IMG/VR virus record: IMGVR_UViG_3300037961_002559
Coordinates: 1-37,456 of that record
Reading direction: 5' to 3' (one strand)
Length of the DNA stretch: 37,456 nucleotides
Source: a virus
Shown: positions 1 to 37,456 of the stretch, piece after piece
How positions within the stretch are numbered: position 1 is the stretch's first letter
Layout of the letters: every line of letters starts with the position of its first letter
Translations under genes and position numbers: made by a program
The notes under the pieces: model-generated
Told to the model about the DNA's origin: nothing
The model's input: only the letters and a program-made list of their open reading frames with translations
The model's database searches: none

Positions 1-147
1 AAACTGAATGTTGAAATCTACCTACACAATCCTGTAGGTATTGGTGAACATCCAGATGTACTGGGTGCTATTCAAGAACAATTAGATATCATTGCTCATG
101 AAGAAGAACGTCTAGAAGTTATTGATAAACACTTCAGCAATCACTAG
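1..147 (+). CDS. Conserved small phage protein, 5' truncated
   Basis: The window opens inside a reading frame that runs from base 1 to a TAG at 145-147 (48 codons visible). The visible part is acidic, contains the stretch IYLHNPVGIGEHPDVLGAI and ends in a helical, Glu-rich tail (AHEEERLEVIDKHF). I recall similar short proteins in T4-like cyanophage genomes, without an assigned function. The start codon lies outside the window. A hairpin, a promoter and a rho-independent terminator follow directly, so this is the last gene of its transcription unit. Confidence 0.6.
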   Translation, partial: KLNVEIYLHNPVGIGEHPDVLGAIQEQLDIIAHEEERLEVIDKHFSNH

Positions 148-152
148 AGGAG

Positions 153-182
153 TTGCCAAGAGGCAACTCTCTGTGATATAAT
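153..182 (+). promoter_or_regulatory. Sigma70-type promoter in front of the 63-aa gene
   Basis: TTGCCA at 153-158 (one mismatch to TTGACA), an 18-bp spacer and a perfect TATAAT at 177-182. Transcription would start near 188-190, inside the 5' arm of the terminator hairpin at 185-202. Transcripts from this promoter therefore cannot form that hairpin and can read into the gene at 210. The -35 also lies in an inverted repeat (151-157/162-168, AGTTGCC/GGCAACT) that has no T-run. Confidence 0.6.
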
Positions 183-184
183 AC

Positions 185-209
185 GGGGGTCAAACGACCC
201 CCATTTTTT
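185..209 (+). terminator. Rho-independent terminator
   Basis: A 7-bp GC-rich stem (GGGGGTC 185-191, GACCCCC 196-202) with loop AAAC is followed by a run of six T at 204-209. It ends transcripts of the upstream partial gene. The T-run directly abuts the ATG of the next gene at 210. Confidence 0.85.
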
Positions 210-401
210 ATGACCGAAGAAAATCCAATTGTGGATGTAGAATCCCAAGAAGTTGAAGAACAACCAGAAAGAAAAATTTCATACAAAGAACGTAAAGCTT
301 TTGAGGAAGCACGTGTAAAAACTATGAACAAAATGCTCAAGGATTACAAACGACGAATGAGGAATCCTCTGACAGTGATTAAAAATATGGATAATAAATA
401 A
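210..401 (+). CDS. Small charged protein, unknown function (63 aa)
   Basis: A 63-residue, highly charged protein: an acidic N-terminus (MTEENPIVDVESQEVEE) followed by a basic helical half (SYKERKAFEEARVKTMNKML, KDYKRRM). There are no cysteines, membrane segments or recognisable motifs. The start ATG sits directly on the T-run of the preceding terminator, so a leader must begin inside the terminator, as the promoter at 153-182 predicts; no clear Shine-Dalgarno is visible. It precedes the glutaredoxin gene by 18 bp. I do not recognise a family with a known role. The basic half could bind nucleic acid, but that is inference from composition. Confidence 0.6.
   Translation: MTEENPIVDVESQEVEEQPERKISYKERKAFEEARVKTMNKMLKDYKRRMRNPLTVIKNMDNK
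393..400 (+). promoter_or_regulatory. Possible late-promoter-like motif (AATAAATA)
   Basis: AATAAATA at 393-400 matches the core of the T4-type late promoter (TATAAATA) and lies 20 bp before the glutaredoxin ATG. It overlaps the stop codon of the preceding gene and a palindrome at 396-409. The spacing to the ATG is very short and the region is AT-rich, so it may be chance. Confidence 0.25.
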
Positions 402-419
402 ATTTATTTCAAGACTATT

Positions 420-656
420 ATGCAAGCAGTAGTTTACACAAAAGAAAATTGTCAATGGTGTGATAGAGTTAAGTATCTTCTAAATCATATTGATTTAAAC
501 TATCTTGAATATAAATATGAGAAAGATTTTACCAAAGAACAATTTTACGATGAGTTCGGTGACGGTGCAACTTTTCCCCAGGTAGCAATCAACCATAAAC
601 ATATTGGTGGTTGCAAAGAAACGCTTCAGTATTTACAGGAACAAAAACTGATATGA
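420..656 (+). CDS. Glutaredoxin
   Basis: A 78-residue glutaredoxin/thioredoxin-fold protein. It starts with a beta strand (QAVVYTKENC) leading into the redox site C11-Q-W-C14, then has the cis-proline strand (TFPQVAI) and the glutathione-binding loop (HIGGCKETLQYL), all in the right order and spacing for a monothiol/dithiol glutaredoxin of about 80 residues. Phage glutaredoxins (T4 NrdC type) supply electrons to ribonucleotide reductase during infection; no reductase gene is in this window, so the partner is inferred. Its stop codon overlaps the next start (ATGA at 653-656), indicating translational coupling. Confidence 0.9.
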   Translation: MQAVVYTKENCQWCDRVKYLLNHIDLNYLEYKYEKDFTKEQFYDEFGDGATFPQVAINHKHIGGCKETLQYLQEQKLI

Positions 657-1357
657 CTAGTTCAGATACAATCTGTCAATTTGTTGATACTATTATTGAC
701 GAGTATTCAATTAATAAGAAAAAAATTCGTGTAGACTTTTTTAAATATTTCCAATCAGAAGATATTGATAGAAAAACTATTAATGAATATGCATCCAATT
801 ATATTCATCAAGTAACTAATGTTCTTGAAGAACTGGAGGGTGCTTTGGATGGAGATGAGGTTCTCTCCGAAGCATATTCTCACTTCAACAAACCAGAACT
901 TAGAGAATTTAAATCACTTCTTGATAGATTTGTATCTGGAGTAGAACAGTACAAGGAATCAAAACGAATTGTTAGACGAAAAAAACAGAAGACTCCAGAT
1001 CAGTTGGTTAAGGGCTTGCATCTTCGGGACAAACCCTTTATAATAGAGGGGAAGAAATACATCCCAGTTCCGACTGAGAAAATTATTGGCTCTAAGTCAA
1101 TATTTCTATTCAATACAACGACACATGATTTACTTTTCATTACAGGAAATTCACTAACATGTAAAGGTGCAAAGATTTTAGATTACAACAACTCTTCTGG
1201 TATTAAAAAATCTAAGAAAGTTATTGAGACACTTGATAGAGTTCTTACGATGAAACCATGTAATTGCTGTGAGATCTTTAATCAACTACCAAACAAAAAA
1301 CGACCAGTTCCAAAAACGGTTTCTCCAAATTTTATTCTTTTAAAAGTTATCCCATGA
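653..1357 (+). CDS. Conserved phage protein, unknown function (234 aa)
   Basis: The start is placed at ATG 653, which overlaps the glutaredoxin stop as ATGA; the frame stays open to 611, but that start would lie deep in the glutaredoxin gene. The N-terminal half (about residues 1-110) is helical and acidic. A basic linker follows (about 105-120, RIVRRKKQK). The C-terminal half looks like a compact alpha/beta domain (KKYIPVPTEKIIGSKSIFLF) and carries a Cys cluster, KPCNCCEIF, about 30 residues before the end. The cluster has too few ligands to be called a zinc site. I recall similar proteins in cyanophages, but no function. The stop overlaps the next start (ATGA at 1354-1357). Confidence 0.65.
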   Translation: MTSSDTICQFVDTIIDEYSINKKKIRVDFFKYFQSEDIDRKTINEYASNYIHQVTNVLEELEGALDGDEVLSEAYSHFNKPELREFKSLLDRFVSGVEQYKESKRIVRRKKQKTPDQLVKGLHLRDKPFIIEGKKYIPVPTEKIIGSKSIFLFNTTTHDLLFITGNSLTCKGAKILDYNNSSGIKKSKKVIETLDRVLTMKPCNCCEIFNQLPNKKRPVPKTVSPNFILLKVIP

Positions 1358-1527
1358 TACCAGATAAGTATCTAAATACTAATGTACGGGCTATGCTAGA
1401 TGGAGGTATAAAAGAAGAGGAACCACCTGTACCAGAAAAACATTACATCCTCCGTCTAGATAAACTATTTTCTTTTTTGAAAAAAAGTTATCGATTGGAG
1501 GTTTCTATTATCAAAGAAGAAAGCTAA
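1354..1527 (+). CDS. Small protein, unknown function (57 aa)
   Basis: An open frame of 58 codons starts at ATG 1354, overlapping the previous stop as ATGA, and ends at TAA 1525-1527, exactly filling the gap before the next gene. The product begins MIPDKYLNTNVRAMLDGG, has an acidic-proline stretch (EEEPPVPEK) and a C-terminal amphipathic part (YILRLDKLFSFLKKSYRLEV). Size, coupling and fit argue that it is real. No family is recognised. Confidence 0.5.
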   Translation: MIPDKYLNTNVRAMLDGGIKEEEPPVPEKHYILRLDKLFSFLKKSYRLEVSIIKEES

Positions 1528-1537
1528 GGAGGGCAAC

Positions 1538-1774
1538 ATGACAGAGGTAACAACACTGTTGTTTAGTATAATGTTCTGTCTAGGAGGAGTTGCGATAGGT
1601 TTTATTTTTGGTTGGTTTGGCAACACATATTTTACTTCTTTTATTGAATCTAAATTAGAAGTTCCCATGCACCCAGAAATGATTGATGAAGGTGGATTTT
1701 TAGTTAACGAAGAACTTCTTGCTGTTCGTTTTATTGATGACGAAGATTGGGATGAAGACACCGATGAGGATTAA
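1538..1774 (+). CDS. Small single-pass membrane protein (78 aa)
   Basis: A strong Shine-Dalgarno (AAGGAGGG at 1526-1533) precedes ATG 1538. Residues 5-30 are one hydrophobic segment (TLLFSIMFCLGGVAIGFIF) with a small-residue GG..G pattern, followed by an aromatic stretch (GWFGNTYFTSF) and a soluble acidic tail ending in DEDWDEDTDED. There are few charges before the membrane segment, so orientation is uncertain. It sits 2 bp before RNase H in the same operon. Comparable small membrane proteins occur in cyanophage replication clusters. The function is unknown; a role in membrane association of replication or in host envelope modification would be speculation. Confidence 0.7.
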   Translation: MTEVTTLLFSIMFCLGGVAIGFIFGWFGNTYFTSFIESKLEVPMHPEMIDEGGFLVNEELLAVRFIDDEDWDEDTDED

Positions 1775-1776
1775 CT

Positions 1777-2631
1777 ATGATCTTAATTGATATGAATCAA
1801 TGCATGATCAGTAATTTGATGATGCAAGTGAAAACAAACAATGAACTTGATATTAATCTCGTTCGACATATGGTTCTTCGTTCCCTGAAGCATTACAAAA
1901 AAACTTTTGGAGAAGAATACGGACAATTAGTTCTCTGCTACGATTCTAAATTTTATTGGAGAAGAGAACTATTTCCTTTCTATAAACAAAATCGTAAAAA
2001 AGATAGAGAAAATTCTAGTCATGACTGGAATCAAATCTTTAACTGCCTGAATACAATTCGTGATGAGATCCGTGAAAATTTTCCATACGTTGTGATGGAA
2101 ATCTACGGTGCAGAAGCTGATGATATTATCAGTGTTCTCACAAACTACATGTCAAAAAAAGATACTGCAGAAAAAGTTTTAATCTTATCTGGAGATAAAG
2201 ATTTTCTCCAGTTAAGTAAGTATTCTTTTGTACGACAGTACAATCCTATCCAGAAAAAGTATCTAACTCTAGAAAATCCAAAACAATTTTTGATGGAGCA
2301 TATCATCAAGGGAGATAGAAGTGATGGTATTCCAAATTTCCTATCAGATGATGATACTTTTATTTCTGGTAAGAGACAGAAACCAATTAGTAAAAAGAAT
2401 TTGTGTAGATGGATAGAGTCCAACCCAGAATCTTTTTGTAGTAAAGAACAACTTAAAAATTATGAACGTAACCGTAAACTAATTGACCTAAGTTGTATTC
2501 CCAAAGAAATTTGTAATAAAATTGTAGAAGAATTTGAACTGTTAAATAGAACTGTAAGAAGAGGAGTACCAATAAACTACTTCTTGGAACATAAACTATC
2601 TACATTGTTATCTGAAATGGAGGATTTTTAA
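1777..2631 (+). CDS. rnh: RNase H, T4-type 5'-3' exonuclease
   Basis: A 284-residue protein of the FEN/T4 RNase H family, which removes RNA primers and some adjacent DNA from lagging-strand fragments. The metal-binding acidic residues appear in family order: an N-terminal ILIDMNQ strand (D5), LCYDSK with the following basic WRRELFPFYKQNRKK bridge region, GAEADDII, SGDKDFLQL and GDRSDGIPNF. T4 RNase H has 305 residues, so the length fits. It is flanked by a small membrane protein gene and by a DUF6433-like gene 1 bp downstream. It lies in the same block as the helicase loader and ssDNA-binding protein, as expected for replication. Confidence 0.9.
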   Translation: MILIDMNQCMISNLMMQVKTNNELDINLVRHMVLRSLKHYKKTFGEEYGQLVLCYDSKFYWRRELFPFYKQNRKKDRENSSHDWNQIFNCLNTIRDEIRENFPYVVMEIYGAEADDIISVLTNYMSKKDTAEKVLILSGDKDFLQLSKYSFVRQYNPIQKKYLTLENPKQFLMEHIIKGDRSDGIPNFLSDDDTFISGKRQKPISKKNLCRWIESNPESFCSKEQLKNYERNRKLIDLSCIPKEICNKIVEEFELLNRTVRRGVPINYFLEHKLSTLLSEMEDF

Positions 2632-2632
2632 G

Positions 2633-3085
2633 ATGGCTGAATTACCAGTAGAAAAGATGCTTATCTCTGAGGTTTTGCAGAAAGTATCTAATGCTAAAAC
2701 AAAAAAACAAAAAATAGAACTACTCAAAAAATATAAGACTCCAGCTCTACAATCAATTTTTATCTGGAGTTATGATGAAAGTGTAAAGAGCATGGTTCCT
2801 GAAGGGGAAGTACCTTACACACCTAATGATGTTCCTAAAGGCACAGAACATACTCTCTTGCTTCATGAATATAAAAAACTTTATAACTTTGTGAAAGGTG
2901 GTAATGATGGTTTGAACAAAGGTCGTCGTGAGATGATGTTTATTCAACTATTGGAAGGACTACATCAAGAAGAAGCAGCTATTGTATGTCTTGCAAAGGA
3001 TGGTCAAATTGGAAAACGATATAAGATTACTAAAGCATGCATCTCAGAAGCATATCCAGAAATTCAATGGGGGAATAGGTCTTGA
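2633..3085 (+). CDS. DUF6433-like conserved phage protein (150 aa)
   Basis: A 150-residue, mostly helical protein. It has the layout I associate with the DUF6433 family of T4-like phages: an N-terminal helix with KVSNAKTKKQKIELLKKYKT, a middle segment with PEGEVPYTPNDVPKG, then LYNFVKGGNDGLNKGRRE, and a C-terminal QLLEGLHQEEAAIVCLAKD helix. The function is not known. Residues such as K-N-R in the GGNDGLNKGRRE segment suggest nucleic-acid contact, which is inference only. The gene starts 1 bp after the RNase H stop, and its own stop overlaps a TTG start of the next gene (TTGA). Confidence 0.65.
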   Translation: MAELPVEKMLISEVLQKVSNAKTKKQKIELLKKYKTPALQSIFIWSYDESVKSMVPEGEVPYTPNDVPKGTEHTLLLHEYKKLYNFVKGGNDGLNKGRREMMFIQLLEGLHQEEAAIVCLAKDGQIGKRYKITKACISEAYPEIQWGNRS

Positions 3086-3333
3086 AGAAACTTCACGTAG
3101 ATTGTGATCCTACGCTTGCAAGTGATAAGAGTTTACCGTATACTGCATACTTGGTAGAGTATTTGCAAGATGGTCATACTCACTTTGATATTGTCATAGG
3201 ACGTAATCGAGTGGAAATCTTTGACCATTATTGGGACAACTATCGTCATGATTTTATAAACATGACTCAGACAGAAGGAAGAGTTAACCCTAAATTGTGG
3301 GGTGCTCAAACTAAAGAATCTAAAAAAAAGTAA
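3082..3333 (+). CDS. Small conserved phage protein with TTG start (83 aa)
   Basis: The frame begins with TTG at 3082, preceded by a purine-rich GGGGGAATAGG and overlapping the upstream stop (TTGA). No in-frame ATG lies near the start and the first residues (KKLHVDCDPTLASDKSLPYT) look like a conserved N-terminus, so TTG is the best start. The 83-residue product has a central DHYWDNYRHDF segment and a basic C-terminus (TKESKKK). I recall relatives in cyanophages without a function. It ends 3 bp before thyX. Confidence 0.65.
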   Translation: MKKLHVDCDPTLASDKSLPYTAYLVEYLQDGHTHFDIVIGRNRVEIFDHYWDNYRHDFINMTQTEGRVNPKLWGAQTKESKKK

Positions 3334-3336
3334 ACT

Positions 3337-3984
3337 ATGAAAGTTAAATTTGTTTCCGTCACTCCTGACGCTGAAAAAACTATGGGTTACGTTGCTCGTG
3401 TAAGCAACCCCGCAAACCAAGAGAATCCTAACGTTGCAGGTCTTCTTAAGTATTGTGCAAAACACAACCACTGGAGCGTCTTTGAACAGTCATTCATGAC
3501 TCTTGAAGTTGAAACTACCCGTGCTATCGCAGCTCAAATTTTGCGTCACCGTAGCTTTACTTTCCAGGAATTTTCTCAACGTTATGCAGATAGTTCTATG
3601 CTTGGGGAGAAGATTCCTCTACCCGAATTACGTCGTCAAGACACAAAGAATCGTCAAAATTCTATTGATGATCTAGATCCTTTTGAGGTTCAAATTCTAG
3701 AGAAACAAATGATGACTTTGTTTGATTCTTCTATGGCTCTCTATCAACAAATGTTGGAACGTGGTGTCGCAAAGGAGTGTGCTCGTAATGTGCTACCTCT
3801 CTGTACACCAACAAGAATTTATATGAGCGGTTCATGCCGTTCATGGATTCATTATATCGATTTGCGTTCTGCTCATGGAACTCAGAAAGAACACATGGAA
3901 GTTGCTGAGGGTTGTCGAGAAATTTTCAAGGAACAGTTCCCTATAGTATCAGATGCACTTGGGTGGCTTGACACCACTGATTAA
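3337..3984 (+). CDS. thyX: Flavin-dependent thymidylate synthase ThyX
   Basis: A 215-residue ThyX, which makes dTMP from dUMP using FAD, NADPH and methylene-tetrahydrofolate. The signature region is R70-H-R-S-F-T-F-Q-E-F-S-Q-R82, matching the family pattern RHRxxSxxxxSxR with Thr in place of the first Ser. Upstream is the substrate-binding HNHWSVFEQ stretch. Downstream is the C-terminal part with AKECARNVLPLCTPTRIYMSGSCRSW-type residues (ARNVLP, and arginines for dUMP) and a His-rich helix. ThyX replaces T4 thymidylate synthase (td) in many cyanophages. It lies in the replication block, 3 bp after its neighbour. Its last codons contain the TTGACA of a possible downstream promoter. Confidence 0.95.
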   Translation: MKVKFVSVTPDAEKTMGYVARVSNPANQENPNVAGLLKYCAKHNHWSVFEQSFMTLEVETTRAIAAQILRHRSFTFQEFSQRYADSSMLGEKIPLPELRRQDTKNRQNSIDDLDPFEVQILEKQMMTLFDSSMALYQQMLERGVAKECARNVLPLCTPTRIYMSGSCRSWIHYIDLRSAHGTQKEHMEVAEGCREIFKEQFPIVSDALGWLDTTD

Positions 3985-3996
3985 TTTTGATAATAT
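3968..3996 (+). promoter_or_regulatory. Possible sigma70-type promoter after thyX
   Basis: A perfect TTGACA at 3968-3973 (within the last thyX codons), a 17-bp spacer and TAATAT at 3991-3996 (four of six matches to TATAAT). It precedes the gene at 4019 in the only sizeable gap of this stretch (3985-4018). The -35 and spacing are good; the -10 is weak. Confidence 0.4.
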
Positions 3997-4018
3997 GTAT
4001 CTGTAGGAATAAATTTCT

Positions 4019-4531
4019 ATGAATATTTTTGTGACTGATGAATGTCCAAATGCATCCGCTAAGGTTCTTCCCGACAAACATATTGTTAAGATGCCTTTAG
4101 AGTGTTGTCAGATGCTTTCCATTGTTGCATCTGACAAATGGGGTCATGGATATGGTACTATTCCCAAAGCAGATGGTAAACCCTATGCAACTGATAAGGG
4201 TGCTTTTCGTAATCATCCATGCACTGTATGGGCAAATGAAACTGTATCAAATGCCAGATGGTTAATTTTACATGGTTTGATGTTATGTAAAGAGTACACT
4301 CAACGATATGATAAAATACATACGTGTGAGAATACTTTGAATGTTGCAGACAAATTATTTCCATGGGCACCTTGGTCAGAACATACACCATTCGTGAGGG
4401 CAATGCCAAATGAATTTAAACATGACACAAGCATTGACACTTTTACTGCTTACAAAAATTACATTAGGAGCAAACCTTGGGTTGCATCTAATTATCTTCG
4501 TCTGCCAAAACGTAAACCAGAATGGGTATGA
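4019..4531 (+). CDS. Conserved phage protein, unknown function (170 aa)
   Basis: A 170-residue protein with a distinctive conserved pattern: N-terminal MNIFVTDECP, then DKHIVKMPLECCQML, a central NHPCTVWANETVSNARW, a CKEYTQRYDKIH segment, a PWSEHTPFVRAMP stretch and a C-terminal YKNYIRSKPW. I recall this combination of HP..W, EYT.RY and P..MP motifs in many tailed phages, including cyanophages, always without a proven role. The many conserved His, Asp, Arg and Trp residues suggest an enzyme or nucleic-acid binder, which is inference. It follows a possible promoter, and its stop overlaps the next start (ATGA at 4528). Confidence 0.7.
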   Translation: MNIFVTDECPNASAKVLPDKHIVKMPLECCQMLSIVASDKWGHGYGTIPKADGKPYATDKGAFRNHPCTVWANETVSNARWLILHGLMLCKEYTQRYDKIHTCENTLNVADKLFPWAPWSEHTPFVRAMPNEFKHDTSIDTFTAYKNYIRSKPWVASNYLRLPKRKPEWV

Positions 4532-4758
4532 AAACAATTACACTCGATGAATACAAAGAAGCGGGAGAAGAATTTTTCCCCAAATATTTTTATGTCGCTA
4601 AAGAACTTGGCGAAGGTGCTAAGGCTGAAGAGATCCTTAAAGTTATGGAGTCTCTTGCTGGTGTTGTTATGAAGAAACGGGTGGAGGAAAAACTCGCACC
4701 TTTCGGATTCAATAAAACAAAGGAGGAAAATGATGCCAACGTATCCAGTGATAAATAA
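4528..4758 (+). CDS. Small conserved phage protein (76 aa)
   Basis: The start is placed at ATG 4528, which overlaps the previous stop as ATGA; an ATG two codons upstream (4522) is an alternative. The product is helical and charged, with a central AEEILKVMESLAGVVMKKR helix and a KLAPFGFNKTKEE tail. I recall similar short proteins with a GPFGFNK-like tail in cyanophages, function unknown. The gene overlaps the next one by 29 bp, and the next gene's Shine-Dalgarno (AAAGGAGG, 4719-4726) lies inside it. Confidence 0.6.
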   Translation: MKTITLDEYKEAGEEFFPKYFYVAKELGEGAKAEEILKVMESLAGVVMKKRVEEKLAPFGFNKTKEENDANVSSDK

Positions 4759-4972
4759 AACCACTGGGGAGAAGAAAGAACTCAGTATGACCATGAAAGA
4801 ATATTGTGTTTGGAAGGATGAAAATCCTGAATGGGACAAAGATTGGTCTGCAGGTTGTGCTTCTTCCGTCAGTGAAGTTGGAGATTGGAGGAACAAAGTT
4901 CCCAAAGATGTCCAGACAAAAATCAATAATATCAAGAAAGGACATCACGGTTCTACAATACAAGGATTCTAA
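4730..4972 (+). CDS. Small conserved phage protein (80 aa), FmdB-like N-terminus without zinc ligands
   Basis: A strong AAAGGAGG precedes two tandem ATG codons (4730 and 4733). The product begins MPTYPVINKTTGEKKELSMT and continues with EYCVWKDENPEWDKDW. The opening MPTY plus a short beta hairpin recalls FmdB/zinc-ribbon proteins, but the paired CxxC ligands are absent, so it can at most be a metal-free relative. The C-terminus is basic (KKGHHGSTIQGF). Similar genes sit next to phoH in cyanophages as I remember them. The function is unknown. One base separates its stop from the PhoH-like start. Confidence 0.6.
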   Translation: MMPTYPVINKTTGEKKELSMTMKEYCVWKDENPEWDKDWSAGCASSVSEVGDWRNKVPKDVQTKINNIKKGHHGSTIQGF

Positions 4973-4973
4973 T

Positions 4974-5726
4974 ATGCCAAGATCGAGAAAGAAAACTACA
5001 CCAGATATTAATGGTATGTCTGCGAAACAAATGAAACGCAGAAAACCAATTAATGCTGATATGTTGGTGGAAATTGAACCACTAACTCCAGCTCAAGAAA
5101 AGGTATTTGAATATTGGGAAAATGAAAAAAACCTATTCATGTCTGGTGCAGCAGGTACAGGTAAAACATTTGTTGCCTTGTACCTCGCTCTCAGAGAAGT
5201 ATTGAAAGAGGATTCACCATACGATAAAGTATACGTGGTTCGTTCTCTTGTTGCTACAAGAGAGATTGGTTTCCTTCCTGGCACACATGAGGATAAGGCA
5301 TCTCTTTACCAAATTCCATATAAGAATATGGTGAAGTATATGTTTGAGATGCCAGACGATCCTTCTTTTGAAATGCTTTATGAAAACCTGAAGACACAGG
5401 AGACTGTATCTTTCTGGTCTACATCTTTCCTTCGTGGCACTACACTTGATCGTGCAATCGTTATTGTTGATGAGTGTCAGAACCTAAACTTCCATGAACT
5501 GGATAGTATTATCACTCGCGTTGGTGAAGACAGTAAGATTATTTTCTGTGGAGATCATCACCAGTCTGATCTTGTTAAAGCTGGTGAGAGAAATGGTGTT
5601 CTAGACTTCATGAGTATTCTGAGACTCATGGATGAGTTTGGTATGGTTGAGTTTGGTGTTGAAGACATCGTTCGATCTGGTCTCATTCGCAGTTATTTGG
5701 TCAGTAAAATTAGTCTTGGTTTTTAA
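4974..5726 (+). CDS. phoH: PhoH-like ATPase
   Basis: The start is placed at ATG 4974, 1 bp after the previous stop; the frame is open back to 4806, but that part overlaps the upstream gene and is not PhoH-like. The 250-residue product has Walker A GAAGTGKT (residues 58-65), Walker B VIVDECQN (D166, E167) and the downstream FCGDHHQSD sensor segment, the standard PhoH/RecD-like core. An N-terminal basic patch (MPRSRKK, KRRKP) precedes it. PhoH-like genes are very common in marine phages and are often viewed as phosphate-stress genes. Their biochemical role is not settled, and the helicase-like fold suggests RNA or DNA work. Its stop overlaps the next start (TAATG). Confidence 0.92.
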   Translation: MPRSRKKTTPDINGMSAKQMKRRKPINADMLVEIEPLTPAQEKVFEYWENEKNLFMSGAAGTGKTFVALYLALREVLKEDSPYDKVYVVRSLVATREIGFLPGTHEDKASLYQIPYKNMVKYMFEMPDDPSFEMLYENLKTQETVSFWSTSFLRGTTLDRAIVIVDECQNLNFHELDSIITRVGEDSKIIFCGDHHQSDLVKAGERNGVLDFMSILRLMDEFGMVEFGVEDIVRSGLIRSYLVSKISLGF

Positions 5727-6388
5727 TGTTTAATCATGTAAAGGTTGACTTGCCAGATAGACTCAAACGAGTTGAGATAGATGGTAAAAGATTTTATCAA
5801 GTTCCTGGTGAAGAAGATCTGAAACTAGTTTCTGTAACTACTGTTACTAGTTTTCAGTCTGCTAAATCCATTAAAGAATGGAGACAACGTGTAGGTGAAG
5901 AAGTTGCTAATCGTAAAACCAGACGTGCTACCAGTAGAGGAACTGATATGCACACATTGGTTGAGTATTATTTGAAGAATGAAACTCTACCATCGGTTCA
6001 ACCTTTATCTGAATTTCTGTTTAAGTTTGCTAAACCAACACTGGATAAGATAGATAATATACATGCATTAGAAAGTCCCCTATATAGTAAGAAGTTAGGT
6101 ATTGCAGGAACAGTTGACTGTATTGCTGAATACGAGGGAGAACTTGCTGTAATTGACTTCAAGACATCGGAAAAACCAAAACCCGAAAAATGGATTGAAG
6201 GATACTTCGTACAAGCAGTTGCATATGCTTGCATGTTGTATGAACTAACTGGTATAATAGTCAAGAAACTTGTAATTATCATGTCCTGTGAAAATGGAGA
6301 ATGCGTTGTTTATGAAAAGCGAAACAAATCAGAATACATTAGAAAACTTACTCAATATATACGAGAATGGAAAACTGCTAATGAGTAA
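5726..6388 (+). CDS. PD-(D/E)XK exonuclease (RecB/Cas4-type)
   Basis: A 220-residue nuclease of the PD-(D/E)XK superfamily. Visible motifs in order: the helix with RGTDMHTLVEYY (H76, E80), a strand with ALESPLYS (E116), GTVDCIAEY (D131), AVIDFKTS (D144, K146) and a Gln helix (YFVQAVAYA). This is the typical RecB/Cas4-like arrangement. Cyanophages carry such an exonuclease next to phoH; it may process DNA ends for recombination or degrade host DNA (inference). There is no four-Cys iron-sulphur cluster, so it differs from Cas4. The stop lies 5 bp inside the next gene. Confidence 0.85.
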   Translation: MFNHVKVDLPDRLKRVEIDGKRFYQVPGEEDLKLVSVTTVTSFQSAKSIKEWRQRVGEEVANRKTRRATSRGTDMHTLVEYYLKNETLPSVQPLSEFLFKFAKPTLDKIDNIHALESPLYSKKLGIAGTVDCIAEYEGELAVIDFKTSEKPKPEKWIEGYFVQAVAYACMLYELTGIIVKKLVIIMSCENGECVVYEKRNKSEYIRKLTQYIREWKTANE

Positions 6389-6650
6389 AAGTAAAGATGC
6401 CATCAATGAAGTTATAAATGATAAGTTTATGACCTCTGCAAAATTTTCTATGGAGATAGAAAAAATTGTGAAGGATAGTGATGGTCAACTTAATTACATC
6501 GAGGCGGTTCTTACCTTCTGTGAGGAAAATGAAATCGAGTTTGAATCAGTTCCCAAACTCTTATCTAAAACATTGAAAGAAAAACTTAAGTATGATGCTC
6601 AACGATTATCTTTCATGAAAAAATCTTCCAGAGCTAAACTGCCTATTTGA
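6381..6650 (+). CDS. 33: gp33-like late transcription coactivator
   Basis: The start is placed at ATG 6381, overlapping the exonuclease stop by 8 bp; the frame is open upstream to 6288 only as a shadow. The 89-residue product contains MEIEKIVKDSDGQLNYIEAV followed by LTFCEENEIEFESVPKLL, which resembles the T4 gp33 core (IEKMVEEFGMSYLEATTAFL and EENSIPE). In T4, gp33 bridges RNA polymerase and the sliding clamp for late transcription. The C-terminus here (SSRAKLPI) differs from the T4 clamp-binding tail, although a terminal hydrophobic LPI is present. The presence of ATAAATA late promoters in the window fits. No gp55 gene is seen here. Confidence 0.65.
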   Translation: MSKSKDAINEVINDKFMTSAKFSMEIEKIVKDSDGQLNYIEAVLTFCEENEIEFESVPKLLSKTLKEKLKYDAQRLSFMKKSSRAKLPI

Positions 6651-6651
6651 T

Positions 6652-7254
6652 ATGGATGGGTTTGAAGTATACAAAACTTATCTAGCACTTAAACTACACT
6701 TCTCAAAAGACAACTACAACTTCTTTACATTTAATGGAAAGTCACGTGCTAGTGTGCAGTCTTTTGAGAAGAGAAAGGATAAGTATTTTTTTAAAAAACT
6801 TGGAACTAAATACGACAAAACTGAAATAGTAAATTTTCTAGTTAGTCATTTTATTATAGATGGCAACTGTTGGATTGGTAATATTTCAGTAAACAAATCA
6901 AAGACATACTCTGAATGGAAAAACAAACAACAGAGTATGTCTTTTGTTTTCACTAATGAAATGGATGCATTGTCAGATATACAACAAGACTTTGATTCTT
7001 TATTCAAAGTAACCAATGGACAACATCCTATCATTCTTAAAGAGTATCTAGCAGGGAATGTTAGTTTAGAGAGTATGGTTATACTCCAAAAATTAATTAA
7101 CTATGTCCCATATTTTACAAGTAAAATTTCTGAACCTATTGTTTGGCCTGAGGTCAAAAAACTTGTAGTAAAGTATGAACCTTTCCTGTCTGTAGACAAA
7201 CCTAAATATAAACGAATCTTGATTAACACATGGAATTCTTTGATAACGAAATAA
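6652..7254 (+). CDS. 59: gp59-like helicase loader
   Basis: A 200-residue, mainly helical protein beginning MDGFEVYKTYLALKLHF, followed by YNFFTFNGKSRASVQSFEKR and KDKYFFKKLGTKY. This matches the start of phage T4 gp59 type proteins (T4: 217 residues), which load the gp41 helicase onto gp32-coated forks. The C-terminal half has the KEYLAGNVSLESMVILQKL segment seen in the family as I remember it. The position, one gene before gp32, agrees with T4, where 59 and 32 are adjacent. It overlaps the DUF1825 gene by 25 bp. Confidence 0.8.
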   Translation: MDGFEVYKTYLALKLHFSKDNYNFFTFNGKSRASVQSFEKRKDKYFFKKLGTKYDKTEIVNFLVSHFIIDGNCWIGNISVNKSKTYSEWKNKQQSMSFVFTNEMDALSDIQQDFDSLFKVTNGQHPIILKEYLAGNVSLESMVILQKLINYVPYFTSKISEPIVWPEVKKLVVKYEPFLSVDKPKYKRILINTWNSLITK

Positions 7255-7562
7255 TTCGTTCTGAAGCTGCCGAAATGGTTAGAATATACGAAGACATTCA
7301 AGACCTAATGAAGAGTGAAAAGTTTCGCACTCAAGAGGGTGGGAAACAATACCTTAAACACATGGAAAGACTTCTCGAATTACAAGAGATGATCTACTTT
7401 AGGGCAAAATATTCTGAACATCAAGACGCTAAACAATTTGTAGAAATGTTAGTCAAGACTCTACCATTGGTCTCTAAAGAGGGAGAGACCGATGCTAGTC
7501 AAGTGTTCAAGCGAATGCGTGAAGAAATTGCATCCATGAAAAAGTTCGTCGAAGAACCTTGA
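7230..7562 (+). CDS. DUF1825 family protein, cyanobacterial type (110 aa)
   Basis: The product starts MEFFDNEIIRSEAAEMVRIY and continues as helices with the pattern EGGKQYLKHMERLLELQEMI and a C-terminal FKRMREEIASMKKFVEEP. This is the layout of DUF1825 proteins, which are typical of cyanobacteria (MGFFDSEIV...EAK at the N-terminus). The start overlaps gp59 by 25 bp, and the match of the first residues supports it. The function is unknown in hosts and phages. It is placed between gp59 and gp32, and its TGA stop lies inside the TTGACA of the gp32 promoter. It supports a cyanobacterial host. Confidence 0.75.
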   Translation: MEFFDNEIIRSEAAEMVRIYEDIQDLMKSEKFRTQEGGKQYLKHMERLLELQEMIYFRAKYSEHQDAKQFVEMLVKTLPLVSKEGETDASQVFKRMREEIASMKKFVEEP

Positions 7563-7587
7563 CACCAGTCCCAAGTCCTGGTATTAT
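7559..7587 (+). promoter_or_regulatory. Consensus sigma70-type promoter of gp32
   Basis: A perfect TTGACA (7559-7564), an exact 17-bp spacer and TATTAT (7582-7587). The predicted start is near 7594, leaving a leader of about 50 nt before the gp32 ATG with GGAG at 7634-7637. The stop codon of the preceding gene is embedded in the -35 element. The leader also contains a short repeat of CCAGGTGG/CCCACAGG type, but no clear pseudoknot of the T4 gp32 autoregulation kind was identified. Confidence 0.85.
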
Positions 7588-7644
7588 AGCCAGGTGGTTG
7601 GGAAACCCCACAGGCCAAATACGTACACAATACGGAGAACACAC

Positions 7645-8595
7645 ATGTCTTTTGCTGCACTCAAAAAAAATTCTGCATCTTCCTTCGATAAACTGACTCA
7701 AGAATTGGATAAGATTTCCAACAGTGAGAAGTCTGGAGGTGCTGATGATCGTCTCTGGAAACCAGAACTTGATAAGTCTGGTAATGGTTATGCTGTCATT
7801 CGTTTCCTTCCCGCACCTGAAGGTGAAGATCTGCCATGGGCAAAGGTCTTCAGTCATGCCTTCCAAGGACCTGGAGGTTGGTATATTGAAAATTCTCTGA
7901 CCACTATTAACAAGTCTGATCCCGTTGGTGACTTGAATCGTCAACTGTGGAACAGTGGTCATGACGCTGATAAAGAAGTCGCTCGCAAACAAAAACGTAA
8001 ACTGTCTTACTACAGCAACATCTACGTTGTTCGTGATCCTCTTCATCCTGAGAACGAGGGACGAGTCTTCTTGTTCAAGTATGGTAAGAAGATTCACGAC
8101 AAGATTATTGCTGCAATGCAACCTGAGTTTGAAGATGAAACTCCTATCAATCCGTTTGATTTCTGGCAAGGTGCAGATTTCAAACTGAAGATCAAGAAGG
8201 TTGCAGGTTATTGGAACTATGATTCTTCTGAGTTTGCATCTCAAGGAACTCTTGGTAAGTTTGAGGATGAACAACTGGAAGCAATCTATGCTAAACAGTA
8301 TTCTCTGACTGCATTCACTGATCCTTCTAACTTCAAAACTTTTGATGAGTTGGAGAAACGTCTTGCAGCAGTATTGACTGCTAAATCACAATCACCTCGC
8401 GTTGATATGGAGACTCAAGAAGACGAAGCAGTCTTTGATACTCCTATGGGTGGTGGATTCAACAGTCCCGACATTACTCCACGCGCTGCTGCACCTGTAC
8501 CAGTTCGTGAAGAACCCGTCCAACCGAAGAGTGGTTCTGATGATGAAGATGAAACTCTGAGTTTCTTTGCAAACCTCGCTGAGTTTGATGATTGA
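7645..8595 (+). CDS. 32: Single-stranded DNA-binding protein gp32
   Basis: The start is placed at ATG 7645 with GGAG 8 bp upstream; the frame is open to 7594, but that would overlap the promoter region. The 316-residue product has an N-terminal basic LAST-like patch (SFAALKKNSASSFDKL), the OB-fold core with YAVIRFLPAPEGEDLPW, KRKLSYYSNIYVVRDP and ENEGRVFLFKYGKKIHDKI, and a flexible linker. It ends in the acidic protein-interaction tail (DDEDETLSFFANLAEFDD). T4 gp32 has 301 residues. No cysteine occurs anywhere, so the T4 zinc site (His-Cys3) is absent. It coats ssDNA and recruits gp59 and other replication proteins. Confidence 0.93.
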   Translation: MSFAALKKNSASSFDKLTQELDKISNSEKSGGADDRLWKPELDKSGNGYAVIRFLPAPEGEDLPWAKVFSHAFQGPGGWYIENSLTTINKSDPVGDLNRQLWNSGHDADKEVARKQKRKLSYYSNIYVVRDPLHPENEGRVFLFKYGKKIHDKIIAAMQPEFEDETPINPFDFWQGADFKLKIKKVAGYWNYDSSEFASQGTLGKFEDEQLEAIYAKQYSLTAFTDPSNFKTFDELEKRLAAVLTAKSQSPRVDMETQEDEAVFDTPMGGGFNSPDITPRAAAPVPVREEPVQPKSGSDDEDETLSFFANLAEFDD

Positions 8596-8602
8596 TACAG
8601 AG

Positions 8603-8629
8603 AAGGGGGTCTTAAGACCCCCTTTTTTT
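8603..8629 (+). terminator. Strong rho-independent terminator after gp32
   Basis: A 9-bp stem (AAGGGGGTC 8603-8611, GACCCCCTT 8616-8624) with loop TTAA and a T-run to 8629, starting 7 bp after the gp32 stop. It separates gp32 from the convergent minus-strand gene ending at 8628. Only the + strand side has a T-run, so it mainly serves gp32. The stem core GGGGGTC is the same as in the terminator at 185-209. Confidence 0.92.
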
Positions 8630-9569
8630 ATTCCGATTCTCTGTAACCTTGTCTAGTAATTTTATATGTGGTATCGTATTCTAACAATTCTTCCAGCTCA
8701 GATCTCATGACTGGTAGTACTGAAAGAGTTGGTAAATAGATTGACTTTTTCAAATCATTTAATTGATATTCATATTCTCTATTGGTTATCATAATTAAGT
8801 TGTTTGATGCTGTTGCAGTTTCAGTTACTACTGGGTCATATGATTTTGTATATGTGAAAAACCAATTAGTCCATATTGGAGTTGATAACTCAGTCACTCT
8901 TACTGTTGCATTACCACCATATACTTTTACTACATCACCAACTTTGTAGTTGAGTCCTGGATTTCTAACTGCAGCACTAGTAATGGTTGAACCATTGGAT
9001 ACTATATCTAAAGTCAATCCAGAACCACCGCCACTTTGAGTTATAGTTGAGACGCCATTAGAACTTGCATATCTACCTGTTCCAGAAACGATGGATACAT
9101 TAAGTACCTTTCCACCTTCTGGATTTTTTACTTGTGGAACATAACCAGTTGCATTTTGTGCGGCACTGTTAGTGTATTGTTCTACAATTGTACCGTTTGG
9201 TAATACAACATTACCAGCACTATCTTTTATTTCTATTGTTTCCCAGTGTCTTGGTTTGTCTGCTTGATCTCCATACTTTGAGTCAATATATTGATCAAGT
9301 TCTAGGTCAGCCATAGGCCACTGTTTACATGTATCATGTATGTTGTTGAGTAATAGAATAGTCCAATACCATTCAGAACCTCCTAACTTATCGTAAGCGA
9401 TTGAGTCTGGAGTCTCTCCACCAATAATTGTATATGGTCTTGAGGATGCATAAATTGCATTAAAACTATCTCTAATCCTAACTCTCCTAAAAATATTTTT
9501 AGAGAGTTTTACTCTACCAGGCGTTGTAAAGTCTGGGTATAAAAAGTTTGGTGTTGAGTCGAAAAACAT
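8628..9569 (-). CDS. 53: Baseplate wedge protein gp53 with inserted domain
   Basis: A 313-residue protein. Residues 1-130 (MFFDSTPNFLYPDFTTPGRV, then NIFRRVRIRDSF, a LysM-like GETPDSIAYDKLGGSEWYWTI, and PRHWETIEI) are typical of cyanophage gp53, the wedge protein that joins wedges in the baseplate. The C-terminal part (about 230-313, WTNWFFTYTKS and YEYQLNDLKKSIYLPTL) continues the gp53 fold. Residues about 140-228 look like an insertion: a Gly/Ser-rich beta module with VRNPGLNYKVGDVVKVYGG. T4 gp53 has 196 residues, so the extra length is explained by this insert. It lies 1 bp downstream of gp48 on the minus strand. Confidence 0.85.
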   Translation of the reverse strand: MFFDSTPNFLYPDFTTPGRVKLSKNIFRRVRIRDSFNAIYASSRPYTIIGGETPDSIAYDKLGGSEWYWTILLLNNIHDTCKQWPMADLELDQYIDSKYGDQADKPRHWETIEIKDSAGNVVLPNGTIVEQYTNSAAQNATGYVPQVKNPEGGKVLNVSIVSGTGRYASSNGVSTITQSGGGSGLTLDIVSNGSTITSAAVRNPGLNYKVGDVVKVYGGNATVRVTELSTPIWTNWFFTYTKSYDPVVTETATASNNLIMITNREYEYQLNDLKKSIYLPTLSVLPVMRSELEELLEYDTTYKITRQGYRESE

Positions 9570-9570
9570 A

Positions 9571-10563
9571 TCAGTAACCTGATTCTACGTCTGTGCCAGT
9601 TATGATTTCCATTTCACCGAATGTTAATGACAAGTTATAACCAACTGGATATGGATTACTATCCATTAGATGTGATGCCCATACGTTATCTGGCGTATAC
9701 GAAACCTGGACATTTTTACAAACACATGTTTTGATCTTAGGTAGAGATTGGATTTCGTCTCCTAAAGATTTCCATGATAAGTTAAAGACTTTTGGTACAG
9801 TCAACCATCTATCATTACCACCTTGGTTATCTGTTGGTGTTCCAGTGATATCATCTATGTCTACTCGTCCATCACCAAATCTACCAAAGTTACTTGCTTT
9901 GTTTGGTAGAACAGACTTTCTCATTGTTTTTATGATATGGTGAATTGACTTTTGTTCTCTTTCACTTCTTGGGACGAGTTTCCAATTGAATGTAAACTCT
10001 CTCATACCGATACCACCAAAAACTTGCTCTAGATATGGATTTGCAATTTTACCGTTTAGGTTTTGTGTAATTGCATTGGGGTCCGCTCCAGTTTTTTTAA
10101 GCATATTTAAAAGAACTGATATTTTTCCTGCACCTGCAACGTTTTGTATATTGTCAACTAGACTTGATAGTTCTCCTCCCTTCATTGCATCTGCAGACGC
10201 TTGTATTAATTGGGGTCCAAATTTGCCGAGAACACCTACAGATGTGTCTGTCCATTGTGGGTTGTCTGTATAATTAATATCTTCTGGTATTGGTAATAAT
10301 ACAGTATTTGATTTCTTTAATGTAGTTGAATTAGTAGTAGCAATACTACCACCGAAAATTAAACCAAAAATATTAACACCACTAGAAGGAACAGCTGTAC
10401 TTGATGATGATGTGGTAATACTTGGGGAAGAACTCCTTGCTCTGGGCACAAAGTCACTTATATCTATCTGTAGATAATCAAAATTATCCACAAGGTTAGC
10501 GGGCCATACTAATTCTACTTGTCCTGTATCAAACAGGGAAAAACTTTTAGAGGCTAACGCCAT
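9571..10563 (-). CDS. 48: Baseplate tail-tube cap protein gp48
   Basis: A 330-residue protein in the position and style of gp48, which caps the baseplate hub and starts the tail tube. Visible: an N-terminal SFSLFDTGQVELVWPANL, a low-complexity Ser/Thr linker (residues about 43-60), an internal helical segment with AGKISVLLNMLKKTG, the tube-fold core (MREFTFNWKLVPRSEREQKS, then IIKTMRKSVLP) and a C-terminal SYTPDNVWASH ... YNLSLTFGEMEIIT strand typical of tail-tube-like proteins. T4 gp48 has 364 residues. It is divergent from gp4, and its start codon shares bases with the + strand late promoter at 10561-10569. Confusion with gp54 is possible because the folds are alike. Confidence 0.75.
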   Translation of the reverse strand: MALASKSFSLFDTGQVELVWPANLVDNFDYLQIDISDFVPRARSSSPSITTSSSSTAVPSSGVNIFGLIFGGSIATTNSTTLKKSNTVLLPIPEDINYTDNPQWTDTSVGVLGKFGPQLIQASADAMKGGELSSLVDNIQNVAGAGKISVLLNMLKKTGADPNAITQNLNGKIANPYLEQVFGGIGMREFTFNWKLVPRSEREQKSIHHIIKTMRKSVLPNKASNFGRFGDGRVDIDDITGTPTDNQGGNDRWLTVPKVFNLSWKSLGDEIQSLPKIKTCVCKNVQVSYTPDNVWASHLMDSNPYPVGYNLSLTFGEMEIITGTDVESGY

Positions 10564-10569
10564 AAATAC
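10561..10569 (+). promoter_or_regulatory. Late promoter before gp4
   Basis: CATAAATAC at 10561-10569 contains the ATAAATA core of T4-type late promoters and lies 27 bp before the gp4 ATG. The first three bases are the complement of the minus-strand gp48 start codon. Confidence 0.55.
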
Positions 10570-10595
10570 TTTTATGCAATTTCCTATAGCTATAT

Positions 10596-11033
10596 ATGAA
10601 TACTTTGAAGGGAAAATTCATTCCACGAAATGTTTCAAAGTACAGAGGTGACTATCGAAATATTATTTATCGATCTTCATGGGAGTTAAAATTCATGAAG
10701 TACTGTGATCTTAACAAAAACATTCTTGAGTGGGGTAGTGAAGAAATTGTTATTCCTTATAGATCGCCAATTGACAATAGAGTTCATAGATATTTTGTTG
10801 ACTTTTATATGAAAGTAAAAGACATCAATGGAAACATTCAGAAGTATCTAATTGAAGTGAAACCAAAAAAGCAAACTAAGGAACCAAAACCTCAGAAAAA
10901 AATGACTAAAAAATATATCTATGAAGTTACTGAGTATGCCAAGAACCAAGCGAAGTGGGAGGCAGCAAAAGATTTTTGTGATGATAGAAATTATAGATTC
11001 ATGATAATCACAGAAGACGAACTCAAAGTATGA
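10596..11033 (+). CDS. 4: Head completion protein gp4
   Basis: A 145-residue protein beginning with KGKFIPRNVSKYRGDYRNIIYRSSWE, as in T4 gp4/gp50 (KYIPKHPEKYRGD..NIIYRSGWE). It has features of a TnsA-like PD-(D/E)XK nuclease: YRSSWE with its Glu, EEIVIPYRSPIDNRVHRYFVDF (Asp) and YLIEVKPKKQ (E-x-K). gp4 acts on the filled head before tail joining; nuclease activity is inferred from the motifs. The C-terminus is basic and helical (YAKNQAKWEAAKDFC). The next gene overlaps it by 4 bp (ATGA). No good Shine-Dalgarno is visible before ATG 10596. Confidence 0.88.
   Translation: MNTLKGKFIPRNVSKYRGDYRNIIYRSSWELKFMKYCDLNKNILEWGSEEIVIPYRSPIDNRVHRYFVDFYMKVKDINGNIQKYLIEVKPKKQTKEPKPQKKMTKKYIYEVTEYAKNQAKWEAAKDFCDDRNYRFMIITEDELKV
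10664..10672 (-). promoter_or_regulatory. Possible minus-strand late promoter for gp48-gp53
   Basis: Read on the minus strand, 10672-10664 is CGATAAATA, matching the late-promoter core. It lies about 100 bp upstream of the gp48 start, inside gp4. It is the best candidate for driving the gp48-gp53 pair and would face the + strand late promoter at 10561. Confidence 0.4.
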
Positions 11034-11536
11034 GTATCTTTCAAGAGATAAAAGAATTAGCAGGTAACGAACCCAGATCATATTCTTGGTATCGTGATGC
11101 TGTACGGATGCATTTTCAACAGTCTGATATATATTCGGACTTGTCTGGAATGGAAGAAACAATGATACCATCTCCTGGTAATCTATATCTTTTTGAATAT
11201 AAGGCAACCTATGCAAGAAAATTAAAATTTTATGATGAGTTCCCTTTGGTATATGTTGTTAGTGGTGGTCCAAAATTCATGGGAGCAAATCTACATTATC
11301 TAAGATATAGATCTAGAATGAATGTCATTCTTGGTTTGGAAAATGGTAGAGCTAGATTCCCTAAACAGTGTTATCATAATTATGTTGTTGAAGGACTAGA
11401 AACACCACTATATAAAATAAATAGTGAAGACTATAAGACTGCCATCTTTCTTCCCATTGAGAGTTTTGTTACTAGAAGGAAAGGTATGTATCAACAATAC
11501 AGTAAATCAGCCGTTTGGGGAGAAACATCTCAATGA
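11030..11536 (+). CDS. Conserved phage assembly protein with KFPLV-type motif (168 aa)
   Basis: A 168-residue protein that starts MSIFQEIKELAGNEPRSYSW and contains the pattern GNLYLFEYKATYARKLKFYD followed by EFPLVYVVSGGPKFMGANLHYL. Many T4-like and other marine phages carry proteins with this YD.FPLV...GF.G.NLHYL pattern. I recall some being labelled DNA end protector (gp2), and the T4 map does place gene 2 near gene 4, but the resemblance to T4 gp2 itself cannot be judged here. It is coupled to gp4 upstream and gp54 downstream by ATGA overlaps, so a role in head completion or head-tail joining is plausible. Confidence 0.55.
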   Translation: MSIFQEIKELAGNEPRSYSWYRDAVRMHFQQSDIYSDLSGMEETMIPSPGNLYLFEYKATYARKLKFYDEFPLVYVVSGGPKFMGANLHYLRYRSRMNVILGLENGRARFPKQCYHNYVVEGLETPLYKINSEDYKTAIFLPIESFVTRRKGMYQQYSKSAVWGETSQ

Positions 11537-12351
11537 GAGTTGCAGATAATCAAATACAAATGTCCAACTACTCCGAGTTTAAATCGGTTGCTGGTAGATA
11601 TGGATTTAGTACAAACAATTTCTACGAAGTTAGATTTGAAATAGAACCATCTCATCCTCTGTATAGAGAATTAGCAAAGGATGCTGAGTTGAGTATGACA
11701 GAAAACAAAGAGTTGATGAGACTCTATACAGAAGAAGCATCACTTCCTGGTGTTCAAATTTCTACTGGTGAATATAGGGTTACTAATTCTCCTACACTTA
11801 AGTATGGTTATGGAGCAGTGTTTAGTGAATTTAATACTACATTTTTAATGGATGCCGATTCCAGAATTAAAGGAGTCTTTGATGTCTGGACTAACTGGAT
11901 ATATGGATACACCTCTAGATTAGAACAGGTCATCGGACCATTTTACAGAAGAACACCTAAACTAAGAACAAGATATAGAGATGATTATGCTGTAGATATT
12001 GTAATCATCAAGTATGAAAAGTCTATGAGTAGTCATGCGAATGGACCAGGACAAAATGTTGGTAACTATAGTATTAAAGATATAATACCAGATAGCAGGA
12101 GAGAAGGTGGGACACAATTCTATAAGGCAATTCCTACTTATGCAATGAGGTTGTTCAAAGCATTTCCATCAAATGTTTCGTCGGTAACTTTAAATAATAG
12201 TTCGACTGAATTAAATAAACTCTCGGTTCAGTTTGAGTACGAGACTATGACTACTAGTGTATTGAATGATGGTAAGATCAACGGTTCAATTGAAGATCCT
12301 ATTAACGGTGGTATTAATGTTTTGGATTTAGCTCAGTTCTTCGGATTGTGA
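11533..12351 (+). CDS. 54: Baseplate tail-tube initiator, gp54-like
   Basis: The start is placed at ATG 11533, overlapping the previous stop (ATGA); an in-frame ATG at 11515 is an alternative. The 272-residue product has the tail-tube-like core: a long N-terminal strand (NFYEVRFEIE), a helical insert with ELSMTENKELMRLYTEEA, then LPGVQISTGEYRVTNSPTLK, YGYGAVFSEFNTTFLMDADS, and a FDVWTNWIYG helix, followed by a hairpin with DYAVDIVIIKYEK. This layout is that of proteins that start or continue the inner tube (gp54/gp19 fold). The location between gp4 and gp26 in the hub cluster favours gp54. Confidence 0.65.
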   Translation: MRVADNQIQMSNYSEFKSVAGRYGFSTNNFYEVRFEIEPSHPLYRELAKDAELSMTENKELMRLYTEEASLPGVQISTGEYRVTNSPTLKYGYGAVFSEFNTTFLMDADSRIKGVFDVWTNWIYGYTSRLEQVIGPFYRRTPKLRTRYRDDYAVDIVIIKYEKSMSSHANGPGQNVGNYSIKDIIPDSRREGGTQFYKAIPTYAMRLFKAFPSNVSSVTLNNSSTELNKLSVQFEYETMTTSVLNDGKINGSIEDPINGGINVLDLAQFFGL

Positions 12352-12359
12352 CATAAATA
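12352..12359 (+). promoter_or_regulatory. Late promoter before gp26
   Basis: CATAAATA at 12352-12359 has the late-promoter core. It begins at the base after the gp54 stop codon and lies 34 bp before the gp26 ATG, which has TAGGAA as its likely Shine-Dalgarno. Confidence 0.55.
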
Positions 12360-12393
12360 ATTCAGATAGTAATTCTATATTATAGGAATCGTT

Positions 12394-13113
12394 ATGCCTT
12401 TACCAAAACTTACAGCACCAACATATGAGTTGGAAGTGCCATCGACAGGAAAGAAAATTAAATATAGACCTTTCCTTGTTCGAGAAGAAAAAATTCTTCT
12501 TCTTGCAATGGAGACGGAAGATGAAAAACAAATGGCGGATGCTGTAAAAACTATTCTCCAAAATTGTATTCAAACTTCTAGGTTTAAAGTTGATAATCTT
12601 TCTTTATTTGACATTGAATATATCTTCTTAAATATTCGTGGTAAATCTATTGGTGAGCAAGTGGAACTTACCGTCACTTGTCCAGATGATGGTGAATCAA
12701 CCGTTGATGTTTCTATTGACTTGGATGATATCAAAGTTCAAAAGTCAAAAGAACATACCAATATTTTAAAACTCAATGATAATATTTCGGTTGTAATGAA
12801 ATACCCTAGTGTTGATTTGTTTATTAAAAACAATATGGGTAGTGGACAATCTTCTGAAGTTGATGATGTGTTTGAAATCGCTTCTTTATGTATTGATCAA
12901 ATTGTAGAAGGTGAAGATGTTTATGAATCATCTAACTTTTCAAAGAAAGAACTCATGGAATTCCTTGAGGGTATGGACACCAAACAATTCTTAATGGTTC
13001 AAAAGTTCTTTGAAACAATGCCTAAGTTGTCACACACAATCACCGTAACAAACCCAAACACAAAAGTTAAAAGTGATGTAGTGATTGAGGGTCTATCAAG
13101 TTTTTTCTCGTAG
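12394..13113 (+). CDS. 26: Baseplate hub assembly protein gp26
   Basis: A 239-residue member of the T4 gp26 family (T4: 208 residues). It starts MPLPKLTAPTYELEVPSTGK, continues KIKYRPFLVREEKILLLAME, then KTILQNCIQ, FDIEYIFLNIRGKSIGE, the beta part VELTVTCPDDGE, and a C-terminal helical bundle ending FFETMPKLSHTITVTNPN. The protein is needed to build the baseplate hub. Its last sense codons (AGT TTT TTC TCG TAG) hold a -1 slippery heptamer at 13101-13107, so some ribosomes are expected to continue into gp51. Confidence 0.85.
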   Translation: MPLPKLTAPTYELEVPSTGKKIKYRPFLVREEKILLLAMETEDEKQMADAVKTILQNCIQTSRFKVDNLSLFDIEYIFLNIRGKSIGEQVELTVTCPDDGESTVDVSIDLDDIKVQKSKEHTNILKLNDNISVVMKYPSVDLFIKNNMGSGQSSEVDDVFEIASLCIDQIVEGEDVYESSNFSKKELMEFLEGMDTKQFLMVQKFFETMPKLSHTITVTNPNTKVKSDVVIEGLSSFFS

Positions 13114-13149
13114 CCCTGTCTCATGAAAGTCTTGAGAATTACTACAGGG
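13101..13149 (+). promoter_or_regulatory. Predicted -1 ribosomal frameshift signal (gp26 to gp51)
   Basis: The canonical slippery heptamer T TTT TTC lies at 13101-13107 in the gp26 frame. A 6-nt spacer (13108-13113), which includes the gp26 stop TAG (13111-13113), follows. Then comes a stem CCCTGT (13114-13119) / ACAGGG (13144-13149) with an inner stem CTCA (13120-13123) / TGAG (13133-13136). After slippage the -1 frame is open to 13295 and reads FFLVALSHESLENYYRVNF directly into gp51. The -1 frame has no ATG, GTG or TTG between its previous stop (13086) and ATG 13161. Confidence 0.75.
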
Positions 13150-13160
13150 TAAACTTCAGC

Positions 13161-13295
13161 ATGATGCAACATCACAAATATAGTTTGACAGAACTAGAAG
13201 ATATGATTCCATGGGAAAGAGAAATCTATGTAACCATGTTGGTTGAATACATCAAAGAAGAAAACGAAAGACAAAAGAGTCAACAACAGAGTTAA
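13161..13295 (+). CDS. 51: gp51-like hub assembly protein (stand-alone start, or -1 frameshift extension of gp26)
   Basis: The frame is open from 13089 to TAA 13293-13295. The first standard start is ATG 13161, giving only 44 residues (MMQHHKYSLTELEDMIPWER and a polar tail). However, protein-like sequence begins earlier, with HESLENYYRVNFS at about 13122, which has no start codon and can only be made by -1 frameshifting from gp26 at 13101-13107. The extended form would be a gp26-gp51 fusion of about 300 residues. As I remember cyanophage gp51 annotations, they are short and share the QHHKYSL.E...M.P.ERE pattern. The Shine-Dalgarno for 13161 is weak. Confidence 0.65.
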   Translation: MMQHHKYSLTELEDMIPWEREIYVTMLVEYIKEENERQKSQQQS

Positions 13296-13296
13296 T

Positions 13297-15225
13297 ATGC
13301 CATTACCCGCAGTGTTAGGAGGATTTTTAAAAGGCGCCGCCGGCGCCGGAGCTCGTGGTGCTGTAAAATCTGGAGTTGCTAGAGCAATCAAACCGAAAGG
13401 TAAAGGTGGAGCTTTAGTTAAACCAAAACAGTCTATGTCAATGGCACAACCATCTGGTGCTATTGTTCCTGTAAAATCTTCTGGGGGTGGATCAGATGGT
13501 GGTGGTGGAGCTCTGTCAACATCTATAGCACCAAAGTCTCAGAAATCAACTGCAATAGTAAAGTCAAATTTATCTGGTAATGAATCAGCAATTGAAGTTT
13601 TAAGATCTGTAAAACAAACTGCTGATCAAATCCTAGAAGTAGAGGTTCGTGATCTCGGATCTAGTGAAGAAGAATTAAAACAGAGAAAAGATCAAATAGA
13701 TGATGAGAGAAAGGCATTAGAAGCTTCGAAGAGAGAAGAAGAACAAGATAAACAAGAATCAAAAAAGAAAAAACCAAAAAGAAAAAAAGCAAATCCTATT
13801 GTTAATGCCGCTAAGAAAACTGTAGGTGGAATTTGGGATTTCTTAACAGGTATGTTGGGTGAGTTTATAAAATATAAAATTCTGGATTGGATATCTAAAC
13901 CAGAAAACAGAGAAAAGATATTGGGTATAGTTAGATTTGTACAAAAGATACCAGAATACTTTGGTATCTTTAAAGAAAAAGTTATTGACCCTTGGTGGCC
14001 TGTAGTAAGTAAAATTGCTGTTGGTGGATTCAAAATATTTAAAGAGTTCCTTGATGTATTCCTAGATTTAGTAACATTAAACTTCCTCAGAAATCCTGAT
14101 GAATTTTTTGAAAATTTATTAGATATTCCTAAGACCATTATTGAAGTTGTACCTGGAATTATAGATTCATTACTGGAAGCAATTACTGGTGGTGCAATTA
14201 AAAATATTGGTGAACTTGCAGATTCAGTATTTAAAAATCCACTAGAAGGTATAGATTTTGGTGCAGCACTTTCTGGATTGGGTGGTAGTATAGGTGATTT
14301 ATTTAAGAAACCTTTGGAAGTAATTGGTGGTGCTCTTACTACTGCAAAAGATGCTTTTGTGGGTGGAGCACAAGCAACAGGACAATTCATTGGTGATCGT
14401 GCTTCTGATACTATGGATTTCCTTGGGTCAGCATTCAATGCTGTCACTGGAACTCAACCTGCATCTGCAGGAACATTAGACTCTGCTCCAGCACAACCAA
14501 CTGTCTCAACTGTTATACCTAAGGGAGAAACAAATTTATCAGCAGTTTCTGGATATGAAATTACTTCAGCATATGGTTCGAGGGAAGGTTTTAGAACCAA
14601 AGATCACGGTGGATTGGATATAGGAACACCAGTCGGAACAAATATTGCTCTTGCTGAAGACGGTGAAATTGTTGCTGCTGGAAGATATGGTGGTTATGGC
14701 AATTTAATTGATGCTTGGTTACCAAAAACTGGTGTCCAACTTAGAATGGCTCATCTAGCATCTATTGTGAAAAATAGTGGTTCGTTTAAAGCTGGTGAAG
14801 TCATTGGTAAGACTGGAGGTGCTGCTGGTGATCCTGGAGCTGGTTCTTCGACTGGTCCTCACCTCCATTTTGAAATGGATAGAGTTAAGGGTGGTGCTGC
14901 ATATGGTGGTAGTGGTGACCCCACTCCATTTGCTAAACTATTAATGTTGGGTGGTGGTACTACAGGTATACCGAAACCAGAACCATCTCCATCAGCATCT
15001 CCAATTGTTGCTAATCAAATACAACCATCTTCTGGTAAAACTTTAACTCAAATACAAAGAGAGAATCAGATGTTAGAAGATTCTGGTTTAAGTGCATTAC
15101 AGACACCTATTGTAACTAACAACAGTAATACATCACAATCATTAATAGAAGAAACAGTTTCTTCTACTTTACTTGGTTCAACGTTACCAAAATCTGGTCT
15201 CCATGCAACATATAAAGGGGTCTGA
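13297..15225 (+). CDS. Tail hub/tape-measure-like protein with C-terminal M23 endopeptidase
   Basis: The start is placed at ATG 13297, 1 bp after the gp51 stop; the open frame back to 13243 is overlap only. The 642-residue layout is: a Gly/Ala-rich N-terminus, a Gly/Ser linker, a charged coiled coil (about 125-170, EEELKQRKDQIDDERKALEA), a basic KKKKPKRKK patch, and a hydrophobic helical middle (about 175-330) with KILDWISKPENREKILGIV. A further linker leads to an M23/lysostaphin-type peptidase (about 425-545). Zinc motifs are H437-G-G-L-D441 and H522-L-H524 (GPHLHFE). M23 enzymes cut peptide cross-links in peptidoglycan. It is probably a virion protein that opens the wall at infection. It shares its middle scaffold with the next gene. 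Confidence 0.85.
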   Translation: MPLPAVLGGFLKGAAGAGARGAVKSGVARAIKPKGKGGALVKPKQSMSMAQPSGAIVPVKSSGGGSDGGGGALSTSIAPKSQKSTAIVKSNLSGNESAIEVLRSVKQTADQILEVEVRDLGSSEEELKQRKDQIDDERKALEASKREEEQDKQESKKKKPKRKKANPIVNAAKKTVGGIWDFLTGMLGEFIKYKILDWISKPENREKILGIVRFVQKIPEYFGIFKEKVIDPWWPVVSKIAVGGFKIFKEFLDVFLDLVTLNFLRNPDEFFENLLDIPKTIIEVVPGIIDSLLEAITGGAIKNIGELADSVFKNPLEGIDFGAALSGLGGSIGDLFKKPLEVIGGALTTAKDAFVGGAQATGQFIGDRASDTMDFLGSAFNAVTGTQPASAGTLDSAPAQPTVSTVIPKGETNLSAVSGYEITSAYGSREGFRTKDHGGLDIGTPVGTNIALAEDGEIVAAGRYGGYGNLIDAWLPKTGVQLRMAHLASIVKNSGSFKAGEVIGKTGGAAGDPGAGSSTGPHLHFEMDRVKGGAAYGGSGDPTPFAKLLMLGGGTTGIPKPEPSPSASPIVANQIQPSSGKTLTQIQRENQMLEDSGLSALQTPIVTNNSNTSQSLIEETVSSTLLGSTLPKSGLHATYKGV

Positions 15226-15228
15226 TAA

Positions 15229-17397
15229 ATGTCTGATTTAAACGTAACTGCTCACGGTATAAATCCAGAAACAGGAGAATATCTTTCTCCCGCTGAGAGA
15301 AAAGCTCTGTTCAAAAAACAGAGAATGAAAAGTAAGATTGACCCAAGTGCTTTTCGTTCTGGTGTATCTACAGCTAAAAAAACATCAGACACTAGAGACT
15401 TACCTGGAGGAACTGGTGGCGGTGGAATAGTTAAATTTAACATACAAGATGTAGCAACAGCAGGATCATCAATAATAAAATCTGATGTCATAAACCCACA
15501 AGAAGAACCAGTTCAAAAAGTTAATGTAGAGGACTTAGGACCAACAGAAAGTTCTGAGGATAAAAATTCTCAGTTCAAGGATTCACTTAAAGAATTATTA
15601 GAATCTTTTAAGAAAATTTTAAACTTAAAAGAAAAACAAAAAAATATAAAGAGTAGAGTAACTGAACTTGGAAAGAAACTAACACCAAAGAAGGGACCAA
15701 AGAAAAAGAAGAGTAAGATTGGTGGAACAGATGTATTGGGTATCGGTAGGAAGATAAGGAGTGCGACTACAAAAGTATTTGGTGATATATTTGGAATGTT
15801 TGGTGATATATTACAGTTTGCTGTCTTGGATTGGATATCTAAACCAGAAAATAAAGAGACGATAAAAAGTATAGTTAAAGTTGCTGGAGAAATTTTTAAA
15901 TGGATTGATAAAGTTGTTACGTTTGGAATAGATACTGCTCTCACAGGAATATCTGAACTTGTTACACCTGGTAATAGCATCACAGAAAGACTTGGTGGAT
16001 TCCTAAAAATATTTGGTGTACTACTTGGGTTGAGATGGTTGACAAATCCTTTTAAAATAATAAAGGATTTGAGACGAGCAATTAAATTTGTAAAGGGGTT
16101 TGGTAAATTTGCTAATAAACTATTATCAAAACCATTCAAGTTTATACAAAATTTTGTAAAAAAATTCATATCAAAAGGTTTTAATTCTATATTTAAAGGA
16201 AAGATATTTAAACCAATTAGAAGATTTATATTGAAGATTGGTGGTAAGAGTGCCTTAAAATTATTAGGTGTTTTTGGTAGATCTATGACCAAATTTATTT
16301 CTAGGATACCAGTCTTAGGTGGTCTTTTAGATTTCGCATTGAATGTATTTGTGTTCAAAGAAAATCCTGGAAGAGCTGCATTTAAAGCGATTGGTGCTAC
16401 ATTGCTTGGTGCTTTAGGTCTTATACTGGGTCCTGTTGGTGCAGTCCTTGGAGGATTTACTGGTGACTGGGCTGGTGGAAAGATTTATGATGTGTTCTTT
16501 GGTGGACAACCAGCAACTGGGTATACACCACCAACTAGAGAAGAACTAGTGGCACAGACAGAACGTGGAAGTGGGATGGCATCATTCCGTGAAGATAGTG
16601 CTGAGAATGCTGCATTACAAGAGAGTGTGAGATCTGGTAATGCATCAGGTTCAAAGACTGGTAGTGTTAAAGCCCTATTGAACACCATTAGATATGCAGA
16701 AGGTACAGCTGGTCCAAATGGATACAATACTTGGTTTGGTGGTAGAACTGATATGGATTTAACATCCATGACAATCAATGAAGTTGTTGCGGAACAGAAA
16801 AGAAGACTTAGAACTGGTGAGGCAACATATGGTAAATATACATCCGCAGCAGTTGGTGCTTATCAGATGATGGAACCAGAAAAAGCAGCTGCAGCAATAG
16901 GATTAGATCCTGCTACTACAAAGTTTACTCCTGAAATACAGGATAGAATAGCAGTTGATTATTATATGAAGAAACAAGCTAGAATGTCTCAGTCTGAAAT
17001 TGAAGCTCCTATTAGTAAGGCGCAGATTGCAAAGATTTCTGGAGTTTGGGCATCCTTACCAAACGCTGTCGGTGATAGTGCTTATGATCAACCAGTGAAA
17101 AAGTATAAAGAATTGGAAAATGTTTATAACAAAAACATGGGTCCGATGTCAACTCCGCCACCAGTTATAAGAAAGGCAGAGAAACCAAAAGCAGTATTCA
17201 AACCAAGTAAAGTAGTTGCATCTCCAATGCCCGCAATGAGCACGTCATATATGTCAAATAGAAAATTTAGAAGAAGGTCTGCAACTGTACCAATCATTGT
17301 TAACAGTATGAACAATGCAACTATGAATACAAATGTTACTGCACTGTCTCTAAATAGCACAAGTATATCAGACAATTCTGTTTTTAATAAGATATAA
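15229..17397 (+). CDS. Tail hub/tape-measure-like protein with GH104-like muramidase domain
   Basis: A 722-residue protein paralogous in its scaffold to the upstream one: a polar N-terminus, a charged coiled coil (about 110-165), then FAVLDWISKPENKETIKSIV and long hydrophobic/basic helices (about 185-400), including a Gly-rich GATLLGALGLILGPVGAVLG segment. The C-terminal domain (about 480-640) resembles the lambda R endolysin family (GH104 lytic transglycosylase): AEGT with putative catalytic E491, YNTWFGG, TSAAVGAYQMM, FTPEIQDRIAVDYY and the WASLP signature at W607. It would cleave glycan strands. A Ser/Thr/Asn-rich tail follows. It is 3 bp after its neighbour, and its stop overlaps the gp27-like start (TAATG). 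Confidence 0.82.
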   Translation: MSDLNVTAHGINPETGEYLSPAERKALFKKQRMKSKIDPSAFRSGVSTAKKTSDTRDLPGGTGGGGIVKFNIQDVATAGSSIIKSDVINPQEEPVQKVNVEDLGPTESSEDKNSQFKDSLKELLESFKKILNLKEKQKNIKSRVTELGKKLTPKKGPKKKKSKIGGTDVLGIGRKIRSATTKVFGDIFGMFGDILQFAVLDWISKPENKETIKSIVKVAGEIFKWIDKVVTFGIDTALTGISELVTPGNSITERLGGFLKIFGVLLGLRWLTNPFKIIKDLRRAIKFVKGFGKFANKLLSKPFKFIQNFVKKFISKGFNSIFKGKIFKPIRRFILKIGGKSALKLLGVFGRSMTKFISRIPVLGGLLDFALNVFVFKENPGRAAFKAIGATLLGALGLILGPVGAVLGGFTGDWAGGKIYDVFFGGQPATGYTPPTREELVAQTERGSGMASFREDSAENAALQESVRSGNASGSKTGSVKALLNTIRYAEGTAGPNGYNTWFGGRTDMDLTSMTINEVVAEQKRRLRTGEATYGKYTSAAVGAYQMMEPEKAAAAIGLDPATTKFTPEIQDRIAVDYYMKKQARMSQSEIEAPISKAQIAKISGVWASLPNAVGDSAYDQPVKKYKELENVYNKNMGPMSTPPPVIRKAEKPKAVFKPSKVVASPMPAMSTSYMSNRKFRRRSATVPIIVNSMNNATMNTNVTALSLNSTSISDNSVFNKI

Positions 17398-18728
17398 TGG
17401 CGAATCAATTTCCTGGAGATTTTTCCTTACTGGAAGTAAATCTTTTCAGTCACGACGGGTCTCAAAAAATAGATATTAAACCTCTGGTATTGGAGATTAA
17501 TATATACGAAAGTATATTTTCATCAGCCCTTCAAGCAGAATTAGCCATACAAGATATTGGTGAGAATATAATTTCATCTCTACCAATTGTTGGACAAGAA
17601 AGAGTTGAATTATATATTTCTAGTGACAATAGATATTATAGGATGAGGTTCTCTGTCTATAAGATTGACGGCAGAACTATGAAAGAGAGAAACCAAGTTT
17701 ACGTAATGAGTTGCATTTCTATTGAAGGACTTAGAAATGAAAACTTTAGAGTTTGTGAACGTGTTGATGGTGTAAAGTCAAATGAATTAATAGAAGATTT
17801 ACTTACAAGAAATAATTTTTCTGGTAAAGGATTGGATGCTGATGATACAGTATTTCCATTCAACATGTATGTTCCTAACTGGAGAATGTTTGACCTGTTT
17901 AGATGGTTGTCAATTAGATCTGTACCAGAATATAAAAAAGATTCAATTGGATTTTTGTTTTATGAAACAATAGATGGATATAAGTTTAAGTCTATTGATT
18001 CCTTACTAGATCAAACAGAATATCCTAGAAAGGGTGTATATTATACTTTCTTCCAAGGTAATACCAGATCTGTTGGTACTGATGAGGCAGACAAACATAG
18101 AATCATGAATTATGCTTCTCCAAAAGTATTCAACATCTATGATGACTTAAGGAGAGGTGCTTTTGCACATAATGCATTATATCTAGATGTAAATAGGGCA
18201 ACCTATCGTGTGTTTAAAACTACTGCAGATGATTTTTGGGATCAAAGTTCTCACTTAGAGAAAACAAAACCATTTGTTAGTGGTGGGGATGCACAAATGT
18301 TATCTAGAGGTAGTAGATTTATCTACAGACCATCTACCATAAGCACTTGGGGAGCATGGGATGATGAACAATCATCTAGAGAAAAAGATAACATAGATGA
18401 AATGAATAAAAACTTTGAGAAAGCTTTCTATAGATATTACTTCTTAGAATATTCGCAATTAGATATAGAAGTACCTGGTGATCTAAGTAATAGAGCTGGT
18501 AACATTATTAACGTATCAATTCCATCTCCTAAAAAATCTGAGAACGGTGGGGTTGAACAGGACAAGAGAATTAGTGGTAGATATATGGTAAGTGCTGTTA
18601 AACATACCATTCTAAATAGGAGTGAACTAAGAACATACATTACATTATCGCGAGACTCCTACGGAGGAAAATCACTACCAGATATAGATCAAACTGGTGC
18701 TCAAGTAAATCTAGACGGTACTAACTAA
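17397..18728 (+). CDS. 27: Baseplate hub subunit, gp27-like
   Basis: A 443-residue protein in the gp27 position of the hub cluster (T4 gp27: 391 residues, forming the ring that carries gp5). The N-terminal part has the hub beta fold (DFSLLEVNLFSHDGSQKIDI, then INIYESIFSSALQAELAIQD), followed by VYVMSCISIEGLRNENFRV, and VPNWRMFDLFRWLSIRS. The C-terminal part has a second barrel (LSNRAGNIINVSIPSPK, and SGRYMVSAVKHTILNRSELRTYITL). The last pattern is common to gp27/VgrG-type hub proteins. Genes up- and downstream overlap or lie within 1 bp, consistent with one late operon. Confidence 0.8.
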   Translation: MANQFPGDFSLLEVNLFSHDGSQKIDIKPLVLEINIYESIFSSALQAELAIQDIGENIISSLPIVGQERVELYISSDNRYYRMRFSVYKIDGRTMKERNQVYVMSCISIEGLRNENFRVCERVDGVKSNELIEDLLTRNNFSGKGLDADDTVFPFNMYVPNWRMFDLFRWLSIRSVPEYKKDSIGFLFYETIDGYKFKSIDSLLDQTEYPRKGVYYTFFQGNTRSVGTDEADKHRIMNYASPKVFNIYDDLRRGAFAHNALYLDVNRATYRVFKTTADDFWDQSSHLEKTKPFVSGGDAQMLSRGSRFIYRPSTISTWGAWDDEQSSREKDNIDEMNKNFEKAFYRYYFLEYSQLDIEVPGDLSNRAGNIINVSIPSPKKSENGGVEQDKRISGRYMVSAVKHTILNRSELRTYITLSRDSYGGKSLPDIDQTGAQVNLDGTN

Positions 18729-18729
18729 A

Positions 18730-18945
18730 ATGGAAAAATCAATCGAGGATCACATCGAGAAGGACAAAGAACTTCTTCAAGACCCAACTCTTTCACCACA
18801 AATGCGTCGTCATACAGCAGACGAACTAGAACATTTGGAAAGATATCATAAGGAACACCCAGAAGATCATCATGATCCAACAGCATTTGAAATGTATTGT
18901 GATGAGAATCCAGAAGCAGACGAATGTAGAATCTACGAGGACTGA
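18730..18945 (+). CDS. Small hub-operon protein with CP12-like C-terminus (71 aa)
   Basis: A 71-residue, acidic and His-rich protein. The N-terminal part is helical (DHIEKDKELLQ, MRRHTADELEHLERY). The last 15 residues, C57-DENPEADE-C66-RIYED, match the C-terminal hairpin of CP12 (C-x8-C with NP between and an ECR.Y.D end), the part of CP12 that forms a disulphide and enters the GAPDH active site. CP12 inhibits the Calvin cycle in cyanobacteria, and some cyanophages carry it as a metabolic gene. Here, however, the gene is tightly coupled between gp27-like (1 bp gap) and gp5 (TGATG overlap). It may act in assembly (compare T4 gp28 position), in host metabolism, or both; this is inference. Confidence 0.7.
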   Translation: MEKSIEDHIEKDKELLQDPTLSPQMRRHTADELEHLERYHKEHPEDHHDPTAFEMYCDENPEADECRIYED

Positions 18946-21362
18946 TGTCAACAATAAATCCAACACTACCTACAACCAGTTTTATCGGTAACGATGATTT
19001 TACTTGGTGGTTGGGCACAGTAAAAAATGCTGATGACCGTGACGCCCGATTAGGTAGAGTAAAAGTAAACATATTAGGTTATCATAAACCAGGGGAAAAA
19101 CCATCCAATTTACCCTGGGCTATGGTTGTTGCTCCAACAGATTCTGCTGGAGCAAATGGTGTTGGATCTGGTTCTGGTCAATTAAAACCTGGTAGTTTTG
19201 TTGTTGGTTTCTTCTTAGACTATCCTGACTGTCAACAACCTGTTGTTATTGGAACTTTACTCAGTAAGATAACTCCAGTAATAGATAAGAACAGTCAGAA
19301 AGCACTTGATTATCCCCGAGGATATGATAATGCTGTCACGGGAGCTACTGCAACAGACTCTGGACAACCAGCAGAATCATTAGCAAAGGAAAAAGCATCT
19401 GAATCTGTTGCAGCTCAAGTTGCACCATACTCTACATCCAATCCATCTGGTCAAATAAAAGATAATCCAGTAGCAGATGGAAAAAGTGGTGGTGATAAGA
19501 CAACAGAAGCATCTATTAAATACATCATAGAAACAATGGTTAATGGTGTAAAACAAGCATATAGAATTAAGAAAGATGCTGAAACAGAACTGACAGATGA
19601 AGTTGATTCAGAAGAACAAACTATTTCTGTAGAATCTACATCAAAATTTCCACCTAAAGGAATATTAAAAATAGGTGATGAATTAATTGGTTATAATAAT
19701 AAGGAAGAGACAAAATTTACTCTATTGAAAAGAGGACATGGAGATTCAACTCCATCTTCCTTTGAAGCTAATACTAAAGTTCAACTCTTAATGAAGAGTG
19801 AGTACATCGGAGGAGAGACACCAGAGGAAGGTGATTTGTTTGGTCAATTTACCAGTAATCTAGTTGACATAAAATCAATAGTTGATTCTGGAATAGATCA
19901 AATTCGTAATGCGATTTGGTGGGTGGTTAATCAAATCAAATCCTTTATGATGAAGGAAGTTACGAAGGTACTTAATCTTATAGGTTTAAGTGCAGTAGCA
20001 CCTTTCCCAATGTTCGGTAAAACACTTACCGATGCAATCATGTTCATCATGAGAGAGATTGCATGTATTATTGACACCTCTCTTGTAGATGCTATTCTTG
20101 CTGGTATTGAGGATTACATAAGAGGAATTATAGATGACATCCTTGAAGTTGTTGATGCTGTAGAGTGTATCTTTGATGCAATTTTTGAATCTATTTTTAG
20201 TTTAGTTGATGTAGCAAATACTATCTTCGATACTGTAAATGAAATCATAGAAACTTTCTCGTCTATTGGAGACTTGGCAAGTATCACTGACCTAAGTCAA
20301 CTAAACATAACCAGTATCTTAGACTTTGCATTCGGACTATTAGGTATTGGTTGTAATAGAGATACGAGAGATCCATTTGGAATCACATTTTCTACCTGTC
20401 CAGTAGCAAACATATTGACATGTGGACCTAGTGGAACAGCTGTAGGTGCCACCTTCTCTGGAATTGGTGGTAGGTGGAACCCAGAATATTCTAAGATTAT
20501 TGGAACGTTCTCCGAAACAGGAACTATGGTTGCTATGGACGACACTCCATACAACTCTAGATTAGTAATTGAACATGGTCCTAGTAAATCTGGTATTCAT
20601 ATCTATGACAATGGAGATGTAAGAGTTACGAATGCTCAAAGAAAAACAGAGGTAACTGTTACTGATCAAGAACTTATTGTTCATGGTGACATGAGAATGG
20701 TGGTTGATGGAAATTATCACTTAAAGGTTGGTAAGGATTATCATCTAGAAGTTGCTGGCATGTATAATGTTGCAGTTAATAGAGAAAGTAAAATAACATA
20801 TGCTGGTGAACACAAAACATTTTTTAAGAATGACTCTAGATTAGAAGCGAGTAATGGATTAGCGTTGGTTGCATCAAAAATTGGTGTGTCTTGTTCTGGT
20901 CAATATGAATTACAGACACCTATTGCTACTTCATGGACAACTGAACAGAATCACTTTGCTCTAGGTTCTTATAATATAACTGCTTTATATTACAATGAGT
21001 TTATTGGATTGAACCATACAAATGTCGTTGGAGGTAATACAATCAAAACCAGAGTCGGAACTGCATTTGAGTCTGGTATTGGTGTATCAAATTATTTCCA
21101 ACTTGGTGTTGAGAACGAATGGTGGGGTGGAAACCACAGTCAAGTTGGTATGGGTATCTGGAATGAAAATAAACTATCTATTGACCAAGAAGCAACGATG
21201 GGTATTACTGCTTTTACTAAGTTAGGAGCGGAACTTGATAGTATCGCTGGACTCACCTATAAAAATACGACAGGACTATTATTGGATCAAGCGGACGGAC
21301 TATTTGCAGAGACTGGTGCGGCGCCACTCGTTCTAACCGCTCCGATCATCAGCATCAATTGA
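18945..21362 (+). CDS. 5: Baseplate central spike/hub protein gp5 without lysozyme domain
   Basis: An 805-residue protein. Residues 1-115 form a gp5/VgrG-type OB domain (DFTWWLGTVKNADDRDARLG, RVKVNILGYHKPGEKP, PWAMVVAPT, GFFLDYPDCQQPVVIGTLLS). Residues about 225-280 are a small beta module (ISVESTSKFPPKGILKIGDE, then a KRGHG turn) found in many phage tail proteins. Residues about 305-465 are long hydrophobic helices. From about 530 to the end comes a repetitive beta-helix needle (SRLVIEHGPSKSGIHIYDNG, VDGNYHLKVGKDYHLEVAG). T4 gp5 (575 residues) has a lysozyme between the OB fold and the needle; none is seen here. The muramidase and peptidase are instead in the two upstream genes. The TGA stop lies in the -35 of the next promoter. 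Confidence 0.85.
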   Translation: MSTINPTLPTTSFIGNDDFTWWLGTVKNADDRDARLGRVKVNILGYHKPGEKPSNLPWAMVVAPTDSAGANGVGSGSGQLKPGSFVVGFFLDYPDCQQPVVIGTLLSKITPVIDKNSQKALDYPRGYDNAVTGATATDSGQPAESLAKEKASESVAAQVAPYSTSNPSGQIKDNPVADGKSGGDKTTEASIKYIIETMVNGVKQAYRIKKDAETELTDEVDSEEQTISVESTSKFPPKGILKIGDELIGYNNKEETKFTLLKRGHGDSTPSSFEANTKVQLLMKSEYIGGETPEEGDLFGQFTSNLVDIKSIVDSGIDQIRNAIWWVVNQIKSFMMKEVTKVLNLIGLSAVAPFPMFGKTLTDAIMFIMREIACIIDTSLVDAILAGIEDYIRGIIDDILEVVDAVECIFDAIFESIFSLVDVANTIFDTVNEIIETFSSIGDLASITDLSQLNITSILDFAFGLLGIGCNRDTRDPFGITFSTCPVANILTCGPSGTAVGATFSGIGGRWNPEYSKIIGTFSETGTMVAMDDTPYNSRLVIEHGPSKSGIHIYDNGDVRVTNAQRKTEVTVTDQELIVHGDMRMVVDGNYHLKVGKDYHLEVAGMYNVAVNRESKITYAGEHKTFFKNDSRLEASNGLALVASKIGVSCSGQYELQTPIATSWTTEQNHFALGSYNITALYYNEFIGLNHTNVVGGNTIKTRVGTAFESGIGVSNYFQLGVENEWWGGNHSQVGMGIWNENKLSIDQEATMGITAFTKLGAELDSIAGLTYKNTTGLLLDQADGLFAETGAAPLVLTAPIISIN

Positions 21363-21387
21363 CATCTGACTGGTTTTATATTATACT
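21359..21387 (+). promoter_or_regulatory. Consensus sigma70-type promoter of the 61-aa gene
   Basis: A perfect TTGACA (21359-21364), a 17-bp spacer and TATACT (21382-21387, one mismatch). The gp5 stop TGA (21360-21362) lies in the -35. The predicted start is near 21394, 17 bp before ATG 21411, with CAGGAG as Shine-Dalgarno. Confidence 0.8.
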
Positions 21388-21410
21388 GGTATCAACACAG
21401 GAGAAATCTC

Positions 21411-21596
21411 ATGGACGTAAGACCTGAATCGACTTTACATTCAGTAAAGGTTAATATGTTAACAAGAGTTGTCACTTTGATTGGTCATGATGGAGAAACA
21501 GTAGACGTAGAGAACAATACTGCTAATGAATTTACAAGGATGTGCAACTTTATTAACGAATCTTTGACCGAAGATATGATAGAGTATACCTATTGA
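21411..21596 (+). CDS. Small protein, unknown function (61 aa)
   Basis: A 61-residue protein behind its own consensus host-type promoter and a good Shine-Dalgarno (CAGGAG). It has a beta-rich first half (LHSVKVNMLTRVVTLIGHDG, then ETVDVENN) and a helical second half (ANEFTRMCNFINESLTEDM). There is no signal peptide, membrane segment or known motif. Early-type control between two late blocks suggests an early host-takeover or regulatory role, which is inference. Its TGA stop lies inside the TTGACA of the following promoter. Confidence 0.65.
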   Translation: MDVRPESTLHSVKVNMLTRVVTLIGHDGETVDVENNTANEFTRMCNFINESLTEDMIEYTY

Positions 21597-21621
21597 CATC
21601 GCACGGAGCATCAGGTATAAT
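21593..21621 (+). promoter_or_regulatory. Perfect consensus sigma70-type promoter
   Basis: TTGACA (21593-21598), exactly 17 bp, TATAAT (21616-21621): 12 of 12 consensus bases with optimal spacing. The predicted start is near 21628. It drives the candidate small RNA and, by read-through, tRNA-Leu. Confidence 0.9.
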
Positions 21622-21626
21622 ACATA

Positions 21627-21718
21627 GGTAAAGGTTCAAAACCTCAGTGAAATTCCGGCTTTGTTTACCAAAAAGTCGGCAAAAAAATTCCAGGCCAAAA
21701 TTGATTGTAGGCCTTTTT
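21627..21718 (+). ncRNA. Candidate structured small RNA ending in its own terminator
   Basis: About 92 nt with no coding frame lie between the perfect promoter and the tRNA. It can fold: GGTAAA (21627-21632) with TTTACC (21664-21669), enclosing a small hairpin GGTT/AACC (21633-21636/21640-21643); alternatively CCGGCTTT (21655-21662) with AAAGTCGG (21672-21679). A terminator-like hairpin AGGCC/GGCCT with a T-run (21692-21718) ends it. The stretch GGTTCAAAACC resembles a tRNA T-arm, so a degenerate tRNA or a tRNA leader are alternatives. No known RNA family was recognised. Confidence 0.45.
21692..21718 (+). terminator. Terminator-like hairpin just before tRNA-Leu
   Basis: Stem AGGCC (21692-21696) / GGCCT (21710-21714), loop of 13 nt, then a run of T to 21718. 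The tRNA begins 2 nt later. The stem is short, so termination is probably partial. Confidence 0.5.
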
Positions 21719-21719
21719 C

Positions 21720-21804
21720 GGGACGGTGGCGGAATTGGTAGACGCACCAGACTTAAAATCTGTTGATCATTATGATCGTGAGGGTTCAAGTCCCTCTCGT
21801 CCTA
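21720..21804 (+). tRNA. tRNA-Leu (anticodon UAA)
   Basis: A complete 85-nt class II tRNA. The acceptor arm GGGACGG (21720-21726) pairs with TCGTCCT (21797-21803), with A at 21804 as discriminator base. The D-arm is GGCGGAATTGGTAGACGC-like, the anticodon loop CTTAAAA carries anticodon TAA, there is a long variable arm (GATCATTATGATC region) and the T-arm is GAGGG-TTCAAGT-CCCTC. CCA is not encoded. It reads UUA, a codon common in this AT-rich genome, and probably supplements the host pool during late expression of the large structural genes. Confidence 0.95.
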
Positions 21805-21806
21805 TT

Positions 21807-21816
21807 TTTTACTCCG
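21807..21816 (+). promoter_or_regulatory. Anti-Shine-Dalgarno element for the giant gene
   Basis: TTTTACTCCG at 21807-21816 is perfectly complementary (10 nt) to CGGAGTAAAA at 21913-21922, the Shine-Dalgarno region of the giant gene (ATG 21924). A second ACTCCG copy lies at 21835-21840. Transcripts reading through from upstream could mask the ribosome site; transcripts from the late promoter at 21881 lack the element. Confidence 0.45.
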
Positions 21817-21840
21817 TATTTTTGTAAAAAATACACTCCG

Positions 21841-21866
21841 AAAACCCTGATAAATACAGGGGTTTT
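21841..21866 (+). terminator. Rho-independent terminator after tRNA-Leu
   Basis: Stem AAAACCCTG (21841-21849) with CAGGGGTTTT (21857-21866, one bulged G), loop ATAAATA, then further T. It separates the tRNA transcript from the giant gene. The loop itself contains a late-promoter core (GATAAATA-like). Confidence 0.75.
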
Positions 21867-21880
21867 TTAAGCAAAAAACT

Positions 21881-21889
21881 CTATAAATA
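21881..21889 (+). promoter_or_regulatory. T4-type late promoter of the giant gene
   Basis: CTATAAATA at 21881-21889 contains the exact T4 late consensus TATAAATA, 35 bp before ATG 21924. The leader carries ATTCGGAGT (21910-21918) as Shine-Dalgarno. The same ATTCGGAGT leader precedes the gene at 36866. Confidence 0.85.
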
Positions 21890-21923
21890 AAACCAGGTAA
21901 AGTCCAAATATTCGGAGTAAAAT

Positions 21924-24900
21924 ATGGCTCTAACGAGAGTTACTTCAGGTGGTATAGCAGAAGGCGTACAGATTAAGTTTGATAGTGCTAATACCCCTAC
22001 AACCCCAGCAATTGCTTTTGAGAATGATCCAAATACTGGTATCTATCAAAATGCTGAAGATGAACTGTCAATTTCCACTGCGGGTGTCCGTAGGGTAACT
22101 TTTAAGGCAGATGGTTCTATCGAAACTGGTAATGGTACTATTCTTGGTGGTACTAACCCAGATTTTGATAACGCAGCAAATATTACTTTATATGTAAACC
22201 AGTCAGACAAGAATGCTACTGATGCAACGTCAAATGACGGTGGTAATTTAAATAAACCATTTAAAACCATTGAGAGAGCACTTCTTGAAGCTGCTAAAAG
22301 AAGTTATAAACCAGATCCCACACCAACGGCAGCTGGATCATTTATAGATGGAAAAACTTATACCGTTACAACTTTATCCACAGGTGGTGGCGCAGCAACA
22401 GATTTTACCGCAATTGGTGCTTCTAGTAATACTGTAGGTGTATCGTTCATTGCAACTGGCGTTGGTGCAGGCACTGGTACAGCAACTCTCAATAATGATA
22501 AATTTGAAGCATTCACTATTATGGTGCTTCCTGGTCAATATGAAGTTGATAACAGACCTGGACTTGATCTGTTTAACACAAACGTTTTGACCACTGCTGC
22601 TGTAGAGGATCCAGACGATGGTCAGGGTGCTAGACAAATCACCGATCTTGCGGATGGTGGTATTTGGAGATTTAACTCAAGAAATGGTGGTGTTATCGTA
22701 CCAAGAGGAACCTCTATTGTAGGTTATGACTTAAGAAAGACAGTCGTTAGACCAAAATATGTTCCTGCACCTTTCTCGGTTGATGGTAGCATAACTAGTG
22801 ACAGTTATGCACTTCGTCAGATAGCACTTGATGGTGCTATAATGCTTGAGAGAAGTCGTGGATATATTGTTGAGCAAGCTAGACTTGCTATGGATGGTGG
22901 TTATAATACAGTTGGTCAAGGTGCTGGTAGTAACACCCAAGCTCAAAGTGGATGGAATAGTTTAACTTCTTCTCAAGAAGCTGCGTGTATTCGTGACATT
23001 GGTTATTTCGTTGATGCTTTAATTAAGGATTTACGTGAAGGTGGTAATGAAAATACATTTGTTAACGCTGAATCATATGTTGATGGAAATGGATATAGAC
23101 AAGAATTTGTTAAGGCTAACGATTCTAACATAACCGATGAAATTGCTGCTACTAGACTTGCTTTTGCAGTAGCAGTCAATGCTGCGAGACACATTGTCAA
23201 GAGTGAAAGTGATAATGCAACTTATTATAATCATATCAGTGGTGGATCTATTTCTCAGCCATCATTTGCTGCAGGTAACGGATATGACGGTGCTGGAGAT
23301 TGTACTGATGTGGTTAATGCTGTTGCAGTCCTAGGTGCAATTGCTGATGCTATTATTGCTAATCCAAATACCTATACCGCTATTAATACAACATATACCG
23401 CAATCGGTTCTGGTGCTGGAACAATCACAATTCCTCTCAGAAAGGTTCAGGGTGTATATGAACAAACTGCTATCTTCAAGGTAACTGGTGGTTGTTATTT
23501 CTGGCAGATGACATTTAAGGATGCTCTTGGTACACCTTATCAAAGCACTTCCTTTACAAATGGTATCCCAACCCACGTAAAAGCATCTAATTCAACTTAT
23601 TCTCACCATAGAGTAGTCGCATTTACGTATGCTGACCAAAGAAACACTGATGGTGAATTGGACCAATATTATGGAAAAATTGACGCATGGCAAGGAAGAA
23701 TTCCTCCTGCTCAAACTGACCTACTTGACGTAAGAACAGAAGAATTCCAGATCGTTGGTGATAGAAGTAAGAATTATACTATTGATACTGTAAACTCCTG
23801 TTCTCCTTATATCTTTAACTGTTCACTACGTTCTGTCTTTGGTATGTGCGGTATGCATACCGATGGTAGTAAAGTTGCTGAAAACAGTTTCAAGTCGATG
23901 GTTGTTGCCCAGTTCACGGGTATTTCGCTACAGAAAGATAGGAATGTATTTGTTCAACCTAAGGATAAGGAGGGTGATACTAACGTAACAGCAGCTCCAA
24001 ATGCAACTACGACTTATAATGATGATGATCCATCTACTGCAGGAAAACCTCCAATTTTTGCTGATCCAGATGGACAATATAAAACTGATTGTAGACACTT
24101 CCATATCAAGGCATCAAACGGTGGATTTATTCAGGTAGTTTCTGTTTTCGCCGTTGGTTATGCTGATCAATTCCTCGCTGAGTCTGGTGGTGACATGTCT
24201 ATCACCAACTCCAACTCCAACTTCGGTCAGTTATCACTAAGAGCGAAAGGATCTCAGTTCAGATCATTCAAACCATCTGCTCAAGGAAGAATTACTGCAC
24301 TTATTCCACCTAGAGGTATTAGTGATTCATCGGTTGATAATAGTTTCTACAGCATTGATGCAGTAAACACCTGGGGTCAGGAAGGACTTGCTGCTGACTC
24401 TGGTGATGACTTTACTGATGAGTTAAAAGGTAAACTTGCAAACTTTAAAGGAACTGGTGGATTTAAACTATATCTACAAACTGGTGCAACTTCAGAAGCT
24501 GATATTCCAGAATTGGTTGTAACTAGCATTGATTATAGTCTACCAAAAGTAAATGGAGAATATCAAACTGTAACCAAAAGATTCTTAACTTATGGATCTC
24601 AAGGCGAATTTGCTTTGTTTAGAGATTTTTATGCCGATGATGGCGTTACTCCTAGTGCATATAGAAAGTTAAAACTAATTTTAGAAACTTCCACTGGAAC
24701 AACTGGAGAAGGTGGTGGTACTACTTTCAATATCTCTCTAAATACCTCTTACGATAATGTTGCAGATAATTTTGCAGATGAAGATAATAATAACGAAAGA
24801 ATTGGATATTTTTGGGATCCTAACTCATCTTCAGTCTACATTAAACTACAAAACGACACTGCTACAAACAATTTCTTAGACGGATTCATCTTTGCTTCCG

Positions 24901-27900
24901 ACTCAGAACAAACTTTCACATTTGAAACAGTATTTGACTCAAATACTGGTGCTACTACTACACAACTTGTTTCTGGTACAAAAGATACTCTAAGATATAG
25001 ACAAGGTTTCCCATCAAACCTACTTACTACCAAGTATTTTGATGATAGAGATTCTTCACCAGAAGATTTACTTTGGAGAGTTGAGTACACAATTCCTAAG
25101 AATTTACCTTCAGGTGTAAATCCAAAACCACCAGAAAAGAGATTTATTATTAAAGGAACTAGAGCAGATAATGGTGAAGATAACGTTCCATATAGTGACT
25201 ACAGATTTATGATCTGGGATGTCCAGGAAGTTCAAGCATGGGATGGTGCGACATCAACTAATGCTGGTTCAGATGGTATTTACTATCTAACTATTGTCAG
25301 AGCAGACGTTAACAAATTTGTTGATATATTTGATAGTGTAGTTACTAATACTAACGTTGTTGGTAAAATTGAGAGAAGATCTATTGGTATTTCTGCAAAT
25401 AGAGCTTTTGCTTGCGAGAATATTGAGTCCGTCAACTTGTTTGACAAAGATACCAAGTTAATCACAAATGTTAACTACTTATATCCATCAGTAAACCAAG
25501 AAGCTCCTACTTACAACACAAGAACTATCTGGAATCCACCACAGTCTGACTCTAGAGTTATGACTGAGGCAATCCAAGATGGTAGAAGAATTAAGGACAT
25601 TTCCGTTCCAAACTTCAAGAGATTCCATGCTAGTGCATCAAATTCCCCATTCAAAGATATCCCTGCACTGCAGTCGGTAACAGCAGAAACTGTACATAGA
25701 CTTGTACAAGCTCTTGACCTCAGATATGTCATAGATACTGGTTCCGCTACTAGTGCATCAACCGATAGAGTTTTCGTTGCTCCTGTAGCTTCTTGGGACG
25801 GTAGATCTTCTCAGAGTGCTCTTGGTTATACTTCTACTTCCAGTGATCTATATTCCGCTACCCGTAGATTTGGTTTCTCTGAAACTGTTCCTACTGGTAC
25901 GCTACCAGAAAACGCTGAAGCTGTTACTAAGTTTAATAACTTTGGTGTTCAGGGTGAAGCTCTTGACAGAAGAATTATTGTTTGTTCTTTAAGTGCAGAT
26001 GGTGTTAACTCAACAACTCGCGCCATCACTGCTCCTGTTCTACAAAACAGCACTCTTGCTAATCCAGATGGACTTACATTTGCTCCAATAGTTCCTCTCT
26101 ACAGACCATCAATTCTACGTGCATCTTCGCATACTTGGGAATATATTGGTCTTGGTTCTGGTAACTATTCAACTGGTTTCCCCAACCTCCAGACAAGAGT
26201 TCTCAAACTATATGAACAGTTTATTGCACAGGGTTATGAAAACGCTGGTGGTTTCGTTGCATCTTCTGGTACTAACTCCGCTGGTGATTTCTATATCGGT
26301 AACCAGGTCATTCAAGCAGGTGGTACAAGCACAGTTACTCTAAACGTACCTAAAGTCCGTAAATCATCTGAATCGAACTTTGTTGATATTGAAAATATTG
26401 AGAATAGAATTTCTAACGCAGTTATTAATATTACCACTAGTGGTAGAGCAACTGCACAACAAAATGCACTGAAGGATTTAACTAACTTCTTCAATATTCA
26501 GAAACTAACTGTTAATGATACTGCAAATATTACTAATCTAATTACTGATAGATTCTTCATTAATAGATCTGAAATTAATAACGCTGCATTCTTCCCAGAA
26601 GGTAATACTAGTGCATATGGTTTCGTTAAGGGTGCAAAACCAGAGAAAACTGGTTTCATCTCCACCGATACTAATGATAAGTTGTATGTATCTCCTAAGT
26701 ATCTTGACGCATGGAGAGTTAAGAGACAACTAATCTCTGCAGCAGCTGTTACATTAGATAACAACAGAGTATACATCCAACCATATCTACAATCCGCTAC
26801 ACAGGGTTATGTATCTACATCACCTGGAACTGGTTTACAATCAATTCCCTCAGCAACTGCACTGACTTATGATGCTACAACTGTTAATGGTGTTAATGCA
26901 TCAACATCCAACACGGATCTAATTAAATTAAAAGTTGTTGAAACCGCTGGTATTGCATCATTTGGTAAAGTTGATGTCTCTATGTCATTAACTGGTATTG
27001 GTATTGAAGATTATTACAAAGATACCAATGATGATAAGTTTTATCTAAATCCGAAGGTAACAATTCCACTTTCTTATGAGTCTGTTGATTATACTACAAA
27101 TGAAGTCGTTCTTTCAAAAGTACAAAACGGCGTTGGAATTATTGATTACCTCAAGAGTTACATTGGTGGAACTCACAATACACTGATTAAAAACTATCCA
27201 CCACTTACAGCTTCTGGTGCGGCTGGTATCGATGCATCGGAAAGTGATGTTAAGTTCTTGAAATCAAAATTACATGCTGACTTCAATGCAGCAACTGGTG
27301 GTAGTGGAAGTTCTTCCACAATTGATCCAGATAACAGAAGTACATATGCTACTATTCGACTTGCGATCACTACTCAAGCAGAATATGATGCATGGCCAGA
27401 TAGAGGTTCTATCTCACTAAGAGAATATCAGAAGGGTGGTACATATTATATTTCATCTTATAAGTATAGGAAAATACAATTTGTTTATAGTGATGATGGT
27501 AATTCCGCCAATGATTATGCAGAATTTAGATTATTTGACAACTATGGTGCAGCATCGAACAATGCCGGTTTAGCGCATACATTTACAGCTAACTACAACA
27601 ATAACTATCCAGGTGTAGATTCCAAAAACGTATTCTTTACTGGTTGTGATAGTTTGGTATTTGACTCCGACAGATGGACATCAGAATCTCCATTCATTCC
27701 ACCTCTTGATCCTACTAAGGGAGTTGTTGAGGAAGTTAATATTGAAGATGCTATTCTTTATAGAGTTCCAGAAAAGAAACTTCCTATTGCTATTAGTTTG
27801 GATCAGGATTATTTTGATAGAAACCTTCCAAACCCATATAGTTCAAAAGCTCTTGGTGTTAATATCCAAGAGAGAAATGAAGTTAAGAGATTCTCACCAC

Positions 27901-30900
27901 TATTCGAATTCAGTCAGTGCAAACAGTGGGCAGAACAATCTGGTTTTGGTTCTAAAGATGAATTAGAACTATTAATGAAACCTGGTTACTATAAGATGGA
28001 TGGTTCTGTATTCCCATGTTCCGTTAAAATTAATGGTACTGGTGTTACAAAATCTAGTATCTTTGCTGGTAAGGAACAGACTAGAACATCTCAAGGCAGA
28101 ATGGGTGGATACCTAGAAGATACTGTAAAGAGAGGAGATAGTGTATATCTCTATCGTACATTAGGTTTCACTAAACAATATGGTGTTGGTAATGATGCAA
28201 TTTACAGTCAAATTAGTGGTGGACTAACTGCTGATGGTTCTTTTAACCTTTCAAATGTTCACTTGTTAGGTATTAATGAATCTATTACGAAGAATGAAAT
28301 TCCAGATAGTGTCTTTAGTGACGATAGAGATACCCAAAACGCTAGAAGAGTCGTAAGAAACGCATACTTTACGAAGGGTGCTATCAAGAAAGAATCTAAC
28401 ACAGCAAACACCTCTTCCGCAGCAACTTTGAATGCTCATAACGGAAATACATTATCAACATCTGGTGTTGATGGTGGAATTGATTTAATGATGAAACAAT
28501 CTGGTGGTAGTGTATCAAATTTTGGTGCTATAGCATATCCAGTTATTAAGAGTGGTGATATGATTCAAAATGATCCTTCCGCTTCAGATCATTACGAATT
28601 GAATCAAGCAGACTTTACTAACTCTAGATATTTCTCGATTGAGATTAAAGCATCTGATTATGCTGCTAATGCTACTTTAAGATCAAAATTTGACAGGATG
28701 AGAAAATACATCATACCTGGTACAACAATGTATTACTTGACTAATCCTCAAGATCCAGTGGTAGTATTATCAGATGAAGCTACAGTTTCCAACTTAACAG
28801 TTTCAACAAAAGTTCTTAGTGTAAGAAAGATTAATCCTTCTGTAAGTTTGGATTTTGATTCAAATTCTACAGAATCTATTCAGGTATTAGTTTCTGTATA
28901 TAGAGCTGCAAGTGGTACTGATCAGACAAATGCAAACTCCGATAGTTATACTAATGACACTGAAGATTTAGACACTGGTAATTGGGCTTCAAATCCAAAT
29001 ACTTTAAGAAAAATTGTCTTCTTGAATGAAGATGGTGCGGAATACACTACATTAATGTACAATTGGGCTCTAGAAACCAGAAGAAATTTCCTTCCAAAAG
29101 GATTTGTGCATGAAGGTGGATATCAAGGTCCTATTCTTAAGAAAGTTACACTATCTGTAACTGGAGCAACTAATGTAAGAGATATTGTAGTTGACAGTGT
29201 TAGAGATATTGAAGTAGGTGATAGAATTGCTTGGAGAGATATAAATGGTACTGATCAACTCAATAACTTTAGAGTTTCTGGAATCAATACTTCTAGTAAG
29301 ACAATCACAGTCTCGGATGATATACCGACTGGTGTTGTTATTGGAATTGATAGTATTGTATCAATCACTAAATTTGATGTATTTGGTGATGAAGTCACTA
29401 AATTTGACACTCCAGAAATATATGGTGTTTTGAGGAGTTCTGAACCAGATCAATTGGTTTTGGTTGTTGATAGAAATCCAAATAAAGATTATGATACTAC
29501 AATTGCTCCATATCCATTTGCTTCTGGATCCTTTGGAAATCATCCAACACAATTAATTCAATTAAAACATGAATATGACTTCCCAGAAGCAACTGATACG
29601 ACTGAATATGGTTCTTTAGAGGATGCTGCTCTTGCATTTAACAGAGTTAAAGCATCTTATCAGAGAGTTAATGGTATTGAAAATGACAGATTCCTGTTTA
29701 TTGATGTTAATCCTCGCGGATTTGCCACTCTATCTAATACCGAGGGTGTCCCAGACCCACAAGATGCAGCGATTACTGGTTCATATTTAGAAAATGCTGG
29801 TATTCATAGAGATATCTTGGTTGACTTTGCAAACTTTGATCAACAATCAATTAGAAACGGTGGTGGATTTGGTAAAGGATTTACACAAACAACCGTAACT
29901 ATTGCATCTACTAGTACTGATTATTCAACTGCTAGAACTTACCTTGAAACTACAATTGCTAACGCACTAAATCTGACTAGCACAAGAAACTACAATAGCA
30001 GATTAAGAGTTATTGTATCGGGTATGTCTGTTGGTACTTGGAGATTCTATGCCAATATCAATACCGATCCAAATCATGGTACTTATAAGATGGGTGAAAT
30101 TACTCAGATTAGATGCTATAGTACCAATTCTAGTAGTCCAACTGTAATTAGTGGTGATCTTACAATTGATGTTATTGATGGTAAAGGACATGTTCTTTCT
30201 CAATCTGGTAGAACTGTTTCTACTTCTTCTACTATTGGTTCTATCAGTTCCAGTGACTTTACCGCTGTTGCTAAAGCTAATCTACTTGCTGCAGCAAAAC
30301 TCAATGTCGATCCTACAGGTCAGAATCAAGATGTTACTGAATTAGGTTCTCCATATTTGGAATCTGTACTTTACGATGGTACATATACTGACGATCCAAT
30401 TATTGAAACTGCTAGAGGAAAGAAAATCTATAATACTTGGCCTAAGTCATATAGAACTCTAAGGAGAAGATTCCCTCTTGCTGGTATGCCAATTAATGGT
30501 AATTATCAATCATCGATGATTTCTGTTAATTCTCTTCCTGGATCTAATTTTGCACTAAATCTAACTGGTGTTACCATTGGTGCTCAATCTCCTGCTGATA
30601 GTTCAGCGAATACATTTGGTGGTGGATATCGTGGTGGATTGATTAAGTGTAGAGGTGCTCAACTAACACTTAGCGGAACAAGATTTAGAGGTAATCTATC
30701 TCTTGACTGGATGGGAATTGGTACTGTAGGTGATGCGAGAGCAAAATCGAGTTCTAACGGATCATTTGTTGCAGGACACTCCATTGAGATGTTCCAGATG
30801 GAAGATCAAAACTCATTTAGAGCGATTGGTGGTGGTAGTCCAGCGAAGGAAATCAGAACATCTAACTTGGATGAAGAGTTTAGACAGTTAACTGAGTTTG

Positions 30901-33900
30901 ATCCAGTATCTAATGTATACTTAGAACCTGGTAAAGATCCTTATGGTAGGTTATCTGATGGTGATGCTAGAACATTCCCATTGAATACTAGACAAGCTAT
31001 TAGAAGATTCAATAAATCAACTGGTAGTGTAATTCCATGGGTAAATGATGATGGAACTAATCAAGCTTCTATTGCACCTGGTGTTTTACTAGATAGAGTT
31101 GCGTTGTTTGAAAGATATCAAACACCTTACGGTATTCTTTACGATGCACCTAGTGGTAACCCAGTAAATCCAGAATTAGTTAGTGGTTATATCCCAACTG
31201 CTAATGGTTATGCATCTGGTGTTATGTTGAGATGGAGAGATACTAGTGCTGCGGTAACGTATGTAGTTGGTGGAGGAGAAAATATTTCACTTCCAACTAG
31301 AACATTAGGTTTCTTTGTTGTTGATAATGTTGCTGGTCAAGATATCCCATCAAACATCTTCTTCGGTAAGAATGCAACTGGTATAGTTAAAGCAGAAAAA
31401 TCTGGTAATGACACTACAACTTTTGTTGAAAGTACTTACGCTCTTGTTAAGTCTACTTCTCAATTATCTAGAAAGTTTAATATTGCTACAAATGGTGATA
31501 TTACTGAAAGTTCTACTGGTAAGTATATCTTTATTCAGGTAACATTTGATAGAAATAATGCTTTTGATCCATTAACCGAATCAACAGGAACTGTTCTCAA
31601 CTTTAACACTGATTATCTAGATGCTAAGAGATATAATTATGTTTCTACTGTAACTTCAAGATATGCGAAGTCTACTCAAAACAATTTTGCAAAACTTGTT
31701 GTAGAACAGTCTGATGATAATACGGTTTACTCACAACCAGCAAACTATGCAATTGATGGTGAAAATAATACTTGTCAAGCAACTTTTACTAACACAACAA
31801 CTGCTACTGAACTTTATCTAGTCAACCAAACCAATACAACAACTGCTGTATCTGGTAGAGCATTAATTACTACAAATAGTTCTAGAAAAATTACATCACT
31901 TTATATTACAGATCCTGGTCAAAATCATAGTGCTGGTGATGTCTTACATTTAGCTACTAGTTCTAATGGAGGTTCTGATCAGGTATGTCCTGGATTTACA
32001 TTAAAGATAAGAAATAACTATAGTAACGAAGATTTCTCTATCTTCAACAAAGGTGAATATAAAGTTATGCTACCTAAGAACTGTTTCATTCTAAATTCTA
32101 TTGAAAATGGTTCTAGTGCTAGACAACTCAAACAGCAGATCAATGCTGCTAAGGCAATCTTTAAACCAGGTAGTTACATTCTACATAATGGTTTGTATTA
32201 TAAGATTGCTAAGAGTGATACAGCAACCAATAAGTCTTATATTGGTGTTTATAGATATGTCAATCCATCTAACACATCCGACATTAGAGCAGATATTGTA
32301 ATTGAACTTGATGATATCTCATTCAATCCAACATATGCTTCAAATACTAGATTTGATTTATTTGATAATGACAACCTCCTTAATTACTGGCCTACCGATG
32401 GAAGACTTGTAATTGGAAATAGAGAAACTTGTGACTACGTGAAATCTGGTAGTGCATCAGATCCTAAGGGATTTGAAATTAGACTTACTAGAAGTATGAC
32501 TAAGTATTGGCCTCATTACATCCGTGACTGGGAAGGTCTTGATCCAAATAATGCTTCTGACAACACAGTTTCGTCTGAAAGTATCATCCCAACTGAAATT
32601 AGAATGTCTGATCCAGTTGACGTAACATGTTATGGTCTGAAGAGATTTAATAACAGTAACTTTACTGCTGCATGGAGTGATAATGACTCTACTCAACAAG
32701 CTGATATTGTTAATAGACCCATAGGTCATACTTATGTAACACCAACAGGTGTTAAGACTGCTGAAGTAGCAGAAATTTGCATTAAAGCAGCTGATGGTAC
32801 TGGAATTATTGCTGACAATGAAAAACTATCTATTGGACAAACAGTAACAATTCCATATAGAGATAGTGGTGGTTCTTGGAGTACATTTAAAGTAACTGTT
32901 GGTGATGCTCAAGGTATTCCTGGAACTTCTGAATCTACCAATAGAGCAGGTGACCTTTATGTCAGTGGAACATTTAAGGCAGGTTTCAGTTCTAGTGTTA
33001 ATTCAGATCAAACATTTAATATTCATGGAGATAATAACAATGATACTAAAATTTATGGACCTATTAATCCACTAACTTCCACTAAGTTAATTGCTGGATC
33101 AGGTACTTCGTTGAGAACATTTGATCAAAATGGTGGATTTAGAATGTGGGGTTATAGATCTTCTCGTGCTGGTAGCGTGATTACAGCTGCAAACATGCCT
33201 AATGAATCTCAAGGTGGTACTACATACAAATCTATCGCTACGAGTACAGGTATTGACACTAACAAAGAAGGTGCTCTTGCTTTTACAGTTTCTTCTGGAT
33301 ATTATAGATCCATGATTGACATCGGATCTTGGGCTGATTTTACTGCGAAATTTACACAGATTGACGTTACTACAGACCCAACAGAATGTATTATGGAAGT
33401 TACCGCTATAAATGATGGTGCTATTTACAGAGGTCAACCAATCTATGCATCTGGAACTGCTCCTTCATTAACGATTACACCTAAATCATCTCCAGGAAAT
33501 ACTGATACAGATCGTTACACATTTAGTTCTATAAATACTGGTACTTTTAGCAACCTCATTGGTTGGGTTGTCGGATTTGATGGTGATACAATTTCTACTT
33601 CTGATACCACTCTAGATGGAAATCCATTTGTAACTAGTAATTATGAAGATGATCTTGAATTAACTGGACGTGGTGGAACTGGTAAATATAGAGTACTATT
33701 AAATCAAGCATACACTAGTGCTAATGGAACATTTAGTAATTTGACATTTACTAGTGGTGAAACTGGTTCTATGACTAATGTTTTAGGTAAGTTGGCAACA
33801 ACAGACTATATTCCATATGGTGCTAACCAAGCAATGTGGTGGAACGAACCAGGTAGTGGTGTATATAGATATGTCTGGAAGAGAAGAGTTCTGGATGATG

Positions 33901-36302
33901 GTACAAATATTGTTTACTTTAGATATAGTAATAACGTTGGTGCTGGTTTAACTGCACTATATGATTCAAGCATTAATGCTCGTAATTTTGCGGGTGGTCA
34001 AACATCACTCTACAATGGTGCATATATACTATTCTATTATCAGGGTAGACGTTCAAATACTATTAAACTTGCTTTAGACAAACCTCTATGCGAAAATGTT
34101 GCTGAAGGTACAACATTTACCCTCGCACCAACACCAAATAGAGATAAGTCTGGATTGAAGTTGTTTAAGTCTAGAATTCTTGACATCAAGAAATCTACAG
34201 CTCATAGTCAATCCAGACTTAAGGTTACTCTTGCGGATCCATTACCTCCAGTAAATTGGGATATCTCGTCTACTGGAAGTACCGATTCTAGATGGAAGAA
34301 CTTTGGATACATGTATATTAATGATGGTGGTTGGACTTATCCCAAGACTGGTGGTAGTTCATTTAGAGCAAATAATGTTAAAATGGTTAGTAATCAAGCC
34401 GCTAATACTATAATTCTACCAAACTATAGTGGAAGAATTAGAGCAGGTGACAAGATTACATATACATGGCAAGATCTTTTAAGAATTCAAAGTGACATCG
34501 GTGTTCCTTCTATTACTATTCGAGCAAGTGGACAAACTGTAGAAATTAGATCTGGAACTGTTAATCAAAAGAATCTTATCCATAAGTACATTAGACCTGG
34601 ATATACTATATTTGCTGAAAGTGGTGGAACATTTACAGAACTAGGTACTTGTGCAAGTGTTGATACAACTAGTGGTAATATCACTCTTGCAGCAGGCACT
34701 CTTGTTACAATTTCAAGTGATCAAAATTTACACTATACTACAACTGGAACGTCTAAGTCTGTATCTTCCACAATCGTTACAGTCAGCGCTCCAGATGGTC
34801 AGGGTCACTCTACATGTACACTTGGATCTACAGGAAACCACATTTTAACTGGTTATACCTTCCAGGATGCAGGCGGCGCTGAACAAATTACTTTTGAATA
34901 TTCGCAACATGCACTTCTAAGTACAATTGGAGATGTTTTTGTTGCTCATAGGGCAGGAAACTTCCAGAATGATGGTCCTATTTCGAAAACATTTATCTAT
35001 TCTGATACTGGTGTCAAACTTACGTTCGGTGAATATAGACTATGGTATGAAAACTTTAGTAATTATATTCAACCACATGATCGTAAGAAACAAGCGATTT
35101 CTGGTAGACAAGGATGGGTTGGAAACTTTGGTTTAGATACCAATGGAAGAAAAACTTTAGGTATTAGTCTGAATGGTACTTCTTCTCTACAACTTGGTAG
35201 ACAATATAATGGTAGTATGTGGTTAACTGCAGTACCAGTTCATGCTCTCTGGGAAGGTTCTAGTTATTCGTATTATATGTTAGAATCTGATCATTCTGTA
35301 TCTATTGATACTAACTATCTATCTACAACATCAACCAGACTTGATCGTGATGGAACCAATAAATTATATGCTCTAAACCATACAAGATTGACAACTGGTG
35401 CAATCTATGGTGCTCTTAATACTGGTGATGTTATTTCTGGTGGTTCTGGTGCTTATGATACACATCATTATAGATTTGCAAGCACTGGTATTAGATTGAA
35501 GTATTCACTTCAAGATGGAACGGTTAATACTGATGGTAGTGTTACTGGTGGTTCTAATTCCAGACTTTCGGAACAACTTGTCATTAATAAAGTGACTAAT
35601 TATACTGCAATTATGAATTCATTACCTACTGGAAAAGGACTTGGCGCACATGTAACGGTGAGTAGTGCAGTTACGGCAGGATCTTCTACTACAATATCTG
35701 TATCAACCGTTAATTCTAAGAAGTTCTTACCTGGTGATTGCTTATATACTACTGTCACTAGTAATACTACTTTTGATAAAATAGATGATTTTATTGGTAT
35801 TGTTAGTACAGTAGATTATAGTTCTGGAGTTATAACATTGATAGAGGCAGCAAAAGCTAGTGTATCTAATGGTGGTGCTATAACGTCAATCAGTGCTACT
35901 GGATTCTGGGCAGATAATGGTAGTGCAGATAGTGCTCAGAAGTTTGATTCACAAACTCTTGTTTATACAGGTGAATCAGGGACAGGTGCTGCAAACCCAA
36001 CTAATGCTGGTGCAAATACTACTTCTCCAAATGTTATTGGTGATAATGAAGCTGGTTATAACAGGTTCAACTTTAGATTTGGTGTTGGTCAGAGAGTCTA
36101 TAACCAGAGTACTCTACTAAATACATACACCAACCTTGCAGCTGTAAATTCATTTGCATCTGCATCTAATGTTGTTGATGTCAGATTCGGTGATCTTGCA
36201 ACATATACGTCACCAATGTTAAATATTGAAGTCACCAGATTCAATGCGAAGACACACGTTGAATCTTCTATCTCTGTGGTTGGTGCAAACTTACATATAT
36301 AA
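21924..36302 (+). CDS. Giant fibre/structural protein (4,792 aa)
   Basis: One uninterrupted frame of 14.4 kb. The N-terminus is fibre-like (NDPNTGIYQNAEDELSISTAG, aa about 35-60). A beta-helix entry follows (ITLYVNQSDKNATDA then KPFKTIERALLEAA, about 85-130), then a widespread fibre module (TDFTAIGASSNTVGVSFIAT, about 150-190) and a helical insert (RDIGYFVDALIKDL to NAVAVLGAIADAI, about 355-480). Next is a Cys-containing beta-helix (NSCSPYIFNCSLRSVFG, about 620). Far downstream is DPGQNHSAGDVLHL (about 3,330), similar to the gp53 insert, and FNIHGDNNNDTKIYG (about 3,690). It is rich in Asn, Ser, Thr and Gly. There is no catalytic motif that I recognise. Other T4-like cyanophages carry related large structural proteins as I recall. 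Probably a long trimeric host-contact fibre or tail-surface protein. Confidence 0.85.
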   Translation: MALTRVTSGGIAEGVQIKFDSANTPTTPAIAFENDPNTGIYQNAEDELSISTAGVRRVTFKADGSIETGNGTILGGTNPDFDNAANITLYVNQSDKNATDATSNDGGNLNKPFKTIERALLEAAKRSYKPDPTPTAAGSFIDGKTYTVTTLSTGGGAATDFTAIGASSNTVGVSFIATGVGAGTGTATLNNDKFEAFTIMVLPGQYEVDNRPGLDLFNTNVLTTAAVEDPDDGQGARQITDLADGGIWRFNSRNGGVIVPRGTSIVGYDLRKTVVRPKYVPAPFSVDGSITSDSYALRQIALDGAIMLERSRGYIVEQARLAMDGGYNTVGQGAGSNTQAQSGWNSLTSSQEAACIRDIGYFVDALIKDLREGGNENTFVNAESYVDGNGYRQEFVKANDSNITDEIAATRLAFAVAVNAARHIVKSESDNATYYNHISGGSISQPSFAAGNGYDGAGDCTDVVNAVAVLGAIADAIIANPNTYTAINTTYTAIGSGAGTITIPLRKVQGVYEQTAIFKVTGGCYFWQMTFKDALGTPYQSTSFTNGIPTHVKASNSTYSHHRVVAFTYADQRNTDGELDQYYGKIDAWQGRIPPAQTDLLDVRTEEFQIVGDRSKNYTIDTVNSCSPYIFNCSLRSVFGMCGMHTDGSKVAENSFKSMVVAQFTGISLQKDRNVFVQPKDKEGDTNVTAAPNATTTYNDDDPSTAGKPPIFADPDGQYKTDCRHFHIKASNGGFIQVVSVFAVGYADQFLAESGGDMSITNSNSNFGQLSLRAKGSQFRSFKPSAQGRITALIPPRGISDSSVDNSFYSIDAVNTWGQEGLAADSGDDFTDELKGKLANFKGTGGFKLYLQTGATSEADIPELVVTSIDYSLPKVNGEYQTVTKRFLTYGSQGEFALFRDFYADDGVTPSAYRKLKLILETSTGTTGEGGGTTFNISLNTSYDNVADNFADEDNNNERIGYFWDPNSSSVYIKLQNDTATNNFLDGFIFASDSEQTFTFETVFDSNTGATTTQLVSGTKDTLRYRQGFPSNLLTTKYFDDRDSSPEDLLWRVEYTIPKNLPSGVNPKPPEKRFIIKGTRADNGEDNVPYSDYRFMIWDVQEVQAWDGATSTNAGSDGIYYLTIVRADVNKFVDIFDSVVTNTNVVGKIERRSIGISANRAFACENIESVNLFDKDTKLITNVNYLYPSVNQEAPTYNTRTIWNPPQSDSRVMTEAIQDGRRIKDISVPNFKRFHASASNSPFKDIPALQSVTAETVHRLVQALDLRYVIDTGSATSASTDRVFVAPVASWDGRSSQSALGYTSTSSDLYSATRRFGFSETVPTGTLPENAEAVTKFNNFGVQGEALDRRIIVCSLSADGVNSTTRAITAPVLQNSTLANPDGLTFAPIVPLYRPSILRASSHTWEYIGLGSGNYSTGFPNLQTRVLKLYEQFIAQGYENAGGFVASSGTNSAGDFYIGNQVIQAGGTSTVTLNVPKVRKSSESNFVDIENIENRISNAVINITTSGRATAQQNALKDLTNFFNIQKLTVNDTANITNLITDRFFINRSEINNAAFFPEGNTSAYGFVKGAKPEKTGFISTDTNDKLYVSPKYLDAWRVKRQLISAAAVTLDNNRVYIQPYLQSATQGYVSTSPGTGLQSIPSATALTYDATTVNGVNASTSNTDLIKLKVVETAGIASFGKVDVSMSLTGIGIEDYYKDTNDDKFYLNPKVTIPLSYESVDYTTNEVVLSKVQNGVGIIDYLKSYIGGTHNTLIKNYPPLTASGAAGIDASESDVKFLKSKLHADFNAATGGSGSSSTIDPDNRSTYATIRLAITTQAEYDAWPDRGSISLREYQKGGTYYISSYKYRKIQFVYSDDGNSANDYAEFRLFDNYGAASNNAGLAHTFTANYNNNYPGVDSKNVFFTGCDSLVFDSDRWTSESPFIPPLDPTKGVVEEVNIEDAILYRVPEKKLPIAISLDQDYFDRNLPNPYSSKALGVNIQERNEVKRFSPLFEFSQCKQWAEQSGFGSKDELELLMKPGYYKMDGSVFPCSVKINGTGVTKSSIFAGKEQTRTSQGRMGGYLEDTVKRGDSVYLYRTLGFTKQYGVGNDAIYSQISGGLTADGSFNLSNVHLLGINESITKNEIPDSVFSDDRDTQNARRVVRNAYFTKGAIKKESNTANTSSAATLNAHNGNTLSTSGVDGGIDLMMKQSGGSVSNFGAIAYPVIKSGDMIQNDPSASDHYELNQADFTNSRYFSIEIKASDYAANATLRSKFDRMRKYIIPGTTMYYLTNPQDPVVVLSDEATVSNLTVSTKVLSVRKINPSVSLDFDSNSTESIQVLVSVYRAASGTDQTNANSDSYTNDTEDLDTGNWASNPNTLRKIVFLNEDGAEYTTLMYNWALETRRNFLPKGFVHEGGYQGPILKKVTLSVTGATNVRDIVVDSVRDIEVGDRIAWRDINGTDQLNNFRVSGINTSSKTITVSDDIPTGVVIGIDSIVSITKFDVFGDEVTKFDTPEIYGVLRSSEPDQLVLVVDRNPNKDYDTTIAPYPFASGSFGNHPTQLIQLKHEYDFPEATDTTEYGSLEDAALAFNRVKASYQRVNGIENDRFLFIDVNPRGFATLSNTEGVPDPQDAAITGSYLENAGIHRDILVDFANFDQQSIRNGGGFGKGFTQTTVTIASTSTDYSTARTYLETTIANALNLTSTRNYNSRLRVIVSGMSVGTWRFYANINTDPNHGTYKMGEITQIRCYSTNSSSPTVISGDLTIDVIDGKGHVLSQSGRTVSTSSTIGSISSSDFTAVAKANLLAAAKLNVDPTGQNQDVTELGSPYLESVLYDGTYTDDPIIETARGKKIYNTWPKSYRTLRRRFPLAGMPINGNYQSSMISVNSLPGSNFALNLTGVTIGAQSPADSSANTFGGGYRGGLIKCRGAQLTLSGTRFRGNLSLDWMGIGTVGDARAKSSSNGSFVAGHSIEMFQMEDQNSFRAIGGGSPAKEIRTSNLDEEFRQLTEFDPVSNVYLEPGKDPYGRLSDGDARTFPLNTRQAIRRFNKSTGSVIPWVNDDGTNQASIAPGVLLDRVALFERYQTPYGILYDAPSGNPVNPELVSGYIPTANGYASGVMLRWRDTSAAVTYVVGGGENISLPTRTLGFFVVDNVAGQDIPSNIFFGKNATGIVKAEKSGNDTTTFVESTYALVKSTSQLSRKFNIATNGDITESSTGKYIFIQVTFDRNNAFDPLTESTGTVLNFNTDYLDAKRYNYVSTVTSRYAKSTQNNFAKLVVEQSDDNTVYSQPANYAIDGENNTCQATFTNTTTATELYLVNQTNTTTAVSGRALITTNSSRKITSLYITDPGQNHSAGDVLHLATSSNGGSDQVCPGFTLKIRNNYSNEDFSIFNKGEYKVMLPKNCFILNSIENGSSARQLKQQINAAKAIFKPGSYILHNGLYYKIAKSDTATNKSYIGVYRYVNPSNTSDIRADIVIELDDISFNPTYASNTRFDLFDNDNLLNYWPTDGRLVIGNRETCDYVKSGSASDPKGFEIRLTRSMTKYWPHYIRDWEGLDPNNASDNTVSSESIIPTEIRMSDPVDVTCYGLKRFNNSNFTAAWSDNDSTQQADIVNRPIGHTYVTPTGVKTAEVAEICIKAADGTGIIADNEKLSIGQTVTIPYRDSGGSWSTFKVTVGDAQGIPGTSESTNRAGDLYVSGTFKAGFSSSVNSDQTFNIHGDNNNDTKIYGPINPLTSTKLIAGSGTSLRTFDQNGGFRMWGYRSSRAGSVITAANMPNESQGGTTYKSIATSTGIDTNKEGALAFTVSSGYYRSMIDIGSWADFTAKFTQIDVTTDPTECIMEVTAINDGAIYRGQPIYASGTAPSLTITPKSSPGNTDTDRYTFSSINTGTFSNLIGWVVGFDGDTISTSDTTLDGNPFVTSNYEDDLELTGRGGTGKYRVLLNQAYTSANGTFSNLTFTSGETGSMTNVLGKLATTDYIPYGANQAMWWNEPGSGVYRYVWKRRVLDDGTNIVYFRYSNNVGAGLTALYDSSINARNFAGGQTSLYNGAYILFYYQGRRSNTIKLALDKPLCENVAEGTTFTLAPTPNRDKSGLKLFKSRILDIKKSTAHSQSRLKVTLADPLPPVNWDISSTGSTDSRWKNFGYMYINDGGWTYPKTGGSSFRANNVKMVSNQAANTIILPNYSGRIRAGDKITYTWQDLLRIQSDIGVPSITIRASGQTVEIRSGTVNQKNLIHKYIRPGYTIFAESGGTFTELGTCASVDTTSGNITLAAGTLVTISSDQNLHYTTTGTSKSVSSTIVTVSAPDGQGHSTCTLGSTGNHILTGYTFQDAGGAEQITFEYSQHALLSTIGDVFVAHRAGNFQNDGPISKTFIYSDTGVKLTFGEYRLWYENFSNYIQPHDRKKQAISGRQGWVGNFGLDTNGRKTLGISLNGTSSLQLGRQYNGSMWLTAVPVHALWEGSSYSYYMLESDHSVSIDTNYLSTTSTRLDRDGTNKLYALNHTRLTTGAIYGALNTGDVISGGSGAYDTHHYRFASTGIRLKYSLQDGTVNTDGSVTGGSNSRLSEQLVINKVTNYTAIMNSLPTGKGLGAHVTVSSAVTAGSSTTISVSTVNSKKFLPGDCLYTTVTSNTTFDKIDDFIGIVSTVDYSSGVITLIEAAKASVSNGGAITSISATGFWADNGSADSAQKFDSQTLVYTGESGTGAANPTNAGANTTSPNVIGDNEAGYNRFNFRFGVGQRVYNQSTLLNTYTNLAAVNSFASASNVVDVRFGDLATYTSPMLNIEVTRFNAKTHVESSISVVGANLHI

Positions 36303-36320
36303 TACAATTGGAGTTGTTTA

Positions 36321-36791
36321 ATGTCTTATTTTTTAACTGACGATCAGGAATATGCTTTGAATTTGTTTTTAGATGAAGAAAACACTAAAGTATGTAAAAT
36401 ACAATTAGAATCAAAGGATGTTCCTGACGAATTGAAAGATATCATCAGAAAAACAGAAGAAGCGGGTAGTCCTATTCCCGCATTCAATCCAGAACATGGT
36501 TATTACTCTGTTTCTTTCACTCCCTGTAATGAGGGAAACAGAATTTATGCACATCATCACCTTACTAACGTATCAAAAGCAATTTTTGATCCATCTGTAG
36601 CAATTGTTGAAGATGATAAGACAGTTGTTAGTGAGAGTGAATTTGAAGAACAAAATGAACATGGAATTGCAAGTAGTTACAATTATGAAGAAGATCCAGA
36701 TGAAGGTGGTGATATAAATCTAGATCTAACAGGATTTACTGATGAAGAAATAGAAAAACAATTTGCACCACCTGAAGATATTTTAGAATAA
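36321..36791 (+). CDS. Acidic protein after the giant fibre gene (156 aa)
   Basis: A 156-residue protein 18 bp after the giant gene, with TTGGAGT (36308-36314) as Shine-Dalgarno. The first half looks folded (LTDDQEYALNLFLDEENTK, then EHGYYSVSFTPCNEGNRIYA). The second half is strongly acidic and probably flexible (VVSESEFEEQNEHG, YNYEEDPDEGGDINLDLTG), ending APPEDILE. I do not recognise a family. Position and acidity would fit a fibre assembly or attachment cofactor (inference). A late-promoter/terminator pair follows. Confidence 0.6.
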   Translation: MSYFLTDDQEYALNLFLDEENTKVCKIQLESKDVPDELKDIIRKTEEAGSPIPAFNPEHGYYSVSFTPCNEGNRIYAHHHLTNVSKAIFDPSVAIVEDDKTVVSESEFEEQNEHGIASSYNYEEDPDEGGDINLDLTGFTDEEIEKQFAPPEDILE

Positions 36792-36797
36792 AAACAG

Positions 36798-36805
36798 AAT
36801 AAATA
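36798..36805 (+). promoter_or_regulatory. Late promoter before the 72-aa gene
   Basis: AATAAATA at 36798-36805 has the late core. Its predicted start, near 36811, falls inside the following terminator hairpin, so its own transcripts lose the 5' arm and read on to ATG 36866. Confidence 0.5.
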
Positions 36806-36806
36806 G

Positions 36807-36832
36807 AAGAGGGATATATATCCCTCTTTTTT
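36807..36832 (+). terminator. Rho-independent terminator after the 156-aa gene
   Basis: Stem AAGAGGGA (36807-36814) / TCCCTCTT (36821-36828), loop TATATA, then a T-run to 36832. It ends the giant-gene transcript. Confidence 0.85.
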
Positions 36833-36865
36833 GTAGGTATATACCTTTATTCGGAGTTGAGCTAA

Positions 36866-37084
36866 ATGGCAACAACAATCAAACTAAAGTCTAGTGCTAC
36901 TGCTAGTGCAGTACCTTCTTTAAGCAACTTATCCCTAAGAGAGTTGGCAATCAATACTGCTGATGGAAAACTATATGTCAGAAAAGGTGATGGATCTGGT
37001 TCAGATACAATTGTAGACATTGGTGGACAAGCGACAAATACTGCAGTAAATGATGCCCTTGCTCTTGCAATCGCATTAGGATAA
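36866..37084 (+). CDS. Stand-alone fibre N-terminal-domain protein (72 aa)
   Basis: A 72-residue protein beginning MATTIKLKSSATASAVPSLS and continuing LRELAINTADGKLYVRKGDG. This is the virion-binding N-terminal module (K.S.TA.AVP....L..GELAINT.DGKLY) that usually starts long phage tail fibres. Here it ends after a short helix (TNTAVNDALALAIALG). It may be a connector or adaptor at the base of a fibre, or the remnant of a longer fibre. The leader contains ATTCGGAGT (36849-36857), the same element as before the giant gene. The next gene follows 4 bp later. Confidence 0.75.
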   Translation: MATTIKLKSSATASAVPSLSNLSLRELAINTADGKLYVRKGDGSGSDTIVDIGGQATNTAVNDALALAIALG

Positions 37085-37088
37085 GGAC

Positions 37089-37415
37089 ATGGCAAATACA
37101 TTTAAAAGTTTTACAGATACCGCTGTAGGTACATCACTGGCGACAGCATACACTGTCCCTTCTGGTACTGTTGCGGTTGTTATTGGTTTGAACGTTGCCA
37201 ATATTACAGGTAATCAAATAAACGTCGATTTAAAAGTTGATAAAGCATCTGGGGATGATATTTTTCTAGTAAAAAATATTCCTATTCCCAACGGAGCATC
37301 TTTTGAATTTAATGCTGGAAATAAATTTGTTTTACAGACTGGTGACGCAATAAAGGTAGTTTCGGATACCGCATCAAGCGTAGATGTTATTGTCAGTGTC
37401 CTAGAACAAACCTGA
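37089..37415 (+). CDS. Small beta-rich virion protein (108 aa)
   Basis: A 108-residue, nearly all-beta protein: MANTFKSFTDTAVGTSLATA, then YTVPSGTVAVVIGLNVANITG, a KASGDDIFLVKNIPIPNGAS segment and a C-terminal QTGDAIKVVSDTASSVDVIV. I recall this MANTFKN...YTVP..T..VIGLN.ANI.G pattern in structural proteins of many marine phages, with no defined role. It is probably a decoration, fibre or head-surface component. GATAAGGACATG-type spacing (AAGGA before ATG 37089) gives a good Shine-Dalgarno. Confidence 0.75.
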   Translation: MANTFKSFTDTAVGTSLATAYTVPSGTVAVVIGLNVANITGNQINVDLKVDKASGDDIFLVKNIPIPNGASFEFNAGNKFVLQTGDAIKVVSDTASSVDVIVSVLEQT

Positions 37416-37423
37416 GGTAACTA

Positions 37424-37456
37424 ATGGCATATATTGGAAGGACACCATCGTTTGGT
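37424..37456 (+). CDS. Start of a fibre-type protein, 3' truncated
   Basis: ATG 37424 with GAGGTAA just upstream opens a frame of 11 codons to the window end (MAYIGRTPSFG). The MAYIG.TP start is shared by many cyanophage fibre-type structural proteins as I remember them, so the gene probably continues the fibre cluster. Confidence 0.65.
   Translation, partial: MAYIGRTPSFG

Follow-up and report, generated by a model that had tools for sequence, protein, structure and literature searches.

In bacteriophage lambda the tail assembly chaperones gpG and gpGT come from one gene, which gives a short form and a form with a C-terminal extension in the -1 frame and which is located after the tail tube gene. 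The locus described here appears to be organised in the same way, but the lambda slip sequence is G GGA AAG, unlike the T TTT TTC found here. Closer in this respect is phage P2 (gpE/gpE+E'), where the -1 slip takes place, as predicted for our locus, at a T6 heptamer ending the tail chaperone gene, in this case T TTT TTG. The dnaX gene of E. coli provides a third likeness, having an SD-like element about 10 nt upstream of its slip site (A AAA AAG) and a hairpin downstream; SD-like elements at this distance are an established stimulator of -1 sites. The dnaX shift shortens the product, whereas the shift predicted here would lengthen it.

Frameshifting of the G/GT type has been described as widely conserved in long-tailed phages "except T4" (PMC5009743). 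According to two later papers, Vladimirov, Gautam and Davidson (2022, Virology 566:9-15) identified the chaperone genes of T4-like phages (PMC10885494, PMC12846349). The authors of PRFect summarise that study as showing that some T4-like phages have a short gene together with a fused long one (PMC10885494), and a paper from 2025 attributes to it the finding of poly-T slip signals in genes for the short form (PMC12846349). As far as these accounts describe them, those chaperones, with their short and long forms, apparently belong to the same gene family as the proteins studied here. On the same accounts, T4-like tail chaperones with poly-T slip sites have already been published, and the present locus is a well-supported further case.

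The window, i.e. the whole stretch of DNA analysed, is the 37,456-base IMG/VR virus record IMGVR_UViG_3300037961_002559 (positions 1-37,456), and its best matches are T4-like cyanophages. The features of the gp26/gp51 locus, the tube-type gene upstream and the 642-aa gene downstream are on the + strand. The gp26 gene (12394-13113, stop codon TAG at 13111-13113) encodes in the zero frame a short form of 239 aa, which matches the Pfam family PF12322 (T4_baseplate) at 1.3e-73 (247.7 bits against a cut-off of 24.5) and phrog_150 at 7.6e-81; NCBIfam had no family for gp26/gp51-type proteins at this locus. The last codons of gp26 are AGT TTT TTC TCG TAG, with the single codon TCG between the heptamer and the stop. 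The -1 frame is open at 13089-13295, beginning right after a TGA at 13086-13088. The part of it that would be read after the slip, the gp51 domain of 62 aa (13107-13295, stop codon TAA at 13293-13295), starts with the codons CTC GTA GCC CTG TCT CAT GAA and the peptide LVALSHESLENYYRVNFSMMQHHKYSL..., and matches phrog_634 ("baseplate hub assembly catalyst") at 7e-30 as well as the C-terminal end of phrog_150 (columns 236-278). The predicted long form thus has 300 aa, made up of gp26 residues 1-238 and the 62 residues of the gp51 domain, and its junction spans ...GLSSFFLVALSHES.... We consider it highly probable that a single gene comprises gp26 and the -1-frame "gp51" and gives two tail assembly chaperone forms via a -1 slip.

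The neighbouring genes are also related to the tail. Directly upstream of gp26 is a gene for a tail tube-type protein (11515-12351; Phage_TTP_2 2.1e-13, phrog_45 tail tube 9.6e-29), and downstream is a gene for a candidate tape-measure/hub protein of 642 aa (13297-15225) with a Peptidase_M23 match (1.3e-14) and weak tape-measure family matches; comparison of this protein with the T4 gp29 tape measure gave no significant match. It has an N-terminal region with a DWISKPEN motif in common (2e-11) with the next tail protein (15229-17397); one of the two has the M23 peptidase and the other matches endolysin families. Further downstream the window contains a single open frame of 4792 codons without a Pfam match (21924-36302), directly preceded by a tRNA-Leu(taa) gene (21720-21804).

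An in-phase T TTT TTC ending gp26, followed by a 6-nt spacer, had been reported in a preliminary description of this DNA, and both are present: the heptamer is at 13101-13107, with the zero-frame codons TTT (13102-13104) and TTC (13105-13107) in the P and A sites, and the spacer at 13108-13113. Alignment with relatives had been proposed there as a check. Relatives were collected from IMG/VR, using gp26 itself, a pf16-led alignment and single divergent proteins as queries, and from phage records, which gave 170 loci (149 of them unique) with both gp26 and gp51 readable. The heptamer T TTT TTN is kept in the same phase in 168 of the 170, its last base being C in 137 loci, T in 28, A in two and G in one. 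Since the three heptamers ending in A or G turn Phe-Phe into Phe-Leu, it is the base pattern and not the amino acid pair that is conserved. Among the other Phe-Phe codon pairs of the same loci only 34 of 598 (5.7%) have the T TTT TTN form, and the TTTTTTC of the slip site is the only one on the + strand of the window; the heptamer is therefore not a chance occurrence. A zero-frame stop follows 0-9 nt after the heptamer in 166 of the 168 loci. The other two (L145 and L170) have the slip site but have lost the usual gp26 stop, and their zero frame continues 24 nt beyond the heptamer. The - strand of the window carries 11 copies of TTTTTTC, and the scarcity on the + strand hints at avoidance of this sequence in coding strands. 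The open reading frames of the window contain only one other X XXY YYZ site with a long -1 extension (1327-1345), and it was rejected as a candidate, the next gene having its own ATG which overlaps the stop.

In the surveyed loci the -1 frame runs on beyond the gp26 stop. The preliminary description regarded this frame as protein-like and lacking a start of its own, and in the window no ATG, GTG or TTG is found before 13161. The first possible start, the ATG at 13161-13163, is not conserved among the relatives, and a protein initiated there would miss the conserved HESLENYYRVNF segment. Selection was assessed in the 46 loci in which none of the 12 codons following the slip is ATG, GTG or TTG. 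In these loci pN/pS was 0.43 for the -1 frame, compared to 0.97 for frame 0 and 1.39 for the +1 frame, and stops within 17 codons occurred in 0/46, 46/46 and 42/46 loci, respectively. This substitution pattern indicates purifying selection on the -1 frame in loci that lack a start codon there.

A different explanation would be independent translation of gp51 as a small protein, with ribosomes coupled to gp26 translation or re-initiating behind the gp26 stop codon, in which case the T6 run would merely be a way of spelling Phe-Phe. Public records do annotate gp51 as a gene of its own, and 79 of the 149 unique loci have an ATG, GTG or TTG within five -1 codons of the slip, a start that overlaps or adjoins the stop in ValKK3, Moby, P10VF, SD25, K397 and phiN3. 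However, the remaining 70 of the 149 lack a start within that distance, and the window phage and about half of the relatives have none before the conserved segment, on which selection acts in the -1 frame; Phe-Phe is spelled T-TTTTT[TC] elsewhere in only 5.7% of cases; and the fused form is encoded as such by T4-type phages. We regard an exclusively separate gp51 as improbable. The preliminary description had proposed that relatives in which the HESLENYY segment begins with an ATG would speak against a fusion. An ATG is in fact found within the first five -1 codons in about half of them (72/149 unique loci), commonly as L-x-M-A-H, but it is no argument against frameshifting, because those relatives keep the T6 heptamer equally strictly. 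It could be that a free gp51 is additionally made in relatives with an early start codon. The two loci without T6, from the Ackermannviridae phage SD25 (L089) and the Vibrio phage K397 (L090), both have a TAATG stop/start overlap, and perhaps re-initiation takes the place of slippage in these phages.

Upstream of the slip site is an SD-like GAGGG (13087-13091), positioned 9 nt before the heptamer (positions -14 to -10) and overlooked in the preliminary description. An SD-like 4-mer is present at this place in 127 of 149 loci, compared to a background of 6.8% when other in-phase places in these genes are counted. Where the protein has Glu at this place, the codon is GAG in 81 of 113 cases, compared to 24% for other Glu codons that precede Gly (binomial p 1e-26). 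As related sequences are not independent, p-values of this kind make the evidence look stronger than it is, but the effect is still large. The GAGGG is likely to be a stimulatory element of the predicted -1 frameshift.

These data also bear on the possibility that RNA polymerase slippage on the T run, and not the ribosome, changes the frame. Some relatives (Melnitz and the phiN3-type) have 7-8 Ts, which would be compatible with such slippage. However, exactly six Ts followed by C are present in 137 of 168 loci, and a six-T run is short for RNA polymerase slippage. The strict codon phase likewise speaks for the ribosome, as does an SD-like element at the spacing known from ribosomal slippage, and a transcriptional origin of the shift is in our view very improbable. 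The -1 programmed frameshift fusing gp26 to gp51, as originally proposed, is strongly supported by the comparative evidence from the sequences.

The stem-loop after the spacer is less constant. The preliminary description called the stem ideal for frameshifting, and in the window sequence it does fold: CCCTGT (13114-13119) pairs with ACAGGG (13144-13149), giving a predicted stem at 13114-13149 that encloses a nested pairing of CTCA (13120-13123) with TGAG (13133-13136) and has a bulge of 7 nt on its 3' side. This is the minimum-energy fold of the 51-nt stretch (-13.4 kcal/mol, z -2.2), and 6 of 200 shuffled sequences gave an equally good fold. Its pairs are, however, broken in the nine closest relatives, where 62.0% were paired compared to 61.8% after shuffling, and RNAalifold found no consensus hairpin at the stem position in these nine. 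The main set of other marine cyanophages has a different hairpin of 11 bp with nearly the same start (columns 13-23 with 33-43). In that hairpin 90.9% of the cells are paired, and 8 two-sided changes were counted compared to 1.4 after shuffling, although the cells may represent few evolutionary events. The two-sided changes are mainly one U-A to G-C swap, which on the 3' side costs a change of Glu to Ala. The downstream structure is thus probably real in places but lineage-specific, while the slip site and the SD-like element are the constant parts.

T4 has two paralogous genes on opposite strands and no slip site, whereas the window has one gene with a slip site. In T4, gene 26 is on the - strand and gene 51 on the + strand, facing away from each other, and they encode proteins of 208 and 249 aa, respectively. 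Both proteins match PF12322 (gp26 at 8.8e-64, gp51 at 3.9e-52) and both match phrog_150, while phrog_634 is matched by gp51 alone (gp51 scores 2.6e-84 for phrog_150 and 1.2e-23 for phrog_634). An alignment of T4 gp51 with the 300-aa fusion, as predicted, continues straight across the junction (3e-8). T4 gp26 ends three residues past the Phe-Phe at the slip point, which is coded GAG TTC TTT without a heptamer, so that T4 has retained the protein motif but not the slip site. Judged from these comparisons, T4 gp26 and gp51 are paralogues that correspond to the predicted short form and long fusion, respectively.

Among complete genomes, those of P-SSM2, Aeh1, ValKK3, pf16, phiN3 and Moby contain one PF12322 gene each and all six have the slip site, while RB43 contains two such genes. 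The window fragment contains one gp26-type gene, not separate short and long paralogues of the T4 type. In an unrooted tree of the domain the T4-type 26 and 51 proteins group together, apart from all slip-site forms (100/100). We infer, on grounds of parsimony, that duplication replaced frameshifting in the T4 lineage, as the unrooted tree gives no direction alone. One T4-type gp51 (L186:2501-3246) has a frame change in the middle of the gene, away from the slip-site position, which may be a sequencing error or decay.

The function of the two forms was approached from the structure. The AlphaFold2 model of gp26 is confident (mean pLDDT 86), and when residues 1-96 were compared with PDB candidates the highest scores were obtained with 3fgx (Z 8.0), the HK97 tail assembly chaperone 2ob9 (Z 7.9) and YqbN 3klu (Z 7.0), with the next rows of the ranking at Z 5.0 and 4.2. 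The alignment with 2ob9 covers model residues 1-86 (84 aligned, rmsd 3.9; Foldseek E about 1). Foldseek searches of the models against the PDB gave no significant match, so the resemblance in fold is support and not proof, and a sequence search of the PDB chains gave no match. For the T4-type long-form model, 2ob9 was at rank 4 (Z 3.7). The N-terminal domain of gp26, as modelled, resembles an HK97-type tail assembly chaperone, which is supportive but not decisive.

It is also conceivable that the frameshift is real but that gp26 and gp51 are structural parts of the baseplate hub and not tape-measure chaperones. This would agree with the Pfam and PHROG names and with genetic evidence for gp26 in the hub, as summarised in a review of T4 (PMC3004832). 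The same review, however, counts both proteins among the assembly chaperones and states that gp51 is absent from the particle (PMC3004832), and Vladimirov et al. (2022), as cited in later papers, class the T4-like genes as tail assembly chaperones (PMC10885494, PMC12846349). The gene order in the window, i.e. tube, gp26/gp51 and large tail proteins (642 and 722 aa, with a candidate tape measure only), fits a chaperone placed between tube and tape measure, and the architecture of a short and a long form and the match of the N-terminal region to the HK97 chaperone fold point the same way. A purely structural role in the hub is thus unlikely. The chaperone pair of the G/GT kind suggested in the preliminary description gains support from the comparative sequence data and from the homology to T4 gp51 through the junction, and we consider it the best reading of gp26/gp51.

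If gp26/gp51 is such a pair, the efficiency of slippage would be such that most ribosomes read on to the TAG at 13111-13113 and produce the 239-aa short form. A minority would pause at T TTT TTC with the upstream GAGGG bound to 16S rRNA and, in the window phage, with the stem-loop ahead of the paused ribosome. Both tRNAs would then slip back one base, giving the 300-aa long form. If the roles are like those of lambda gpG/gpGT, the tape-measure protein would be coated by the short form and tail tube subunits would be recruited by the long form, after which both forms would leave.

On a wider scale, we see about even chances that the chaperone ratio was ancestrally controlled by the SD-like element and the T6N heptamer throughout the T4 superfamily, taken here to cover Kyanoviridae, Schizotequatrovirus/Cinqassovirus and phages of rhizobia, Stenotrophomonas and Pseudomonas. 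The T4 lineage would then have replaced this control a single time, through a duplication in which gene 51 fixed the fusion and gene 26 lost the slip site, and the hairpin would be a fast-changing, lineage-specific tuner.

The frameshift has consequences for the annotation of these phages. In the cyanophage records examined, gp51 is annotated as a separate small protein, and in the record of Melnitz its start is placed inside the conserved domain. A comparison from 2010 found the gp51 of cyanophages and vibriophages to be without about 200 N-terminal residues, and gp51 to be missing in Aeh1 (PMC3037559). In the Aeromonas phage Aeh1 the gp51 domain is unannotated but present in the -1 frame after gp26 (L086:3178-3387), and the stretch L086:3214-3387 matches phrog_634 at 2.1e-13. 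The frameshift would account for both gaps, the missing residues being gp26 and the Aeh1 domain being in the -1 frame. The results further suggest that T4 has been named as the exception to G/GT-type frameshifting because it encodes the two forms separately. The slip site would provide a ready test bed for the need of a contractile-tailed phage for the long form.
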